Below the pieces are notes generated by a model. The model was given only the letters and a program-made list of their open reading frames with translations. It searched no databases and was not told where the DNA came from. The position numbers were made by a program, and so were the translations under genes. Below, in pieces: positions 1 through 64,000 of a stretch of 64,000 bases of DNA (its first letter is position 1; the number at the start of each line of letters is the position of its first letter). This stretch comes from an uncultured Lactobacillus sp. (GTDB lineage Bacteria; Bacillota; Bacilli; Lactobacillales; Lactobacillaceae), in NCBI GenBank assembly GCA_947565635.1, contig CANOGU010000001.1, positions 124,001 to 188,000 on the forward strand, in the 5' to 3' direction.

Positions 1-337
1 AATCCACCATTATTTCAATATTACGATAATCTTTCTCCATTAGCTGAACAATAAATTCACGACATGCACCACATGGAGCACCGGTTTTACCATTTGGCAT
101 TATTGCTAAAACTCTAGTAATTTCATTTTCTCCATTTGTAATCATATTAAAAATGGCGTTTCGCTCTGCACAAATTCCTAACGTACAAGCTGTATCAATA
201 CAAACGCCCACGTAAATTTTTCCCGTAGTTGATAAGACTGCTGCAGCTACTCCTCCCGCTTCCATATGTGCAGAAATTTGGCGATAATTTTGTGCACTTT
301 GCGCTAATTGATACATCTTTTTCCATGTTTTATCCAT
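1..337 (-). CDS. cdd: Cytidine deaminase (3' end beyond window)
   Basis: Zinc-dependent deaminase that converts cytidine/deoxycytidine to uridine/deoxyuridine in pyrimidine salvage. Only about 112 N-terminal residues are present; the C-terminus lies before position 1. Reading the minus strand from ATG at 337 gives both zinc motifs of the family: CAERNA, with the catalytic Glu, near residue 56, and PCGACR near residue 91, each supplying zinc-ligand cysteines. An AAAGGGG ribosome site precedes the start. It is the last visible gene of a minus-strand run with the broken hydrolase and Nudix genes. The family is certain; preference for cytidine rather than a related nucleoside is inferred. Confidence 0.88.
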   Translation of the reverse strand, partial: MDKTWKKMYQLAQSAQNYRQISAHMEAGGVAAAVLSTTGKIYVGVCIDTACTLGICAERNAIFNMITNGENEITRVLAIMPNGKTGAPCGACREFIVQLMEKDYRNIEIMVD

Positions 338-381
338 AGTAATGACTGCCCCTTTTCATAATTATCAATCTTTCAGTTTTT

Positions 382-1160
382 CTATTCTAATTTAGCAACA
401 TCCTTCACTATCCTTGCAATCTCTCGCGGGTATTCAAAATGAATATAGTGATATGTCCCTAGTGAAACAACTTTAGAATTTTTTGAAGTATATTCAGAAC
501 GTTTATATTCTTTTTGACGATAATTCTCAGTAATTAATACACTTAAAATATCATTGTCTAACTTTGTATCGTCTTTCCAATAGGAATCATTTTCAAGAGC
601 AGCTTGAGCATTTTGATTATCTTTTTCATCGAACTTCTGTACATTTTGCTCTGTAGTATTCCAGAAATTCTCATTTTTTTCTGGAGTAAGTATTTTTGAT
701 AGATCAGCTCTAATTTGCTCTTCCAATTTATCCATGTTCTTACTTTTTTCAATATATGCTGATTCTTTAGGCGGATTCAAAATTATTTCTCTAGTAGTTG
801 GTTCAATCCCAACAAAAGCCTTCAAATTATTTATTTTATCTTTCATCTGCATGGCATAAACTCCGCCAATGCTATGAGCCAAAATAATAACTCTTTTTGC
901 TTTAAAGCTATTAATAATACTTGCTAATTTATTAGCTTCATCGGCGATAGTATAGCTTTTTAAAGATTTACTGCTGAAACCACTATTCAAATAATCTGCG
1001 GCAAATATGCCGTAGCTTTCTGGTAAAGAATCTATTATCTTAAAAAAGATTGTGCTGTATCAAAGCTGCCAAAACCATTCAAACAAACAATTAATGGCTC
1101 ACCTTCTCGATAAGCAAAATTAATTTTACCTAGCTCAGTTTCAACATCTTTTCTTTGCAT
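382..1160 (-). pseudogene. Alpha/beta hydrolase, frameshifted
   Basis: Translating from ATG at 1160 gives a typical hydrolase N-terminus (MQRKDVETELGKINFAYREG, then LIVCLNGFGSFDTAQSF). This frame hits TAA right after a run of six T (minus strand) near 1041-1048. Adding one T would join it to the downstream frame reading KIIDSLPESYGIFAADYLNS and on to the stop at 382. The downstream part holds the nucleophile elbow AHSIGG and a C-terminal THYHYIH-like stretch with a likely catalytic His. The intact protein would be about 259 residues. A slipped homopolymer is the simplest cause, either a real inactivation or a sequencing error. Translation of the rest from an internal TTG at 990 is unlikely to give a working enzyme, because the first core strands would be missing. 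Confidence 0.8.
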
Positions 1161-1172
1161 AAACTCACCTTT

Positions 1173-1787
1173 TTACTCAAATTCCGCCTGCCAATATGTA
1201 TCATGATATCCCTTAAAGCACATTTCTACCTGCTCACGTGATCCCTTATCTTCACTCAACTTAGGTAAATCATCTAACGCAAAATAATCACTTGCAATTG
1301 TTTCATCATTTTCTTTAAAAGTTCCACCAGTTGGCTTACATAAGAAAAATACTGTACTAATTCCATAAGGATACATTCCTTTATAGTGCTTATTACTATC
1401 ATGAATCGCAATTAGCTTTTCAACTGTAATATCAATGCCAGCTTCTTCTTTGATTTCCTTAATTACGTTCTCTTTAACTGATAGATTTACCTCACACCAG
1501 CCACCAGGGATCGACCATAAGCCATCACTTTCTTGGACCAGCAACATTTTATTATCTTTAAAAATAGCTGCCCGAGTTCCGATCTTAGGAGTTTGATAGC
1601 CTATTTCATTACAAAATAGATTTTTTACCTTCTCAATTGGTAGACCTGACTTCTCAGCCATCATTTCAGCTGAAATATCGCGGATTTCTTGATATCTCTC
1701 AAGATCAAAACTATCTTTTCCATATGTTAATCCAGCTTGTGCTAAGCTTTGAAGCCGTATAGCCCAATCAACAATTTTATCTGTCAT
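1173..1787 (-). CDS. Nudix hydrolase with N-terminal extension domain
   Basis: Nucleoside-diphosphate-linked pyrophosphatase of about 204 residues. The first 65 or so residues form the helical N-terminal domain seen in a subgroup of Nudix proteins often annotated as ADP-ribose pyrophosphatases. The Nudix box follows as GGWCEVNLSVKENVIKEIKE-EAGI. The catalytic EE pair is present, but the first Glu of the consensus is Leu and the usual Arg is Lys; a similar GGW..V.LS form is common in this subgroup. I chose ATG at 1787 because AGGTGG lies 8-9 bases upstream; GTG at 1799 overlaps that ribosome site. The start overlaps the preceding GNAT gene by 11 bases, so they are probably translated as one operon. 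The substrate cannot be read from sequence. Confidence 0.85.
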   Translation of the reverse strand: MTDKIVDWAIRLQSLAQAGLTYGKDSFDLERYQEIRDISAEMMAEKSGLPIEKVKNLFCNEIGYQTPKIGTRAAIFKDNKMLLVQESDGLWSIPGGWCEVNLSVKENVIKEIKEEAGIDITVEKLIAIHDSNKHYKGMYPYGISTVFFLCKPTGGTFKENDETIASDYFALDDLPKLSEDKGSREQVEMCFKGYHDTYWQAEFE

Positions 1788-2274
1788 TATTTTCACCACC
1801 TAAATCGAGCACTAACACAATTTCTTCCCCATCTTTTTCTCCATTCGGAACAAACCCAGCTTCTTTGTATAATTTTTCTGCCCAGTCGTTTCCAGGTACA
1901 TAGGACAAATATATTTTTTCACCCTCACCTAGAGGATTTGTTCTTATATAATCAATAAGTTTATTTAGTGCTTTTTTGCCTAATCCTTTTTCTTGGTATC
2001 TTTGGTCAATCATAAATCGCCAGATACAATAATTATTACGAGCTACTCTTGGTGCGCCGTCCCAATTGAATACATTAAAGTTAATCATGATAAAACCAAC
2101 TAATATATCTTTTTCATACACAGCAAAAGTTTCAACTCGTTCATTTTCATTCTGGGTAGCATAAGCTTCTAATAAACTAACTGTATTAGTCGCAATATAT
2201 GTGTTTTGATTTGCCTTAACTTGAAGATTGACAACATCCCATAAATTTTTGTTTGTTATCTTCTTAAATTCCAT
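1777..2274 (-). CDS. GNAT family N-acetyltransferase
   Basis: Acetyl-CoA-dependent N-acetyltransferase of 165 residues. The acetyl-CoA binding motif A is visible near residue 94 as RYQEKGLGKKAL, preceded by the strand FMID. The C-terminal AEKLYKEAGF is the typical GNAT motif B. The arrangement with WRFMID and YLSYVPGN resembles spermidine/spermine acetyltransferases of the BltD/PaiA type, which is a weak hint only. It lies two bases downstream of another GNAT gene and overlaps the Nudix start, so the three are likely one transcript. The substrate is unknown. Confidence 0.85.
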   Translation of the reverse strand: MEFKKITNKNLWDVVNLQVKANQNTYIATNTVSLLEAYATQNENERVETFAVYEKDILVGFIMINFNVFNWDGAPRVARNNYCIWRFMIDQRYQEKGLGKKALNKLIDYIRTNPLGEGEKIYLSYVPGNDWAEKLYKEAGFVPNGEKDGEEIVLVLDLGGENNDR

Positions 2275-2276
2275 AC

Positions 2277-2813
2277 CTATTCCTCCTGATGTGACTCGTT
2301 CTTCAATACAAAGACTTTATGATCATTTTCATCATCTTTCATATACTGAAATCCTGCACGCTGGGCCACATGTTGACTAGCTAAATTATCTTGAGCCGTT
2401 CGTAAAATTAAAAATTCTAAATTTAGCTGTTTAAATGCATACTCAACTAAAAACTCAACAGATTTAGTCATAATTTCTAAATGTTGCACATCCCCAGAAA
2501 GCCAATAACCTACTTCACCTGAGCTTTGATTCAATTCGTGCAAATCAATCATTCCACTAGGAACACCATCAACTAAGATAACTAAATTGAATGCCTCCCC
2601 AGCAACCATCTTTTCTTGAAACATTTTAATTGATGCAGCTTCATCTTGGACAGAACCGATTTTTTCAACCCATTCTAAGTATTTAGAAAATTCAACAAAA
2701 TTCTTTTGAAGTTGATCAAACAGAGAAGCGGCTTGCCAGACTTCTGGTAAAACTAATTCAATTTTCTTATTTCCAGTTGAAAAATTATGTAAAACAAATG
2801 CAATATGCTTCAT
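2277..2813 (-). CDS. GNAT acetyltransferase, RimL-like
   Basis: Acetyltransferase of 178 residues resembling the RimL/RimJ group, which acetylates ribosomal-protein N-termini or small molecules. The pattern GEVGYWLSGDVQHLEIMTKS in the middle, followed by LEFLILRTAQDNLASQHVAQ and RAGF, is characteristic: the YWL strand, the acetyl-CoA loop region and the N..S..VA..AGF helix. It is the first gene of the minus-strand block running to 1. An untranslated stretch of about 150 bases separates it from the esterase terminator upstream. Assignment beyond RimL-like is not possible. Confidence 0.83.
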   Translation of the reverse strand: MKHIAFVLHNFSTGNKKIELVLPEVWQAASLFDQLQKNFVEFSKYLEWVEKIGSVQDEAASIKMFQEKMVAGEAFNLVILVDGVPSGMIDLHELNQSSGEVGYWLSGDVQHLEIMTKSVEFLVEYAFKQLNLEFLILRTAQDNLASQHVAQRAGFQYMKDDENDHKVFVLKNESHQEE

Positions 2814-2906
2814 GTATGGTGTTCCTCTTCTCTTAACGGTTAAATTACATTAAATTTTACTTAAGTGCATTTAATATTTCAAGAGCAAAATCATAATAAT
2901 TATTCA

Positions 2907-2946
2907 TAAAAAAATAAGCAGTAATTAGTTAAATAATTACTGCTTA
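2907..2946 (-). terminator. Rho-independent terminator after the esterase gene
   Basis: A 14-bp inverted repeat (ATAAGCAGTAATTA and its complement, 2914-2927 with 2933-2946) is followed on the minus strand by seven T. It lies 17 bases past the stop of the feruloyl-esterase-like gene. Confidence 0.85.
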
Positions 2947-2962
2947 TCGTAATAATATACTT

Positions 2963-3709
2963 TTATTTTATTAAAAACTCACTAACTAGTTTTAATACTT
3001 CAGGTCTGTTTTTTCCGTTAAACATGTGTCCCTCATCTGGAATTAAATGGAGCTCACTTTTAGGCAAAAGTGTATGGAATTTTCTTGAAGCATCAGGTGA
3101 TACGACTTTATCTGCTAAGCCATGAATCAACAACACTTCTCGATTATAATGTTCCGCTGTTTGATAAATCGGTAATAATTGGGCCGTTCTAAAGTAAGCT
3201 CCGCCCACTTCAAAGCCACTAACATTGACAGTTTCAGGGATATGCGTTGGATCATAAGTACTACCCTGACAAACTCCATCTAAAGCATCAGACTTAAGAG
3301 TTGCTGCAGGAGCAAGTAAAGCCAATTTTTCAATAACATCTCGATAATATCCAGCCAGCATTGACGCTACTACTCCACCTTGCGAGTGTCCCACTAAATA
3401 GATATGTTTTGCCTTAACAGTATTACGAACATAATCCAATATTTTTATTCCATCTAAGATTTCACTATAGACACTCATATCTTCAAATTTACCATCACTT
3501 TTTCCGCACCCATCAAAGTCAAAGCGAATTGTTGGGAGGCCTTGATCATTTAAGTAGTGAGAGAGAGCATACAAAATCTTGCTGTCATCATAACCCAAAT
3601 CACCTTTAAAACCATGCATTAAAATAGCAATCGTATCATTTTCAATCTTGTCGGTTCCCTCAAGTAAACCATGTAAATTTAGACCATCACGTTTAATTGT
3701 AATCTCCAT
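2963..3709 (-). CDS. Alpha/beta hydrolase, cinnamoyl/feruloyl esterase family
   Basis: Serine hydrolase of 248 residues without a signal peptide, so probably intracellular. It resembles the characterised L. johnsonii cinnamoyl esterases, which release ferulic and other hydroxycinnamic acids from plant esters. Shared features are IRFDFDGCGKSDGKFEDM near residues 61-78, GHSQGGVVASMLAG with nucleophile Ser109, the LLAPAATLKSDAL lid region, and the acid and base at about Asp200 (HGLADKVVSP) and His228 (DEGHMF). ATG at 3709 is preferred because GAGGTG is placed correctly before it; the in-frame GTG at 3718 lies inside that ribosome site. It appears monocistronic and has its own terminator. Family assignment is strong; the exact ester substrate is inferred. 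Confidence 0.88.
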   Translation of the reverse strand: MEITIKRDGLNLHGLLEGTDKIENDTIAILMHGFKGDLGYDDSKILYALSHYLNDQGLPTIRFDFDGCGKSDGKFEDMSVYSEILDGIKILDYVRNTVKAKHIYLVGHSQGGVVASMLAGYYRDVIEKLALLAPAATLKSDALDGVCQGSTYDPTHIPETVNVSGFEVGGAYFRTAQLLPIYQTAEHYNREVLLIHGLADKVVSPDASRKFHTLLPKSELHLIPDEGHMFNGKNRPEVLKLVSEFLIK

Positions 3710-3760
3710 TTTCTTCACCTCAAGTTAATTATAGTTTATAACTTAGGTTCAGCGTAATTA

Positions 3761-5968
3761 CTAACGATTAAATAGACGAGAAATAAAACCTTTTTTCTTA
3801 TTTTCTTGCTCTTTTTGCTCAGTTAACTTTTCAACTGCTTCTTGCATCATCTTGTTCTGTTCAACTTGAGCTTTAAGTAAAGCAGTCACAGTATCTTGCT
3901 GCTTTTCATCTTTATGCATTCGTTCATAATGCTTTCTAATTAATGGCTCACCAATGAACTTATCAAACTTGTCAATATCAAGACGCATTCCATTACCGTA
4001 TTGCTCAATTGCAATACCGCCTTCTCGTGGGAACATATTAAAGTAATTATCTAGAGTTTGATTAATATTCTCATATCCATTGGCTTTAAAATCATTAAAA
4101 ATTGCTTTTGAAACATGGAAATACTTATCATCCCCATCAGTAAACGCAATATGTTCATAATGATCATCAAGAATTAACATTTTCCACGTAATACGATTGC
4201 GATCAATTTTATAATCGTAGTTAGCTCCTAAAATATTCTTTAGACGATCATAATAGCCATATTTCTTCAACAGATTTCCTAAGATTTCTTTCGTTAAGCT
4301 CAAATAATCTTCGATTAGATTTGCCTCTTCTTCACCTGTAAGATGTACTAAACGCTTATTGAGTTCAGAAACTACATAGCGATAAATATGGTCATTATTA
4401 TCATTAATTAACATATTATAGTTAATTTCTTGTTGATTTGATGGAAGCCATGGGGCCTCAAAGGATAAGTAATATACACGCTTGGTAATTTCTTCAAGAT
4501 TATTAATTTCTTTACTACCGGCATTATGGTTCATCGCAAAGATATTAACATTATGAATCCCTTTAATCGTATTAGACCATTGTTTAATTGCATTAAGAGC
4601 TACTTTACTGTGAAGAAAATTACTATTCAATTCATCGACAATCATCGGAGAAATAAAACGTTGAGAATGCAAATAATTGTCTAAAAATCTAACTGCTTTA
4701 TCTGTTCTAGCACCATTACCGTCATTAATTTCAGTGTATTGCAAACTATGAGACTTGTCTCCAGTAAACTTTTTAAAATAGTCTCGTACCAATAAAGTTT
4801 TCCCCGTAGTTCCTCGGCCAATTAACACCATCGAAAGAGGAATCTGATCAGCACTTTTTGAAAAATTAGATTTACGATAAATTTCACGAATTTTCCAAAT
4901 CATTGGAGCAGTCATCAGATAAATAAATGCAGAAAGTGCCTGGTGACTTTCATCTTTTACCTTATTCAATTTAAAGCTTTCAATAATTCTAACAAAAGTA
5001 CGAACATCATCCTCACTAACTATGTCCGAATTAACTTCAAGCGAATGAAATAAATTAGTGTTGGTATCTTCAACAATAATATTATTATCTTGATAAGCCC
5101 AAACTGGTTTAGGATATAGAGTGCTAGCTTTTATTACACGGTTTTGAGATGGATCACTAAAGTCTTGATAGACAATTTTCTTAACTTCTTCACGGACCTT
5201 TTCTTCATTTCTTCGTTTATTGCCCTTTTCTGTAAAGAGTTGCTTAGCTACTTTTTGAACAGTCTCAGGATGGAGCTCATAAGTTTCTTCTTTTCTATCA
5301 GCATCTTTAGTAATCTTTACAATGTCATCCGGATTTACTTCAACAATATTTTGTTGAACTTTATCTACTACTTCATCTGCAATAATTGCAGTAATTTGCT
5401 TTTTAGTTTTACCATATAGATTATTGATAATTTTTCTATCTAAGTAATCAACACTATCTTCTTCGAAATTTTTCTTAAAAAGCTTTTGATGCTCTTCATA
5501 GATTTTTAAATCCTGTAAATCATTTTTCTTACCTTCATACATCCAAAGCATTTCATGATTCTGTTTTAAAGCTTTTTTAGTAAGATTCATTGAACCATTG
5601 AAAATAATGAAATCAGTATTATTTTCAATAATGAAATATTTACTATGAAAAAGTTTATCCTTAGTGAATCTTAAATTTAAAGTTTGATTTTCAATTCGAT
5701 CTAAAAAGTCTGAATCCCGACTTAAAGACAATAGCTGCTTTACTTTATTAGAGACATTTAATAATTGATCTAAATTCTTACCAGTTTTCTGATCTTCCAT
5801 CCCTAAAATTAGATCAATCTGTTTAAAGCGTGGCAAAAGCTCTTTCTCTATTATTTTAAAACTTCCAACAAAACTAACTCCCTTAAAAGAGTCATATCCT
5901 TCGACCAACTTAAAGAAATCTGGTTGTTTAAGCATTACATTATTCTTTAAATCATAAATTGTTAGCAT
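3761..5968 (-). CDS. PLD-like nuclease domain fused to a P-loop ATPase
   Basis: Cytoplasmic protein of 735 residues that I cannot assign to a named family. The N-terminus (about 1-135) is a phospholipase-D-like domain with one HKD-type motif: HSKYFIIENN (His108, Lys110) followed by FNGSMN near 123-128. A variable charged segment follows. The ATPase core has a Walker A motif GRGTTGKT at 384-391, a Walker B-like stretch PMIVDELN at 441-448, and an NHN/TKR region that could supply sensor and arginine-finger residues. The last 35 residues are Glu/Lys/Gln-rich and likely coiled coil. ATG at 5968 has an AAAGGGG ribosome site; upstream in-frame starts do not. The nuclease-plus-NTPase layout is seen in many defence proteins, but a defence role is only inference. 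Confidence 0.72.
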   Translation of the reverse strand: MLTIYDLKNNVMLKQPDFFKLVEGYDSFKGVSFVGSFKIIEKELLPRFKQIDLILGMEDQKTGKNLDQLLNVSNKVKQLLSLSRDSDFLDRIENQTLNLRFTKDKLFHSKYFIIENNTDFIIFNGSMNLTKKALKQNHEMLWMYEGKKNDLQDLKIYEEHQKLFKKNFEEDSVDYLDRKIINNLYGKTKKQITAIIADEVVDKVQQNIVEVNPDDIVKITKDADRKEETYELHPETVQKVAKQLFTEKGNKRRNEEKVREEVKKIVYQDFSDPSQNRVIKASTLYPKPVWAYQDNNIIVEDTNTNLFHSLEVNSDIVSEDDVRTFVRIIESFKLNKVKDESHQALSAFIYLMTAPMIWKIREIYRKSNFSKSADQIPLSMVLIGRGTTGKTLLVRDYFKKFTGDKSHSLQYTEINDGNGARTDKAVRFLDNYLHSQRFISPMIVDELNSNFLHSKVALNAIKQWSNTIKGIHNVNIFAMNHNAGSKEINNLEEITKRVYYLSFEAPWLPSNQQEINYNMLINDNNDHIYRYVVSELNKRLVHLTGEEEANLIEDYLSLTKEILGNLLKKYGYYDRLKNILGANYDYKIDRNRITWKMLILDDHYEHIAFTDGDDKYFHVSKAIFNDFKANGYENINQTLDNYFNMFPREGGIAIEQYGNGMRLDIDKFDKFIGEPLIRKHYERMHKDEKQQDTVTALLKAQVEQNKMMQEAVEKLTEQKEQENKKKGFISRLFNR

Positions 5969-6048
5969 ATTTATCCCCTTTCTTTCTATTTTTTCGCACA
6001 TATGTTCGCATTTTATTACGTAGAAATTATATCATAGTTTTTAAGACG

Positions 6049-6086
6049 AAAAAATAAACTAAGAATAACTTTTCTTAGTTTATTAT
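6049..6086 (-). terminator. Terminator after small membrane protein gene
   Basis: AATAAACTAAGAA pairs with TTCTTAGTTTATT around a short loop, followed on the minus strand by a T-rich tract. It serves the gene ending at 6111. Confidence 0.75.
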
Positions 6087-6110
6087 TATCTTTAATTATT
6101 TTTCCACGAA

Positions 6111-6404
6111 TTAACAAAAAATAACAACTGCAGTTACAATACCGATTATCATAATTAATCCAAAAGTAGTTAATTTACTGAATTTTCTTGTTAATAAAAG
6201 GTAAGCTAATATTATTTGAATCAGCTCTGCACCAATCTGAATTATATTAAGATGGATCCGTATATTAAATATCCAATAAATAATTACGATCGCAACTATT
6301 GCGATACCATACCATTTTAAAGCGATATTTTGAAACCAATCTTGAAAAATAAAATATACGCTGGCTAATAAATAAGGGACAAGCATATGTACTTCTAATT
6401 CCAT
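6111..6404 (-). CDS. Small integral membrane protein, paralogue of 12229-12564
   Basis: Ninety-seven residues, mostly hydrophobic, with about three predicted membrane segments (roughly 8-20, 30-48 and 55-95, the last perhaps two). I recognise no named family. It is clearly related to the protein at 12229-12564: both have a PYL start segment, an FQD(W/L)F motif, then KWY, then a long hydrophobic tail. A good AAAGGAGT ribosome site precedes ATG 6404. It stands alone between two terminated units. Function unknown. Confidence 0.7.
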   Translation of the reverse strand: MELEVHMLVPYLLASVYFIFQDWFQNIALKWYGIAIVAIVIIYWIFNIRIHLNIIQIGAELIQIILAYLLLTRKFSKLTTFGLIMIIGIVTAVVIFC

Positions 6405-6511
6405 TTATCTTACTCCTTTTGTAAACTCCGTTCTGTCTAATGACTCTTAAGTTAAAACTCTGATCTGAAATTATGTATTACTTTATAAAGATACTTTATT
6501 TTGTCTAAAGC

Positions 6512-7303
6512 TCACCTTTCCTCTAAATAAAGCTTACGTAAACGATCTCTTAATTCAGGTGTCACATCCAACACATTTTTCAAATATGCATCCATATCAT
6601 GATACTGCTCTTCAATTGTAAGTAATATCGTATCAAAAAAGGAATCAGAAGCCGAGCTCAAGATTCGCATATTACTCCTAAAGGTAAGGTTTTCACCTGC
6701 ATTTTCAAACTTTTTATCACGTTCTGCTCGATAAGCAGAAAGAATGGAATTAGACGCTAAGTAATCTTGACGAATTACTTCTAAATCAACACCTAAAATA
6801 TATAAAACAAATAAAACTACAAAACCAGTACGATCTTTTCCTTCGGTACAATGAAAAATAGTTGCTCCCTTTTCTTTTTCAGCTAAAATACTTAAAACCT
6901 GACGAACTGTATTTTGATCATGAGCTTTTACTACGTGATCCTTATAGTGGTCACACATCATTTTAAAGGCAGAATGAGGATCATGATGATATAAATCATC
7001 TTCTCGTGATAAATCTTGAATCCCACCTAAAGTCCCTTCTTCTTCAGAAAGAGGCAAAGAAATATTTTTAACACCTTCAATTTGCGGATCGGGATGATCT
7101 TTTCTTTCACTCTTTGATCGCAAATCAATGATTGTCGTTAAACCGTAATTTTTTAAAAATTGGATATCCTCATCAGACATACGGATAAGGGTTCCCGTTC
7201 TAATCAGCCGGTGTGTTTTTATCTTTCTTCCATTTAATCCCACTATTCCACCCAAATCTCGGGGATTAAGGATACTATTAACTGGCAATAAATTTGTTGT
7301 CAT
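6512..7303 (-). CDS. Tyrosine/phosphoinositide-type protein phosphatase
   Basis: Phosphatase of 263 residues in the bacterial tyrosine-phosphatase family related to Listeria LipA/Lmo1800. The P-loop HCTEGKDRTG lies at 151-160, with nucleophile Cys152 and Arg158. The N-terminal NPRDLGG motif (about 13-19) and TTIIDLRS (56-63) are typical. The Lys-Asp pair within the P-loop suggests dual activity on phosphotyrosine and phosphoinositides, by analogy only. There is no export signal. The start overlaps the stop of the preceding gene as ATGA, and it ends a tightly packed six-gene minus-strand run from 9650. Confidence 0.87.
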   Translation of the reverse strand: MTTNLLPVNSILNPRDLGGIVGLNGRKIKTHRLIRTGTLIRMSDEDIQFLKNYGLTTIIDLRSKSERKDHPDPQIEGVKNISLPLSEEEGTLGGIQDLSREDDLYHHDPHSAFKMMCDHYKDHVVKAHDQNTVRQVLSILAEKEKGATIFHCTEGKDRTGFVVLFVLYILGVDLEVIRQDYLASNSILSAYRAERDKKFENAGENLTFRSNMRILSSASDSFFDTILLTIEEQYHDMDAYLKNVLDVTPELRDRLRKLYLEER

Positions 7304-7662
7304 AAATTATCCTCATTAATTATTTTCTCTATTTCTGGTGCGATTAAACTTTGTTGAACTTTCATATTTACTGGATTATAGGTTGAATCAATACATTCAT
7401 CCCAATACTCAATATGTTTCTTATCTATATAGCTTTCTGATTCTTCAACATTCTGACCATTCTCGCCTTGGACAGAATACCAGTAAAAATATGTATATCC
7501 ATCTTCATTCTTTTCACTAAAGACAGTCTCAACATACATTTTTTCAGCAGCCATTGTTTTAACTGTATCGACGTGATGCTCATTTAAGAAATTCATCCAC
7601 TCTTGGGCTTTTCTCTCTTTACCTTTCTTAATCCGAAAGCGAGTTAATTCAATTTGTGTCAT
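7300..7662 (-). CDS. DUF6176-like conserved hypothetical protein
   Basis: Soluble protein of 120 residues, alpha/beta with many charged residues. It resembles a conserved uncharacterised family (DUF6176 type) by the N-terminal RFRIKKGKE..A.EWM stretch and the central YFYWYSVQGENG motif. No catalytic motif is evident; the fold suggests a dimeric ferredoxin-like alpha/beta barrel. It overlaps the phosphatase start by 4 bases and follows the MazG-like gene by 3, so it is co-transcribed. Function unknown. Confidence 0.68.
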   Translation of the reverse strand: MTQIELTRFRIKKGKERKAQEWMNFLNEHHVDTVKTMAAEKMYVETVFSEKNEDGYTYFYWYSVQGENGQNVEESESYIDKKHIEYWDECIDSTYNPVNMKVQQSLIAPEIEKIINEDNL

Positions 7663-7665
7663 TTT

Positions 7666-7962
7666 CTATCCTTCAATCTTTTTTCCATCAATGTATTTTC
7701 GCCTTTTATTAATTTCCATCTTTCTAAGAATATCTTCACCAAGATCGCTTCCTACCATTTCTGAAATTCCTAAAAGAAAAATTGCAACATCTGCCAATTC
7801 TTCATTGATGTTCTCCGGATCATCCTTTAGCCACGCCTGAAAAAGTTCATTTACTTCTCCATATAATAGAAGAAGTTCAAACTTAATATCAGTAGTATTA
7901 AAATTATGGTTTTTCTTATTTTCAAGGACAGCTTTTTGTAATTTTTTAGTGTCAATAAGCAT
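7666..7962 (-). CDS. MazG-like nucleotide pyrophosphohydrolase
   Basis: All-helical protein of 98 residues with the MazG/dUTPase-like metal-binding pattern: GEVNELFQAW near residue 33 and NEELADVAIFLL near 52-63. The acidic residues E..E and E..D would bind magnesium. Members hydrolyse (d)NTPs to monophosphates, usually for nucleotide-pool cleaning. This one is single-domain and short. It lies between a HIT hydrolase gene and a DUF6176 gene with gaps of 10 and 3 bases, consistent with a nucleotide-sanitising operon. The substrate is unknown. Confidence 0.82.
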   Translation of the reverse strand: MLIDTKKLQKAVLENKKNHNFNTTDIKFELLLLYGEVNELFQAWLKDDPENINEELADVAIFLLGISEMVGSDLGEDILRKMEINKRRKYIDGKKIEG

Positions 7963-7972
7963 TTTTAATCCT

Positions 7973-8434
7973 TCATTTATACATTTTATCTAATTCAATC
8001 TTCAACTTTTGCTTTAGTTCTTCAAGCTCTTTATCATTCAATACATTCTCTGCACTATACATTTTTTCTCGTGGATACCACCATACTGGCCCCTTGCCAT
8101 GGTAGCCATATTCTCCTAAATCTCCGCTCACTCTTGGAAACAAATGCCAATGCAAATGAGAATCACCGTTTCCCAGCAATTCATAATTCATTTTTTCACA
8201 TTCAAAAGCTTTTGAGACTGCTTCACCGACTAACGACATTTCTTCTAAGAAAGCTTGCCTTTCAGTCGAATCTAACTCATATAGTTCATTTTTATGTTTT
8301 TTATAAAGAAAAAGCGTGTAGCCTCTAAAATGCTGATTATCACCCAATACCACATAACCTGTTTTTAACTCTTTCACAAAGAATTTATTTTCATTATCTT
8401 TAATCATTTCAATTCGTTCACAAATTAGACACAT
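7973..8434 (-). CDS. HIT family nucleotide hydrolase/transferase
   Basis: Protein of 153 residues carrying the histidine-triad motif HLHWHLFPR near residue 94. The central His acts as nucleophile on the alpha-phosphate of nucleotide conjugates such as AMP-lysine or Ap4A. The N-terminal CLICERI with a nearby Cys pair is common in the family. I chose ATG at 8434 (MCLICERI) because GGAAG lies 8 bases upstream, whereas ATG 8449 has no clear ribosome site. It is followed 10 bases later by the MazG-like gene. Confidence 0.87.
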   Translation of the reverse strand: MCLICERIEMIKDNENKFFVKELKTGYVVLGDNQHFRGYTLFLYKKHKNELYELDSTERQAFLEEMSLVGEAVSKAFECEKMNYELLGNGDSHLHWHLFPRVSGDLGEYGYHGKGPVWWYPREKMYSAENVLNDKELEELKQKLKIELDKMYK

Positions 8435-8468
8435 AGATTTTTCTTCCATTTTTTGTTGTTAATAGTTT

Positions 8469-9191
8469 TCAAAAGTCATACTTTTTAAAAATACGTAGAG
8501 CTTGTAATGCTAACTTTAATCGGGGAATGTAGCCTTGCCAATTATAGTCATTCCTTCCTTGATTATATTTATATTCAAAAATTAAAAAAGAAACAGAAAC
8601 ATAGTTTAGTTCAATATTTTGTTGGTTGCATATCAACGGCCATTCTACGTCCGTTAGTATTTCTTTTGAATTTTGAATAATAGTTTTTCCAATTTTACTA
8701 TTGAATGCGCAACATCCAGCTAAAATATCAAGATTACTAATTTTCAAAATATCTGCTGCTACTTTATTAGTAATCTGTTCCGTCTCTGTCCAAGTATCTG
8801 GATATGTTGAAAAAGTAGCCCAATCTCGACCAATTATTTGATATCCATTTTCTATTTCCAAGTTGTCAATAAAAGTAACAAATTCATCTCTTGTATTTAA
8901 AATAGCAGTAATTATTTTATCAAAATCACAATACAGATAGAGGCAGTCGTCTTTTTCATGAGCTAATGCAAAAGTTAATACTTTTCTTCTTGCATCAGCT
9001 GCTCCCTGGGCTGGTATAGTTATAAAATTAATGTTATTTTCTTTAAACCTATCTCGGATATTTTGTGAAGTAACGATACTTACACTTAAATAAATATTAT
9101 CAAAGTATTTTTTTAGATGATTGATTACATCAATAAGTTCACTATTCATAATATTCGGATGATGAACAGTAGATATCAAAATTTTTCGCAT
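8469..9191 (-). CDS. Hypothetical glycosyltransferase-like protein
   Basis: Soluble protein of 240 residues that I do not recognise by name. Visible features are an N-terminal strand KILISTVHHPN, an alternating alpha/beta pattern, and YLYCDFDKI near 88-96, where DFD could be a DxD-type metal site. A later ILAGCCAFNSKIGKTI segment resembles the acceptor region of GT-A glycosyltransferases. There is no signal peptide or membrane segment. It sits 7 bases after a GNAT gene and upstream of the HIT gene in the same strand run. The glycosyltransferase label is a guess from fold-like pattern only. Confidence 0.55.
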   Translation of the reverse strand: MRKILISTVHHPNIMNSELIDVINHLKKYFDNIYLSVSIVTSQNIRDRFKENNINFITIPAQGAADARRKVLTFALAHEKDDCLYLYCDFDKIITAILNTRDEFVTFIDNLEIENGYQIIGRDWATFSTYPDTWTETEQITNKVAADILKISNLDILAGCCAFNSKIGKTIIQNSKEILTDVEWPLICNQQNIELNYVSVSFLIFEYKYNQGRNDYNWQGYIPRLKLALQALRIFKKYDF

Positions 9192-9197
9192 AATAAT

Positions 9198-9650
9198 TTA
9201 TCTCAATTCCATCGTATCTTGTGAAAAAACGACAGGAAATTCATCTGACCACTTTTCAGTAAGTGTATTTACTCTCTCAAAACCAAATTTCCTGTATAAA
9301 GCTTTTGCTCGTTCATTATCAGTAAATACTTCTAATCTAACAGGTCTCTCTAACTCAGTTAAGGCTTTTTTAATTAACTCAGTCGCAATCCCCTTATTTT
9401 GGTGAGTTGGATCAACATAAATAAAATTCAAACTACCTGGCCGAAAACCAATAAATCCAGCTAATACCCCATCCTCAAACGCTACATAAATTTTACAAGA
9501 CAAAAAATAATCTAAATATGGTGCATCTCGTAATGGTAGAAAAACCTCTTCCAAATCTTCACTCTGAAGTTCTTGTTTTCTTGCTCTATCCATTACTAAG
9601 CACAACTCATTAAAATATTTTTGTTCATAAGATTTGATCTCTAGACTCAT
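9198..9650 (-). CDS. GNAT family N-acetyltransferase
   Basis: Acetyltransferase of 150 residues with a clear GNAT core. VAFEDGVLAGFIGFRPGSLN is followed by FIYVDPTHQNKGIATELIKK (motif A, acetyl-CoA loop Q-N-K-G-I-A) and ALYRKFGFERV (motif B). It is the first gene of the six-gene minus-strand run down to 6512. Its acceptor is unknown; this compact form often acts on small amines or protein N-termini. Confidence 0.85.
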   Translation of the reverse strand: MSLEIKSYEQKYFNELCLVMDRARKQELQSEDLEEVFLPLRDAPYLDYFLSCKIYVAFEDGVLAGFIGFRPGSLNFIYVDPTHQNKGIATELIKKALTELERPVRLEVFTDNERAKALYRKFGFERVNTLTEKWSDEFPVVFSQDTMELR

Positions 9651-9745
9651 TTTTAACCTAATTCTATTTACATTAATTATTTTTTTATTTATTATTAATC
9701 TAACATAATTTTATATTTTTACAATAACGAATTGGAGATGATTGA

Positions 9746-10213
9746 ATGAAAAATAGAGTTAAATATATCCTTGCATTCGTTTTTTCAGTTTTTTGCATTG
9801 GTCTATTGATCTTTGCAGGGTATTTACAAATTAGCGAACATAGATACAAAGGCCTCGGTTGGTATGCTTTAGCTATCATAGTCTTACTTATTAGTGCTTT
9901 TCTTTACTTGAGAAATGCTATTAAAAATACTAGTATTGCTGACTTAGATAATACGGAAGACAATGATCCTGATCTAAAGCTGCTAGAAACAAAATCAAAA
10001 GCAAAAGCCTTTGATATTATCAGTAACACCAGTTTTTGGTGTGGTCTTGTATTAATGATTTATGCTTCGAGTCAATTACATGAAGATCTCCCGTTTTCAT
10101 ACATTCTTTTAACCATTTCTGGTACAACAACAGTAGTTTGGCTAATCACAGTATTAGTTCAACTCTTTTATGTTGTTAAATATGATAGACAAGTAGATGA
10201 CACTAAAAAATAA
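9746..10213 (+). CDS. Small four-helix membrane protein, tandem copy 1
   Basis: Protein of 155 residues with four likely membrane segments (about 7-27, 38-57, 94-111 and 121-144) and a charged linker between the second and third. I recognise no family name. It is the first of two adjacent paralogues; the leader just before the start (ACAATAACGAATTGG.GATG) is repeated almost exactly before the second copy, so the duplication included the ribosome-site region. Function unknown; a role linked to the downstream GNAT gene cannot be judged. Confidence 0.72.
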   Translation: MKNRVKYILAFVFSVFCIGLLIFAGYLQISEHRYKGLGWYALAIIVLLISAFLYLRNAIKNTSIADLDNTEDNDPDLKLLETKSKAKAFDIISNTSFWCGLVLMIYASSQLHEDLPFSYILLTISGTTTVVWLITVLVQLFYVVKYDRQVDDTKK

Positions 10214-10265
10214 ATCATTAACTTTAAAACCATTTAGCTTACAATAACGAATTGGGGATGATTGA

Positions 10266-10724
10266 ATGAAAAATAGAATAAGGTACATTCTTGCAGCTAT
10301 TGTTTCAATAATTGGTATTGGATTATTAATATCGGTATCGTATTTACAAATACAAGCTCACAATTCTAGACAAATTATTTGGTACATAATAGAGATTATC
10401 ATTTTGCTCAGTGCCGCCTTTTATTACTTTAGAAGCGCAATTAAAAATACTAGCGATGATAAAGGTAATAAAGATGCTTCTAAGTTAAAAACAATTGAAA
10501 CAAATTCAAAAATAAAATCATTAGACTTTATAAGTAATCTAAGCTTCTGGAGTGGCATCCTATTAATGATCTATGCCTCACATCAATTAAAAGATGACCC
10601 TCAATTTTCGTATATACTTTTTGCTATTTCAGGCACTTTAACAATAATTTGGCTAATTACTTTAGTAACTCAACTTTTTTATATTGTTAAATACGGGAGA
10701 AAATTAGATGACACAGAAAAATAA
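10266..10724 (+). CDS. Small four-helix membrane protein, tandem copy 2
   Basis: Protein of 152 residues, paralogue of the product of 9746-10213, with the same four hydrophobic segments. Conserved stretches include KNR(I/V)(R/K)YILA, AIKNTS, FWSG(I)LLMIYAS and SYIL.AISGT. The linker between segments two and three differs most. Its 3' end overlaps the start of the broken acetyltransferase by 17 bases. Function unknown. Confidence 0.72.
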   Translation: MKNRIRYILAAIVSIIGIGLLISVSYLQIQAHNSRQIIWYIIEIIILLSAAFYYFRSAIKNTSDDKGNKDASKLKTIETNSKIKSLDFISNLSFWSGILLMIYASHQLKDDPQFSYILFAISGTLTIIWLITLVTQLFYIVKYGRKLDDTEK

Positions 10725-11253
10725 ATTATTAACTTTATCTTCCTTTAATTCACAGTATTTAAAACATATTTGGCGAGACGGTTTTCAAGATAAAAATCCT
10801 GAATGGACTAAATGGAATGCGCCCTATTTTAATGATTATTATGCTTATCTTTCTTTTTCTCAGTTTGAACATAGTCCCATTACTGACTATCTACTAAGCA
10901 ATTCTTGTAAATGCATCTGTTTAGATGAAAAAGGCATCGGGATGGTTTCAAAAAATTGGATAGATGAAGTAACCCGTTGGCTTGAAATTGGCATAGTTAT
11001 TTATAATCCCACCTATTGGCACGGTGGAATAGGAAGTCGAGTACTAAAAATATGAATATCTGAAATTTTTGACCAATATCCAGAATTAGAGCATATCGGG
11101 TTGACTACTTGGAGTGGAAACCCACGAATGATCCATCTTGCTCAAAAAATAGGTTTAAAAAAAGAAGCTTAAATTAGGAAAGTACGTTTTTATAAAGAAA
11201 AATACTATGATTGCATGAAATACGATATTTTGCGTGATGAATGGATTAATTAA
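10708..11253 (+). pseudogene. GNAT acetyltransferase with two in-frame stop codons
   Basis: One frame from ATG 10708 to TAA 11251-11253 reads as a complete GNAT protein of about 181 residues, interrupted by TGA at 11053-11055 and TAA at 11170-11172. Before the first stop: a typical N-terminus and IYNPTYWHGGIGSRVLK (motif A). Between the stops: EHIGLTTWSGNPRMIHLAQK (motif B). After the second: RKVRFYKEKYYDCMKYDILR. The first stop sits where a Trp (TGG) fits and the second where a Gln (CAA) fits, so each needs a single transition. No frameshift is present. The product is almost certainly nonfunctional, since the acetyl-CoA site would be cut. Confidence 0.88.
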
Positions 11254-11292
11254 AAAAAGGCAGTGATTTTATCTTTGAATTGCTGCCTTTTT
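11254..11292 (+). terminator. Terminator after the GNAT pseudogene
   Basis: AAAAAGGCAGTGAT pairs imperfectly with ATTGCTGCCTTTTT and ends in a T-run, directly after the last stop of the pseudogene. Confidence 0.82.
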
Positions 11293-11394
11293 CTGATATT
11301 AACTTTTTAGCTATTTTATACCTATCTTCTACATTATTAACAACCTAATTTATTCGCAAAGGCCTCTTAGATTCATCAAAAATGTTTTATCATG

Positions 11395-11420
11395 TGTTAT
11401 AATGTGGTTAAACATAATAC
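11395..11420 (+). promoter_or_regulatory. Extended -10 promoter with operator-like inverted repeat for the TA module
   Basis: TGTTATAAT at 11395-11403 is an extended -10 box 34 bases before the antitoxin start; the -35 is weak. It overlaps an imperfect inverted repeat, GTTATAATGT with ACATAATAC (11396-11420). That is where an autorepressing RelB-type antitoxin would be expected to bind. Binding is inferred. Confidence 0.5.
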
Positions 11421-11436
11421 ATTTGAGGTGAAAATT

Positions 11437-11712
11437 ATGACAACTACTGTAAGTTTGAGATTACCGGAAGATTTAAAAAAACAAGCAACTGATGTTTTTA
11501 ACGAATATGGTCTTGATTGGTCATCAGCAATGAGAATGATTTTAACGCAAGTAGTAAGCGAAAACGCTATACCAGTTAATTTATCAAGATATTCAGATAT
11601 TTCTCCAACAATGAAATCTAACATAGAAAAATCACTCCAAGAATACAAAATAGGAGATTACAAAACTGCAGATTCAGTAGATGAATTATTTGAGGAGCTT
11701 GATAAAGATTAA
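11437..11712 (+). CDS. Type II antitoxin, RelB/DinJ family
   Basis: Antitoxin of 91 residues. The ribbon-helix-helix N-terminus TTTVSLRLPEDLKKQATDVF followed by YGLDWSSAMRMIL is typical of RelB/DinJ; this part dimerises and binds DNA. The acidic, flexible C-terminus (SVDELFEELDKD) would wrap and neutralise the toxin. ATG at 11437 has GAGGTG upstream; the upstream in-frame ATG 11392 lies before the -10 box. The stop overlaps the toxin start as TAATG, typical of coupled toxin-antitoxin pairs. Confidence 0.9.
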   Translation: MTTTVSLRLPEDLKKQATDVFNEYGLDWSSAMRMILTQVVSENAIPVNLSRYSDISPTMKSNIEKSLQEYKIGDYKTADSVDELFEELDKD

Positions 11713-12017
11713 TGGCAAAAATCAACTTCACTCCTCAATTTAAGCGAGATTACAAGAAGCTCAAAAGAAAACACTACGATACCAATAAGTTGAAACATGT
11801 TATCAATTTATTAGTTGAAGAAAAATTTGAGATTCTTGCTCAAAAATACGATGATCATCAATTAAAAGGTTCATTCAAGTCTATGCGTGCGTTGCATGTT
11901 GAACATAATAACGCTGGAAATTGGGTTTTAGTATATAAAATTCATAAAGGTCAATTAGAATTATTAACTATTGACTTAATTTCTACTGGATCTCACAATC
12001 ATTCTTATAGAACTTAA
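11712..12017 (+). CDS. Type II toxin, YafQ/RelE family mRNA interferase
   Basis: Basic protein of 101 residues with the RelE-superfamily fold. FTPQFKRDYKKLKRKHYD at the N-terminus, DHQLKGSFKSMRALHVEH in the middle (DH.L.G.....R..H) and WVLVYKIHKGQLELLTIDL near the end match YafQ. The C-terminal TGSHNHSY supplies the His typically used for ribosome-dependent mRNA cleavage. It is translationally coupled to the RelB/DinJ-type antitoxin and followed by a terminator, so the module is complete and looks intact. Confidence 0.9.
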   Translation: MAKINFTPQFKRDYKKLKRKHYDTNKLKHVINLLVEEKFEILAQKYDDHQLKGSFKSMRALHVEHNNAGNWVLVYKIHKGQLELLTIDLISTGSHNHSYRT

Positions 12018-12040
12018 AGCATTTGAAAAATACTCTAACT

Positions 12041-12091
12041 AAAAAACTGATACATCATTGTTAAATAAACTTTGATGCATCAGTTTTTTTG
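12041..12091 (+). terminator. Terminator of the first TA module
   Basis: AACTGATACATCA pairs with TGATGCATCAGTT, one mismatch, followed by seven T, 24 bases after the toxin stop. Confidence 0.85.
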
Positions 12092-12228
12092 TCTTCTAAA
12101 GAATTAACAATTAAAACCGTATTTCTACTTATTTCATTACTAGTCAACTTCTTTATTGGTATATGATCATCTGTTGATTTTATATGTTTACTTCTTCTAT
12201 TTCCATAGCCCAATTCTACTCCTTATTA

Positions 12229-12564
12229 TTAATTGATATTATAAATAACTCCTACTAAGCTAAATAATGCCACTCCCCAAAATAAACCAACAAGCAAACC
12301 TGAAAAGAAAGTTACTGGTCCACTTAATCTCTTGATCATTAATTTATAACTAAAAACAATCATCAATGATTCCGAAATAATTGCAACTTCATTGACATAT
12401 GATTTCAATCCAACTAAAGGAAAAATCAAAGCTAAGCTTACTGTAAATATTATCGCACCCACGTACCATTTCCATGATATTTTCTTAAACAAGTCTTGAA
12501 AGCCCCAAAACAAAAAGGCAAATAAATATGGAATAAAGGTATGCATATCGATCCAAGTATTCAT
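12229..12564 (-). CDS. Small integral membrane protein, paralogue of 6111-6404
   Basis: Protein of 111 residues with three or four hydrophobic segments. The N-terminal IPYLFAFLFWGFQDLFKKIS then KWYVG matches the product of 6111-6404, so the two are diverged paralogues about 6 kb apart. I recognise no named family. ATG at 12564 has AGGTGAAAAG upstream and is preferred to 12588. It is alone on its strand between a terminated TA module and the divergent ABC gene. Function unknown. Confidence 0.68.
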   Translation of the reverse strand: MNTWIDMHTFIPYLFAFLFWGFQDLFKKISWKWYVGAIIFTVSLALIFPLVGLKSYVNEVAIISESLMIVFSYKLMIKRLSGPVTFFSGLLVGLFWGVALFSLVGVIYNIN

Positions 12565-12737
12565 CTTTTCACCTATCTCTATTAACAAACTTTTTGATTA
12601 TATTAATAATTTATAATATTTTTTGCAATACTTTTTATAATTTTATTTTCATAATTTAATAAAGTGTGCTAATATTATTCTTATCAAAGAAGAAACGACT
12701 AAATAAGTCACTTTGATGGGGTCTAGAAAGGTATATT

Positions 12738-14315
12738 ATGTCTTTAAAGTTTGCTAACAAAAAGAAGCTAGCACTTTATGCCCTTTTAGCCTGCATAAGT
12801 GCTTGTGGTAATGTCGTCATCGCTTATGTCACAAAGATAATGCTAAATAGTGCACAATATCATCGTGGCTCATTAAAGCAATTAGTTCTTATCGCTCTTT
12901 TAGGAGCAACTGTTCTAATTGTTATCATGTTCTTAAATTTTGGATATCGTTATTTACGTTTCGATATTACACGGGATATTAATATTAAGCTCAAGGATAA
13001 AACTATCAACTACTTAGTAAGTCAACAAGCTGATTCACAAAAAGAGGGTCTTAATTTAATGACTAATGACCTAAAGCAAATTGAGTTACTTAAAACCACA
13101 AACGAATTAATGATTATCTCTGAGATAGCAGCTTTTATTATTTCAATTATTGTTGGCTTATTAAACTCTTGGCTATTAACGATAATTTTTGTAATCACTA
13201 CAATTATTCCAGGACTTATTCAGAAACTATTTGTAAAAGATATTCAAAATAAAGCTAGCATTTGGGAAGAAAAAAATGCCGATTACACTCAAGCCGTCAC
13301 CGATGCTATTAATGGTTCGAAAACAGCGATGCTCTATGATGTTGAAATGCCGCTTGTTTCTTATGTAATCAAACAAGCAAAACAAATGGAGAATGCATTG
13401 CGTTCTTTGAACTATACCCAGGGAGCTATTTCTACTTTAATTATTACAATAGCAGATATTTTCAGCTTTATCGTTCCATTTTTAGTTGGCGCCATTCTAA
13501 TGTTCAATGGCCAAATTGGAGCGGGTACATTAGTCATGATTGTTCAATTATCTAATGACTTTATTAATCCAATTACAATGATTTTTGATCAGATTAACCA
13601 AATACGTTCTACTAAACCAATCTGGGACAAAATCGAAAAGGCACTACACTCAAAAAATACATCCCCTACCTCATCTTTTTTATCTTTTAATCAATTAAAG
13701 ATTGAAAATTTAACATATATTATGAATGATAAATCAATTTTAAAAGATGTATCCTTTACACTCGAAAAGAACGAAAAAATATTACTAATGGCTCCAAGTG
13801 GTTTTGGTAAAACTACTCTCTTACGCTTGTTAGTAGGACAGCTTACTCCAACTGCTGGTTCAGTCATTATCGATGATCAACATATAGAAGATAACTGGAA
13901 CAAGGCTCATGAATATTTCGGTTATATCAACCAAAAACCATTTATTTTTGATCGAAGTTTGCTTTTTAACTTAACTTTAGGTAAAAAATATTCAAAAGAT
14001 GAATTAATGAATGCTATTCAATTAGCTGGACTGACAGAATTAATTGACAGCAAAGGATTCGACTATCAAGTTGGTCAAAATGGTAATAATCTTTCTGGAG
14101 GCCAAATTCAGAGAATTGAAATTGCTCGAGCTATTTTAGCTAAAAGACCAATTTTACTTGCTGATGAAGCAACCAGTGCGTTAGATAATAAGCTTTCATT
14201 GCAAATTCATAAAACACTTCTAACTAATCCTAACTTTGCAGTAATTGAAGTAGCCCATAAAATTTCTGATCAAGAAAAGAAACTTTTCGATAAAATTATT
14301 GATTTAAGTAAATAA
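12738..14315 (+). CDS. ABC exporter half-transporter (membrane domain plus ATPase)
   Basis: Protein of 525 residues with an N-terminal six-helix exporter domain (about 10-290) and a C-terminal nucleotide-binding domain. The Walker A motif APSGFGKTT is at 352-360, the signature LSGGQ at about 452, and Walker B ILLADEATSALD near 470-481. It is related to the two ABC genes at 18789-21964 but has the usual DEATSALD box instead of their DEGTSAID. As a half-transporter it should dimerise; it is not next to a partner gene, so a homodimer is likely. AAAGG precedes ATG 12738. The exported substrate is unknown; the neighbours give no bacteriocin or lipid clue. Confidence 0.87.
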   Translation: MSLKFANKKKLALYALLACISACGNVVIAYVTKIMLNSAQYHRGSLKQLVLIALLGATVLIVIMFLNFGYRYLRFDITRDINIKLKDKTINYLVSQQADSQKEGLNLMTNDLKQIELLKTTNELMIISEIAAFIISIIVGLLNSWLLTIIFVITTIIPGLIQKLFVKDIQNKASIWEEKNADYTQAVTDAINGSKTAMLYDVEMPLVSYVIKQAKQMENALRSLNYTQGAISTLIITIADIFSFIVPFLVGAILMFNGQIGAGTLVMIVQLSNDFINPITMIFDQINQIRSTKPIWDKIEKALHSKNTSPTSSFLSFNQLKIENLTYIMNDKSILKDVSFTLEKNEKILLMAPSGFGKTTLLRLLVGQLTPTAGSVIIDDQHIEDNWNKAHEYFGYINQKPFIFDRSLLFNLTLGKKYSKDELMNAIQLAGLTELIDSKGFDYQVGQNGNNLSGGQIQRIEIARAILAKRPILLADEATSALDNKLSLQIHKTLLTNPNFAVIEVAHKISDQEKKLFDKIIDLSK

Positions 14316-14324
14316 AATATAGTT

Positions 14325-14366
14325 AAAAAGGTACAGCCACTACATATAGCGTCACTGTACCTTTTT
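14325..14366. terminator. Bidirectional terminator
   Basis: AAAAAGGTACAGCCAC faces GTCACTGTACCTTTTT, between the ABC gene on plus and the nitroreductase remnant on minus; A- and T-runs on either side allow use in both directions. Confidence 0.82.
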
Positions 14367-14379
14367 AGTATATTTTCAC

Positions 14380-14869
14380 TTATTTTCTAACTACTTTATA
14401 ACGATTACGTCTATCTTCTACTTGTTCTTTATCGGCTGGATAACCAATTGGCACGAGCACACTAGTTTCATAACCTTCATCCATTCCTAATTCTCTTTGA
14501 AGTTCAGGAAACTTATTTAGTGCAAATACTCCGCCCATTACATAAACTGATCCTAAACCTAAATCTGCCGCTTCTACCATTACATTCTCAGCAGCTACAG
14601 AAGCATCCCCTTCACCAAACTGACTGTCCTTTTTAGTATTAATTATTAATCATAAATATTAACGGTGCATTGTAACAAGAATTGTCGGTACTATCTTCTA
14701 TCTTTTTAAGTAGTTCTGGTTTTGTAATGACGCTAAGTTCCATGACATCTGTTTGATGCATGGCACAAGGTGAAGCTTGAAAAGCATTAATTAGTTTTTG
14801 AATTTTTTCTTCTTCTACTTCTTCATTAGTATATTTTCTAACTGCTTCTCTTTCAAAAATTGCGTTCAT
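14380..14869 (-). pseudogene. Nitroreductase family protein, frameshifted by a 7-bp tandem duplication
   Basis: The minus strand from ATG 14869 (AAAGGAGA ribosome site) encodes a nitroreductase N-terminus: FEREAVRKYTNEEVEEEKIQ, ASPCAMHQTDVMELSVITK, APLIFMIN. TAA follows. The second half is in another frame: TKKDSQFGEGDASVAAENVM, then ADLGLGSVYVMGG and so on to the stop at 14380. The break coincides with a perfect tandem repeat of ATTAATA (minus strand; plus 14637-14643 and 14644-14650). Removing one unit restores one frame of about 160 residues joining IN to TKKD. The inactivating event is therefore visible. The parent would be an FMN-dependent NAD(P)H oxidoreductase. Confidence 0.88.
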
Positions 14870-15047
14870 AATTTTCTCCTTTTAAGGTGAGACTATTTAC
14901 CATCTATATAAGTTTATTTTACTCTCTCATAGAGAAATTGTAATAAAAGACCCTTAATTGAAGCTCTTGATAGTTATTTTTTCTTCTTCTACCTATCTTT
15001 GTTAGAATGACGTTGAAAGCAATATTGTCAACGAAAGGACGATAGTT

Positions 15048-16229
15048 ATGAATATTGAAAAAGAGGTATCTAAACCAATATTTAAAGCTACTTTACTAGC
15101 AATATCTCTCTTTATTATGATGCCTTCAGTTATTTCTCCTGCTCTTCCCTTAATGGAAAAAGCCTTTCCTAATATTCCTCGTGTTACTGTTGAATTACTT
15201 ACTACTATTCCCAATTTTGGAGAAATATTTGGTCTTTTAATAAATCCTTTTCTAGTTAAAAAAATTGGCAGAAAAAAAGTAATTTTAATTGGATTAGCTC
15301 TAGTTGGAATCTGCGGAACTTTACCAGTAATTGTTAATAGTTTTTGGCTAATATTTATTCTCCGCATCTTACTTGGACTTGGTATCGGAATTTATAACTC
15401 CTTAGCCGTCAGTTTAATTATGATGATTTATGAAAATAATAAAACTGAACTCAATCGCCTATTAGGGTTCCAAAACATTATGAACGATGTGGGCTACATC
15501 GCTTCTGCCTTTATTATTTGTTATCTAGTTACCTTATCTTGGCACGCTGTTTTCTGGGTATACATTCTTGCCATTCCCGTATTTTTTATGTTTGAACACT
15601 TTATTAAAGTTCCTAAGAAAACTAAGCATTCTTCTGGAAAACATTTTTCTCTTTCTAATATAAAGCAAGCTTTTAATTCAAACATTATTTATCTCAGCAT
15701 CCTTACACTTTTAATTTATATTTTCTACATGGCTCTTGCTTATAAACTTCCTAGTTTTATCGTAGATTTTCATTTAGGAAATGAAAGTATGGCTTCGTTA
15801 ATGCTAGCAGTAATTGCCATTACCGGTATTCCATGTGGCATGGCATTTAATTGGCTTTATACTAAACTAAACAAATGGGTATGGGTTTTATGTATGCTTT
15901 TAAATGCGCTTGGCTTTTACTTAACTAGTAGCGCAAGAAATACCTATGTATTAGTAGCAGGATGTATTGTACTAGGAGCAGGTTTTGGTATTGTAATGCC
16001 GTACATCTTTAAATCGATCTCCTTAAGTGTCCCTGACAAATTAAGTAATCTTGCTACTACATTATGCTTAATTATGATGGACATTGGTGCTGTAATTTCT
16101 CCATTTGTTATTTCAATCATCGCTAAGAATTCAGATAAAGCTCTACTTTCCTCAGCTATCTTCTTTGGAATCGTAACCTTAATTGAAGTTGCTAGAAATA
16201 TGTACGCCAATCTAAAACATAAGTATTAA
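15048..16229 (+). CDS. MFS transporter
   Basis: Major-facilitator protein of 393 residues with 12 predicted membrane helices. The loop between helices 2 and 3 reads NPFLVKKIGRKKV, a form of the MFS signature. ILRILLGLGIGIYNSLAVSL forms helix 4, and a charged central loop lies near 185-205. It is similar in layout to the broken MFS gene at 30128-31354. Such drug-resistance or sugar-efflux types are hard to tell apart. A GAAAGGA ribosome site precedes the start. It is monocistronic, with a terminator shared with enolase. Substrate unknown. Confidence 0.85.
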   Translation: MNIEKEVSKPIFKATLLAISLFIMMPSVISPALPLMEKAFPNIPRVTVELLTTIPNFGEIFGLLINPFLVKKIGRKKVILIGLALVGICGTLPVIVNSFWLIFILRILLGLGIGIYNSLAVSLIMMIYENNKTELNRLLGFQNIMNDVGYIASAFIICYLVTLSWHAVFWVYILAIPVFFMFEHFIKVPKKTKHSSGKHFSLSNIKQAFNSNIIYLSILTLLIYIFYMALAYKLPSFIVDFHLGNESMASLMLAVIAITGIPCGMAFNWLYTKLNKWVWVLCMLLNALGFYLTSSARNTYVLVAGCIVLGAGFGIVMPYIFKSISLSVPDKLSNLATTLCLIMMDIGAVISPFVISIIAKNSDKALLSSAIFFGIVTLIEVARNMYANLKHKY

Positions 16230-16246
16230 ATACTTTAATATTAATC

Positions 16247-16303
16247 TAAAAAAATGCTGCTGAATCTAAAGGTTATTAAGCCTTGATTTAGCAGCATTTT
16301 TTT
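16247..16303. terminator. Bidirectional terminator between MFS and enolase genes
   Basis: AAAAAATGCTGCTGAATC pairs with GATTTAGCAGCATTTTTTT, with an A-run and a T-run on the two sides. Confidence 0.85.
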
Positions 16304-16320
16304 ATCACTTAAGCTTTTAA

Positions 16321-17607
16321 CTAATCAAAATCTACATTATTTGGAAAATGATTCAATCTTTCATTTTCAACACCGATCTGATTTTCAATCTCAAGTAATC
16401 GATTATATTTCTCTACTCTTTCTGATCTTGCTGGTGCCCCAGATTTTAATTGCCCGGCGTTGGTAGCAACTGTAAAGTCAGCAATAAATGTGTCACCTGT
16501 TTCACCCGAACGGTGAGATACCATCGTTGTCATATTGTTCTTTCTAGCTAAACGAATTGTTTCAAGAGTTTCTGTAATAGTTCCTATCTGGTTAAGTTTA
16601 ATTAAAATAGAGTTACATAATTTATCCTTAATCGCTTTTCTAACAAGTTTAGGATTGGTACATACATTGTCATCTGCAACGACTTGATGAGTAGAGCCAA
16701 ATTTAGCAGTAAATTTTTCAAAATTCTCCCAATCATTTTCATCAAAAGGATCTTCACAAGAAATAATTTCTGGGAATTCTTTTAATAATTTGTCATAATA
16801 CTTAAGCATTTCTTCCCCATTCCAGACGTGGCCTTCAAAATGATATTTTCCATCTTCCGTATTATAGAAAGAACTTGCTGCAGCATCAAAAGCAATTGCA
16901 ATATCTTCTCCAGGTTTATACCCCGCTTTAATGATGGCTTTTCGCAATATCTTTAAGGCTTCTTCAGAACTATTAAGATTTGGAGCAAAGCCACCTTCAT
17001 CTCCCAATCCAGTTTCAAATCCGGCTTCTTCAATTACGGCTTTTAATGCATGGTAGGTATTAACTATCTTTTCAAAACCATCGCGGAATGAATTTTTAGC
17101 AACAGGAGTAATCATAAATTCTTGAATATCAATTCCATTATCAGCATGCTTCCCTCCATTAATTACATTATGAAAAGTTTGTGGCATTTCTAACTCACAT
17201 CCCCCAAGATAACGATATAGTGGTTCATCTTTTGACCTAGCTGCTGCGCGTGCAATTGCCATTGAAGTACCTAAGATTGCATTGGCCCCTAACTTAGCTT
17301 TATTTTGGGTTCCATCTAGTTTAATCATTGTCCGGTCAATCTCTGCCTGATTGTAAGGACTCAAGCCCTTAAGAGCATCATTGATTGGACCATTTACATT
17401 TGCAACAGCTTGAGTTACGCCTTTTCCTTGAAGACGTTTGCCACCATCTCTTAATTCAACAGCTTCTTTTTCACCTGTTGAAGCTCCAGAAGGAACTTCA
17501 GCTTTAGCTACTGTTCCATCAGATAAATAAGCATGAACTTCTACAGTTGGATTACCTCTTGAATCAAAAATCTCTAATGCTCTAACTTTTTCTACATAAA
17601 CAGTCAT
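16321..17607 (-). CDS. eno: Enolase (phosphopyruvate hydratase)
   Basis: Cytosolic glycolytic enzyme of 428 residues that converts 2-phosphoglycerate to phosphoenolpyruvate with magnesium. Family landmarks are the SGASTGEKEAVELRDG loop near 40-55, the GLGDEGGFAPN segment near 200-210, the catalytic Lys region ILIKLNQIGT near 334-343, and the signature SHRSGETGDTFIADFTVA at 364-381. A full GGAGGTATTTTAA ribosome site precedes ATG 17607. The notable feature is the 5' leader of about 140 bases, which holds a fluoride-type riboswitch and terminator. Fluoride inhibits enolase by forming a complex with magnesium and phosphate, so raising enolase when fluoride enters is sensible. Lactobacilli of this group often carry two enolases; this could be the fluoride-responsive copy, but no second gene is in the window. 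Confidence 0.96.
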   Translation of the reverse strand: MTVYVEKVRALEIFDSRGNPTVEVHAYLSDGTVAKAEVPSGASTGEKEAVELRDGGKRLQGKGVTQAVANVNGPINDALKGLSPYNQAEIDRTMIKLDGTQNKAKLGANAILGTSMAIARAAARSKDEPLYRYLGGCELEMPQTFHNVINGGKHADNGIDIQEFMITPVAKNSFRDGFEKIVNTYHALKAVIEEAGFETGLGDEGGFAPNLNSSEEALKILRKAIIKAGYKPGEDIAIAFDAAASSFYNTEDGKYHFEGHVWNGEEMLKYYDKLLKEFPEIISCEDPFDENDWENFEKFTAKFGSTHQVVADDNVCTNPKLVRKAIKDKLCNSILIKLNQIGTITETLETIRLARKNNMTTMVSHRSGETGDTFIADFTVATNAGQLKSGAPARSERVEKYNRLLEIENQIGVENERLNHFPNNVDFD

Positions 17608-17628
17608 TTAAAATACCTCCTGATATAC

Positions 17629-17745
17629 AAAAAAGAGCAAAATAAATACGACCCCTACCGCCTGCTACTCAAAAAGAGTTTGTAGGAAGTAGACGTCGTT
17701 AGATTTTGCTCGGTTTAATTGGTGAACGTCATCACCTATTCAATT
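17629..17745 (-). ncRNA. Fluoride (crcB-type) riboswitch with intrinsic terminator controlling enolase
   Basis: On the minus strand, starting near 17738, the leader reads AGGTGATGACGTTCACC, then AATTAAACCGAGC, then TAACGACGTCTAC. This fits the crcB motif. GGTG/CACC forms P2, GACGT (in GATGACGTT) pairs with ACGTC (plus 17692-17696) as P1, and the AAACC segment gives the pseudoknot partner; GATG and the final CTAC match conserved positions. Overlapping it is a long terminator: GAGCAAAAT (plus 17703-17711) pairs with ATTTTGCTC (plus 17635-17643), with further pairing of ACGAC, CCTAC and CTC to GTCGT, GTAGG and GAG inside, then six T. The P1 3' strand is shared with the terminator, so ligand binding should favour read-through (an ON switch). 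P3 is weak here. Confidence 0.85.
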
Positions 17746-17754
17746 TACACTTTC

Positions 17755-17782
17755 ATCATACCAGCATTATTTTTAAATGCAA
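17755..17782 (-). promoter_or_regulatory. Sigma-A promoter of the enolase transcript
   Basis: On the minus strand TTGCAT (plus 17777-17782), a 16-base spacer ending TGG, then TATGAT (plus 17755-17760): a -35 and an extended -10. It places the transcript start just before the aptamer. Confidence 0.7.
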
Positions 17783-17965
17783 GAGATAATACAAAATAAT
17801 TTTTCTCATACTCTTAGTTAATCGCATCGCTAAGTTTTGCCTTGAGGTTAAAATCGTATTTAAATTCAATAATCCCTAATTTTATATAAAATTATTTAAT
17901 AAATCTTACTTTTACGCTATATTTATTTTAATACTTCTTTTGTTTTAGTAAGGATTAAGAATAAA

Positions 17966-18685
17966 ATGACCAATAATATTTTGAAAATCAATTCAAACAC
18001 TTATCAATTATTTGAAAATAACAAAAATATCGGCACCATCTCTACCTACACCAATGATTATCATAATCAAAATTGCTATCTTAAATTTAACCTTCTTACA
18101 CATCCACTCTCTTCGCCTTTTTCTTTAATCATGCAAGATAAAAAGAAGCCACTACAAGTTATGCTTGATTCAACTGAAAAGTATTTAATCGATTTTTTAA
18201 CTAAAAATGGCTTTCAATTAAAAAGACGGTGTTTTTCATTAACTGTTAAAAAAGATAATATGAAATTGCTTCCTGAAGAAAAAATAACTATTCAAAAGTT
18301 CAATATACACAATAATAAATATTTAGACTGTTGTGATTTTCTATACCAATATTATAAAAACAGTCATAAAGTTGTGTCACCACTAACTATCTCAAAAGAT
18401 CAGTTTATTAAAGAAGTTCCTACTAAAACAGGATATTATCAACTTAATGAAAATTTTCAAATTGAAAATATTATTTTTACTGAAAATAATGAGATTGCTT
18501 ATATTTGTTCTACGAATCCAAAAACATGTCCTAAGTTCACTCAAAGCGTGCTATTAGATATGTTCAGCTCTTTCGAAAGTATATTTTTTGAAGCAGACGA
18601 TACTGATTGGGCAGCTATGACGCTACTTAATCAATTTAATGTAGCTGTAAATGAAAGTTTTAATACATATATTTTAGAAATGTGA
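17966..18685 (+). CDS. Hypothetical protein, GNAT-like fold possible
   Basis: Soluble protein of 239 residues; I recognise no named family. The N-terminal half looks like an acetyltransferase-like alpha/beta unit (TYQLFENNKNIGTISTYTND, then PLQVMLDSTEKYLIDFLTKN, GFQLKRRCF), where the last part resembles GNAT motif B. The C-terminal half has a weaker similar pattern ending in SIFFEADDTDWAAMTLLNQF. No classic Q/R-x-x-G-x-G/A loop is seen, so catalysis is doubtful. A TAAGGATTAAG ribosome site precedes the start. It is flanked by a terminator shared with the convergent ABC operon. Confidence 0.55.
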   Translation: MTNNILKINSNTYQLFENNKNIGTISTYTNDYHNQNCYLKFNLLTHPLSSPFSLIMQDKKKPLQVMLDSTEKYLIDFLTKNGFQLKRRCFSLTVKKDNMKLLPEEKITIQKFNIHNNKYLDCCDFLYQYYKNSHKVVSPLTISKDQFIKEVPTKTGYYQLNENFQIENIIFTENNEIAYICSTNPKTCPKFTQSVLLDMFSSFESIFFEADDTDWAAMTLLNQFNVAVNESFNTYILEM

Positions 18686-18732
18686 GTTCCTAAAAGTGAG
18701 TTAGTTTAATTTAAGTCATAATCCCTTTAAAC

Positions 18733-18786
18733 AAAAATACTGGTAATCAATATTTCTTTTAACATTGATTACCAGTATTTTTTTAC
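18733..18786. terminator. Bidirectional terminator
   Basis: AAAAATACTGGTAATCAAT pairs with ATTGATTACCAGTATTTTT between convergent genes ending at 18685 and 18789. Confidence 0.88.
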
Positions 18787-18788
18787 CT

Positions 18789-20372
18789 TTAGTCTTTAAC
18801 TAAATGAATTTCACGATCAAATAATGCACGCATTTCTTGATTAAAATTATGTGCTATAAAAATAATCGTCTCTTTACCCTTAACTAAATTCTTTAAAATA
18901 TTCATAGTTGCCTTTTGATCTATCGCACTAGTTCCTTCATCGATCAAAATTATGTCACTTCCATGAACTTTAGCCCGGGCTAGAACAATCTTTTGTCTCT
19001 GACCGCCCGAAATATTTAGTTTATCTAGATTTAATTGATGCTCTAATCCTTCCTTGAATTTAGAAATATCATTAGCGAAATTAACCTCTTTGATTATAGG
19101 CTCTACTTGAGAATTTAATTTTGAATTAAACATAGTAATGTTTTCTTCAATCGTCCCAGGAAATAGATTTGGATCTTGTGGAATATACCCCATCTTCGAC
19201 ATATCAGGATCAATTTCTTTTCCATCTTTATCTTTAAAAATAATCGATCCTTGTGTCGGTTTTATTGAACCTAAGATCAATTTAAACAAGGTAGATTTTC
19301 CAGCTCCGGAATCTCCAGTTAACAAAATTTTTTCTCCAGATTTTATTTGAATATCAGGAAAACTTAATTTCTCACCATTTGGAAAAGCTAAAGCTAAATT
19401 CTCAGTAGAAATTAGAGCTGGCTTTTTCTTCTGAATATTTAAATTATTCTGTAATGGTGCAGAATCACTGCTAATTTGGTCCATTAGTTCTTCAGAAGAT
19501 TTCATAAAACTCAATGCTTGGATCATTTGTTGCAAGCCAATGGAAATATTAGCTGCAAAATTTTGCACTGACATAATTGCACCAAAGAGTACTTGTCCTT
19601 GCGTAATCATGTATCCAGTTATAGAAAGAAGGATTAATTGTCCTATTGAGTTACATAATCCATTTATTACAATTAGTTCTTGCTGGGTACCCGTTTGATG
19701 AACATGCGCTTTTTCAATCTTATTAGCTGCCTGGCTCTGAACCTGAAATAGCTTTGCACCAGCAAAATATCTATGTAATTCTTCAACCCCAGAAAACCAT
19801 TTTTCCAACACATCTAAATAATGTTTATTTTGAACAGAAACATTGGTTGTCGCTTTTTCCATCTTTTTCTGAATAAGTTTAGGAATATAGTAAGATGCAA
19901 TATCAATCAAAATACTTACAATAAAAATTTGCCAATGAATTGTGAGTAAGGCAACTAAAGCACCAATGAACATTGTTCCATAAAAAGGAACAATAGGGTA
20001 CCAATCAAAATAATTTTCTCTTACCATCTCAAGATCGTTGGTCATTCGATTTTGAACCGCAGCTATTTTGTGATACTTATTATCCTTAAAGTAATGACTA
20101 GCAAGATTATTACGAATTTTTTTATTATATTCCTCTTCTTGAATACGAGTAACAAACTGAATGTAATAAATTAACCCTTGCGCTGCTAAATATAAGACCC
20201 CGATAGCAAGACTTGTCCATAACACTCCCATCCAGTTTTTATTCTTGATGAAAGTTAACCAGTACATTTGGACATACCCTGCACCAATTGCGCCTAATCC
20301 AGAAATAATGGATAAAAAATTGATATAAATAAATCTAAGGTAGTTTGTCTTGATAAATCCCTTAAAGCTCAT
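18789..20372 (-). CDS. ABC exporter half-transporter, second gene of pair
   Basis: Protein of 527 residues with an exporter-type membrane domain (about 1-300) and ATPase domain. Walker A is GDSGAGKST near 350, the signature is ISGGQRQ (Ile in place of Leu) and Walker B is IILIDEGTSAID; an HN (IAHNFN) switch region follows. It starts inside the end of the upstream paralogue (ATGA overlap), so the two are translationally coupled and probably form a heterodimer. The DEGTSAID box is shared by both and differs from the lone ABC gene at 12738. The substrate is unknown. The family includes peptide/bacteriocin and drug exporters, but no precursor peptide is visible nearby. Confidence 0.87.
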   Translation of the reverse strand: MSFKGFIKTNYLRFIYINFLSIISGLGAIGAGYVQMYWLTFIKNKNWMGVLWTSLAIGVLYLAAQGLIYYIQFVTRIQEEEYNKKIRNNLASHYFKDNKYHKIAAVQNRMTNDLEMVRENYFDWYPIVPFYGTMFIGALVALLTIHWQIFIVSILIDIASYYIPKLIQKKMEKATTNVSVQNKHYLDVLEKWFSGVEELHRYFAGAKLFQVQSQAANKIEKAHVHQTGTQQELIVINGLCNSIGQLILLSITGYMITQGQVLFGAIMSVQNFAANISIGLQQMIQALSFMKSSEELMDQISSDSAPLQNNLNIQKKKPALISTENLALAFPNGEKLSFPDIQIKSGEKILLTGDSGAGKSTLFKLILGSIKPTQGSIIFKDKDGKEIDPDMSKMGYIPQDPNLFPGTIEENITMFNSKLNSQVEPIIKEVNFANDISKFKEGLEHQLNLDKLNISGGQRQKIVLARAKVHGSDIILIDEGTSAIDQKATMNILKNLVKGKETIIFIAHNFNQEMRALFDREIHLVKD

Positions 20373-21964
20373 CCCTGTTCACCTCCATTTTTCAAGCTGA
20401 TTTTCCGATCAAACAGGTTCTCTAGCTCATCATTAAAATTATGGGCAATCATGACAATAGTAGTTTCCTGATCAAGTAAATTTTCTAGGATTTTCTTTGT
20501 GGCTTTACTGTCAATTGCACTTGTTCCCTCATCAATAAAGAGCCATTTTGATCCGGCTAAAATTGCTCTTGCCAAAACGATTTTTTGCTTTTGTCCTCCT
20601 GATAGATTTCCTTCATCTAAATTAATTTCATGCTTTAAACCATCGGGGATTTTTTTAAGATCATTTTCAAACTCAACTTGTTTAGCTACTCTTTTTACTT
20701 TCTCATCAAGCTTTGAATTGAACATTGTCATATTATTTTCAATAGTATCGGGGAAAAGAGTATTATCTTGTGCTACATATCCAAGTTCATCCCGATTGAG
20801 TTTAATTTCTTTACCATTCTTATCTTCAAAAATTACTTTTCCACTAGTTGGTGATAATTTACCTAAGATCAGCTTAAATAAAGTCGATTTTCCACTACCA
20901 CTATCGCCTGTTACTAAAACTTTTTCACCACTTTTTATAGTTAAATCGGGGTAAGAAATAAGTTCACCATTCTTAAATTGATGCTGTAGCCCCTTTATCT
21001 GTAATTTAGCTACGTTTTCATCTTGATGCTCATTTTGTAAAGGTGCGCTCGCGGCCTCTAATGAAGTTATTTTTTCATTTAACTTCTTTGATGATTTAAT
21101 TAAGTTCCATTGAGCAGCTAATAATGCAGTCCCATTCATAACTGTTGAACAAAATTGAATTGTTGTAATAACGGCACCAAAGACTATTTGACCATTAAAG
21201 TATAAATATGCAGACAGAATCATCAAGATTATCTGTCCACCTATATTAACAATAGCGGTAGTCAGATCTGCAATAGCAATTGTTGCACCTTGGTGAATAG
21301 CAGCTTTTTTATAGTCATCAGCAGCTTGATTCATCGACTGGGAATAAATTCTAAAACTACTATATCTTCTTAATTCATCTAGGCCATTAATCCAGTTTGA
21401 AATTGCTTTTAAAAGTTTTTCATTATTTTCAGTGACTTTAATGGTGGCATTTGAGCTCATTTTTTCAAATGCTTTCGGTAAGAAAAGTGAAACTACAGTT
21501 AGGATAAGCGTTAAGAAAACTAAGCTCCAATTATAAGAAAATAACACTACTATTGAAAAAATAACCATCAACCCATATAAGAAGGCAGCTTTAATTGGCG
21601 TTAAATAGTTTCTAGTTAATTGATCCAAGTTAGCAGCTAAATTATTTTGAACTGCCGCTGTATCATCAATTTGCTTTTTAAACAAATATAAGCTGATCTT
21701 TTTTCTTATTTGATGTAAATAACTTTGACCTTGTTTACTGTATAAGTAGTCCGAACCAGAATTCAATAATAACCGGCAAATATCACAGAGCCTTGATAAA
21801 GCAATAAAGATTACAAAGCCTAAAAAATTCAAATTCTTTAAATTATTAAATGCCGGTGTCATCAAATACTGAGAAAGGGTATCTATTACAGCAGCAAATA
21901 TTATCATTAAAAAAATTAGAATAAAGCGACTTTTGTTTATTCTAAATATTCCGCTTAGCTTCAT
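20369..21964 (-). CDS. ABC exporter half-transporter, first gene of pair
   Basis: Protein of 531 residues with the same layout as its downstream neighbour: membrane domain to about residue 300, then an ATPase with GDSGSGKST, LSGGQKQ and WLFIDEGTSAID. The DDTAAVQNNLAANLDQL stretch around residue 98-114 also occurs, decayed, in the remnant at 24061-24162. A strong AAAGGGAGAGG ribosome site precedes ATG 21964. Together with 18789-20372 it forms a two-gene operon encoding a likely heterodimeric exporter. Substrate unknown. Confidence 0.87.
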   Translation of the reverse strand: MKLSGIFRINKSRFILIFLMIIFAAVIDTLSQYLMTPAFNNLKNLNFLGFVIFIALSRLCDICRLLLNSGSDYLYSKQGQSYLHQIRKKISLYLFKKQIDDTAAVQNNLAANLDQLTRNYLTPIKAAFLYGLMVIFSIVVLFSYNWSLVFLTLILTVVSLFLPKAFEKMSSNATIKVTENNEKLLKAISNWINGLDELRRYSSFRIYSQSMNQAADDYKKAAIHQGATIAIADLTTAIVNIGGQIILMILSAYLYFNGQIVFGAVITTIQFCSTVMNGTALLAAQWNLIKSSKKLNEKITSLEAASAPLQNEHQDENVAKLQIKGLQHQFKNGELISYPDLTIKSGEKVLVTGDSGSGKSTLFKLILGKLSPTSGKVIFEDKNGKEIKLNRDELGYVAQDNTLFPDTIENNMTMFNSKLDEKVKRVAKQVEFENDLKKIPDGLKHEINLDEGNLSGGQKQKIVLARAILAGSKWLFIDEGTSAIDSKATKKILENLLDQETTIVMIAHNFNDELENLFDRKISLKNGGEQG

Positions 21965-22252
21965 CTTTAACCTCTCCCTTTAATTTTTTATTTATATTTT
22001 AATATTACTGCTCAGATTTTAATTTACAAGCTATTTTTATTAAGTGGTCAAAAAAAGAAACTAAGATGCAAAATTATATAAGTTAAGCGACACAGATCGC
22101 CAAATACGTGCATTTTCACTGAAAAAACTATAGTAGTATTTTTTATGCTTACATAAAGTTATTGCTTAAAAGTTACTATCGATACAACAAAAATGATTAA
22201 ATAATCTTTCATTTTTACTTAAAGTATTAGATAATATCATTAAATTCAATTA
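21965..22252. other. Intergenic region without recognisable gene
   Basis: About 290 AT-rich bases between divergent genes (ABC pair on minus, stomatin-like gene on plus). It must hold both promoters, but I see no convincing -35/-10 pair, riboswitch, repeat or reading frame. Confidence 0.5.
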
Positions 22253-22267
22253 ATGGAGGCTATAGGG

Positions 22268-23134
22268 ATGACGTATGTTTTTATAGGAGTAATTTTTTTA
22301 TTAATTCTTATCTATTTTTTATGTGGTTTGCGAATCGTACCGCAAAATTATGTCGGTTTAGTCGAAACGTTAGGTAAATACTCGAGGATGGTTAAAGCTG
22401 GTTTAGTTTTTATTTGGCCAATTTTTCAAAGCTTGAGAAAGGTAAGCTTAGCTTTGCAGCCCTTAGAAATTTCCAAATATCGTATTATCACTAAGGATAA
22501 TGCTGAAATCACCACCAGCCTAACCTTAAACTATCTTGTCACTGATGCATACAAGTATTTTTACAACAATACTGACTCCGTTGAATCGATGGTGCAATTA
22601 ATTCGTGGTCATTTACGTGATATTATCGGACGAATGGAATTGAATGAAGCATTAGGTTCAACTAGTGAGATCAATGCCCAATTATCAAAAGCAATTGGTG
22701 ATTTAACTGATATTTATGGAATTCAAGTAGTTCGTGTTAACGTCGATGAATTGCTCCCTAGTCCAGAAATTCAAAAGGCCATGGATAAGCAGTTAACTGC
22801 TGACCGTGAAAAAACTGCCGCTATTGCTCGTGCGGAAGGTGAAGCTAGAAATATTGAATTAACTACTAAAGCCAAGAACGATGCACTTGTTGCTACTGCA
22901 AAAGCAAATGCTGAAGCAGTAAAAACTCAAGCTGATGCCGACGCTTATCGAATTGATAAATTACAAAAAGCTCTTGATAAAGCCGGAGATGGTTATTTCA
23001 GAAATCAAAGCCTAGATAGTTTTAACCAACTAGCACAAGGACCTAACAATTTAGTTGTGTTAGATAAAGATGAAATCACTGATTTAGGCAAAATCCCAGC
23101 TGCTAAAAAGATTTGGGATCAAAGTGAAGATTAA
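22268..23134 (+). CDS. SPFH/stomatin-like membrane-anchored protein
   Basis: Protein of 288 residues with one N-terminal membrane helix (about 2-22, TYVFIGVIFLLILIYFLCGL), then the SPFH domain. RIVPQNYVGLVETLGKYSRM and KAGLVFIWPIFQ are typical, as is the later Ala/Glu-rich coiled coil (AIARAEGEARNIELTTKAKN). The family forms oligomeric scaffolds in membrane microdomains (flotillin/stomatin/HflK relatives). No NfeD protease partner is adjacent. I chose ATG at 22268 because GGAGG lies 8 bases upstream; ATG 22253 overlaps that ribosome site. A strong terminator follows. Confidence 0.87.
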   Translation: MTYVFIGVIFLLILIYFLCGLRIVPQNYVGLVETLGKYSRMVKAGLVFIWPIFQSLRKVSLALQPLEISKYRIITKDNAEITTSLTLNYLVTDAYKYFYNNTDSVESMVQLIRGHLRDIIGRMELNEALGSTSEINAQLSKAIGDLTDIYGIQVVRVNVDELLPSPEIQKAMDKQLTADREKTAAIARAEGEARNIELTTKAKNDALVATAKANAEAVKTQADADAYRIDKLQKALDKAGDGYFRNQSLDSFNQLAQGPNNLVVLDKDEITDLGKIPAAKKIWDQSED

Positions 23135-23138
23135 TAAG

Positions 23139-23185
23139 AACACTAAAAAACTTCTACCATTAAAAGTAGAAGTTTTTTTAGTGTT
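23139..23185 (+). terminator. Terminator of the stomatin-like gene
   Basis: AACACTAAAAAACTTCTAC pairs with GTAGAAGTTTTTTTAGTGTT. A near-copy of this hairpin occurs at 24163-24203. Confidence 0.88.
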
Positions 23186-23242
23186 AAATGGGGCAAAGAT
23201 CAGGAATTAATTAATACACTTAGAAAACTAAAATTTGAACAT

Positions 23243-23282
23243 AATAAAAACGTACTACTTCTATAAATAAAAATAGTACGTC
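23243..23282 (-). terminator. Terminator of the second TA module
   Basis: ACGTACTA and TAGTACGT pair around an AT-rich loop, followed on the minus strand by TTTTATT. It lies just past the toxin stop at 23291. Confidence 0.7.
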
Positions 23283-23290
23283 TACATAAG

Positions 23291-23638
23291 CTATTTATGA
23301 TATTTTTTTGAGCTATTTTGATTTGGAAAAAGCCTATCATGGCTCCCCACTCGCACACCCACTGCTACTAATTCATTACGTTCAATATACCAAATGACTA
23401 CTACATCATTCGATTCAGTAGGACGCTCTCCTTTAGGAGTATCGCGAATATGAAATTCACGATATCCAGATAAGCGACGCTTAAGTTGATGATCTCTATA
23501 CTCAAGAGGCAAAGTACCTGTTTCAAGTAACTCATCAATTGCAGCTCTTACATCATCAATAATAGTAGGATCAATACGTCCAAGCCGTTTTAAATCAGCA
23601 TTAAATGTTGCTCGTGGTCTAAACTGTAGTTTTCCCAT
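23291..23638 (-). CDS. Type II toxin, YafQ-like (RelE superfamily)
   Basis: Toxin of 115 residues with a RelE/YafQ pattern. FRPRATFNADLKRLGRIDP at the start, YRDHQLKRRLSGYREFHIRD in the middle and VVVIWYIERNELVAVGVRVG SHDRLF at the end match YafQ, with the C-terminal His in the catalytic position. It differs strongly from the toxin at 11712-12017, so the two modules are not recent copies. The start overlaps the antitoxin stop (TAATG). It is paired with a Phd/YefM-type antitoxin instead of RelB/DinJ, a swapped pairing for this toxin class. Confidence 0.86.
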   Translation of the reverse strand: MGKLQFRPRATFNADLKRLGRIDPTIIDDVRAAIDELLETGTLPLEYRDHQLKRRLSGYREFHIRDTPKGERPTESNDVVVIWYIERNELVAVGVRVGSHDRLFPNQNSSKKYHK

Positions 23639-23916
23639 TACTTAAATTGCTCCCAATAATCATCAGTTGATTCTACAATTGGATCCTCTGGTAACTCATG
23701 TCTTTGAATTAGTTGATCACGAGCGATTGCGTACTCTAAAGAGTCTTCTTTTGCTCGGAGAGCTTTCTCCATCCAATATAATTTATCTTGTGAAAGAACT
23801 GCTACTGATCGACTATTAGATCTAGCAATATAAACTACTTCATCATCATCGTTGACCTGATCTAAGTATTTCTTTAAATTTGCTCTAAAATCACTTTGAG
23901 TTAATGCTAACGTCAT
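23638..23916 (-). CDS. Type II antitoxin, Phd/YefM family
   Basis: Antitoxin of 92 residues. LTQSDFRANLKKYLDQVNDD followed by DEVVYIARSNSRSVAVLSQD is the Phd/YefM DNA-binding and dimerisation domain. The acidic C-terminal tail (EDPIVESTDDYWEQFK) should bind the toxin. ATG at 23916 has GGAGGAAGATTT upstream and is preferred to 23940, which precedes the ribosome site. It is the first gene of the module. A palindrome upstream is a likely autoregulatory operator. Confidence 0.88.
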   Translation of the reverse strand: MTLALTQSDFRANLKKYLDQVNDDDEVVYIARSNSRSVAVLSQDKLYWMEKALRAKEDSLEYAIARDQLIQRHELPEDPIVESTDDYWEQFK

Positions 23917-23956
23917 AAATCTTCCTCCTTCACATTTCATATTGATTTTTTATGCC

Positions 23957-23995
23957 AAAGTGGCACTTTTTTCTATAAAATTAGGTCACTTTGTA
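23957..23995 (-). promoter_or_regulatory. Palindromic operator candidate for the Phd/YefM antitoxin
   Basis: AAAGTGGCACTTT at 23957-23969 is a perfect 13-bp palindrome about 40 bases before the antitoxin start. A second half-site, GGTCACTTTGT, lies near 23985-23995. This spacing of repeated half-sites fits cooperative autorepression. Binding is inferred. Confidence 0.5.
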
Positions 23996-24060
23996 CTTAA
24001 TATTGTACATGATTTTGTAATACAATCAACTTAGAGGGTTCAAATCCGCTTTAATTAGAA

Positions 24061-24162
24061 TTAGATAATTTCTACTAATTGATCTAAGCTAACAGCTAAA
24101 TTATTTTGAATTGCTGTATCATTTACTTCTAGGCGATTTTTTAATTCCTCCACACCACTAAA
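24061..24162 (-). pseudogene. Rearranged remnant of ABC transporter gene
   Basis: The minus strand can be read from about 24162 to TAA at 24061-24063 as FSGVEELKNRLEV, then NDTAIQNNLAVSLDQLVEII. The first part resembles FSGVEELHRY of the exporter at 18789. The second resembles DDTAAVQNNLAANLDQL of the exporter at 20369, also at DNA level (CTAAATTATTTTGAA and neighbours match plus 21640-21655). In the intact genes these pieces lie in the opposite order and about 90 residues apart. The fragment is therefore a scrambled remnant of a related gene. No start codon or ribosome site is present. Confidence 0.7.
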
Positions 24163-24203
24163 AAAACTTCTACTTTTTTTAATAGTAGAAGTTTTTTAGT
24201 ATT
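24163..24203. terminator. Terminator, near-copy of the one at 23139-23185
   Basis: ACTAAAAAAACTTCTAC pairs with GTAGAAGTTTTTTAGT. It sits directly against the stop at 24204 and closely resembles the hairpin on the other side of the TA module. Confidence 0.82.
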
Positions 24204-24776
24204 CTAGATTGCTGTCCATTTTTTGTGAAAATGTGTAAATAAGTCTATATTATTTTTCAAGAGACTAACAATTCCCTGTTTATCAATTATTTCTATTTGA
24301 TTTTCCTTTAAAAATTGCAAAATTAGTTCAATTTGTTGATAGCTAATTTTACCTAAGGACAAACTGTACGCTTTATTTTTCTCATCTTGTAAATATAAAG
24401 TAAGGTAATCGGGATTAAAATCTACTGGACTCATTCTTACATTTTTTGTATATCTTATCTCTGCAGTTTTGATTTGATTTAAATCAATTATTTGCGTATA
24501 TTTTTTCTTCAGTCCCAAAAGTTGCATTAACTTAATAATATCTTTGTCGCTATAAGTAATAATTTTTATCCTCTTCTTATCGATCGACCAATAAGAACTA
24601 AAGCAAGTTGGTAGTGTAATAAAAATACCAAGAATTAGGACAATTAAAAATATCCACCAAGGCAAGTAACCAAATCCCGTTACAAATAAAGATAATAAAA
24701 CAACTAAAATCACACCCAGTAAAACGTGACTAATCTTTACAGGTTTTCCAATCATTACTTCATTTAAGTCCTTCAC
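24204..24776 (-). CDS. Membrane protein with two helices and a PH-like soluble domain
   Basis: Protein of 190 residues with two membrane helices close together (about 17-36 and 40-60), then a soluble part of alternating strands. SIDKKRIKIITYSD, IDLNQIKTAEIRYTKN and YLTLYLQDEKNKAYSLSLG suggest a bacterial PH-like domain. I cannot give it a name. The start is probably GTG 24776, which has AAGG at good distance; ATG 24755 is the alternative. Monocistronic. Function unknown. Confidence 0.6.
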   Translation of the reverse strand: MKDLNEVMIGKPVKISHVLLGVILVVLLSLFVTGFGYLPWWIFLIVLILGIFITLPTCFSSYWSIDKKRIKIITYSDKDIIKLMQLLGLKKKYTQIIDLNQIKTAEIRYTKNVRMSPVDFNPDYLTLYLQDEKNKAYSLSLGKISYQQIELILQFLKENQIEIIDKQGIVSLLKNNIDLFTHFHKKWTAI

Positions 24777-24870
24777 CTCAACCGCCTTCTTTCATTCTTA
24801 CCTATATTATAAACCGCTTTCATAAGTATGTATATTAGATACCTCATCAACAATATACGTTTACATCCCT

Positions 24871-26001
24871 TTAAAAATTAAGTAAACGAACTATATTTTC
24901 TATAGTTCTAGCCACATTACTTGGTCCATTTTTCAAAGCAGTTGAAAGATCACACGCTCCGGGAATAATTCCAAAGATTGCAGTGAAGCCTTCACTATAT
25001 AAACTATCAATTCCTTCTCCCAGATACCCTGCTAATGAGATAACTGGCTTATGATACTTTTTACCTAATTTAGCAACTCCGTAGGGTGTTTTTCCAAATT
25101 TAGTTTGAAAATCTGTGCCACCTTCTCCGGTAAAGACATAGTCAGCATCCCTAATTTTTTCTTCTAGTTTGGTTACTTCAATTGCAAGATCTACTCCTCG
25201 CCTCATTTCACAAGTAGTGAAAGCCATTAAACCAGCTCCTAAACCACCTGCCGCTCCTGCGCCTGACACTGAGGCAACATCTTTATTCAAATCACGCTTA
25301 ACAATTTTAGCGTAGTGCTGTAAATTATTTTCAAGTTTTTCAACCATTTCTGGTGTGGCACTTTTTTGCGGTCCAAAAACTCTTGATGCACCCTCTTTAC
25401 CAATTAATGGATTAGTAACATCACTTGCTAAAATTATTTTTACATCTCGCAGTCTTGAATCTAAGTTAGAAATATCAATTTTGTCTAGTTTATCTAAATT
25501 TCCGCCACCAAAAGGAATTTGATGATTGTTTTGATCAAGTAGTTTTGCACCTAAAGCTTGTGCCATACCGCTACCGCCATCATTAGTGCTGCTGCCGCCT
25601 AATCCAATAATAATTTCTTTAACGTTGTGATCTAAGGCATCCCTAATCAATTCGCCAGTACCAAAAGTGGTGGTTATCATTGGATTGCGCTTCTTCTTTT
25701 CTACTATCTCTAAGCCACTAGCCTTAGCCATTTCAATTACAGCAGTTGTCCCATTACCTAGAATTCCATAATATGCACTTATCTTATTTCCAAGCGGACC
25801 TGTAACTTCAACTATAACTCTTTGACCATGTGTCGCATCTACTAAAGAATCAACTGTTCCTTCTCCACCATCTGCCATAGGTACTTTAATCACTTCAGCA
25901 GCTGGATCAGCCTTTTTTATTCCTTTTTCCATTGCATTGCAGACTTCTTTTGCTGTCATACTTTCCTTAAATGAATCCGGAGCTACTACATATTTTGTCA
26001 T
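24871..26001 (-). CDS. glxK: Glycerate kinase
   Basis: Cytosolic kinase of 376 residues that phosphorylates D-glycerate (to 2- or 3-phosphoglycerate), feeding lower glycolysis. It belongs to the GlxK/GarK family. Landmarks are the N-terminus VVAPDSFKESMTAKEV, ADGGEGTVDSLV near 44-55, GLGGSSTNDGGSGMAQALGA near 133-152, SGAGAAGGLGAGLMAF near 248-263 and VFTGEGGTDFQTKFGKTP near 289-306. AGAGGACTTAATA precedes the ATG. It appears to be a single-gene unit with no sugar-acid genes next to it. Whether the product is 2- or 3-phosphoglycerate cannot be told from sequence. Confidence 0.93.
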   Translation of the reverse strand: MTKYVVAPDSFKESMTAKEVCNAMEKGIKKADPAAEVIKVPMADGGEGTVDSLVDATHGQRVIVEVTGPLGNKISAYYGILGNGTTAVIEMAKASGLEIVEKKKRNPMITTTFGTGELIRDALDHNVKEIIIGLGGSSTNDGGSGMAQALGAKLLDQNNHQIPFGGGNLDKLDKIDISNLDSRLRDVKIILASDVTNPLIGKEGASRVFGPQKSATPEMVEKLENNLQHYAKIVKRDLNKDVASVSGAGAAGGLGAGLMAFTTCEMRRGVDLAIEVTKLEEKIRDADYVFTGEGGTDFQTKFGKTPYGVAKLGKKYHKPVISLAGYLGEGIDSLYSEGFTAIFGIIPGACDLSTALKNGPSNVARTIENIVRLLNF

Positions 26002-26123
26002 TATTAAGTCCTCTATTTTTGTGTTTGTCTAATTAATACTTTTTATTTTCTTTATAATTTTATTATTTCTAGCATAAAAGTGGTCAAGATCATGAATTAA
26101 TACCGAATAAGACTATTGTTCTA

Positions 26124-26514
26124 CTAGGCTACGGTAGAAGTTATATTTTTATATGGATAAACGTGAGTGGAATTAGACTGAAATTCCTTAACAGAAATTA
26201 TTCTATTTTCTTTATCAAATTTAATAATTGATACACCATCAAACTCACTAATTCTATTTTTATAATTACATTTAAAATACCATTCAACAAAAGCTATCTC
26301 ATTAGCAATCCAAATATTCTTAATTGGCCATTCCAATACTTGCCCATTCTTATTCCAATCTTTATACCAAGCTATAATTTCAGCTTTATTTCTATAGATT
26401 GGCCCATAACATTCACTTTTTATTGAAAGTATCTTCAAAATCTTCAAAGTTTGGAACAATCCACGACTTAAAATATCTTTTTATTATTTGCTCTTTACTT
26501 TCTATCATTATCAT
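26124..26514 (-). pseudogene. NTF2/SnoaL-like protein, frameshifted
   Basis: Reading from ATG 26514 or 26508 gives MIESKEQIIKRYFKSWIVPN and FEDFEDTFNKK, then TGA near 26417. The following frame continues as SECYGPIYRNKAEIIAWYKD and through VEWYFKCNYKNRISEFDGVS to the stop at 26124. Joined, they make a small NTF2-like protein of about 125 residues, the class in which ECYGP.Y and W..WN precede VEWYF. A short deletion with a frame change near 26415-26425 would explain the join. The downstream frame alone has an ATG at 26459 but lacks the proper first helix. Likely inactive. Confidence 0.7.
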
Positions 26515-26540
26515 GCTACCCTACTTTTCCAAAAATTACA

Positions 26541-26570
26541 GAAAAAGGTAGAAATAAACTTCTACCTTTA
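26541..26570 (-). terminator. Terminator after the flavin oxidoreductase gene
   Basis: AAAGGTAGAA and TTCTACCTTT pair around a 6-base loop, followed on the minus strand by five T, close to the stop at 26579. Confidence 0.82.
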
Positions 26571-26578
26571 ACATCTCT

Positions 26579-27730
26579 TTATTTAACTTTAATCGCCTTA
26601 CTATAATCAAGTCCCTGCAACATCTTTGCAAAATTAGGACGTTTAGTCTGTTTATCCATTACTTCACGCAAGCCTGGCGTTAAAGCTTGCTCTTTTTCTT
26701 CTTCATCTGACAACTCAGTGATGACTTTATCTCCTTCACCAGCAACCACTTTTGCCGCAAAGCTAGCATCAATTATTTGAGCTCTCCCAGCAGCTACTAA
26801 GTCAGTGTAATTTAGAGCATCTTCAGCATTTTTTTGATTCATTACATCCCCGACAATAATTAATTTTGTATCTTTGCCAATTACTGGTCTAAATAATTCT
26901 GCAAATGTTTTAGCAGAATCATCTGGTTTTGCCTTATAGTCCGGTAATGATAAATGAATATAATCAAAGTCAAAATTATTTGTTAAATTATCAATTAATT
27001 TTGTTGATTCATGCCAGGTATAACCTACATTACCTGGATTAATTTCTTCTGGACTAATCCGATAACCAATAATAAAGTCCTGTGGAGCATACTTTCTCAC
27101 AACTTTGAAAACTTCTTTAGCCACAGTTAATGGGAATGCTTCGTAATCTCCCCACTTATCTTGACGATGATTTGAAAAGCGAGAAAAGAACTGTTGAATT
27201 AAATAATGATTGGCACCGTGAATCTCTACTCCATCAAAACCAGCTTCAATTGCTCGCTTAGTCGCTCTACCAAAATCTTTAACAACTTGTTCTACTTGTT
27301 CAGTAGTGAAAGCCTGAACTCCATAAGGTAAAAATGGATAATTGGCACTATCTGGAGCATATACTGGCAACCCTAAATGTGCACGATAATTTGCTTCTCG
27401 TCCTGTATGGGCAATTTGAAGTAGGGCCTTATTCCCTCCTGATTTCATCGTTTTTGCCATCTTAGTCAAACCAGGTAAAAACTTATCATCATAAACGGCT
27501 AATTGTGTTCTATTATCCACCCAAGTGATTGCAGGTCCACCTGCTGGGCTCACATAATTATATTCTGAAATTACTAAACCTGCAGAATTTGCACGTGCTT
27601 TCCAATAAGAAATTGTATCTTCACTAACCATGCCATTTAACCCACTGTTGGTAAGCATCGGTGGTTGCACCATTCGATTATTAATAACTGCACCATGTTT
27701 AAAAGTTACTTTGTCGGATAATTTTTTCAT
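26579..27730 (-). CDS. NADH:flavin oxidoreductase, Old Yellow Enzyme family
   Basis: FMN-dependent ene-reductase-like protein of 383 residues. TIM-barrel landmarks are MVQPPMLTNSGLNGMVSEDT near 20-39, the ALLQIAHTGREA segment, the catalytic pair region FDGVEIHGANHYLIQQFFS near 165-182 with the substrate-binding H..N, and LIIVGDVMNQKNAEDAL plus VAAGRAQIIDASFA, which bind FMN phosphate. It resembles the YqiG-type enzymes of Firmicutes that reduce electrophilic alkenes or quinones. It follows a nitroreductase gene on the same strand, 92 bases away, with its own promoter and an operator-like palindrome between them. Confidence 0.88.
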   Translation of the reverse strand: MKKLSDKVTFKHGAVINNRMVQPPMLTNSGLNGMVSEDTISYWKARANSAGLVISEYNYVSPAGGPAITWVDNRTQLAVYDDKFLPGLTKMAKTMKSGGNKALLQIAHTGREANYRAHLGLPVYAPDSANYPFLPYGVQAFTTEQVEQVVKDFGRATKRAIEAGFDGVEIHGANHYLIQQFFSRFSNHRQDKWGDYEAFPLTVAKEVFKVVRKYAPQDFIIGYRISPEEINPGNVGYTWHESTKLIDNLTNNFDFDYIHLSLPDYKAKPDDSAKTFAELFRPVIGKDTKLIIVGDVMNQKNAEDALNYTDLVAAGRAQIIDASFAAKVVAGEGDKVITELSDEEEKEQALTPGLREVMDKQTKRPNFAKMLQGLDYSKAIKVK

Positions 27731-27776
27731 AACAATGACACTTTCTATAATCTTCTTACTTTTTATTAGTTTATGA

Positions 27777-27814
27777 TTATAGTATAGTGCTAATTTGTTC
27801 TTACGTAAAGTAAG
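27777..27814 (-). promoter_or_regulatory. Promoter with overlapping palindrome before the flavin oxidoreductase
   Basis: On the minus strand TATAAT (plus 27777-27782) lies about 47 bases before the start. The perfect inverted repeat CTTAC-TTTAC-GTAAG (27800-27814) covers the -35 position, as expected for a repressor operator. No regulator gene is adjacent. Confidence 0.5.
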
Positions 27815-27822
27815 TTATCCAA

Positions 27823-28467
27823 TTATTCGAATTTCAAAACTTCATCAACTGGATATCTAACTGACTTAAGTTCTTCTACATTTTTATCTGGTTTTCCAAT
27901 AGCAATCCCCATTACTGGAACATACTGCTCTGGATCAAGTCCCATTACACTTGCAGCTTTCTTTGCATCATAACCAGCCATTGCATTTGTTTCATATCCA
28001 TGTGTTCTAGCAATTAGCATCAACTGCATTGCAGCAAGTGAAGAATCAACCATTGCATCCGCAGTAAGCATTGTTTTATCTGCATGCTCATATAATGGTA
28101 AAAATGTATTATAAACTTTATCTAGTTCTTCTTTTGAGATTCTCTTTTCTGCATACATTTGATCCCATAATGCACGGTACTTCTTAAAGGCTAAAGTGTT
28201 ACCAAAAATCTGAATAACTGCACTTGATGTATCAATTTGCGGATTATTAAAGGACATGTAAAATTCATGTAGTTTCTTCTTACCTTTATCAGTATCCACT
28301 ACTACAAATTGCCATGCTTGTAAGTTACATGCAGAAGGTGCCGTAGTTGCTTCTTTAACTATCTCTCTTAATTCAGACCGAGAAATTTTCACATTTTTAT
28401 CAAAATGCCGAACCGAATGACGATTGAGTAATACATCACCGAAATTATTGTTTTCAAATTGTGCCAT
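27823..28467 (-). CDS. Nitroreductase family oxidoreductase
   Basis: FMN-binding NAD(P)H-dependent reductase of 214 residues. Motifs are RHSVRHFDKNVKISRSELRE near 13-32 (FMN phosphate), EATTAPSACNLQAWQFVVVD near 39-58, and the C-terminal GYDAKKAASVMGL with YVPVMGIAIGKPD. It lacks signals for export. Unlike the broken relative at 14380-14869, it is intact. The promoter region contains a CRE-like site, so it may respond to carbon supply. Substrates of such enzymes (nitroaromatics, quinones, flavins) cannot be told apart by sequence. Confidence 0.9.
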   Translation of the reverse strand: MAQFENNNFGDVLLNRHSVRHFDKNVKISRSELREIVKEATTAPSACNLQAWQFVVVDTDKGKKKLHEFYMSFNNPQIDTSSAVIQIFGNTLAFKKYRALWDQMYAEKRISKEELDKVYNTFLPLYEHADKTMLTADAMVDSSLAAMQLMLIARTHGYETNAMAGYDAKKAASVMGLDPEQYVPVMGIAIGKPDKNVEELKSVRYPVDEVLKFE

Positions 28468-28487
28468 ATATTTTATCCTCCTATGTT

Positions 28488-28513
28488 TATTAGCGCTTAC
28501 ATTGAGTATTATA
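28488..28513 (-). promoter_or_regulatory. Nitroreductase promoter with CRE-like site
   Basis: On the minus strand TATAAT (plus 28508-28513) is followed by TGTAAGCGCTAATA (plus 28488-28501), which matches the CRE consensus TGWAANCGNTNWCA at all but one fixed position. Its place just after the -10 would allow CcpA-type repression. Confidence 0.5.
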
Positions 28514-28532
28514 GTATAAAATTTTTATGATA

Positions 28533-28570
28533 TAAAAAAGGGATACAACATCTTTTAAAATGTATATCCT
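28533..28570 (-). terminator. Terminator after the DUF5060 glycoside hydrolase gene
   Basis: GGATATACATTTT and its near-complement form a hairpin followed on the minus strand by six T, 11 bases past the stop at 28581. Confidence 0.75.
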
Positions 28571-28580
28571 TCTTCTTTTT

Positions 28581-30113
28581 CTATTCTGCTATTAATAACA
28601 AAGCTTGATAATCTTTCCGTGGTAAATGAATATATTTATCATTTTCAACTTCTTGATCAAAATCTTCCACTGTTTCATCCCAAGCATTAATAAGCTTGGC
28701 ATGATATTTCTTTCCTTTTGGCAAAAAGCTTAAAACTTCAAACTCTGGCTGATTTTCGCCAAAATAAACTAACCATTTCTTTTCATCTGGTGTTGAACCA
28801 ACTGCTAATTCCCATGTTGGTCCACTTGTGGCCTGTGGATTTACCCAATCAAAGCCATTATCTTTTAGTAAGTCATATAAGAAATTAATTTTCTTTTGAC
28901 TTTCACCATATAATTTTCCTCCATGAGCCCACCAAATTGGACGTTTTGTATGAGGCTTATCAATGTAAGTTTCACCATGAGTACATCCTCCTCCACGTAA
29001 AACCACACGCCAGAAATTGTCCATCATGCCTTTGGCAGTATTGTCACCCCAGCCAAATTCAATATTACCTTCATAGCGACATTCATCATCGATAACCGGT
29101 TTTTGATATTCTTTAATCCATTTTGGAATTATGAAAACATTGTCACTTTGGATGCTTAAATGTGTAATCCAAGGCTTAGTATGATCATACCAATTCTTAA
29201 CTGTATCCTTATGTTGTGGTGGATCATAGAAATTATGAATAGACTCTAGGTGTTGGGACGGATCTTTTTCATGAACGAATTCACCTATTCGATCCCAATC
29301 TTTTAATGGAATTTGTCCTACTAAGTTCATCAAATCATATTCATTTGCAAGTGCCCACCATACATTTTTATATGAAGCAAGGCGTGCAATAATATACTTT
29401 AAGTACCAAAGATTATTTTCTAATCCCATACGAGCAAAGCCCCAACGGTCATAGGGACTAAATAAAATCAAATCAGCCTCTATGCCAAGTTTGTCTAGCT
29501 TATCAATGTTATTTTCCAAATTTTGAAAATACTTTGGATTTGGTCTCGTATAATCAAAACCAGTTTCATGAGCATCAAAAATCCAATCATTCGCTCCACG
29601 CTTATATCTTAAAAATCCTTCAAATGGATATATTTCTGGCTCCTCTTCATTATATGAATAGCTCTTAGGAAATACGAGCATTCTAATTTTATTGAAATTA
29701 TTATTCTTTAGCGTTTCTAGTGTTTCTTCTTGAACCTCTTTTGGTTGTACAGTCCATGCATAAGCCGTAGTTCCAAACGGAATGTAGCTAGTACCATCTG
29801 CATAAGCAAAATGAGTTTTGCCTGCTACTCTAACCGGTCCATGATTATCCTTGCTTGCCTTAGTTACTGTAAAATTATCATTTTTTTCATCTAATTCTGG
29901 AACGTTCGAGTGTGTCGTAACAGTATATTCCCCCTCAACTTCGGGCATGTAGCGAATTTTATATTTTCCATCTCTATCGTAGAATCCATCAACTGTAATC
30001 GAATGATTATTTCTATCAAAAGTTGCACTTAATTCAACATCTCGAAATGGATTTCCATCAGTCGGTCCATCCAATGTTAATTCATATCTTTTCCACTTTT
30101 CTACTTCTTTCAT
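28581..30113 (-). CDS. DUF5060/DUF4038-type glycoside hydrolase
   Basis: Cytosolic protein of 510 residues (no signal peptide) with three parts. An N-terminal beta-sandwich (about 5-85, KWKRYELTLDGPTDGNPFRD) is of the DUF5060 type. A TIM-barrel (about 95-430) begins HFAYADGTSYIPFGTTAYAW. A C-terminal beta domain of DUF5605 type follows. The clan-A catalytic layout is present: N257-E258 in WALANEYD as acid/base and E344 in VIDDECRYEG as nucleophile. The substrate is unknown; relatives lie in plant-polysaccharide loci. It is 14 bases downstream of the MFS gene (broken) on the same strand, and near the GH140-like gene at 35744. A good GAAGGAGAATAAAA ribosome site precedes ATG 30113. Confidence 0.82.
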   Translation of the reverse strand: MKEVEKWKRYELTLDGPTDGNPFRDVELSATFDRNNHSITVDGFYDRDGKYKIRYMPEVEGEYTVTTHSNVPELDEKNDNFTVTKASKDNHGPVRVAGKTHFAYADGTSYIPFGTTAYAWTVQPKEVQEETLETLKNNNFNKIRMLVFPKSYSYNEEEPEIYPFEGFLRYKRGANDWIFDAHETGFDYTRPNPKYFQNLENNIDKLDKLGIEADLILFSPYDRWGFARMGLENNLWYLKYIIARLASYKNVWWALANEYDLMNLVGQIPLKDWDRIGEFVHEKDPSQHLESIHNFYDPPQHKDTVKNWYDHTKPWITHLSIQSDNVFIIPKWIKEYQKPVIDDECRYEGNIEFGWGDNTAKGMMDNFWRVVLRGGGCTHGETYIDKPHTKRPIWWAHGGKLYGESQKKINFLYDLLKDNGFDWVNPQATSGPTWELAVGSTPDEKKWLVYFGENQPEFEVLSFLPKGKKYHAKLINAWDETVEDFDQEVENDKYIHLPRKDYQALLLIAE

Positions 30114-30127
30114 TTTTATTCTCCTTC

Positions 30128-31354
30128 TTATTTAACAGCCTTTGCCGAAGCTTTTTTAGTGTTTCTTGAAACCGCAAGTACTACAAATACCAAGGCAATT
30201 ACTCCTAAAATACCTGCGCTAATTCTCATTTGATCAACCGCAGTAGACAACCCAGTCATTCCACTCAATAAAGCTATTACACATGGTGATGCAAATGCAC
30301 CTAAATTGTTACAAATCTGAGCAATTGAAATAATTAAGTTACTAATGGAACTGTCTACTTCACTTAAAATACTGTCGTAAACATACGAAATAATTAAGCT
30401 TGAAATCATCATCAACAATAAACCAATAAAGAAAATAGTCATATTAGGGGCTTGTGAACACACAATAAATCCAACTGTACCTAAAGAAATTGCGACTACT
30501 GGAGTAAAATTCTTTAGTACTTTGAAAATACGAGCGTATGCCATAGAAATTAGAGCTCCAACCAGACCCGCAATAGCAATTTCGGTAGACAACATCCCCT
30601 GATTTGCCAAATGATTTTGTTGAATAACCAGAGCTGATGCTGTTGCTTCAACCATAAATGCCGAAAAGTATAAAAATAGCATTAAGAACGCAACATAAAT
30701 ACTTGCCGGAATTTTTGCATGCTTAGATCTCTGTTTCTGTTCTTTAGTAGATGATTTTTCAAGAGTAGTTTCTTTTTCCATCTTTGGGGTGTAACCCATC
30801 ATGAATAAAATCAAAAATGGAATAATAAATAGGAAGTAAAGAAAAGTTGCTTGCCACTTAATTCCCAACAAAAGGCCAGCTACAAAAGTCATTGAACTGT
30901 TTCCTAAAGTTCCCATAGCACCTTGAATGCCAATTAAAGTTTTTTATTCTTCTCCACTAAAACAGTCTCCAATTAACGAAACCGCTAGTGATGTAAATAA
31001 ACCAATGCCAGCACCAACCAGTAATCTACTAGCAACAATAATTGCAAAATTACTAATAAAAAACGGTATTAAACCACCGACTATTGTCGTAATCATCCCA
31101 ATAATAACTGTATTTCTTTTACCAACCCATTTAATTACTGCATTACTAAATAAAATGAAAAGCATAATAGTAAGAGATGGTAAAGTGAAGAGAGCTTGTA
31201 CTGAAGTTAAAGATTGATTCGGAAAGGACTTAGCAATCAAAGGAATAGCTGCTAGATTGGAGCCAGCTACCTGCAAGAAAAGTGATATTCCAAGAATTCC
31301 GACTTTTAATTTCCAATTATGTTTATTATCTTGCTTTATTTTTTCAACATTCAT
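30128..31354 (-). pseudogene. MFS transporter with one premature stop codon
   Basis: One continuous frame from ATG 31354 to 30128 would give a 408-residue, 12-helix MFS carrier, but TAA at 30944-30946 ends translation after FSGEE at residue 136. Translation would resume in frame as KTLIGIQGAMGTLGNSSMTF. A Gln codon (CAA) fits the stop, so one C-to-T change explains it. The first part contains the helix 2-3 loop WVGKRNTV and LLVGAGIGLFTSLAVSL. An internal ATG at 30916 could give the last eight or nine helices only. The layout resembles the intact carrier at 15048-16229. Its place before a glycoside hydrolase suggests sugar uptake once. A sequencing error or stop read-through cannot be excluded. 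Confidence 0.85.
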
Positions 31355-31403
31355 TGTTTTCCTCCTTATTTTTACTTGTTTTTCTCACATCTCTATAATA
31401 TTA

Positions 31404-31417
31404 TGTAACCGGTTACA
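31404..31417. promoter_or_regulatory. Perfect CRE/LacI-type palindrome between MFS and regulator genes
   Basis: TGTAACCGGTTACA is a perfect 14-bp palindrome and matches the CRE consensus at every fixed position. It lies in the divergent promoter region of the MFS/glycosidase unit (minus) and the LacI-type regulator (plus). Either CcpA or the local regulator could bind. A half-site TGTAACC recurs near 31494. Confidence 0.7.
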
Positions 31418-31520
31418 TTACAATAAGCAATTACTTAACTAGCACTAAACTAATATTTATTATTACTTGCGCTATAATAGCTGCTGTAACCCAGTATTTT
31501 CAAAATAAGGATTTAAAAAT

Positions 31521-32477
31521 ATGACCATTAGAGATATTGCTAAATTAGCTAACGTATCTGTCGCTACCGTATCTCGAATCATCAATAATTCAGGAAAAGT
31601 AAGCGATAAGACACGATTAAAGGTAAACAAGATAATTGAAGAGACAAACTATCATCCTAATCAAGTAGCTAGAACTTTATATCAAAAGCGTTCAAAAATG
31701 ATTGGAATTATTATTCCTTTTGCTGAAAACATCTTCTACAGTCGAATTATTAATGGAATTCAATCTGTTTTGCAGCCAGCAGGCTACACATGTTTGATAT
31801 CTTTCAGCGTAGGTTCAAACAATAAAAAGTATCAAGCGGCCATCAATAATTTCCTTCAAAATAATATTGACGGTATCATTTCTTCTGCCTTTGAAATGAA
31901 TGAGAATATTTGTCGTATTCCGCTTGTGATGTATGATAGTGCAAACATTTCTGACGATATTATTCGTATAGCTTCCGATAATGCTAAAGGTGGGAAGGAA
32001 AGCGTGAAGTTAATCTCTACTGCCAAAAGAGCTGTCTTAATTCAACATCTTCCTTTAAGCTTGCCAACTGTTAAAGAAAGAGTCACAAGTATTATTAATG
32101 AATTAAAAAAGAGGCACTTGACCTATACTTTACAAGAAATTAGTGAACACGACACTTACAAATTAGTCGCTGAAAAAGCTCTTCATAATATTCAGACTTA
32201 CGATGCTATCATTACAATTAACGATATCTATGCAGCCCATATTTTAAAATTAGCTAGAAAAATGAATCTAAGAGTACCAGCTGACTTTCAATTAGTTGGC
32301 TATGATAATACTGAAATGTCTGAGCTTACTTCACCTACTCTTTCAACGATTGACCAACAACCTGAATTAATTGGCAAAACTGCTGCTAAAAGATTGCTTG
32401 CATTGATTGATGGTAAAAGTTCTACTGAAAATAGTGTGATAGATATTAAAACTGTAAAAAGAGAGTCAACAAAATAA
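31521..32477 (+). CDS. LacI family transcriptional regulator
   Basis: DNA-binding regulator of 318 residues. The LacI helix-turn-helix TIRDIAKLANVSVATVSRII lies at 2-21, followed by the hinge helix NYHPNQVARTLYQKRS. A periplasmic-binding-like sugar domain follows, with IGIIIPFAENIFYSRIINGI, LVGYDNTEMSELTSPTLSTI and DQQPELIGKTAAKRLLALI. It is divergent from the broken MFS carrier and the DUF5060 glycosidase, the likely targets, and convergent with the PTS operon. TATAAT at 31473-31478 is a plausible -10. The inducing sugar is unknown. Confidence 0.9.
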   Translation: MTIRDIAKLANVSVATVSRIINNSGKVSDKTRLKVNKIIEETNYHPNQVARTLYQKRSKMIGIIIPFAENIFYSRIINGIQSVLQPAGYTCLISFSVGSNNKKYQAAINNFLQNNIDGIISSAFEMNENICRIPLVMYDSANISDDIIRIASDNAKGGKESVKLISTAKRAVLIQHLPLSLPTVKERVTSIINELKKRHLTYTLQEISEHDTYKLVAEKALHNIQTYDAIITINDIYAAHILKLARKMNLRVPADFQLVGYDNTEMSELTSPTLSTIDQQPELIGKTAAKRLLALIDGKSSTENSVIDIKTVKRESTK

Positions 32478-32506
32478 GACTTGGCAAACTGCCAAGTCTT
32501 ATTACA
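32472..32506. terminator. Bidirectional terminator between regulator and PTS genes
   Basis: AAGACTTGGCA and TGCCAAGTCTT form a perfect hairpin overlapping the regulator stop. The minus-strand side ends in ATTTTGTT. Confidence 0.7.
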
Positions 32507-32538
32507 GATGATATTGTTTTAATAGTTTTCGTGAACTC

Positions 32539-34731
32539 TTATGCTTGAGTAGCATTATCTGGAATTTCTACTTCTTGATCAACGGTTGCCATTAAAATTT
32601 GATCTTCAAATCTTACTGAATCTCCATTTTTCTTTTCAATAATAATATCATCAAAATTATTAGCATTCGTTACAATAATTGGAACTACTGTGTCATATCC
32701 AGCTGCCTTAATTTTATCTACATCGAATGTCTCAAGTAAGTCACCTTGTTTAACTTTTTGACCTACTTCAACTTTTACCTCGAAATATTTTCCTTTCAAA
32801 TTTACCGTATTAATACCTAAATGAATCAACAATTCAACTCCATTGTCTGACTTTAATCCAATAGCATGTTTAGTTGGAAAAACAGAAACTACTTCACCAT
32901 CAAATGGCGCATGAATTTCATCATTATTTGGTTGAACAGCAATTCCTTTACCAATAGTACCAGCCGAAAAAACTGGGTCATCGACATTTTTTAATTCAAG
33001 TGCAGTACCCTGAACTGGGGATGCAATTCCTTGATCTTTGAATTCAACTCTTTTAACTTTAAAATCTTTCTTTGAAGTAGTAGAGACAATTTTATCGCCC
33101 CAAATTAGAGTACTGATAAAAGCAATTCCAAAAGCGACAAGTAAAGATAGACAAAATCCCATAAAGCTACCATTAATTCCAGCTTTTTGATCAATAAACA
33201 TTGGAATTCCAAAAATACCACCACTAGCAAAGCCTCCAAACATTTTTGCATTTGAAAAAGCAGCGATTGCTCCACCAAATGCTGATCCGATTGATCCAAG
33301 AATAAAGGATTTTTTATGTGGTAATGTAACTCCGTAAATTATTGGTTCTGTTACTCCCAAAAAACCAGAAATAACGGCTGGCCAACCAATTTCCTTAAAT
33401 TTAGAATCTTTAGCCTTTAGAACTAAAGCCAATGCAGCCCCAGTTTGTCCAAAAACTGTACAATATAACATCGCATCAATAGGATCAAAACCACGAGTTG
33501 CTATATTGTTTAAAAAAATAGGTATAAAGGCCCAATGTAGTCCTAGTAACACTACTGCTTGCCAAATACCAGCTAAAATAAACCCAGCTACAACTCTTGC
33601 ATGAGCATAAATCCAAAGAATACTATATGTCAATTCTTCACTAGCCCAAGAAGTTGCTGGTCCTACGACTAAGAAAGTTAAAGGAACAGCAATCATTAAA
33701 GTTATTAAAGGCGTGAAGATAAGCTTTAATGATGAAGGTAGATAGTTGTTTAAAAACTTATACAGAATTGATGCTAGCCATACCGCAATAATTGCTGGAA
33801 TTAGCGTTTGGGTATAATTCATCAAAATAACAGGAATATTAAAGAATTGAATGCTTTGCTTCATCTGATATGCCTGGACTAAAGATGGATAGCAGAGTGC
33901 TGCCCCTATAATTGCTCCAACATATTCATTTATTTTAAATGTTCTAGCAGTTGAAAAGCCTATCATCACGGGTAAAAAGTAAAATAATGCATCCCCTGCA
34001 GCATAAAGAATTAAATATGTGCCACTCTTTGTATTTAATACATGTAAAACAACCAAGAGCGTTAAAAATCCTTTTAATACACCTGCAGCTGCTAAGACTC
34101 CTAAAAATGGTGTAAAAATAGTTGTTAATAATTTTATAAAGCGATTAACTATATTTTTATCTTTATTTGTATTTTCTTTATGATCCTGACTCAATCCTAA
34201 AAGTGGAATTACTTGATCATAAACATCTGCTACGTTGTTTCCAATAATAACTTGATATTGACCACCTGCATGAGCAACGCCCATTACTCCTTTTAATTGC
34301 TTAATTGCATTATCATCAGCTTTGCTTTCATCTTTTAATTTAAAACGTAGTCTAGTCACACAATGAACTAAACTAATTACATTATCTTTACCACCAACTA
34401 GCTTGACTATTTCTTCAGCTAGTTTTTTATCTTTTTCATCTACTTTAGACATTTTCTTTTCTCCTCCACTTATATTTTTCTGCTTTAATAAGTGAACCAA
34501 TGCATCATAATAAAGCTCTACATCTTGACCTAAAAGGATTTGTAACTGTCCATCTTCAAACTCACTTTCTGAAATTGCTGGAATCAACTTTAGTTTTGGA
34601 TAGTTTACTTTCTTTGAATCTTTTAAATAGAACCTTAGCCTTGAAATACAGTTGAATACTTCATTAATATTTTCTGCTCCACCAACTGCAACCAAAATTT
34701 TTTCCGCTACTTCTTTATAACTGTTATTCAT
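32539..34731 (-). CDS. Beta-glucoside-type PTS permease EIIBCA with an extra N-terminal IIB domain
   Basis: Membrane permease of 730 residues that imports and phosphorylates a sugar, probably an aryl- or alkyl-beta-glucoside. Order: a first IIB-like domain (1-90, FNCISRLRF, Cys28), a second IIB (about 100-175, VHCVTRLRF, Cys124), the IIC domain with about ten helices (195-545, including WPAVISGFLGVTEPIIYGVT), and a C-terminal IIA domain (570-715, LLIHLGINTV, His637). An exceptionally strong ribosome site, GGAGGAGAAAAGAAA, stands before the in-frame ATG at 34452 (residue 94, MSKVDEK). A normal 637-residue EIIBCA may therefore also be made from that start. It follows the antiterminator gene by 5 bases. 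A GH1/GH3 phospho-beta-glucosidase is absent nearby. Confidence 0.88.
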   Translation of the reverse strand: MNNSYKEVAEKILVAVGGAENINEVFNCISRLRFYLKDSKKVNYPKLKLIPAISESEFEDGQLQILLGQDVELYYDALVHLLKQKNISGGEKKMSKVDEKDKKLAEEIVKLVGGKDNVISLVHCVTRLRFKLKDESKADDNAIKQLKGVMGVAHAGGQYQVIIGNNVADVYDQVIPLLGLSQDHKENTNKDKNIVNRFIKLLTTIFTPFLGVLAAAGVLKGFLTLLVVLHVLNTKSGTYLILYAAGDALFYFLPVMIGFSTARTFKINEYVGAIIGAALCYPSLVQAYQMKQSIQFFNIPVILMNYTQTLIPAIIAVWLASILYKFLNNYLPSSLKLIFTPLITLMIAVPLTFLVVGPATSWASEELTYSILWIYAHARVVAGFILAGIWQAVVLLGLHWAFIPIFLNNIATRGFDPIDAMLYCTVFGQTGAALALVLKAKDSKFKEIGWPAVISGFLGVTEPIIYGVTLPHKKSFILGSIGSAFGGAIAAFSNAKMFGGFASGGIFGIPMFIDQKAGINGSFMGFCLSLLVAFGIAFISTLIWGDKIVSTTSKKDFKVKRVEFKDQGIASPVQGTALELKNVDDPVFSAGTIGKGIAVQPNNDEIHAPFDGEVVSVFPTKHAIGLKSDNGVELLIHLGINTVNLKGKYFEVKVEVGQKVKQGDLLETFDVDKIKAAGYDTVVPIIVTNANNFDDIIIEKKNGDSVRFEDQILMATVDQEVEIPDNATQA

Positions 34732-34736
34732 TTACA

Positions 34737-35579
34737 TTACCTATCTGCAACCGCAATATGATGAATATGGATCGTTAAGTACATAATTTCATCTTGCGGT
34801 ACTTTATAATCAAACTTTTGCATCACAATTCCTGTGATTCTTTGTGAAATTAAATATTCCTTATGATAGCGGTGAACAACCATGCTATAAAGTTCTTTAT
34901 CAACACTAGATTCTTGGATTTGCTTTTTTGAAATTCTCTGAGCAAAAAATTTTAGATGAGTTACTAACCGATAATAAGCAACTGATTTTGAACTAATTTC
35001 TATATTTAACATTTCACTAATAATATCTAAAAGCCTATTAATTAATTCAATTGTTCCGGCTGTATGTTCAAGTGAGTTTCCTTCTTCAGCAGTAATTAAA
35101 TGCATTGCAATATTAGTTGCCTCATCTTCTGGAAATTTTAAATTTTCACTTTTTTCTAAATAATAAAGGACCCGCTTTCCTAATTGAAACTCATCCGGAT
35201 ATGTTTGCATCGTTTCAATTGTTAAACGATTCTGAATCGGCATTCCCTTCTTTATCCTTTCAACTGCAAACTGCAAATGGTCTGGCAATGATAAATAAAT
35301 ATCGTCGCTTAACTTTTTACCTGAACTTGCAATTGCTTCTGAAATAATTTGATCAGATAATTCAATATATTTTGGATCAATGCTAGCTAGCATTTCACTC
35401 ATTGAGTTAGTATCTTTTTCATTTTTTGGATAAAATACTTTTTCAACTCTCTCTTCACCAATAACTTCACCTGCCTTTTTATGAAAGGCAATTCCATTTC
35501 CTAAAGCTACTAATGTTTGCTTATGCTTATCTGTAGCAACAACAGCGTTATTGTTAAGAACTCTTTTAATTAGAAACAT
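34737..35579 (-). CDS. BglG/LicT family transcriptional antiterminator
   Basis: RNA-binding antiterminator of 280 residues. The CAT RNA-binding domain is at 1-55 (IKRVLNNNAVVATDKHKQTL, VALGNGIAFHKKAGEVI). Two PTS regulation domains follow: PRD1 with DHLQFAVERIKKGM and NIAMHLITAE, and PRD2 with VTHLKFFAQRIS and YLTIHIHHI. The conserved histidines for PTS phosphorylation are present. It binds the RAT hairpin in its own leader and prevents termination when the substrate PTS is active. A GAAAGGTAAATTAT ribosome site precedes ATG 35579. First gene of the operon with the EIIBCA gene. Confidence 0.93.
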   Translation of the reverse strand: MFLIKRVLNNNAVVATDKHKQTLVALGNGIAFHKKAGEVIGEERVEKVFYPKNEKDTNSMSEMLASIDPKYIELSDQIISEAIASSGKKLSDDIYLSLPDHLQFAVERIKKGMPIQNRLTIETMQTYPDEFQLGKRVLYYLEKSENLKFPEDEATNIAMHLITAEEGNSLEHTAGTIELINRLLDIISEMLNIEISSKSVAYYRLVTHLKFFAQRISKKQIQESSVDKELYSMVVHRYHKEYLISQRITGIVMQKFDYKVPQDEIMYLTIHIHHIAVADR

Positions 35580-35596
35580 ATAATTTACCTTTCAAT

Positions 35597-35674
35597 AAAA
35601 AATGGCAAGACTCAATAAACCTAACTTAAAATAATTTAGATTTATTTGGTCTTGCCAACTTAATGTAACAATCC
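35597..35674 (-). promoter_or_regulatory. RAT antiterminator site overlapping an intrinsic terminator
   Basis: On the minus strand GGATTGTTACATTAAGTTGG and CAAGACC (plus 35648-35674) match the ribonucleic antiterminator of LicT/BglG systems. Its 3' half is also the 5' stem of a terminator: GGCAAGAC (plus 35649-35656) pairs with GTCTTGCC (plus 35604-35611), with AAATAAA/TTTATT pairing inside and six T after. The two structures are mutually exclusive, so BglG binding should allow transcription of the PTS operon. Confidence 0.9.
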
Positions 35675-35707
35675 GATTTCTTATTCAGTTATAAGCATAG
35701 CATTTAA

Positions 35708-35721
35708 TGTAAACGATTGCA
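35708..35721 (-). promoter_or_regulatory. CRE-like site upstream of the PTS operon
   Basis: TGCAATCGTTTACA on the minus strand matches TGWAANCGNTNWCA at all fixed positions except the third. It lies about 35 bases before the RAT, near the expected promoter, so CcpA repression by preferred sugars is likely. Confidence 0.6.
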
Positions 35722-35743
35722 ATAAGTGCTACATTAGTTTAGC

Positions 35744-37042
35744 TTAGTTTAGTTGCTTATCTATAATTATGAGTTCATCTTCTAGCACTGGCAGCATTTT
35801 AAGGACATTATTTTCTACTTGACCTTCTAAAATACTTCTATTATTTAAATCAATAACTTTACAATTATTTATATGTAAATCTAATTTATTAAAATCTAAA
35901 TTTCCAGCTGTTGGTAAATAAATTAAGATATAATTCTCACTTTCCGCGCCTCTAATTGCTTTACTTACATCAATATTAAGCGGTTTTAAACCATTAGGAG
36001 CAAATTTAGTTAAAATGGCTTTCAGAAATCCTAAATCCTTAGCACCACGAAAAGTTAAACAGGTCCTCCAGTCGTATGGTACAAGTTGAACGTTAAAATT
36101 TTTCTCTAACTTCTGCTCAGGATGACTAATATCTTTCCAAGGCCATATTCCAAAACTTCCATAACCTAGGCCTGCATCAGCTCCCGATAAAACTGCTCGC
36201 CAAGCAGCCTTTCGTACATCGAATGCATTATAGCGTTTAGGTTCTGGCGAATGCATTTGGGTCAAGCCTTCATAACAAAGTTCGGTATCAATAATCGGTC
36301 CCTGATAATCTTGTTTTTCACGTAAAGCTAATGGAATAGTATAGGCAGTTTTTTGACCGCTATAACCATGACCAGATTGATAACTATAAAAACTAACTTG
36401 CTTAACAAATTCTTCTGGCAAATCATGACTCTCTCCATTAATGTGAAAAGTGTATATGCCAGCTGGATCTACACTTTTGGCACTCTCTAGCACTTCTTGA
36501 TAATACTTAATTGCCGTTTGGCGATTTTGTCTTTCATTATTAGTGAATCCCACATCCCCACTTACAAACCAAATTGGATTAAATCTTTTAAATTTATTAA
36601 CTACGCAAGTAACATAAGGTTTAATGCAATCAAATGGCATTAAATTATTTTGAGCAAGGTGAAGATTATCAATCCAATTATCTGGAATGAAATTGCTCCA
36701 GAGTAAAACCAGTGCTGGAACCATGTTGCGCTTTTTCATCTCTTCCAGCATTTTAACTGCATTATCAAAATACTCCTCGTTTATCTTAGTAAAATCATAT
36801 TCATATGACCCATCCGGGTGCTCTACGACTGTGAATGGTTCTCGTCCTTTTAATGGTTTACTAGAATCCCATTGGCGTAATATATTAATTTGAATAGCAT
36901 TAAATCCTTCAGATTTTCTCATATCAAGATAATATCGCCAATCTGGCATTGTAATACTAGTAAAGGCTCCCCAACAAGTATCAGCTAAATAAAATAGTTT
37001 TTCTCCATTTTTATACAAATATTTGCCTTTTGTTGATAACAT
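35744..37042 (-). CDS. GH140-like (DUF4038) glycoside hydrolase, putative apiosidase
   Basis: Intracellular protein of 432 residues with a DUF4038 TIM-barrel (about 1-345) and a small C-terminal beta domain. The start KYLYKNGEKLFYLADTCWG is typical of GH140 enzymes, of which the characterised member removes apiose from plant rhamnogalacturonan II. Two candidate catalytic acids fit GH140: Asp163 in WFVSGDVGF and Glu254 in PIIDTELCYEG. I prefer ATG 37042 with GAGG upstream; ATG 37093 would overlap the isomerase gene by 23 bases and lacks a ribosome site. It directly follows the isomerase gene, so its released sugar is probably the isomerase substrate. Apiose specificity is inferred from family and context. 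Confidence 0.75.
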   Translation of the reverse strand: MLSTKGKYLYKNGEKLFYLADTCWGAFTSITMPDWRYYLDMRKSEGFNAIQINILRQWDSSKPLKGREPFTVVEHPDGSYEYDFTKINEEYFDNAVKMLEEMKKRNMVPALVLLWSNFIPDNWIDNLHLAQNNLMPFDCIKPYVTCVVNKFKRFNPIWFVSGDVGFTNNERQNRQTAIKYYQEVLESAKSVDPAGIYTFHINGESHDLPEEFVKQVSFYSYQSGHGYSGQKTAYTIPLALREKQDYQGPIIDTELCYEGLTQMHSPEPKRYNAFDVRKAAWRAVLSGADAGLGYGSFGIWPWKDISHPEQKLEKNFNVQLVPYDWRTCLTFRGAKDLGFLKAILTKFAPNGLKPLNIDVSKAIRGAESENYILIYLPTAGNLDFNKLDLHINNCKVIDLNNRSILEGQVENNVLKMLPVLEDELIIIDKQLN

Positions 37043-37070
37043 TCTTTTACATTCCTCTTTAATACTTAGC

Positions 37071-38531
37071 TTATTTGTGTTTCTGCTCATCATCCAAAAT
37101 ACTATCTAAATCGCCGTACCAATAAGCTGCAACCTTATCCTTAATTGGATCATAATAATCTGGACTTACATTAATGTACTTACATGCTTCTGCTAAAATA
37201 GGTACAACATCAGCTCGTACACCAGCCATATGATGGATATATGGTCCATAAACATATTTTGCTTCAAATCTATTCAAATCCTTAAATTGGAACCAGGCAT
37301 AGGTCCCTTGTTCATATGGTCCATCACAAGTTTTAGCATTACCAATTAACATTGAATACTTACCGTGATCACCATCAAATCGCACTAAGGTATAGGTTCC
37401 ATCTTTAGCTTCAAAAGCAGCTGAGCCAGGATAGTCAAAAACAAAATGTGAAGGTGGTAAAATTGGCCGATTTTTTGCTGTTTGAAAGGCGAATGTACCT
37501 AAGTGCTGTAATAATTCACCATTCTCATTTTCGGGATGGCGACAGTTAACATCCGCAAATATGGCTCGTTCATCACCCAAAGTAGCACTTTCTGCTAATA
37601 ATTCAGAAATAGCACCATTAATATCTGTCTCACAAGTTACGGGCATGCCTTCGGTTTGAAGTAGTGCTTCAGAAGCATAAGGTAAAATACCGATTTCCCT
37701 TTGCAACTCAGTCCAACATTGAATTGTACCTGCATTGCAACCATATTCCTTCATCTTATCTTGCATAGCAAGTTTCAAAGCAGCTACTTTGGTGAAATCT
37801 TCATCTTTAATTTTAATATCAGCCCAATTACGATAGGTTTCTTTTGTTTCCTCAATTCTAGAATCCTTTTTGTCAATTAACTCATACATATAAGAAGTTA
37901 ACTCTCCTAAAGGAATTGGTGAAAGTTGAATACCAAACTTTTCTAATAACTCTCCTTCATTAACGATCACTGACCAAAAGTCAAAGGGACGAGTACCAAT
38001 TTGTAAAATTCTTGTATTCTTAAAAGTTTTAACTACATTACATACTTTGATAAAATCAATCATCCCTCTACTAAAAGCAGGATCGTCAATATCGCTATTT
38101 TTAATGTAGGTAAACGGGACATTAAAGTGACGTAAAACTTTTCCAATCGCAAATAATCCACACTGTGTATCCCTTCTACGTGAGCCGTCGGGAGCTGGAG
38201 CTTCATCTTTTGGACCCCAAAGTAATACCGGGACATTAAGTTTAGCAGCTAATCTTGCCACTTCATACTCAGTACCAAAATTCTCATTAGCAATGAACAA
38301 CCCATCAATTTTTGCTTTCTTGAATTTCTCAGTAATCTTTTCTAATCCATCATCGTCGTACAGAAGTCCGTCATCATTTACTTCTTTAATGTCAACATAA
38401 TTGACACCTAGTTCATCTAATTTTTCACGTGTTTTATTTGCAAATTCAATTGCTGCTGTTGCAGAAAAAATGTTTCTTCTTGTTGGTGCAAAGCCAATCT
38501 TAATTTGTTTTAAACTATCATAATTAGTCAT
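37071..38531 (-). CDS. L-fucose/L-arabinose isomerase-like protein, putative D-apiose isomerase
   Basis: Aldose-ketose isomerase-like protein of 486 residues of the FucI/AraA structural class, which uses a manganese-type metal site. The N-terminal Rossmann part starts QIKIGFAPTRRNIFSATAAI; the middle has GTRPFDFWSVIVNEGELLEK. Possible metal ligands are Glu in LQREIGILPY, Asp in CETDINGAISE and the C-terminal His pair in YGPYIHHMAG. It is more divergent than true fucose or arabinose isomerases. ATG 38531 has GAGAGG 8 bases upstream; ATG 38537 lies too close. It heads a unit with the GH140-like gene and is divergent, across the regulator, from the transketolase/kinase genes. Conversion of apiose to apulose is inference; another pentose is possible. 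Confidence 0.72.
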   Translation of the reverse strand: MTNYDSLKQIKIGFAPTRRNIFSATAAIEFANKTREKLDELGVNYVDIKEVNDDGLLYDDDGLEKITEKFKKAKIDGLFIANENFGTEYEVARLAAKLNVPVLLWGPKDEAPAPDGSRRRDTQCGLFAIGKVLRHFNVPFTYIKNSDIDDPAFSRGMIDFIKVCNVVKTFKNTRILQIGTRPFDFWSVIVNEGELLEKFGIQLSPIPLGELTSYMYELIDKKDSRIEETKETYRNWADIKIKDEDFTKVAALKLAMQDKMKEYGCNAGTIQCWTELQREIGILPYASEALLQTEGMPVTCETDINGAISELLAESATLGDERAIFADVNCRHPENENGELLQHLGTFAFQTAKNRPILPPSHFVFDYPGSAAFEAKDGTYTLVRFDGDHGKYSMLIGNAKTCDGPYEQGTYAWFQFKDLNRFEAKYVYGPYIHHMAGVRADVVPILAEACKYINVSPDYYDPIKDKVAAYWYGDLDSILDDEQKHK

Positions 38532-38552
38532 ACTCATTACCTCTCAAATTTA

Positions 38553-38566
38553 TGTATTCGCTTACA
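38553..38566 (-). promoter_or_regulatory. CRE/LacI-type palindrome before the isomerase gene
   Basis: TGTAAGCGAATACA on the minus strand differs from the CRE consensus at one fixed position. It lies about 22 bases before the isomerase start, overlapping the expected promoter or early leader, and resembles the site at 39743. Confidence 0.6.
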
Positions 38567-38631
38567 CAAATTACAATAACTAGTATTTCCTAACACATCA
38601 ATAGTTAATTTACTTAATTAAACTTAACTAG

Positions 38632-39651
38632 CTATTTTAATGATTCTCTTACAATTAGTTTTGTCGAGATAAAGCTTTTCTGGCTAAGCCAATGCGTATT
38701 ACTTACTTTTTCTTCTAGTTGATTAATTGCCTGTCTAACGATTTGTTCAATCGGAACGTGAATTGTTGTTAATTCCGGATTAATCATTGTATCCTCAAAA
38801 ATATCATCAAAACCCATGATTGCCAATTGGTCAGGGATTTTAATACCAATTTTGGTTAATTCTTTAACTAAACGTAGAGCCATATAATCATCTTCACAAA
38901 AAATTGCATGCGGATATTTTTTATTCGAATAGAAAAATTTAGGTAATGTTCCCCTCAATTCAACTGGATTTAAACTAAAGACAAAGTCTGGCGGAATTTC
39001 AAGATTTTTTTCTTTTAGAGCAGTTCTAAAACCCTCTCTTCTCTTCAAAAAATTAGTAATTATCCGATTTGATGCAACATAACCAATCTGTGTGTAACCT
39101 TTTTCTATAATAAACTTTCCAGCATTATATCCTCCTTGAAAGTTATCAATTGAAACAAAGTCTGCATCTACATCTTCAAAATAATTATCAATAAAGATAG
39201 CATTCTTAATTTTAGAATCTAAGAATAGAATTTGTTTTTTATTTAAATCTGTTGCTAGAACAATCGCCGCCTTACTTTTCTTTAGAGCAGTACTATTTTC
39301 GATGTCTTGTTTCAAATTTCGAATATTTAAAGTAACAATTTGAACTTGTCCACCAGATCCACCAACATTTTGAGAAAGATTAGATACTAATGAATCAAAA
39401 AACGGTAAACTTGCATAACTTCGATTCATTAACCCTGTAGTAGTCTTAATAATTACTAAGCTAATGCTAGTTAATTTTCTCACACCGCCCTTTTTATGCT
39501 TTCTTAGTGGTTCATAGCCCATTTCTTCTATTACTTTAAAAATATGCTTCCTCGTTTTTTCACTTACTTCTGCTTTTCCATTTAGTGCAAAAGAGACAGC
39601 CGCTTTTGATACACCTGCTTTTTCTGCAATATCACTCATCTTTAATTTCAT
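38632..39651 (-). CDS. LacI family transcriptional regulator of the putative apiose locus
   Basis: Regulator of 339 residues. The helix-turn-helix KMSDIAEKAGVSKAAVSFAL and hinge helix MGYEPLRKHKKGG are at the N-terminus. The sugar-binding domain follows, with DFVSIDNFQGGYNAGKFIIE, IGYVASNRIITNFLKRREGF and LAIMGFDDIFEDTMINPELT. It sits between the isomerase unit (minus) and the transketolase/kinase unit (plus), the classic position for their local repressor. The palindromes at 38553 and 39743 are candidate operators. The ligand is probably the sugar or its ketose; that is inferred. Confidence 0.9.
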   Translation of the reverse strand: MKLKMSDIAEKAGVSKAAVSFALNGKAEVSEKTRKHIFKVIEEMGYEPLRKHKKGGVRKLTSISLVIIKTTTGLMNRSYASLPFFDSLVSNLSQNVGGSGGQVQIVTLNIRNLKQDIENSTALKKSKAAIVLATDLNKKQILFLDSKIKNAIFIDNYFEDVDADFVSIDNFQGGYNAGKFIIEKGYTQIGYVASNRIITNFLKRREGFRTALKEKNLEIPPDFVFSLNPVELRGTLPKFFYSNKKYPHAIFCEDDYMALRLVKELTKIGIKIPDQLAIMGFDDIFEDTMINPELTTIHVPIEQIVRQAINQLEEKVSNTHWLSQKSFISTKLIVRESLK

Positions 39652-39742
39652 TTTTTATTTCTTTCTTAAATAAATTTACTAATCTAAACTAAACTAATTA
39701 AATAATTAATCTATGTTAACTATAAACATGATACCCTCATTT

Positions 39743-39756
39743 TGTAAGCATTTACA
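39743..39756 (+). promoter_or_regulatory. CRE/LacI-type palindrome before the transketolase genes
   Basis: TGTAAGCATTTACA is a near-perfect palindrome 29 bases before the aptA-like start. It differs from the CRE consensus only at the central G, which is more like a local LacI-type operator than a strong CRE. A TATAAA box at about 39721 is a plausible -10 just upstream. Confidence 0.55.
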
Positions 39757-39784
39757 AGATAATAAACAAATTGAGGTGTTTCTA

Positions 39785-40618
39785 ATGGATAGTTTAAGTT
39801 TAAAGAAAAAAGCCATTCAATTAAGGAAAAGAACATGGCAACTAATCTATCGTCATCATAACGGTCACACAGGTTCAGACCTATCATGTACTGATATTTT
39901 AGTTGCTCTCTATTATGGCGTTCTCAACCAAACTCCCGATACTTTTGAAGACAAAAACTCTGATACCTATATTCAAAGTAAAGGACATGCAGTAGAAATT
40001 TGGTACGAAATTCTTGCTGACAAAGGATATATTGATCAAGAAGATTTAGATAGACGGTACTCCACTTTTAATAGTCCCTACATTGGTCATCCAACTACTG
40101 ATGTAAAAGGAATGGAATTTCATACAGGCTCTCTTGGTCATGGACTTGGTTTAGGCGTTGGCGTTGCTTTAGCTGCAAAAATGGATCATTTAAAGAAACG
40201 TACTTTTGTTTTAATGGGTGATGGTGAACAAGCAGAAGGATCTGTTTGGGAAGCTGCTATGGCAGCAAGTAACTACAGCTTGGACAATTTAACTGCAATT
40301 ATTGACCACAATGACTTACAAATTACTGGTACAACGGACTCAGTTATGCGTTCTAATCCACTTAGTAATAAATATGAAGCATTTGGTTGGGATGCGATTG
40401 AAGTAAACGGTAACAATATTGATGCTTTAGTAGATGTTTTAAATAAGCCAAATAACACCGGAAAACCAAGAGTTATTATTGCTAACACAGTTAAAGGTAA
40501 AGGAATTACCGTTGCAGAAAATCGGGCAGATTGGCATCACAAAATACCGACTAAAGAAGAGTATCAAGAAGGATTACAAGAATTAGATACACAGCTGGAG
40601 GGACTTAACAATGACTAA
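39785..40618 (+). CDS. aptA: Transketolase N-terminal subunit (putative apulose-4-phosphate transketolase A)
   Basis: Thiamine-diphosphate-binding half of a split transketolase, 277 residues. The TPP motif GDGEQAEGSVWEAAMAASNY begins near 145 and ends in IDHNDLQITG. HTGSLGHGLGLGVGVALAAK near 115 and the N-terminal YRHHNGHTGSDLSCTDILVA with active-site histidines are typical. ATG 39785 has GAGGTG upstream; the earlier ATG 39713 has none. It overlaps the second subunit by 8 bases. Split transketolases occur in several pathways; here the partner isomerase, FGGY kinase and GH140-like enzyme fit cleavage of apulose 4-phosphate, which would give dihydroxyacetone phosphate and a two-carbon unit passed to an acceptor. 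The general enzyme class is certain, the substrate is inferred. Confidence 0.85.
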   Translation: MDSLSLKKKAIQLRKRTWQLIYRHHNGHTGSDLSCTDILVALYYGVLNQTPDTFEDKNSDTYIQSKGHAVEIWYEILADKGYIDQEDLDRRYSTFNSPYIGHPTTDVKGMEFHTGSLGHGLGLGVGVALAAKMDHLKKRTFVLMGDGEQAEGSVWEAAMAASNYSLDNLTAIIDHNDLQITGTTDSVMRSNPLSNKYEAFGWDAIEVNGNNIDALVDVLNKPNNTGKPRVIIANTVKGKGITVAENRADWHHKIPTKEEYQEGLQELDTQLEGLNND

Positions 40619-41552
40619 AGAAGAAAAACTATCTGCCAATACAGTTATCGCTGATACACTAGACAAAGCAACTAAAGTTGATCCTAATTTGTTAGTTGTA
40701 ACCTGTGACTCACGTGGCTCTGCAGGGTTAGTTAATTTTACTAATGCTCATCCCGATCGCACTGTTGAAATGGGAATTGCTGAACAAAATGCAGTTACAG
40801 TTGCTGCAGGTATGGCTCATGCCGGAAAGCATCCCTTTGTTTTCTCACCAGCGGCTTTCCTAGCAATGAGATCAATTGAACAAGTCAAAGTGGATGTTGC
40901 ATTTAACCAAACTAATGTTAAATTAATTGGTATTTCTGGTGGCAACTCCTACACTTGGCTCGGAACAACATATCATTCTTTAAATGATGTAGCTATTACT
41001 CGTGCTATTCCTAATCTTGAAGTCTATCAACCATGTGATCAATATCAGACTAGAGCACTTTTCAATTATCTGCTTACCTCACCTCGTCCAGCTTACGTTC
41101 GGATCGGTAAAAGAAAACTTGATAATGTTTATCACGAAGATTTTAAGTTTGAACCTGGAAAAGCAAAAATTATTCGCAAAGGAAAAGATGTTTGTCTAAT
41201 TTCTGTTGGTGAAATGCTTTATTTCACTCTCCAAGCTGCTGAAAAATTAGCAAAAAATGGTATTGATGCTGAAGTTGTTGATTTAGCATCAATTAAACCT
41301 TTGGATGCTGAAATGCTTGATAAACTAGCACAGGAATTTAATCAGATAGTTACTGTTGAAGAACATGATCTAATCAATGGAATCGGTAGTGCTGTAGCAG
41401 TTGAAGTAGCTAAATTTGGACATGCTAAATTAACAATTTTAGGATTTCCTGATGAACCAGCTATTCAAGGAACACAAGATGAGGTCTTCCACTATTATGG
41501 CTTGGATAGTGCAGGTATTGAAAAAGCAGTTGAAGACCTCCTCACGCATTGA
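40611..41552 (+). CDS. aptB: Transketolase C-terminal subunit (putative apulose-4-phosphate transketolase B)
   Basis: Pyrimidine-binding and C-terminal half of the split transketolase, 313 residues. VEMGIAEQNAVTVAAGMAHA near 51-70 has the Glu that activates thiamine diphosphate. KLIGISGGNSYTWLGTTYHS and ALFNYLLTSPRPAYVRIGK follow. The C-terminal domain (about 185-310) has GKDVCLISVGEMLYFTLQAA. CTGGAGGGACTTAACA precedes the ATG inside the end of the first subunit gene, so expression is coupled. It needs that subunit for activity. Followed 10 bases later by the FGGY kinase gene. Confidence 0.85.
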   Translation: MTKEEKLSANTVIADTLDKATKVDPNLLVVTCDSRGSAGLVNFTNAHPDRTVEMGIAEQNAVTVAAGMAHAGKHPFVFSPAAFLAMRSIEQVKVDVAFNQTNVKLIGISGGNSYTWLGTTYHSLNDVAITRAIPNLEVYQPCDQYQTRALFNYLLTSPRPAYVRIGKRKLDNVYHEDFKFEPGKAKIIRKGKDVCLISVGEMLYFTLQAAEKLAKNGIDAEVVDLASIKPLDAEMLDKLAQEFNQIVTVEEHDLINGIGSAVAVEVAKFGHAKLTILGFPDEPAIQGTQDEVFHYYGLDSAGIEKAVEDLLTH

Positions 41553-41562
41553 GGCATTTCTT

Positions 41563-43014
41563 ATGACTGAAAAATATATTTTAGCAATTGATCAAAGCAC
41601 CCAAGGAACTAAGGTACTTCTAATCAATCATCAGAATCAAATTTTCTTCAAGGCTTCCCTTTCCCACCAACAGCTCATTAATGAAAATGGCTGGGTGAGT
41701 CATAATTTAAATGAAATAAAAAATAATCTAAAACAGCTATTTAAGCAGATTCTTGAAAAAGTTGATTCTAGACAACTTGAAGCCGTCGCTATTACCAACC
41801 AACGTGAATCGGCAGCTGCCTGGTCTCGAAGAACTGGTGAACCGCTTTGCTATACTATTGTTTGGCAAGATAATCGCTCAGAACAATTAATCAATCAAAT
41901 TACATATCCAGAATTAGCTAGAAAAGTAAAAAACAAAACTGGTTTAGCTCTTTCTCCATATTTTACTGGAGCCAAATGGGGTTGGATGCTTTTAAATGAA
42001 CCCAGAGTGATTCAAGCACATGCTAACAATGACCTCTGCTTAGGAACAATAGACTCTTGGCTAGTTTATCAACTCACTAATGGCGAATCTTTTAAGACTG
42101 AAGTTTCTAATGCTTGTCGAACTGAGCTAATGAATATAAAAACTGGAACATGGGATCAGGATTTAGGTGAAATTTTTGGTATTGATCTCAATGATCTTCC
42201 TAAAATTGTTGATTCAAATGCTAATTTTGGTGAAACTAATTTATTTGGTCTCATTCCTCATAAAATTCCTATTCTTAGCGTTTTAGGTGATTCTCAAGCT
42301 GCCTTATTTGCTCATGGGTGTTTTAATCCTGGTGACTTTAAAGTTACGTTTGGAACTGGTTCTTCTGTGATGTTAAATATAGGTAATAATTTACCAAAAA
42401 ATATTAATAATCAGCTTAATACATCTCTTGCCTGGTCAATTAATGGTAAAAAATCTTACGTTCTTGAAGGAAATATTAATTATGCAGGAGCTTGCGTTAC
42501 ATGGTTAAAAGACAAGCTACATTTAATTCACGATCCGTCTGATACTACTATGCTGGCCCTAACCGCTAATCCAAATGATCATACTATTTTAATTCCGGCT
42601 TTTGCTGGACTTGGCGCTCCTTATTGGCTCCCTAATATGAAAGCTGCATTTGTTAATATGACAGCTACCACTGGTAAAAAAGAATTAGTACGTGCCACTC
42701 TAAATTCATTAGTTTATCAAATCAATGATATTCTACAGGCCTTTCATCACTTTTCTTCTCAAGTGAACAGTGAAATTCATGCTGATGGTGGAATGATACA
42801 AAATAAATATTTAATGCAATATTTAAGTAATATCACTCAAAAAAATGTAAAGATTGCTGAAGTCGCTGAGTTAAGTGCTCTGGGAACTGCGATGAATTCA
42901 ATGCAACAATTTGATGGGATGCATTATTCTAAAACTTATATTCCTCGAATGGACAAACATGCAGCAAATAAGTATTCAAGTGAATGGTCTTCTTGGATAA
43001 AAAAATTATCATAA
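41563..43014 (+). CDS. FGGY family sugar kinase, putative D-apulose kinase
   Basis: Cytosolic kinase of 483 residues. The N-terminal ATPase motif ILAIDQSTQGTKVLLI lies at 5-20, AVAITNQRESAAAWSRRTGE near 82-101, IVWQDNRSEQL near 107, GTIDSWLVYQLT near 160, and the C-terminal FGGY part GDSQAALFAHGCF..GTGSSVML and FAGLGAPYWLPNMKAAF. Its closest general look is glycerol kinase/xylulokinase. ATG 41563 has GAGG overlapping the previous stop; an upstream in-frame start at 41452 lies inside the transketolase gene. As last gene of the transketolase unit it most likely phosphorylates the ketose that the transketolase cleaves. The apulose assignment is inferred; glycerol or another polyol is the main alternative. 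Confidence 0.8.
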   Translation: MTEKYILAIDQSTQGTKVLLINHQNQIFFKASLSHQQLINENGWVSHNLNEIKNNLKQLFKQILEKVDSRQLEAVAITNQRESAAAWSRRTGEPLCYTIVWQDNRSEQLINQITYPELARKVKNKTGLALSPYFTGAKWGWMLLNEPRVIQAHANNDLCLGTIDSWLVYQLTNGESFKTEVSNACRTELMNIKTGTWDQDLGEIFGIDLNDLPKIVDSNANFGETNLFGLIPHKIPILSVLGDSQAALFAHGCFNPGDFKVTFGTGSSVMLNIGNNLPKNINNQLNTSLAWSINGKKSYVLEGNINYAGACVTWLKDKLHLIHDPSDTTMLALTANPNDHTILIPAFAGLGAPYWLPNMKAAFVNMTATTGKKELVRATLNSLVYQINDILQAFHHFSSQVNSEIHADGGMIQNKYLMQYLSNITQKNVKIAEVAELSALGTAMNSMQQFDGMHYSKTYIPRMDKHAANKYSSEWSSWIKKLS

Positions 43015-43067
43015 TAAAAAACCTAGAACTTTCACATAATTGTGTCAGTACTAGGTTTTTTATTATT
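43013..43067. terminator. Bidirectional terminator between kinase and pepO
   Basis: AATAAAAAACCTAG and CTAGGTTTTTTATT form the stem between convergent genes; it overlaps the kinase stop and the pepO stop. Confidence 0.85.
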
Positions 43068-45000
43068 ACCAAATAGTAATTCTATCTTCAGGATCTAGCC
43101 ACATTCCATCTTCTGGAGTTACATTATAAGCTTCGTAAAACTCATCTTGATTTTGAACAGGAATATTAACTCTTGTTGGTTGCGGTGCATGTACGTCTGA
43201 TTGAACTTCTGCTGTAATTGATTCTGGACGTTGTTTTTGCATCCAGCTCTTCGCATAAGTTTCAAAGAGATCTTTCATCTCCCCGCCTTCTGCTTTATTA
43301 GCAGCAATTGCACAAGAAAGACCACTTAAATCGGCAATGTTTTCAGAAACAACTTGCTTACCATTTAACTTAGCTGGTCCATACTGTAAGCCATCGAAAA
43401 TATCGGCAACGGCCTTAGTACGTTTATTGAACTCAGCAAAGTCTTCTTTAGTCCACCAGTTCTTCATATTACCCTTTTCATCAAACTGAGCTCCATTATT
43501 ATCAAAAGCATGAGAAACTTCATGACCAATGGTTGCGCCGATTCCGCCATAGTTAGCTGCACGAGATTGTTTTGCATCATAAAATGGCGCTTGCAAAATT
43601 CCAGCTGGGAAAGTTAAATCATTCTTTTGTGGGTCATAGCAAGCATTGTTTAGATTACCGGGCATTGCCCAAACGCTTCGATCAGGAACTTGATTTAGCT
43701 TTTGCAAGTTGTCTTTAATCTTTTCTTGATTAATAAGAGCTTGATTCTCATATAGACTCTTATTTAGATCAACTACTAGTCGGTCAAAAACGGCCTGATT
43801 CTTTTCTGGATAACCAATTTTGAGTTTTAAGGCTTGCAATTTAACAATAGCTTGTTTCTTAGTTGATTCGGAAAGCCAGTCATTATCTTGAATTCTTTCT
43901 TCATAGACCTTCAACATATTCTTAATCATGCTAATTACATCATTTTTAGCATCATCGCCAAAATAAGCTTTACCGTAATAAATCCCAACAACTTCATCAA
44001 AAGCCGCATTTGCTAAACGATATGCATGCTTATCTTGTGCTGGCATTTCAGGCACCCCATAAACAGCTTGTCTAAATGGAAAAGCTGCTTCTCTAAAGTC
44101 TTGAGATAAGTAATTAGCTCCCCCATTAATAAACTTAACAATCATCCAGCTCTTGATTTCGTCAAATTCACTATTATTTAAAAATTCATTGATATGATCA
44201 AAATAACGTGGCTCTGCTTCAATTACTTGATCAGGTAATTCAGGTAAAAGCTGTTTTAAGAAAGCATTGATGTCGAAATTTTCAAATTTAGCTTCAAAAT
44301 CTGCCAATTTAACTGGATTATAGACAGCTGCATAGTCAGCCCATTCTTCAGTCGACTTTAAAACTTTGGCAAGTTTTTTATCAAATTCAATACCCTTACT
44401 TGCCCAAGTCTTTGCTTGTTCTTCCTCTACTCCAGCCATTACAAGTAACTTAACTGTTTGCTTTTCCAAAGTAGAAAGCAATTTTTCAGCATCATCACTT
44501 TGATATGCAGTAGTATCTGGCAAAAATGTACCTGGTCCTTCTGCATATAAGGCATTATGATCAGTATCCTTCATATCTTCCATTACAAAAATATTGAATG
44601 GTAAGTCATATCCTTTTGCAAACAAGTCAGCAGCTTGTTTATTAAATTCTTCAAAACTACTCAAAGAAGTTAATTTTTCTAAATCAGCTTTGATTGGCTC
44701 TGCCTGTTCTTTATTTCTTTTATCAAAATCAATTGCTAATTTATAAAGATTAATTGCTTTTGCAAAATTAGGTATAGTAGGAATCTTCTTTTTCCCGTCA
44801 GCAAAATCCTTCATCAATTGATCTTCAATCCGCATATCTAAAATCAAGTTAATTCCGGTTGAAGTTCTGTCAGCTGGAATTTTTGCTTTTGAAAGCCATT
44901 CTGAGTTAACTGCCAAGTAAAGATTATCTTGTGGTCTAGTATTAATATCAGGCTTAGTTAAATCACCTGCACCACCGCGAACGCTAAAGTATTTTCTCAT
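43066..45000 (-). CDS. pepO: Neutral endopeptidase PepO (M13/neprilysin family)
   Basis: Cytosolic zinc endopeptidase of 644 residues that cuts oligopeptides in amino-acid supply from casein or other peptides. The zinc motif HEVSH is at 493-497, with the third ligand Glu553 in SENIADLSG. The N-terminal DLTKPDINTRPQDNLYLAVN and NEWLSKAKIPADRT-like region match lactobacillar PepO. Unlike mammalian neprilysin it has no membrane anchor. It is monocistronic. Confidence 0.95.
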   Translation of the reverse strand: MRKYFSVRGGAGDLTKPDINTRPQDNLYLAVNSEWLSKAKIPADRTSTGINLILDMRIEDQLMKDFADGKKKIPTIPNFAKAINLYKLAIDFDKRNKEQAEPIKADLEKLTSLSSFEEFNKQAADLFAKGYDLPFNIFVMEDMKDTDHNALYAEGPGTFLPDTTAYQSDDAEKLLSTLEKQTVKLLVMAGVEEEQAKTWASKGIEFDKKLAKVLKSTEEWADYAAVYNPVKLADFEAKFENFDINAFLKQLLPELPDQVIEAEPRYFDHINEFLNNSEFDEIKSWMIVKFINGGANYLSQDFREAAFPFRQAVYGVPEMPAQDKHAYRLANAAFDEVVGIYYGKAYFGDDAKNDVISMIKNMLKVYEERIQDNDWLSESTKKQAIVKLQALKLKIGYPEKNQAVFDRLVVDLNKSLYENQALINQEKIKDNLQKLNQVPDRSVWAMPGNLNNACYDPQKNDLTFPAGILQAPFYDAKQSRAANYGGIGATIGHEVSHAFDNNGAQFDEKGNMKNWWTKEDFAEFNKRTKAVADIFDGLQYGPAKLNGKQVVSENIADLSGLSCAIAANKAEGGEMKDLFETYAKSWMQKQRPESITAEVQSDVHAPQPTRVNIPVQNQDEFYEAYNVTPEDGMWLDPEDRITIW

Positions 45001-45073
45001 TTAATTACCTTCCATTTAATCGTAATATTAATTAAATGATATCATGATTAAATTAAATTTAAAATATCGTCCT

Positions 45074-45112
45074 AAAATAAACCGTACGTATCTCTCCGTA
45101 CGGTTTATTTTT
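45074..45112. terminator. Terminator after the ABC permease gene
   Basis: AAATAAACCGTACG and CGTACGGTTTATTT form a strong hairpin with A/T runs on both sides, adjoining the stop at 45112. Confidence 0.82.
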
Positions 45113-47682
45113 TAATCTACTGATTTCAATGCTTCTAGCATATTAACTTCTTTAATCTTACGATTTACGAAAATTGCCATAATACCTGTAATGACTAAGG
45201 GAATTAAAGCTGACAATAAATAATTACTAAACAAAATTCCAGGTCTAAACATTGCATTTAGGGGAGCTAAATTGTCAATAATAAAGCCGTGTAGCCAATT
45301 ACCAACTAAAAATCCAATTAAAATACCAAAAATTGATAAAATAATCGTCTCTCGATAAATATATAAGCTGGCCTCATTATTGTAAAAACCTAATACTTTT
45401 AAGGTTGCAATTTCTCTCATTCGCTCTTCTAAATTGGTTGTCGTTAAAGTAAAAATCACCACCACTGCTAATAGTGCAGCTAGCCCAATCAATAGAAATA
45501 TTACTTTATTCATACTTTGGATCAAACTATCGATAATTTGTTGATTATTAGTATTTAAATTAATTGCACTAACTGCTCCAGTTTTCATCAAAGAATTCGC
45601 AAAGGAATTAGTTTGTTTTTTATTATTTAACTCAATTAATTGGGCATTTGAATTTACTTTTTTATTAAAGTACTTTTGATAAACATTCGAATTCATTAGG
45701 ACATAGTGTCCCATATACATTTCACAGATATTACTAATAGGTAATTCTACTTTTTTGCCATTAGTAGTTACTAAACTTAACTCATCCCCAATACTTAAAT
45801 TCAGTAACTTAGCCAATTTTTCTGAAATAACTATTCCCCGACTATTTAAGTTGATTTTTTGACCAGAGGATCTATTTCTCAAACTAATATATTTGCTAAT
45901 CTCACTACTCTTTTCTGGAACAATTATCGAAAGATCCTGATTAGTACCGGCAATTTTTTTCGAGACATTTTCAAAATATACCGGCAAATATTTATTTACC
46001 TGACTAGAGGAAAGCTTTTGATTTAATTTAGTGCTTTGTTCGCTAGACAGAGAATTTTTATCAATCGCAATTAGATCATACTTAATAATCTCACTGTATT
46101 GTTTTTGTCCAATACGCGCTAGTGAATCACGAATCCCAGATCCCATCATTAATAGGCCAGTGCATCCCGCAATACCTAGAATAGTCATAATCATTTTTAC
46201 TTTATAGCGAAAAATATTTCTCAAAGTAACTTTATAATTAAAACTTAAATGTTGCCAAAAAGGTTTAATTTTTTCTAGTAAAATCCGCGAACCATTTTTC
46301 GGCGGCTTAGGTAACAATAATTCACTTGTCTTTGCCCGCAAAACAATAAACAATTGAATTACCGCAGCCCCCGTAGTACAGAGAATAGAAATTAAGAAGG
46401 TTAAGAATAAGTATTTCCATGAAAAACCGCTCTGAAAATTTGTTAATGTCAGGTTTGCTGTATAGGCATTAAAAATTATTCGTGGCAGAATCCAGTACCC
46501 ACCTATTGCTCCAATGAATACACCTGTTAAAGCAGCAGTTAAGCTGTAGATAACAAATTTTAGACTTGTATCTAATTTACTGTAACCCAAGGCTCTTAAG
46601 ACACCAATATTTTGTCGTTCTTCATCAATAAAACGAGTCATCGTTGAAAAACTCACTAAAGCTGCTACTGCAAATAGAAAGACTGGAAATATATTAGTGA
46701 TTAATTCAATTTTTTCTGAATTAGACTGATAAGTATCGTATCCTGAATCATTTTTACGATCATTAACATAATATGAAATGCTGCCTAACTGCTTAATTTC
46801 TTGCTCCTGTTCATTCAGTTTCTTTTGCTGCTTTTCTAATTTTTCTTTTTCCTTAGTTATCTCTAAGCCATTATTTTCAGCTAACTGAATCTGCTTTTTA
46901 GCCTGCTTAATTTGTTTCTGGGCGTCCTTAAAATTATTATCAACTTCTGTTTTTTTCAACTTACTATTCTGCGCCAAAGAATTAGTAAGTCTTTCTTTTT
47001 TATTATCGATAAATTTTTGATAAGTACTAGAATACGGATCTAGCTTTTTAGTTTTATTGAATCGAATTCGGGCAATACTATAACTTTGAGCCTTAAAGGC
47101 ACTTTTCTTAACTATAGCAACTCCAGAAAGTTGACCAGTTCCAACATTAGTCTGCCCAAGATTACTTTTATCGGTATATTCACTTGGCCGTATAAAGCCA
47201 ACAATTTTAAACCTACTATTTTTTAGATTAGAATGTTCATTTAAAGTAATCCATTCCCCGATATGATATTTATTTCTAAGTAAATAACTAAGGACAATTT
47301 GATTATCTTTCTTCGGAAAGTTTCCACTAATTAATTGACTAGTAGAAATATTTTTACTCTCTGATAAAACACGCAGACTAGTCTTTGAATTATTGATAGT
47401 TGTATCCTGTAAATATCCAAAGTCAATAGTAGCTTTTTTTGCCTGGTTCTTAATAGTTTGTGTATCGTTTTTATCTAACCCATAGTTTGAGCTAACTGTT
47501 AAATCTGCTAAATTTACATCTTGATAATAAGTCTGAGCAGTATTTCTCATATCTGGACCAGCCATTTTTAGTCCAATAAAAGCAAAAGCACTAACTGCCA
47601 TTAGCAGTAGAATTCCGATGAAGCGGCCCCATGAATGATTAAGCGAGCTGAGAGCATCCTTCCATAAAATTCTTCTGTTCAT
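45112..47682 (-). CDS. FtsX-type ABC transporter permease
   Basis: Membrane protein of 856 residues. One N-terminal helix (about 17-37, FIGILLLMAVSAFAFIGLKM) is followed by a large outside domain containing a Lys/Glu/Gln-rich coiled coil near 250-295. Then come two FtsX-like membrane blocks (about 330-450 and 720-845) separated by a second outside domain. FTLTTTNLEERMREIATLKV and FSTMTRFIDEERQNIGVLRA are the typical cytoplasmic coupling motifs of MacB/LolC-like permeases. ATG 47682 has AGGTG at good distance; GTG 47691 abuts the ATPase stop. Works with the ATPase encoded just upstream. Such pairs act as mechanotransmitters or in peptide resistance; the role here is unknown. Confidence 0.87.
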   Translation of the reverse strand: MNRRILWKDALSSLNHSWGRFIGILLLMAVSAFAFIGLKMAGPDMRNTAQTYYQDVNLADLTVSSNYGLDKNDTQTIKNQAKKATIDFGYLQDTTINNSKTSLRVLSESKNISTSQLISGNFPKKDNQIVLSYLLRNKYHIGEWITLNEHSNLKNSRFKIVGFIRPSEYTDKSNLGQTNVGTGQLSGVAIVKKSAFKAQSYSIARIRFNKTKKLDPYSSTYQKFIDNKKERLTNSLAQNSKLKKTEVDNNFKDAQKQIKQAKKQIQLAENNGLEITKEKEKLEKQQKKLNEQEQEIKQLGSISYYVNDRKNDSGYDTYQSNSEKIELITNIFPVFLFAVAALVSFSTMTRFIDEERQNIGVLRALGYSKLDTSLKFVIYSLTAALTGVFIGAIGGYWILPRIIFNAYTANLTLTNFQSGFSWKYLFLTFLISILCTTGAAVIQLFIVLRAKTSELLLPKPPKNGSRILLEKIKPFWQHLSFNYKVTLRNIFRYKVKMIMTILGIAGCTGLLMMGSGIRDSLARIGQKQYSEIIKYDLIAIDKNSLSSEQSTKLNQKLSSSQVNKYLPVYFENVSKKIAGTNQDLSIIVPEKSSEISKYISLRNRSSGQKINLNSRGIVISEKLAKLLNLSIGDELSLVTTNGKKVELPISNICEMYMGHYVLMNSNVYQKYFNKKVNSNAQLIELNNKKQTNSFANSLMKTGAVSAINLNTNNQQIIDSLIQSMNKVIFLLIGLAALLAVVVIFTLTTTNLEERMREIATLKVLGFYNNEASLYIYRETIILSIFGILIGFLVGNWLHGFIIDNLAPLNAMFRPGILFSNYLLSALIPLVITGIMAIFVNRKIKEVNMLEALKSVD

Positions 47683-47691
47683 CTCACTCAC

Positions 47692-48393
47692 CTACCATTC
47701 AATTTGGGCAATATCTTGCGGAGAAGAATTATTTTCAATTTGCTTTACTTTTCCATCTTGAATCCTAATTACTTTATCAGCAATTGGAGCTAAAGCTGCA
47801 TTATGAGTAACAATAACCACAGTAGAATTTTTCTTTAAACTTCGATCTTGTAAAATCTTCAGTACTTTTTTACCGGTCTGATAGTCTAAAGCCCCCGTTG
47901 GTTCATCGCAAAGTAATAGCGATGGATTTTTAGCAATGGCACGGGCTATTGCTACTCTTTGCTGCTCACCACCAGATAATTGGGACGGAAAATTGTTAAT
48001 CCGCTTTTCAAGTCCCACTTCTTTCAAAGCACCTTCGGCATCAATTGGATTAGTAACCAATTCATTTGCAAGTTCAACATTTTCTTTCACTGTTAAGTTA
48101 GGAATTAAGTTATAAAATTGAAAGACAAATCCAATTTCATTTCTACGATACTTAGTTAATTCCTTAGCCGAATATTTAGCAATGTTATTACCATTAATAA
48201 TAACTTCACCTTCAGTAACGTTTTCCATTCCGCCTAAGATATTTAATAATGTTGATTTCCCTGCTCCGGATGAACCTAAAATAATTACTAGCTCACCTTG
48301 CTTAATATCAAAACTAATATTCTTATTTGCCCAGACGACTGTACTACCTGAACCATATTTTTTCGAGCAATTCTTCAATTCAATAAAAGCCAT
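47692..48393 (-). CDS. ABC transporter ATP-binding protein, MacB/LolD type
   Basis: ATPase of 233 residues. Walker [10 protein letters not shown] near 40-48, the Q-loop region [20 protein letters not shown], the signature [20 protein letters not shown] and Walker [13 protein letters not shown] are all present, as is the switch His in [22 protein letters not shown] and DEPTGALD are typical of the LolD/MacB/SalX subgroup, which pairs with FtsX-like permeases. The permease gene starts within 10 bases of its stop. No two-component system lies beside them. Confidence 0.9.
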
Positions 48394-48459
48394 TTTTTCA
48401 TCCCCTATGTTTAATCTCTTCTAAGTATATTTTATGAAAAATTGACTATTTATATTAAT

Positions 48460-48496
48460 AAAAAGCACCTTCTTCAATGAAAAAAGGTGCTTTTAA
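48460..48496 (-). terminator. Terminator after the AlkD-like gene
   Basis: AAAAGCACCTT and AAGGTGCTTTT pair, with TTTTTATT following on the minus strand, 13 bases past the stop at 48509. Confidence 0.82.
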
Positions 48497-48508
48497 TATA
48501 AAAAATTA

Positions 48509-49177
48509 TTATAGATATTTGCTTCCCTCTTTAATCGAAAGAGGTGCCATATCAGAAACATGGTTTTCAATAAATTCTCTTACCCACTCAGGATTAGTCT
48601 TAGAATAATCACGTAATGCCCAACCAATTGCCTTATTAATAAAAAATTCCGAACTATTTAAGTTATTTTCTAGAATCTTTTCTAATAATTCAATATTCAT
48701 CTTATCTTTACGTAAAAGTTGGTGCTCTATTGCTACCCTTCTTACCCAAAAATCATTATCTTTTGACCAGGTTAGCATTAAGTCATTTACTTTTTCATCC
48801 CTTAAGCCGATTTTACCAATTGGTTTTATCAAACTATCAATTGTATCCCACCATTGCTTTGATTTTATATAATTAAAAATCTGATCAATATCTTCAAAGG
48901 TTAAATACTTTTCTAATGAAATTAAATAGTCACAAACAAAATATTGGGCCTCTCGATGCGAATCAGACCAAGCTTGGTCAAGAAGCTTCCAATCAATTTT
49001 TTTATTTTTCTTCTCTGCTTTGATTAGATCATGGTAACTCTTGCGCCTTTCTGGCGATTTTAAACCGTAAAATTTAAATTTATTTCGTAAATACTTTTCC
49101 ATTTGTTTTGCTAAATCTGGATTACTGTTTTCAATTAAATTTTGTTTTAATTCTTGATACTTATCTATTTCTTTCAC
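48509..49177 (-). CDS. DNA alkylation repair protein, AlkD-like HEAT-repeat glycosylase
   Basis: All-helical protein of 222 residues of the AlkC/AlkD family, whose members excise alkylated bases (3-methyl and 7-methyl purines). Signs are the HEAT-like helix pairs, KFYGLKSPERRKSYHDLIKA near 36-55, KQWWDTIDSL near 110 and NDFWVRRVAIEHQLLRKDKM near 140-159. The WWDTID, WVRRVA and INKAIGWALRDYSKTNPEWV stretches hold the Trp, Asp and Arg of the DNA-binding cleft. GTG 49177 is preferred because AAGGA lies 7 bases upstream; the longer frame to 49234 would overlap the divergent gene. Confidence 0.85.
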   Translation of the reverse strand: MKEIDKYQELKQNLIENSNPDLAKQMEKYLRNKFKFYGLKSPERRKSYHDLIKAEKKNKKIDWKLLDQAWSDSHREAQYFVCDYLISLEKYLTFEDIDQIFNYIKSKQWWDTIDSLIKPIGKIGLRDEKVNDLMLTWSKDNDFWVRRVAIEHQLLRKDKMNIELLEKILENNLNSSEFFINKAIGWALRDYSKTNPEWVREFIENHVSDMAPLSIKEGSKYL

Positions 49178-49232
49178 TTCAGTTTCCTTACTTGTTAAAA
49201 TACATGTAGTAATTACTAGAGGGAGAATAATC

Positions 49233-50357
49233 ATGAAAATTTTAATTGTTATCGATGATTATTTCAATAAAAGCAATGGCATGTCAATCTCAACGCAGCG
49301 CTTTGTTCGCGAATTTAAAAAAATGGATCAAGATGTTCGTATCCTTTCTTCCATTGCAGGCGGAGAACCAGATTATCCTCTTCCAATAATGACCATCCCA
49401 GTTTTTAAAAATATTATTGCCAAAGAAGGTTTTCATTTTGCTAAACCTAAAAAAGAAATAATTAAAGAAGCTATTAGATGGGCAGATTTAGTCCACTTGG
49501 AAGACCCTTTCCCGGTTTGCTGGACTGCGGCTAAAATTGCCAAACAAATGAGAAAGCCAATTACAGGTACTTTTCATCTTTATCCTGAAAATCTGACTGC
49601 TTCAGTTCCAATTCTAGACCATGCTAGCATCAACTCTGCTTTTATGAGATTATTTCGTGATACTACTTTTAATTACTGTAGCTATTTACAATGTCCAACT
49701 TTGAAAGTTGAACAGCGTTTAAAAAAATATAACTTCAAATCCAAGTTAATAGTTATTTCTAATGGCATTAGTGACTATTATTTACAGAGTAATCAACGAA
49801 CAACAACGACTGATCCCTTTACAATACTTTCAATCGGCCGTTTTTCAAATGAAAAGGATCAAAAGACCTTAATTAAAGCTATCGGACGTAGTAAATACAA
49901 AGATAGAATCAAATTAATTTTAGCTGGGAAAGGGCCATTAAAGAATGAATATATCTCCCTTTGTCAACGACTAAAGATTAATGCTCAGCTTGACTTTTAT
50001 TCTAGAAATGACTTAAAACAGATCATGGATCAATCCAATATTGTTGTTCATTGTGCTAACGTGGAAGTTGAAGGGATGGCTTGCATGGAAGCTTTTGCGA
50101 CTGGGTGTGTACCCATAATTGCCCAAAGTCCTCTCTCTTCTACCAGTTCATATGCTTTAAGTCCTAACAATCTTTTTCCAGCTGGTAGCAGCGAAATTTT
50201 AGCTCAAAGAATTGATTATTGGATTAATCATCCTAAAGATTTAAAAATGATGAGTGCAAATTACCAAAATTATGCTAAATCTCTTACAGTTCAATTTTCT
50301 GCTAAAAAGCTCCTAACAATGATGAAAAACGCTCAAAAAAATTATCTTTCAAACTAA
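49233..50357 (+). CDS. Glycosyltransferase family 4 protein
   Basis: GT-B-fold retaining glycosyltransferase of 374 residues. The N-terminal domain starts MKILIVIDDYFNKSNGMSIS. The C-terminal donor domain has ISNGISDYYLQS, then FTILSIGRFSNEKDQKTLIK near 195-214 and ILAGKGPLKNEYISL. The GT4 E-x7-E region appears as NVEVEGMACMEAFATGCVPI. It resembles enzymes that make glycolipids such as glucosyl-diacylglycerol (lipoteichoic acid anchor), but the acceptor cannot be told. AGAGGGAGAATAATC precedes ATG 49233. Its only same-strand neighbour is ppc, 67 bases on. Confidence 0.87.
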   Translation: MKILIVIDDYFNKSNGMSISTQRFVREFKKMDQDVRILSSIAGGEPDYPLPIMTIPVFKNIIAKEGFHFAKPKKEIIKEAIRWADLVHLEDPFPVCWTAAKIAKQMRKPITGTFHLYPENLTASVPILDHASINSAFMRLFRDTTFNYCSYLQCPTLKVEQRLKKYNFKSKLIVISNGISDYYLQSNQRTTTTDPFTILSIGRFSNEKDQKTLIKAIGRSKYKDRIKLILAGKGPLKNEYISLCQRLKINAQLDFYSRNDLKQIMDQSNIVVHCANVEVEGMACMEAFATGCVPIIAQSPLSSTSSYALSPNNLFPAGSSEILAQRIDYWINHPKDLKMMSANYQNYAKSLTVQFSAKKLLTMMKNAQKNYLSN

Positions 50358-50424
50358 TATTCAAACATAAAAATATGTGTTATTCTTATGTTAAATCTTT
50401 CACAAAAAGGAGGAAACTTTTTTA

Positions 50425-53163
50425 ATGTCCATCAAGAAGTTAGAAAATAGCAGCGATCATGCAATGGTAGCTGAAGAAGTTAAAATTTTGACCAACTTAC
50501 TTAACGAAAGTACACGTCAATTAAGTGGGGATGTGATTTTTAATAAAATTCAAGATTTAATTAAGATCTCTGCCCAAAAAGACTACGATGCTCTTGAAAA
50601 GCAAATTGCTAGCCTTACTAATCAAGAAATGATTGTCGTTGCACGTTATTTTGCAACTTTACCTTTATTAGTTAATATTTCTGAAGATGTAGAGTTAGCT
50701 AGTGAAGTTAACTTACTCAATAATACGGATCAAGACTATCTTGGTAAACTTGAAGATACGATTGACTTAGTTTCTCAAAAAGAAAATGCCAGTGAAATTC
50801 TTAAGCATGTTAATGTAGTTCCAGTTTTAACTGCTCACCCTACTCAAGTTCAAAGAAAAACTGTCCTTGAATTAACCGATCAAATCCATGGTCTATTACG
50901 TAGTTACCGTGAAGTTAAAAACGGAACTATTAACCAAGCTGAATGGACTGAAAAACTCCGCGCTTACATTGAGATTTTAATGCAAACCGATATTATTCGT
51001 AGCCACAAACTACAGGTTTCTAATGAAATTACAAACGTTTTAGCATACTATCCTAAGGCTTTGATTCCGGCTATTACTAAATTTACAGCTCGCTATCAAG
51101 AATTAGCTAAAAAACATAATTTAAATCTATCTGGTGCCACCCCAATTACCATGGGAATGTGGATCGGAGGCGATCGTGATGGAAATCCATACGTTACTGC
51201 CGAAACATTAAAGCTGAGTGCCACTTTGCAAAGCCAAGTAATTTTTGAATACTATATTAAACAGCTAAACAAGCTCTACCGCACGATCTCAATGTCTACT
51301 TCTTATATGAAGCCTTCATCCGCTGTTGAAAAATTATCAGAGCTCTCAAATGATGATTCCCCATTCAGAACAAATGAACCATATCGTCGGGCTTTCTACT
51401 ATATTGAGAGCCGTTTACTTCATACTGAATATACTCTTTTAGGAACAGCTGATAAAAATAGTTTTGTTAAAAAACGCGATCTGGAAAACTTAGACAAAAT
51501 TCCTGTTTACAAGAATCCACAAGATTTTAAAGCTGATTTAATTACAATTAAAGAATCGCTCGAAGAAGATCATGACCAAGCTGTAGTTAGAATTTTCTTT
51601 ACTGAGCTATTAGAAGCAATTGATATCTTTGGTTTCCATTTGGCAACAATTGATATGCGTCAAGATTCTAGTGTAAACGAAGCTTGTGTTGCTGAATTAC
51701 TCAAGAGTGCCGGAATTTGTGATGATTATAGTGACTTACCAGAAAAAGATAAGGTTAAAGTTTTACTTAATGAGTTAAACAATGATCCACGTAATCTTCA
51801 CGCTAACAACAAGCCAAAATCTGAATTGCTCCAAAAGGAATTAAATATCTACAAGACTGCTCGTCAACTCAAGGATTGTATTGGTGAAGATGTAATTAAA
51901 CAACACATTATTTCTCATACTGAAAGTGTCTCTGATCTTCTTGAACAAGCAATCATGCTTAAAGAATACGATCTTTTAAATAATCAAGGAGCTCGCATTC
52001 AAGTTGTACCATTATTTGAAACAGTCGAAGACTTAGAAAACTCTCGTGAAATTATGAAAGAATTTCTAAATCTTGACATTGTTAAAAGATGGCTTGCTTC
52101 TCAAAATAATTACCAAGAAATTATGCTGGGCTACTCTGACTCAAATAAAGATGGTGGCTACTTAGCTTCTTGCTGGAATCTTTATAAGGCTCAGAAAGAC
52201 TTAACTGCAATGGGCAAGAAATTGGGTGTTAACATTACTTTCATGCACGGCCGTGGGGGAACTGTGGGTCGTGGTGGTGGTCCTTCTTATGAAGCTATTA
52301 CTGCTCAACCTTTTGGCTCAATTAATGACCGGATTCGAATGACTGAACAAGGTGAAATCATTCAAAACAAGTATGGTAATCAAGATACTGCTTACTACAA
52401 TTTGGAAATGCTGGCCTCAGCTACTATCGACCGTATTGTTTCTAAACAAATTGTAAGTGAAGATGATATTGGCGGATTCCGTTCCTCAATGGATGAAATT
52501 GTTTTAGACAGTAATAAAGTTTACCGTAAGCTTGTTTTTGAAACACCAGCTTTTCTTGACTACTTCTTGCAAGCTACACCAATTAAGCAAATTTCCAACT
52601 TAAATATTGGTTCTCGTCCAGCAGCAAGAAAGAAGATTACTGATTTTTCAGGCTTAAGAGCTATTCCTTGGGTATTTTCATGGTCACAAAGTCGAATTAT
52701 GTTCCCTGGTTGGTATGGTGTTGGTTCTGCCTTCAAGCACTTCATTGATGCCAATCCTAATAACCTCCACACCTTACAAAAAATGTATCAAGGATGGCCT
52801 TTCTTCCACTCCCTACTTTCAAATGTTGACATGGTTCTTTCCAAATCCAACATGGATATTGCTAAACAATATGCAGACCTCTGTGAAGATGAAGATACTA
52901 AAAAAGTCTTTGATACTATCTATCAAGAATGGAAACTTACTAAAGAAGTAATCCTTCAAATTGAAGGTAACAAAGAATTACTTGCAGATAACCCAAGTTT
53001 AAAGATGAGCTTAAATTACCGGATGCCATACTTCAATATTCTTAACTACATTCAAATTGAAATGATTAAACGAGACCGCGTCGATGAGATTGCCGGCGTT
53101 TATGAAAGTATTTTACCGATTACCATTAATGGGGTAACCTCTGGCTTACGTAATTCGGGATAG
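50425..53163 (+). CDS. ppc: Phosphoenolpyruvate carboxylase
   Basis: Cytosolic enzyme of 912 residues that makes oxaloacetate from PEP and bicarbonate, supplying aspartate for pyrimidine and amino-acid synthesis. All hallmark motifs are visible: [11 protein letters not shown] with the catalytic His near 138, [15 protein letters not shown] near 248-262, [16 protein letters not shown] near 567, and [15 protein letters not shown] near 606-620, the mobile loop needed for catalysis. The C-terminus [16 protein letters not shown] ends in the usual RN-G form. AAAAAGGAGGAAAC precedes the start. Its product feeds aspartate transcarbamoylase, encoded 7 kb further on, so the two functions complement each other. 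Confidence 0.96.
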
Positions 53164-53185
53164 TTTTAATTTTTAAGGACAAAAT

Positions 53186-53734
53186 ATGAAAAAAGCACTA
53201 TTAATTATTGACTACACTAATGACTTCATTGCAGACAATGGTTCTCTTACCTGTGGAAAGCCAGCTCAAGCTTTAGAAGATTATTTAATCGAATTAGCAA
53301 ATAAATTTTATGATAATGGAGATTATGTAATTTTTCCAACTGATGGACATACCGGTGATACATTTAGTCCAGAATATAAGCTCTTTCCACCACATAATAT
53401 TGTTGGTACACCAGGACAAGAGTTACACGGTAAGTTAAAAGATTGGTATGAAGCGCATAAGTCTAGTGACCGAGTATATAAATTTAACAAAAATCGCTAT
53501 TCTTCTTTCCAAAATACTAATCTTGATAACTACTTACGCGAACGTAAAATTAACGACCTATGGTTAACGGGAGTATGTACAGACATTTGTGTTCTTCATA
53601 CGGCTATGACTGCCTATAATTTAAACTATGATTTAACTATTCCAAGTAAAGGTGTTACTACCTTTACTGAACATGGTCAAGAATGGGCCTTGGATCATTT
53701 TAAAAATGCCTTAGGCGCAAAAGTAATAGAATAA
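53186..53734 (+). CDS. Nicotinamidase/isochorismatase-like cysteine hydrolase
   Basis: Alpha/beta hydrolase of 182 residues of the isochorismatase superfamily. The catalytic triad is visible as Asp in LLIIDYTNDF (about residue 9), Lys in VYKFNKNRYSSFQNT and Cys in GVCTDICVLHTAMTAYNLNY. PTDGHTGDTF carries likely metal-binding residues, which favours nicotinamidase (nicotinamide to nicotinate, NAD salvage). It may share the ppc transcript (22 bases apart). Substrate assignment is probable, not certain. Confidence 0.83.
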   Translation: MKKALLIIDYTNDFIADNGSLTCGKPAQALEDYLIELANKFYDNGDYVIFPTDGHTGDTFSPEYKLFPPHNIVGTPGQELHGKLKDWYEAHKSSDRVYKFNKNRYSSFQNTNLDNYLRERKINDLWLTGVCTDICVLHTAMTAYNLNYDLTIPSKGVTTFTEHGQEWALDHFKNALGAKVIE

Positions 53735-53741
53735 TAGAGCA

Positions 53742-53785
53742 AAAAAAACTGTATCATCTGATTTTTCAGAATGATACAGTTTTTT

Positions 53786-53788
<3 letters not shown>
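53742..53788. terminator. Bidirectional terminator
   Basis: AAAACTGTATCAT and ATGATACAGTTTT form the stem between the hydrolase (plus) and the second pyrR (minus), with A- and T-runs on the two sides. Confidence 0.88.
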
Positions 53789-54334
<546 letters not shown>

Positions 54335-54352
54335 TCAAACCGGGATTATTTA

Positions 54353-57300
54353 CTATTTTAAAGCGTCGGTCGCAAATGATCTATTTTCAAGAGATGTTAA
54401 GAGTGCGTCAGCTGTGTCCAGTGCTGTCAATAATGGGACATTCTGTTGTATAGCCATTTGTCTAATAATGAAGCCGTCAGAATTCTTTTCAATATCATGC
54501 CCCATGGTATTAATCACTAAATCAATTCTTCCCTCTCTTAATTCATTTAAGATGTTGTCATCTGCGTTTTTGTTTTCATGAACTTTAGTTACAAGATCAA
54601 CATGTAACCCATCATTCTTTAAGAAGTCTGCTGTACCCTTAGTAGCAAAAATCCGATAACCAATTCTTGCAAATCTCTTTGCAATTGGAAGAATCTTTTC
54701 TTTATCCTTGTCTTCAATTGTTAACAAAACATTTCCATTTTCAGGTAACTGCATTTTAGCTCCGGCAAAAGCCTTATAAAGAGCTTTCGCAAAAGTATGG
54801 TCGCTTCCCATTACTTCACCTGTTGATTTCATTTCTGGCCCAAGATATGAGTCTACATCAGCTAACTTGCTAAAACTAAAAACGGGAGCCTTAACACTAA
54901 TCATTTCTGGTTCAGGTGCTAGACCATCACTGTAGCCCTGCTGCGCTAGGCTTTCGCCCATAATTACCCGGGTGGCAACTTGTGCCATTTCAATTCCAGT
55001 TATCTTACTTAAAAATGGAACTGTTCTACTTGCACGAGGATTTACTTCAATTACATAAACTTCACCATTTCTCACAATAAATTGAATGTTCATAATTCCC
55101 ACACAATTCAAAGTAAGAGCAAGCTTACGCGTAACATCCATAATCTTATCTTTAACTTCATCCGTAAAGTTCTGTGGTGGGTAAACCGCCATTGAATCTC
55201 CAGAGTGAACACCAGCATGTTCAATGTGTTCCATAATTCCGGGTAGTAAAACATCCTGCCCATCACAAATTGCATCGACATCACACTCACGACCGTCTAA
55301 ATAGTCATCTACTAAAATTGGATGATCAGCTGCAATGTCTACGTGATCATGCAAGTATTCTTCAAGCTCACTCTTGTTGTAAACAATTTCCATTGCCTTT
55401 CCACCCAGCACATAACTTGGACGAACTAAAACCGGATACCCTAACTCTTCAGCTGCTTTAATGACGCCTTCATGTGTTGTTGCAGTTAAGCCCTTTGGTT
55501 GATTTAATTTAAGTTTCTTAATTATCTGATCGAATAGTTCACGATCTTCTGCACGGTTAAGATCTTTAACACTGGTTCCCAAGATTTTAATCCCGTGATC
55601 TTTCAACCCAGCAGCCAAATTAATTGAAGTCTGTCCTCCAAACTGGACAATTACACCTTCGGTCTTTTCCAAATCACAAACATTCAATACATCTTCTAAG
55701 GTTAATGGTTCAAAATATAATTTATCAGAAATTGAAAAGTCCGTTGAAACAGTTTCTGGATTCGAATTAATAACGATTGCTTCATAGCCCATCTTTTGAA
55801 GTGCTTTTACACAGTGAACAGTTGCATAATCAAACTCGACACCCTGTCCAATTCTAATTGGACCAGAACCAATAACAATTACTGATTTTTTACCAGACTT
55901 ATGTGATTCATTTTCACCATCATAAGTTGAGTAAAAGTATGGCGTCTTTGATTCAAATTCTGCTGCGCAAGTATCAACCATCTTGTAGACTGGAATGATC
56001 CCATTCTTTTTACGCAAGTCTCTAACCTGATCAATACTTTCATTCCATAAAGTAGCAATGGTTGCATCACTAAAACCATATTTCTTAGCTAAACGTAAAG
56101 TTTCAAGATTATCTTTATTTTCTTGGATATTTTTCTCCATCTCCACCATGTGACTAACAATATCTAAGAAATAAAAGTTGATCTTGGTTAATTCATGAAC
56201 ATCTTCAAGACTATAACCTCTGCGAAAGGCTTCTGCCAAATAAAAGAGCCGATCATCTTGTGCTTTAACTAGCTTTTGTTCTATCTCTTCATCACTTGCA
56301 TGATGAGCTGTTTCAGAATAGAGATCTTTTTCGTCAATTTCAAGAGACCTTACCGCTTTTTGCATTGCCTCTTCAGCTGTTCGGCCAATTGCCATTACTT
56401 CACCCGTAGCCTTCATTTGGGTACTTAAAGTGCGATCGGCCTTAGAAAACTTATCAAATGGCCAGCGAGGAATTTTGCAGACGACATAATCTAATGCTGG
56501 TTCAAATTCTGCATAAGTTGTTCCAGTTACTGGATTTTTAATTTCATCTAATGTCATACCAATTGCAATTTTTGCAGCCATTTTTGCAATAGGATAACCG
56601 GTTGCTTTTGAAGCCAATGCACTTGATCTTGAAACTCGAGGATTCACTTCAATGACATCATAGTCAAAGCTATTAGGATCTAAGGCTAGCTGAACATTAC
56701 AACCTCCCTCAATTTTAAGAGCCCTAATTAAACGTAAAGAGCAATCACGAAGCATTTGGTATTCTTTATCACTCAAGGTCTGACTAGGTGAAAAAACAAT
56801 CGAATCCCCAGTGTGAATTCCAACCGGATCAAAATTCTCCATGCAACACACAATCATTGCATTATCATCATGATCACGCATTACTTCAAATTCAATTTCT
56901 TTATAGCCCGCAATTGATTTCTCAATTAAACATTCAGTAACAGGTGACAGTTCTAATCCGTTCTTGGCAATTTTTGCTAACTCTTCATGATTATTACAAA
57001 TACCACCACCAGTTCCGCCCATAGTAAAGGCTGGACGAACGATAATTGGATAGCCAATTCTATCGCCAAACTCTAAAGCTTCTTCAACAGTATTAACAGT
57101 TGTTGATGGTGGAACGGGCTCACCCAATTCTTTACATAACTCTTTAAATTTCTCTCTATCTTCTGCTTGTTCAATCGAAGAAAGTCTTGTTCCTAATAAT
57201 TCAATATTTAACTCATCCAAAATTCCTGTTTTAGCTAATGAAAGAGCCATATTTAATCCAACTTGCCCACCAAGCGTTGGTAAAATTGCATCAGGATACT

Positions 57301-57541
57301 CTTGTCTAATGATTCTTGAGATTGATTCCACAGTTAGGGGTTCAATATAAACCTTGTCTGCAATAGTAGTGTCAGTCATGATCGTAGCAGGGTTTGAATT
57401 AACTAATACTACTTCATAGCCTTCTTCGCGAAGAGCTAAGCAAGCCTGAGTTCCTGAATAATCAAATTCTGCAGCTTGACCAATAATAATTGGACCAGAA
57501 CCAATTACCATAATCTTATGAATATCTGTTCTCTTAGGCAT
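54353..57541 (-). CDS. carB: Carbamoyl-phosphate synthase large subunit
   Basis: Subunit of 1062 residues that makes carbamoyl phosphate from bicarbonate, ammonia (from CarA) and two ATP. Two ATP-grasp halves are evident. The first starts [20 protein letters not shown] with [10 protein letters not shown]; the second starts [20 protein letters not shown] with [15 protein letters not shown]. The C-terminal MGS-like allosteric domain (about 930-1062, [20 protein letters not shown]) ends with [12 protein letters not shown] 57541 overlaps the carA end by 8 bases; the in-frame start at 57568 is less likely. Part of the pyr operon, so it serves pyrimidine synthesis. Confidence 0.97.
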
Positions 57542-58622
57542 GACGCTCTTCTTCCTTTCTTTGGTCAATCATTGACATAAAATCATCAAACAATGAGTCT
57601 TCATCATGAGGGCCTGGGGTTGCATCAGGGTGAAATTGGACTGAAAAGGCAGGATATTTTTTATGACGTAATCCTTCAACTGTGCCATCATTTACTTCAA
57701 CGTGAGTAATCATCAAATTTTCTTTATCAATAGATTTAGGATCTACCGCATAACCGTGATTTTGCGAAGTAAAACCAATATTACCAGTGGCAATTTCTCT
57801 TACCGGATGATTAAAGCCGCGGTGTCCAAACTTCATTTTGTAGGTACTAGCCCCATTTGCGAGAGCAAAGACTTGATGACCCATACAAATTCCAAATAGT
57901 GGAACATGTTTTTCAACTTCTTGTACCATTTTTGCAGCCGTAAGCATTTCTTCTGGATTTCCAGGCCCATTTGATAAAAGCACTCCGTCTGGATTAAGAT
58001 TTAAAATTTCTTCGGCTGTTGCAGTGTAAGGTAAGACAATACAGTTACAGTCTCTCTCCGCTAATTCTCGTAAAATACTATGCTTAATACCAAAGTCAAC
58101 AACAACTATATTTCTTTTCGAGCCAGGTACTGGATAAGAGTTCTTCGTTGAAACACGGCTGATTACACCTTGGGTAATGTTTCTTTGCTTTAATTCTTGA
58201 GCAATACTTGCTGCATTTTCTTTTGAATCAGTAATTTTTCCTTTTAGGGTACCGTGAATTCTTAATTTCTTAACCAATTCACGAGTATCGATTCCCTGCA
58301 GGCCAGGGATGCTCAATTGTTTTAAAAATTTTGGCAAGGTTGTTTGCATACGCCAATTGTCTGGGCGTCGCGCTACTTGGTGGCAAATTACACCCTTAAT
58401 TTGTGGCTCAAGTGATTCATAATCTGCCAAAGTAATTCCATAGTTTCCAATTAAAGGATTAGTAAAAACTAAAATCTGATCGGCATAACTTTGGTCAGTA
58501 ATTGCTTCTTGATAGCCCGTCATCCCTGTTGTAAAAACAACCTCACCGCTACTTTCACAATCAGCTCCAAAGCCTTCGCCTTCATAAATGCTACCATCTT
58601 CTAAAATTAAATAGCGTTTCAT
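57534..58622 (-). CDS. carA: Carbamoyl-phosphate synthase small (glutaminase) subunit
   Basis: Glutamine amidotransferase of 362 residues that supplies ammonia to CarB. The N-terminal CPSase domain starts [20 protein letters not shown]. The class I glutaminase domain has [13 protein letters not shown], then the nucleophile Cys in [20 protein letters not shown], and the His-x-Glu end in [20 protein letters not shown]. Its start overlaps the pyrC stop by 4 bases (ATGA), showing tight coupling in the pyr operon. Confidence 0.97.
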
Positions 58623-59896
58623 TTTGTTCCCCTTTGATATACAACTTTACCATCAACAAATGTCATCACTGTCTCGCCATATACTTTCTGACCAGTAAAT
58701 GGTGTATTTACTCCTTTAGACTTAAAATCTTCTTCTTTAATTTCTTTTTGATGCTCAATATCAAAAATCGCAATATCTGCATTCTCACCAGGTGCAAGAA
58801 GACCTGCGCTTTTTATCCCAAATACTGTAGCCGGCTTATCAGTAAGAAGAGATAGTAATTGTTCAAGCGTGAAAACTTTCTCTTCCTTTACAAATTTAGT
58901 ATAAAGAGTACTAAATGCTGTCTCACTTCCTGTAATTCCAAAAGCGGCTTCTCGCATACTACCTTGTTTTTCCGCTTTAGCATGGGGAGCATGATCAGTA
59001 GCAATTAAATCAATTGTTCCATCTAGCATCCCAACTAAAAGAGCTGCTTGATCTTCTTTACTTCTTAGTGGTGGATTCATTTTAAAGTAAGGATCGTCTT
59101 CTGGAATATCGCTATCCGTCAATAAAATATGGTGTGGTGCAACCTCACACGTTACCTTAATTCCTCGTGCTTTTGCTAAACGAACTAATTCTACACCGGT
59201 TTTTGTAGAAACATGACAAATATGGTAATGGACTCCTGTTTTTTGTGCTAAAAGGAGATCACGAGCAATTTGCGTAGTCTCAGCAAGTTCTGTAACTGGT
59301 GGTAAGTCTAATTTTTCAGCTGCTATTCCTTCATTAACAATTCCTTTATTAAAAAGTGAATCATCTTGGGCATGGGCTGCAATAATTAAGTTGTTTTCTT
59401 TAGCCTTTTGCATAGCTAGATACATTGTCTGCGCACTTTGAACTCCATGTCCGTCATTACTTAATGCAAATGCGCCTGCTTTCTTAAGTTCCGCATAGTC
59501 AGGAATAATATCAGTTGTTTCATCCTTAGTGACAGGACCATACTGGAGAATATGAACTAACCCCTTTTTTTGATTTTCTCTAACCATTTTCTCCATTAAT
59601 TCAGCTGTATTAGGAACCGGAGTGACATTAGGCATGGCACCAACGGTTGTAAAACCCCCACGTGCTGCCGCTTGACTACCAGTTTTGATATCCTCCTTAT
59701 AGGTTTGGCCAGGATCACGATAATGCACATGAACATCCACTAAGCCTGGGCTAACTATCATCCCGCTAGCATCAATTGTTTCTTCCCCTTCTAGGTCAGT
59801 TCCAATAGCCTTAATTTTTTGACCATCGATTAAAACATCAGCTTTGATTAGGTGGCCGTTTTGATACACAGTTCCATTTTTAATTACAGTAGTCAT
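58619..59896 (-). CDS. pyrC: Dihydroorotase
   Basis: Zinc amidohydrolase of 425 residues that cyclises carbamoyl-aspartate to dihydroorotate. Metal-binding [20 protein letters not shown] near 54-73 is the type I dihydroorotase signature. HDTD-type ligands follow: [26 protein letters not shown], and the catalytic Asp in [15 protein letters not shown]. The start shares a base with the pyrB stop. Third structural gene of the operon. Confidence 0.96.
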
Positions 59897-60852
59897 TACT
59901 TGAGTCCTCCTAATTTTCTTCCTCGTAAGACTGCTTCAATCATTGCCATTCTCATAAACACACCATTTTGCATTTGACGAGTAAACATACACTTGTCGCT
60001 TTCCACCAAATCTGCACTTAATTCAACATCGTGGTTAATTGGGCCTGGGTGCATAATAATTGCATTCGGCTTTAATGCTTTATAGCGCCCCTTATTAATT
60101 CCGTATTTTTCATGATATGCTTTTGCATCAAAATTCTTTTCATTAGGATCATCACTGTGTCTTTCGTGTTGAACTCTTAAGAGCATCATCACATCCATCT
60201 CGGGAATTAGCTTATCTAGTTCTTCATATTTTCCATACTTATCAAATTCCTTCGAGTACCAATATTCAGGTCCTGAAAAGTAAACTTCAGCTCCTAACCG
60301 GTGGAGTAATTCCATATTACTTTTAGCAACTCGTGAATTAGTAATATCGCCAACAATAGCTACTTTTAGACCTTTAAATTGCTTAAAATGTTCATGAATT
60401 GTCATCATGTCTAACAAACATTGACTTGGATGTTGTCCACTGCCATCTCCGGCATTAATTATTCCAATATCTAAATGTTGATGATTTTGAGGGCGGATTA
60501 AATTTTGATAGTATTCATTTTGTGAGTGACGAATTACTTCAATATTCACTCCCACAGCTTCCATAATCAGGGATGTATCATATAATGTTTCTCCCTTATT
60601 AACTGAAGAATGAGCAGGATCAAATGGGATTACGGTTAAACCTAATTTTCTTTCAGCCATTTCAAAACTAGTATGCGTTCTACTTGAATCTTCAAAAAAC
60701 ATATTAGTAATACAGATGGGCTCTGTTAGATTAGGCGTCGCTCCGCCATTTTTAAAATATTCTGCTCGATTAATTAAAGCTTCAACTTCTTCAACACTCA
60801 GATTTTCTACACTAACAAAATGTGGTAAACTAACAAGATTTAAATTTTCCAT
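59896..60852 (-). CDS. pyrB: Aspartate carbamoyltransferase catalytic subunit
   Basis: Enzyme of 318 residues that joins carbamoyl phosphate to aspartate, the committed step of UMP synthesis. The carbamoyl-phosphate loop [20 protein letters not shown] lies near 53-72. Also visible are [44 protein letters not shown] and the aspartate loop [12 protein letters not shown]. No regulatory pyrI is present, as usual in Firmicutes. It follows a PyrR attenuator. Confidence 0.96.
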
Positions 60853-60871
60853 TTTTTATTCTTTCTAAAGC

Positions 60872-60961
60872 AAAAAGGCCTGAAGCATTTAATTACTCCA
60901 GGCCTATTTTTCATATTCTTGTATACGAAAAATATAGCAACCCTTCTGGCCCTCTCTGGAG
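60872..60961 (-). promoter_or_regulatory. PyrR attenuator between pyrR and pyrB
   Basis: On the minus strand CTCCAGAGAGGGCCAGAAGG and GTTGC (plus 60937-60961) form the PyrR-binding anti-antiterminator. It is followed by a terminator in which AGGCCTGGAG pairs with CTTCAGGCCT before five T (plus 60872-60905). High UMP should lock the first structure and stop transcription before pyrB. Confidence 0.85.
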
Positions 60962-60999
60962 TCAATTAAATGGTTGACTATTAAATCAATATTTCTCAA

Positions 61000-61542
61000 C
61001 TATTTTGATAGAGATTTCAGTTCAACTGAATCCTTACCATCTTTTTCTACCATGTTAACAGCAACTTGTTCGTTAGCTGCAGTTGGGATGTTCTTACCAA
61101 CAAAGTCAGCTCTAATTGGTAATTCGCGGTGACCACGATCTACCAAAACTGCAACTTTAATTGAACTAGGGCGTCCATCATCCATCAAAGCATCCATTGC
61201 TGCTCTAATTGTTCGACCAGTATAAATTACATCGTCAATCAAAATTACTTTCTTATCGGTAATATCAACATCAATTTGGTTAGAGTTGACTATTGGATCT
61301 TGTTTTAATGAAGCATCATGACGATCATCACGATAAAGCGTAATATCTAACTCATCGATTGGCACATCGACATTTTCTAATTTTTGAATTCGGTCATGAA
61401 TTCTCTTAGCTAAGTAAACTCCTCTTGTCTTGATTCCAATTAAAACAAGATTATCAGTACCCTTATTTTGCTCAATAATTTCATAAGTAATTCGAGTTAA
61501 TGCACGCTTCATTGCGAGTGCATCCCAAATTTTCTTTGCCAT
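61000..61542 (-). CDS. pyrR1: PyrR bifunctional regulator/uracil phosphoribosyltransferase, first copy
   Basis: PyrR of 180 residues heading the pyr operon. The PRPP loop [13 protein letters not shown] (99-111) has both acidic residues (Asp103, Asp104), unlike the second copy at 53786. [20 protein letters not shown] near 140-160 and [13 protein letters not shown] are the RNA-binding and UMP-contact segments. ATG 61542 has AGGAGGAAAAAT upstream; the in-frame ATG 61566 sits at the foot of the terminator. It lies between two attenuators, so it controls its own transcript. Confidence 0.95.
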
Positions 61543-61565
61543 ATTTTTCCTCCTGATTTTGCCCA

Positions 61566-61650
61566 TAAAAAAGCTCCTAGTTCTTGAGACTAGGAGCTTA
61601 TAGTAAAGTCATACTTATTTAAGCCTGCCTTGCTAGCCTCACGGGACTAA
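61566..61650 (-). promoter_or_regulatory. PyrR attenuator upstream of pyrR1
   Basis: On the minus strand AGTCCCGTGAGGCTAGCAAG and GCAGG (plus 61624-61648) match the PyrR-binding hairpin. A terminator follows: AAGCTCCTAGTCTC pairs with its complement around AAGA and ends in six T (plus 61567-61600), just before the pyrR1 ribosome site. Confidence 0.88.
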
Positions 61651-61708
61651 TTTTAAAGGACATTTATTGTTTTAAAATTACTGTACTTCATGATTTTTGT
61701 CAAGTCAT

Positions 61709-62632
61709 TTAATTAAAATTGACTTTATTCACCAATTGATTAATATCTGTAATCCCTAACTTTTCTAATTCCTTTGGTAAGTCATCAGCAATATGCTTTG
61801 AAGCAAGACTATCCTTAAAATGAGCCGTTCCAACAGCAACTGCATTAGCACCAGCTAAGATAAATTCAATTACATCTTTAGCAGAACTGATTCCACCCAT
61901 CCCAATAATCGGTAAAGTTGTACTTTCTCGAACTTGGTGAACCATTCTAATAGCAATTGGTTTTACGGCTTCTCCCGAAAGACCACCAATATTGTGACCT
62001 AAAACAGGCTTTCTAGTTTCAACATCAATCTCCATTCCCAAAAGAGTATTGATTAAGGATAATCCATCTGCGCCACCATTTTCAGCTGCTTTCGCAATCT
62101 GCGTAATATCAGTGACATTAGGGGTTAATTTTACATAAATTGGAATTTTTACGACTGACTTAATTTTTTTAGTCAATTCTTCCACTACATCAGGATGAAC
62201 GCCAAAGCTCATTCCGCCCTGATTCACATTCGGACAAGAAACATTAATCTCTAAGGCATTTACTAGTCCAGAATCAGATAGCTTCTTAGCTACTTCAAGA
62301 TATCCTGCTTCATCTTCTCCACCAACGCTAGCCATAATTGGCAAGTCAGGATATTCATTACGCAACGGAGTTAATTTATCTTTGATCACCGCATCCACAC
62401 CGGGATTAGTTAATCCAACTGAATTCAAAACTCCAGTATTTAAAACAGCTATTTTGGGTTGCGGATTACCTGTTGTACTATGAGGAGTAGTCGTCTTTAT
62501 TACCATTGCTCCCAAATCATTTAAATCAAATTTCTTGGCTGCCGGTACATCCCCAAAACCAAAGGTACCACTTGCTGGCATAATTGGATTTTTTAAATCT
62601 AATCCTGGTAATTTTACGTGTGTATTAATCAT
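61709..62632 (-). CDS. pyrD: Dihydroorotate dehydrogenase, class 1B-like catalytic subunit
   Basis: FMN enzyme of 307 residues that oxidises dihydroorotate to orotate. The active-site Cys is in [20 protein letters not shown] near 129-148. The FMN site reads [45 protein letters not shown] and [20 protein letters not shown]. The INTL.GM and GGLSG.A.KP.A.RM pattern is closest to the NAD-linked class 1B (Bacillus subtilis PyrD), which normally needs PyrK; no pyrK is in the window. ATG 62632 has GGAGGAAAAT upstream. It is divergent from pyrF and separate from the pyrR-carB operon. Confidence 0.93.
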
Positions 62633-62777
62633 ATTTTCCTCCAAAATGAATGCTCTCTGTCATTCAATTATTTTTCAAGAATTGATTGTACACGCTTTTT
62701 TATTTTTTTCAAAGTCAAAAATTTTATTTGTAATTCTTTCTCGAAGATGCTAAACTTCATTTTGATTAAACTTTAAA

Positions 62778-62873
62778 CGGTACAGAGAGACCGCAAGTTA
62801 GAATTATTGGCTTAAATTATCTGGGAAAGTCTATACCTAGTGTCTCTCTGCGCTCGGTGTAGACTTTTTTTAT
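62778..62873 (+). promoter_or_regulatory. PyrR attenuator upstream of pyrF-pyrE
   Basis: CGGTACAGAGAGACCGCAAG (62778-62797) is a PyrR-type binding hairpin. CAGAGAGAC in it can also pair with GTCTCTCTG (62842-62850) as an antiterminator. The terminator is AAAGTCTATACC (62826-62837) with GGTGTAGACTTTTTTT (62856-62871). The three structures exclude each other, giving UMP-dependent control of pyrF-pyrE. Confidence 0.85.
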
Positions 62874-62882
62874 GGAGGAAAA

Positions 62883-63590
62883 ATGAGTAGACCTGTTATC
62901 GTTGCCTTAGATTTAGACAATGAAAAGAAATTAAATGAACTATTACCGAAACTAGGTAAACCTGAAAATGTTTTTATTAAGATCGGGATGGAACTCTTCT
63001 TTAACGAAGGCCCTAAAATCGTAAAACAATTATCAGAACAGGGTTATCAAATCTTTTTAGACTTAAAAATGAACGATATTCCTAATACAGTCTATAACGG
63101 TGCAAAGGCATTAGCTCGTTTGGGTATTACCTACACCACGGTTCACGCACTTGGTGGCAGTCAAATGATTAAGGCAGCAAAAGATGGGTTAATTGCGGGA
63201 ACTCCGATTGATAAAAATGTTCCCGAATTACTAGCTGTAACTGAATTAACTTCTATTTCAGACGAAATTCTATATTATGAGCAAAATTGCAATTTATCGA
63301 TGAATGATCAAGTATTAAGCTTAGCTACAACAGCTAAAAAAGCAGGTGCAGACGGTGTGATTTGTTCTCCACTCGAAGTTAAAAATTTACGTCAAAAAGT
63401 TGGAGAAGACTTTTTGTACGTAACTCCTGGAATTAGACCAGCTGGTAATGCTAAAGATGACCAATCACGCGTAGCTACTCCACTTCAAGCAAAAGAATGG
63501 GGTTCAACAGCAATTGTTGTTGGTCGGCCAATTACTTTAGCCACTGATCCAGAAGCCGCATATGAAGCAATTAAAAAGGAGTTCAACTAA
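62883..63590 (+). CDS. pyrF: Orotidine 5'-phosphate decarboxylase
   Basis: Metal-free decarboxylase of 235 residues that makes UMP from OMP. VIVALDLDNEKKLNELL at the N-terminus and the catalytic FLDLKMNDIPNTVYNGAKAL near 58-77 (D-x-K-x-x-D) are diagnostic. The phosphate-binding end TPGIRPAGNAKDDQSRVATP and IVVGRPIT follow. TATGGAGGAAAA precedes the ATG. First gene after the third PyrR attenuator; pyrE starts 1 base after its stop. Confidence 0.96.
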   Translation: MSRPVIVALDLDNEKKLNELLPKLGKPENVFIKIGMELFFNEGPKIVKQLSEQGYQIFLDLKMNDIPNTVYNGAKALARLGITYTTVHALGGSQMIKAAKDGLIAGTPIDKNVPELLAVTELTSISDEILYYEQNCNLSMNDQVLSLATTAKKAGADGVICSPLEVKNLRQKVGEDFLYVTPGIRPAGNAKDDQSRVATPLQAKEWGSTAIVVGRPITLATDPEAAYEAIKKEFN

Positions 63591-63591
63591 C

Positions 63592-64000
63592 ATGCATAAA
63601 GATCAAATTATTAGTCAATTAATCAAAGAAAAAATTATTACTATTTCTCCTGACAAACCTTTCACTTATGCAAGTGGAATGCTTTCACCAATCTATACCG
63701 ATCTTCGGCTAACTGTTTCTTACCCAGACCTGCGTGATATGATTGCTAGTGATCTATCCAACCTAATTGCGGCAGAATTTCCTCAAGCAACTATTATTGG
63801 CGGAGTTGCAACTGCTGGTATTCCTCATGCTGCTTTAGTTGCCGAAAAATTACATTTACCAATGATTTATGTTCGTCCAAAACCTAAAGATCACGGTAAA
63901 GGCCGTCAAATTGAAGGTCGTTTTTCAGAAAATGATCAAATTGTCTTAATTGACGATCTAATTACCACTGGTGGATCAGTTTTAAACGCAGTTAAAGCTA
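63592..64000 (+). CDS. pyrE: Orotate phosphoribosyltransferase (3' end beyond window)
   Basis: About 136 N-terminal residues are present. The enzyme transfers orotate to PRPP to form OMP, the step before PyrF. PFTYASGMLSPIYTDLRLTV matches the N-terminal orotate-site region, YVRPKPKDHGKGRQIEGRFS the flexible catalytic loop with Lys and His, and IVLIDDLITTGGSV the PRPP motif. Starts 1 base after the pyrF stop, so the two are translated together. Confidence 0.95.
   Translation, partial: MHKDQIISQLIKEKIITISPDKPFTYASGMLSPIYTDLRLTVSYPDLRDMIASDLSNLIAAEFPQATIIGGVATAGIPHAALVAEKLHLPMIYVRPKPKDHGKGRQIEGRFSENDQIVLIDDLITTGGSVLNAVKA

What the first reader, a model, noticed from the sequence alone, without database searches (positions are those of the whole stretch)
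28581..43014. Putative plant-apiose utilisation locus in a gut lactobacillus
Seen: divergent from one LacI-type regulator are, on minus, a FucI/AraA-like isomerase and a GH140-like (DUF4038) hydrolase with Asp163/Glu254, and, on plus, a split transketolase and an FGGY kinase. Known: D-apiose can be catabolised by isomerisation to apulose, phosphorylation by an FGGY kinase and cleavage by a two-subunit apulose-4-phosphate transketolase; the characterised GH140 enzyme is an apiosidase. Inferred: the island releases apiose from plant apiosides and feeds it to glycolysis. A second clan-A glycosidase, a beta-glucoside PTS and a broken MFS carrier nearby suggest uptake of apiosyl-glucosides. I do not know of a description of this route in lactobacilli.
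Basis: partly seen in the sequence, partly recalled or inferred. Interest (0 to 1): 0.85.

Follow-up and report, generated by a model that had tools for sequence, protein, structure and literature searches.

The report
Apiose-eating gene cluster in lactobacilli
A gut Lactobacillus carries a gene cluster that very probably lets it take up plant compounds carrying the rare branched sugar apiose, cut the apiose off and ferment it by a route known from other bacteria.

Summary
In detail: 28581-43014 has a FucI/AraA-type isomerase, a two-gene transketolase, a GlpK-like FGGY kinase and two PF13204 glycosidases around LacI regulators, plus a beta-glucoside PTS with LicT. The apiose reading is well supported, not proven. 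The four core genes share a locus in 75 of 80 loci examined (of 396 found). In 397 Lactobacillaceae genomes the split transketolase is in 23 of 23 isomerase carriers and has no close copy elsewhere; PF13204 genes are in 17 of 23 carriers against 7 of 374 others. The transketolase halves are 45% and 36% identical to AptA/AptB of E. coli SE15; other strains with that cluster grow on D-apiose (PMC13001218). Against: the isomerase is only 26% identical to enterobacterial cluster isomerases, the kinase tree is unresolved, and one module kinase scores as GlpK. The new element is upstream: the apiosidase-like enzyme has no visible signal peptide and lies within 2 kb of a PTS permease in 26 of 30 loci, suggesting PTS import of apiosyl-glucosides and cleavage inside the cell. 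New variant of a known kind; no activity was tested.

The parts
28581..30113 (-). Second clan-A glycosidase, DUF5060-PF13204-DUF5605, 510 aa; acid/base candidate E258 (NE motif), nucleophile candidate E344
   Evidence: PF13204 63.7 bits, DUF5060 79.4, DUF5605 47.8; PDB 4n0r, 336 bits; N257, E258, E344 invariant in 14. Roles of the residues are inferred from the clan-A pattern
30128..31354 (-). MFS carrier, interrupted by an in-frame stop (ORFs 30128-30916 and 30944-31354); intact 408-aa copies in L053 and G037
31404..31417 (.). 14-bp palindrome between LacI1 and the MFS-glycosidase genes; probable LacI1 operator
   Evidence: function inferred
31521..32477 (+). LacI-family regulator 1
   Evidence: family models, all below their cut-offs
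32539..34731 (-). Beta-glucoside PTS permease EIIBCA with an extra N-terminal EIIB-like stretch, 730 aa
   Evidence: TIGR01995 814.7 bits, cut-off 614.7; two EIIB stretches
34737..35579 (-). LicT/BglG-type antiterminator
   Evidence: NF046042 LicT 283.8 bits, just below its cut-off of 300
35590..35680 (-). Stretch with a terminator hairpin and a sequence resembling a LicT target (RAT), upstream of licT-PTS
   Evidence: -25.4 kcal/mol, z -5.0, 0 of 200 shuffles as good; RAT resemblance is from recall; no Rfam match up to E 0.1
35708..35721 (-). cre-like site upstream of licT
   Evidence: cre consensus recalled
35744..37042 (-). GH140-like (PF13204) hydrolase, no signal peptide seen by eye; catalytic pair D180/E271 in the 449-aa numbering (D163/E254 from Met18). 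The ORF as listed runs to 37093
   Evidence: (261 bits)
37071..38537 (-). FucI/AraA-superfamily isomerase, proposed D-apiose isomerase; E303, D305, D329, H436 invariant in 27 superfamily members
38553..38566 (-). Operator- or cre-like site before the isomerase
   Evidence: function inferred
38632..39651 (-). LacI-family regulator 2, between the divergent arms
   Evidence: an ORF whose best window match is this gene lies in 70 of 80 loci
39743..39756 (+). Operator- or cre-like site before the transketolase
   Evidence: function inferred
39785..40618 (+). Transketolase N-terminal half (AptA-like, 277 aa)
   Evidence: 44.8% identical to AptA of E. coli SE15 over 268 residues
40611..41552 (+). Transketolase C-terminal half (AptB-like, 313 aa)
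   Evidence: 35.8% identical to AptB of E. coli SE15 over 313 columns
41563..43014 (+). FGGY kinase, GlpK-like, proposed apulose kinase (483 aa)
   Evidence: 34.0% identical to AplK of E. coli SE15; 33% to GlpK of relatives

Best explanation
This is an apioside-utilisation locus. The PTS permease (and once the now-broken MFS carrier) brings in apiosyl-glucosides or apiose-containing saccharides. The two PF13204 enzymes, probably cytoplasmic, release D-apiose. The isomerase turns D-apiose into apulose, the FGGY kinase makes apulose 4-phosphate, and the two-subunit transketolase moves a two-carbon unit to glyceraldehyde 3-phosphate, giving xylulose 5-phosphate and dihydroxyacetone phosphate. Phosphoketolase can split xylulose 5-phosphate into glyceraldehyde 3-phosphate and acetyl phosphate, so the acceptor is regenerated. 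LacI2 represses both divergent arms; LicT antitermination and carbon-catabolite control govern the PTS. Shown: gene content, linkage, homology, conservation of likely catalytic residues, a phosphoketolase gene in the genome. Inferred: every substrate, transport, flux, the regulators' ligands and sites. The reaction scheme is from established knowledge of the apiose transketolase pathway (recalled).
For: All four core genes in 75 of 80 loci (tblastn over 60 bits within the fetched locus; the 80 are the best of 396); of the five exceptions three lie on contigs under 10 kb, L125 near a contig end, and L107 lacks the kinase. Split transketolase in 23 of 23 isomerase carriers, no close copy in the 374 other genomes. 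PF13204 in 17 of 23 carriers against 7 of 374. Transketolase halves 44.8% and 35.8% identical to AptA/AptB of E. coli SE15; all split transketolases in the tree lie on one side of a 100/100 branch from four full-length ones. Cluster-bearing E. coli, E. fergusonii and Pectobacterium grow on D-apiose, K-12 does not (PMC13001218, section 19 read whole). Sodalis, Rahnella and Klebsiella records hold ABC - DUF2291 - transketolase halves - isomerase - kinase. Three window-type loci (L119, L126, L131) carry an ABC binding protein 51-60% identical to those of Sodalis and Rahnella; that of L126 has PDB 5ibq as best match (309 bits), an entry that I recall as solved with alpha-D-apiose. The window kinase scores below GlpK cut-offs (460/437 against 590/498) like AplK (495/490), where three GlpK of relatives score 720-726/836-862. 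Phosphoketolase in 23 of 23 carriers. Monoglobus pectinilyticus has the module next to a DUF5060 enzyme.
Against: No activity is known to me for this isomerase clade; it is only about 26% identical to the enterobacterial cluster isomerases, which I equate with ApsI by cluster position and recall. The kinase tree leaves AplK, GlpK and two groups of module kinases unresolved, the window kinase is about as close to GlpK (33%) as to AplK (34%), and the module kinase of L131 passes both GlpK cut-offs (597/608). In G171 the kinase gene is in two ORFs. The GH140-like enzyme is remote from solved PF13204 structures (37-48 bits), and PF13204 is broader than GH140. 37 of 80 loci show neither PF13204 type in the fetched DNA, and 6 of 23 Lactobacillaceae carriers had no match (one of them, G089, does have the second type beside the module; G377 and G066 have the module near a contig end). 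In some lactobacilli the module lies beside a ribose-type ABC operon. The binding proteins of E. coli SE15 (37-42%) and Monoglobus (25-28%) are less like those of L119/L126/L131. The 5ibq ligand is recalled, not checked.
Confidence: 0.8

Rival explanations
1. A sulfoquinovose (sulfo-transketolase or sulfo-transaldolase) pathway: the isomerase acts on sulfoquinovose and the transketolase cuts sulfofructose.
For: The only NCBIfam match of the isomerase is SftI, sulfoquinovose isomerase (95.8 bits); a split transketolase occurs in sulfo-TK clusters (recalled).
Against: 95.8 bits is far below the cut-off of 700, while another Lactobacillaceae protein (L032) next to a fructose-6-phosphate-aldolase-like gene scores 420 and, with six kin, lies across a 100/100 branch from the window isomerase. 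The isomerase of the Sodalis cluster scores like the window's (118.7). The sulfo pathways as I recall them need a sulfo-sugar reductase and use no sugar kinase; a kinase match is present in 75 of 80 loci. I did not search the loci for such a reductase.
Confidence: 0.03
2. A pathway for another pentose or branched ketose (for example ribose, D-arabinose, L-xylulose or hamamelose), with the transketolase cutting a different ketose phosphate.
For: FGGY kinases and FucI/AraA isomerases serve many sugars; LacI2 is nearest to ribose repressors though below cut-off (161 against 382); ribose-type ABC genes lie next to the module in L055, L056, L058, L059, L072, L076 and L129 (clusters identified by one member each).
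Against: Ordinary pentoses feed the housekeeping transketolase and need no dedicated split one (general knowledge); the split transketolase goes with the isomerase in 23 of 23 carriers, PF13204 genes are strongly associated, and the transketolase is nearer to AptAB than to full-length enzymes.
Confidence: 0.12
3. The core is an apiose pathway, but the two glycosidases and the PTS act on something else (for example plain aryl-beta-glucosides), and apiose arrives free.
For: PF13204 is broad; the window enzyme is remote from solved members; many loci of Clostridia have the core without a PF13204 enzyme in the fetched DNA.
Against: Linkage of PF13204 genes to the module (12 of the 13 carriers with the strong type have it within about 6 kb of the isomerase); conserved catalytic pair.
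Confidence: 0.2

Closest known systems
D-apiose degradation I, transketolase route (MetaCyc PWY-8089; aptA, aptB, aplK, apsI) of Pectobacterium and other bacteria
   Same: FucI/AraA-superfamily isomerase (by my reading of the Sodalis, Rahnella and Klebsiella clusters), GlpK-like FGGY kinase, two-gene transketolase; AptA/AptB of E. coli SE15 45%/36% identical
   Different: LacI instead of the 'sugar-binding transcriptional regulator', no ABC-DUF2291 transporter in the window, isomerase only about 26% identical, glycosidases and PTS in the same locus. PMC13001218 (passage) says that Bacteroides and Clostridia of the gut were already shown by Carter 2018 to degrade apiose, so the pathway in gut anaerobes is not new
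Apiose cluster of E. coli SE15 (ECSF_RS02670-02715)
   Same: aptA, aptB, aplK; growth on D-apiose published for other strains with the cluster
   Different: Lacks the isomerase and has two SDR oxidoreductases instead (PMC13001218)
Listeria monocytogenes cluster (L134), which I equate with lmo1031-1036 by gene order
   Same: LacI - isomerase - transketolase A/B - kinase - beta-glucoside PTS - DUF4038 protein in one run
   Different: One continuous order without the divergent arms or LicT. The one paper that one search found (PMC2996996, passages only) lists lmo1031-1035 in a table of lineage-specific or unevenly distributed genes, with no pathway named there
GH140 / PF13204 proteins (PDB 3kzs and 5msy, 4qfu, 8t9w 'Apiosidase')
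   Same: Aligned catalytic Asp and Glu with 4qfu and 3kzs
   Different: Low sequence similarity (37-48 bits); window enzyme looks cytoplasmic and PTS-linked. GH140 has been annotated in Lactobacillus crispatus from human faeces before (PMC7230607, passages)
PDB 4n0r putative glycoside hydrolase
   Same: 336-bit relative of the second glycosidase (residues 3-486)
   Different: Activity not known to me

Membership tests
D-apiose transketolase pathway (PWY-8089) | Two-subunit apulose-4-phosphate transketolase (AptA/AptB) | tested here: met
   By homology only: two adjacent genes, 44.8% and 35.8% identical to E. coli AptA/AptB, on the same side as these against four full-length transketolases, with a long-branch warning. 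Activity not tested
D-apiose transketolase pathway (PWY-8089) | Apulose kinase (AplK) | tested here: inconclusive
   34% identical to AplK and 33% to GlpK; below GlpK cut-offs like AplK, but L131's module kinase is above them; tree unresolved
D-apiose transketolase pathway (PWY-8089) | D-apiose isomerase (ApsI) | tested here: inconclusive
   About 26% identical to enterobacterial cluster isomerases, 66 shared invariant residues in 20 sequences, apart from SftI-like proteins at 100/100. No sequence labelled ApsI was available
D-apiose transketolase pathway (PWY-8089) | Activity on apiose / apulose / apulose 4-phosphate | not testable with these tools
   needs enzymes
GH140 apiosidase | PF13204 catalytic domain with Asp acid/base and Glu nucleophile | tested here: met
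   35744-37093: 261 bits, cut-off 26.5; D180/E271 invariant in 27, aligned to Asp/Glu of 3kzs and 4qfu; catalytic roles recalled
GH140 apiosidase | CAZy GH140 assignment and beta-apiosidase activity | not testable with these tools
Sulfoquinovose isomerase SftI | NF048012 score over 700 | tested here: not met
   95.8 bits
Glycerol kinase GlpK | TIGR01311 over 590.35 or NF000756 over 498 | tested here: not met
   460.2 and 436.8
Beta-glucoside PTS IIABC | TIGR01995 over 614.7 | tested here: met
   814.7

The most novel reading that the evidence does not exclude
Lactic acid bacteria run a phospho-apioside route: the PTS phosphorylates the glucose O6 of 2-O-apiosyl-glucosides (apiin type) on entry, and a cytoplasmic PF13204 enzyme is a new kind of apiosidase that acts on 6-phosphoglucosides; in some species a neighbouring arylesterase-like enzyme first removes the 6-O-acyl group that would block phosphorylation.
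Probability: 0.35. Interest if true: 0.65.

Novelty: new variant of a known kind. Interest (0 to 1): 0.5.

Why it matters
Apiose is assumed to be in the cell walls of all higher plants and occurs in more than 1,200 plant metabolites (abstracts of PMC10602597 and PMC10602602, seen in the listing). It would also suggest a function for genes annotated as 'L-fucose/L-arabinose isomerase family', 'transketolase' and 'glycerol kinase' at the 396 loci found, and mark an isomerase clade far from the enterobacterial one.

Tried and rejected
Sulfoquinovose pathway: set aside on isomerase score, tree and presence of a kinase. Glycerol metabolism: window kinase below both GlpK cut-offs, though a kin in L131 is above them. 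The ABC transporters beside some Lactobacillus loci were first thought to be apiose importers; the one binding protein checked (L059) is closest to ribose-binding proteins, and a PfkB-type kinase (identified in L058) and a small gene that I take for RbsD, unchecked, lie with it. A shared operator for LacI2: a TGTAAGC-type element stands before both arms in the window and in some close species (10 of 88 upstream regions of 44 loci, L053-L096, against 19 of 1760 mononucleotide shuffles); the pattern was chosen after looking at the window and fits a cre site as well, so it is suggestive only. Rfam: no match in 26000-45500 up to E 0.1. Kinase tree: no resolution. Isomerase hits at 21-25% identity (20 of 43 genomes) were not counted as carriers; the seven looked at (L026-L032) form a separate clade. 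Rows left out: alignment A3 used the window and 26 of the 30 GH140-like loci (left out L053 and L059, and L081 and L082 as near copies); the trees used 21 (kinase), 22 (transketolase) and 14 (isomerase) of the 80 loci; two loci chosen for the kinase tree (L099, L102) fell out by the length or score filter. Papers: on apiose, 50 on Listeria; 'apulose' gave no paper.

Full report
WHAT IS THERE. Pfam and NCBIfam name a beta-glucoside PTS (814.7 bits, over cut-off), a LicT-type antiterminator (283.8 bits, cut-off 300), two LacI regulators, transketolase N- and C-terminal halves, an FGGY kinase, a strong PF13204 'Apiosidase-like' protein (261 bits) and a second, weaker one with DUF5060 and DUF5605. 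The isomerase has only two weak matches: Fucose_iso_C below cut-off (24.4 against 29.3) and sulfoquinovose isomerase at 95.8 bits against a cut-off of 700; a profile of 12 relatives finds no solved structure up to E 0.1. Better starts are 37042 for the hydrolase, 39785 for transketolase A and 41563 for the kinase.

THE MODULE IS REAL AND CONSERVED. In 20 of 20 fetched Lactobacillaceae regions (20 of the 22 carrier genomes besides the window's own) isomerase, both transketolase halves, kinase and a LacI gene lie together; in G171 the kinase is in two ORFs and in L046 the LacI gene is only 34% identical. A scan of titled genomes found 396 relatives, of which the best 80 were kept. By tblastn (over 60 bits) 75 of these 80 loci have all four core genes; of the five others L077, L098 and L118 lie on contigs under 10 kb, L125 near the end of an 11-kb contig, and L107 lacks the kinase. 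An earlier count by ORFs gave 67 of 80; the difference comes mainly from genes hidden by longer overlapping ORFs in my filter. Hosts include Lactobacillus, Companilactobacillus, Lactiplantibacillus, Enterococcus, Streptococcus, Marinilactibacillus, Lachnospiraceae, Pectinatus and Synergistaceae.

CO-OCCURRENCE TEST. Three searches of 397 Lactobacillaceae genomes (same count, same handles where listed) were compared. 43 match the isomerase; 23 at 61-100% identity are counted as carriers, and 20 at 21-25% are not. The split transketolase is in 23 of 23 carriers at 61-100%; the next match in any genome is 32% (123 bits). PF13204 is in 17 of 23 carriers and 7 of 374 others (Fisher p about 1e-19); the strong type, one contig-edge fragment included, in 13 of 23 against 2 of 374 (p about 1e-16), and in 12 of those 13 it lies within about 6 kb of the isomerase, in one on another contig. 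One carrier (G089) has the second glycosidase type beside the module though one search missed it. These p-values ignore shared ancestry. Of the 25 same-genus genomes listed, the window's own included, 5 are carriers.

LINK TO APIOSE. The founding paper (Carter 2018) is not held. A 2026 paper (PMC13001218; section 19 read whole, other parts as passages) names aptA, aptB, aplK and apsI, places the query cluster at ECSF_RS02670-02715 of E. coli SE15 and reports growth on D-apiose by three other E. coli strains and an E. fergusonii with the cluster and by Pectobacterium, but not by K-12; no gene was knocked out in what I read. I fetched the SE15 region. Window transketolase halves are 44.8% and 35.8% identical to AptA and AptB, the kinase 34.0% to AplK. 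A tree of joined halves puts all split transketolases, AptAB included, on one side of a 100/100 branch from four full-length ones, with a long-branch warning. The kinase tree does not resolve GlpK, AplK and two groups of module kinases. Profile scores of AplK, of the Sodalis and Listeria kinases and of the window kinase fall below both GlpK cut-offs, but the L131 module kinase passes both, so the score is no clean divider. Sodalis, Rahnella and Klebsiella records carry ABC-DUF2291-regulator-transketolase halves-isomerase-kinase; their isomerase is about 26% identical to the window's over its length, shares 66 invariant residues with 17 module isomerases, and lies on the same side of a 100/100 branch from seven SftI-like proteins. 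In L119, L126 and L131 the window-type module stands with an ABC transporter whose binding protein is 51-60% identical to the Sodalis and Rahnella ones and 37-42% to that of E. coli SE15; the Monoglobus one is unlike (25-28%). The best solved relatives of the L126 protein are 5ibq and 4ry0; that 5ibq holds apiose is recalled.

UPSTREAM PART. The GH140-like enzyme has invariant D180 and E271, aligned to Asp and Glu of 3kzs and 4qfu. Its N-terminus and that of the second glycosidase show no signal peptide by eye. A PTS EII gene lies within 2 kb of the GH140-like gene in 26 of 30 loci, nearly all of them Lactobacillales; L059, L068, L075 and L089 are the exceptions. Some loci add a BD-FAE/arylesterase-like gene (cluster in 15 loci, one member identified, below cut-off for the arylesterase model) or a GH1 (cluster in 13 loci, one member identified). 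Celery flavone apiosylglucosides carry 6''-O-acetyl or malonyl groups (abstract of PMC10278068 in the listing) and apiin is a 2-O-apiosyl-glucoside (abstract of PMC10706860, same listing), so the glucose O6 is free once deacylated. From this I infer PTS uptake with phosphorylation and intracellular apiose release. This is the newest and least certain part.

REGULATION AND ENERGY. A RAT-like stretch and a terminator hairpin stand before licT (-25.4 kcal/mol, z -5.0), with a cre-like site upstream; operator-like elements stand before both arms and a palindrome before the MFS gene. Phosphoketolase is present in 23 of 23 carriers, so xylulose 5-phosphate can return glyceraldehyde 3-phosphate to the transketolase; this flux is inferred.

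RECENT EXCHANGE. Against sister genome G037 the block 27930-45068 is 99.4% identical. The searched stretches outside it are mostly 95-96%, with pieces at 82-90% and gaps (window 1-12000, 15000-27000 and 45000-57000); 12001-14999 was not searched. This suggests recent transfer or recombination of the whole island between near species. The left end of the block was set by the end of the fetched region.

VERDICT. The core is a known pathway with a divergent isomerase; the PTS-linked, probably cytoplasmic apiosidase-like enzyme and the spread in lactic acid bacteria are the new elements, as far as the searches named above can tell.

Noticed in passing
window 27930-45068: This block is 99.4% identical to sister genome G037 while searched stretches on either side are mostly 95-96%, which suggests recent exchange of the whole island between near species.
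   Followed up: partly
L034:4521-5971 (G171): In this carrier genome the kinase gene is in two ORFs, so the module may be non-functional there or the assembly in error.
   Followed up: no
L075:11467-12813: In Lactobacillus jensenii DSM 20557 the GH140-like ORF seems, by eye in alignment A3, to run in frame into the EIIA end of a PTS permease, as if a deletion had fused the two.
   Followed up: no
L032:148-2832 (also L026-L031): SftI-like isomerases in Lactobacillaceae (L032 420 bits, below the cut-off of 700), in L032 next to a fructose-6-phosphate-aldolase-like gene: possible sulfoquinovose use by a sulfo-transaldolase route.
   Followed up: partly
window 32539-34731: The PTS permease has a second, N-terminal EIIB-like stretch; by length alone, many relatives of about 630 aa lack it.
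   Followed up: no
L134 (NZ_LR134403.1) and NZ_CP030101.1: Listeria records listed as plasmids (407 kb with rnjA; 2.9 Mb) that look chromosomal; the first holds the same isomerase-transketolase-kinase-PTS-DUF4038 cluster, the second at least the isomerase.
   Followed up: partly
L164:1851-3673 (G038): Another split transketolase pair in Lactobacillaceae, 32% identical to the window's in its N-terminal half, in a genome without an isomerase match.
   Followed up: partly
window 24871-28467: A glycerate kinase and, by eye, old-yellow-enzyme-like and nitroreductase-like genes lie just outside the island on the minus strand.
   Followed up: no
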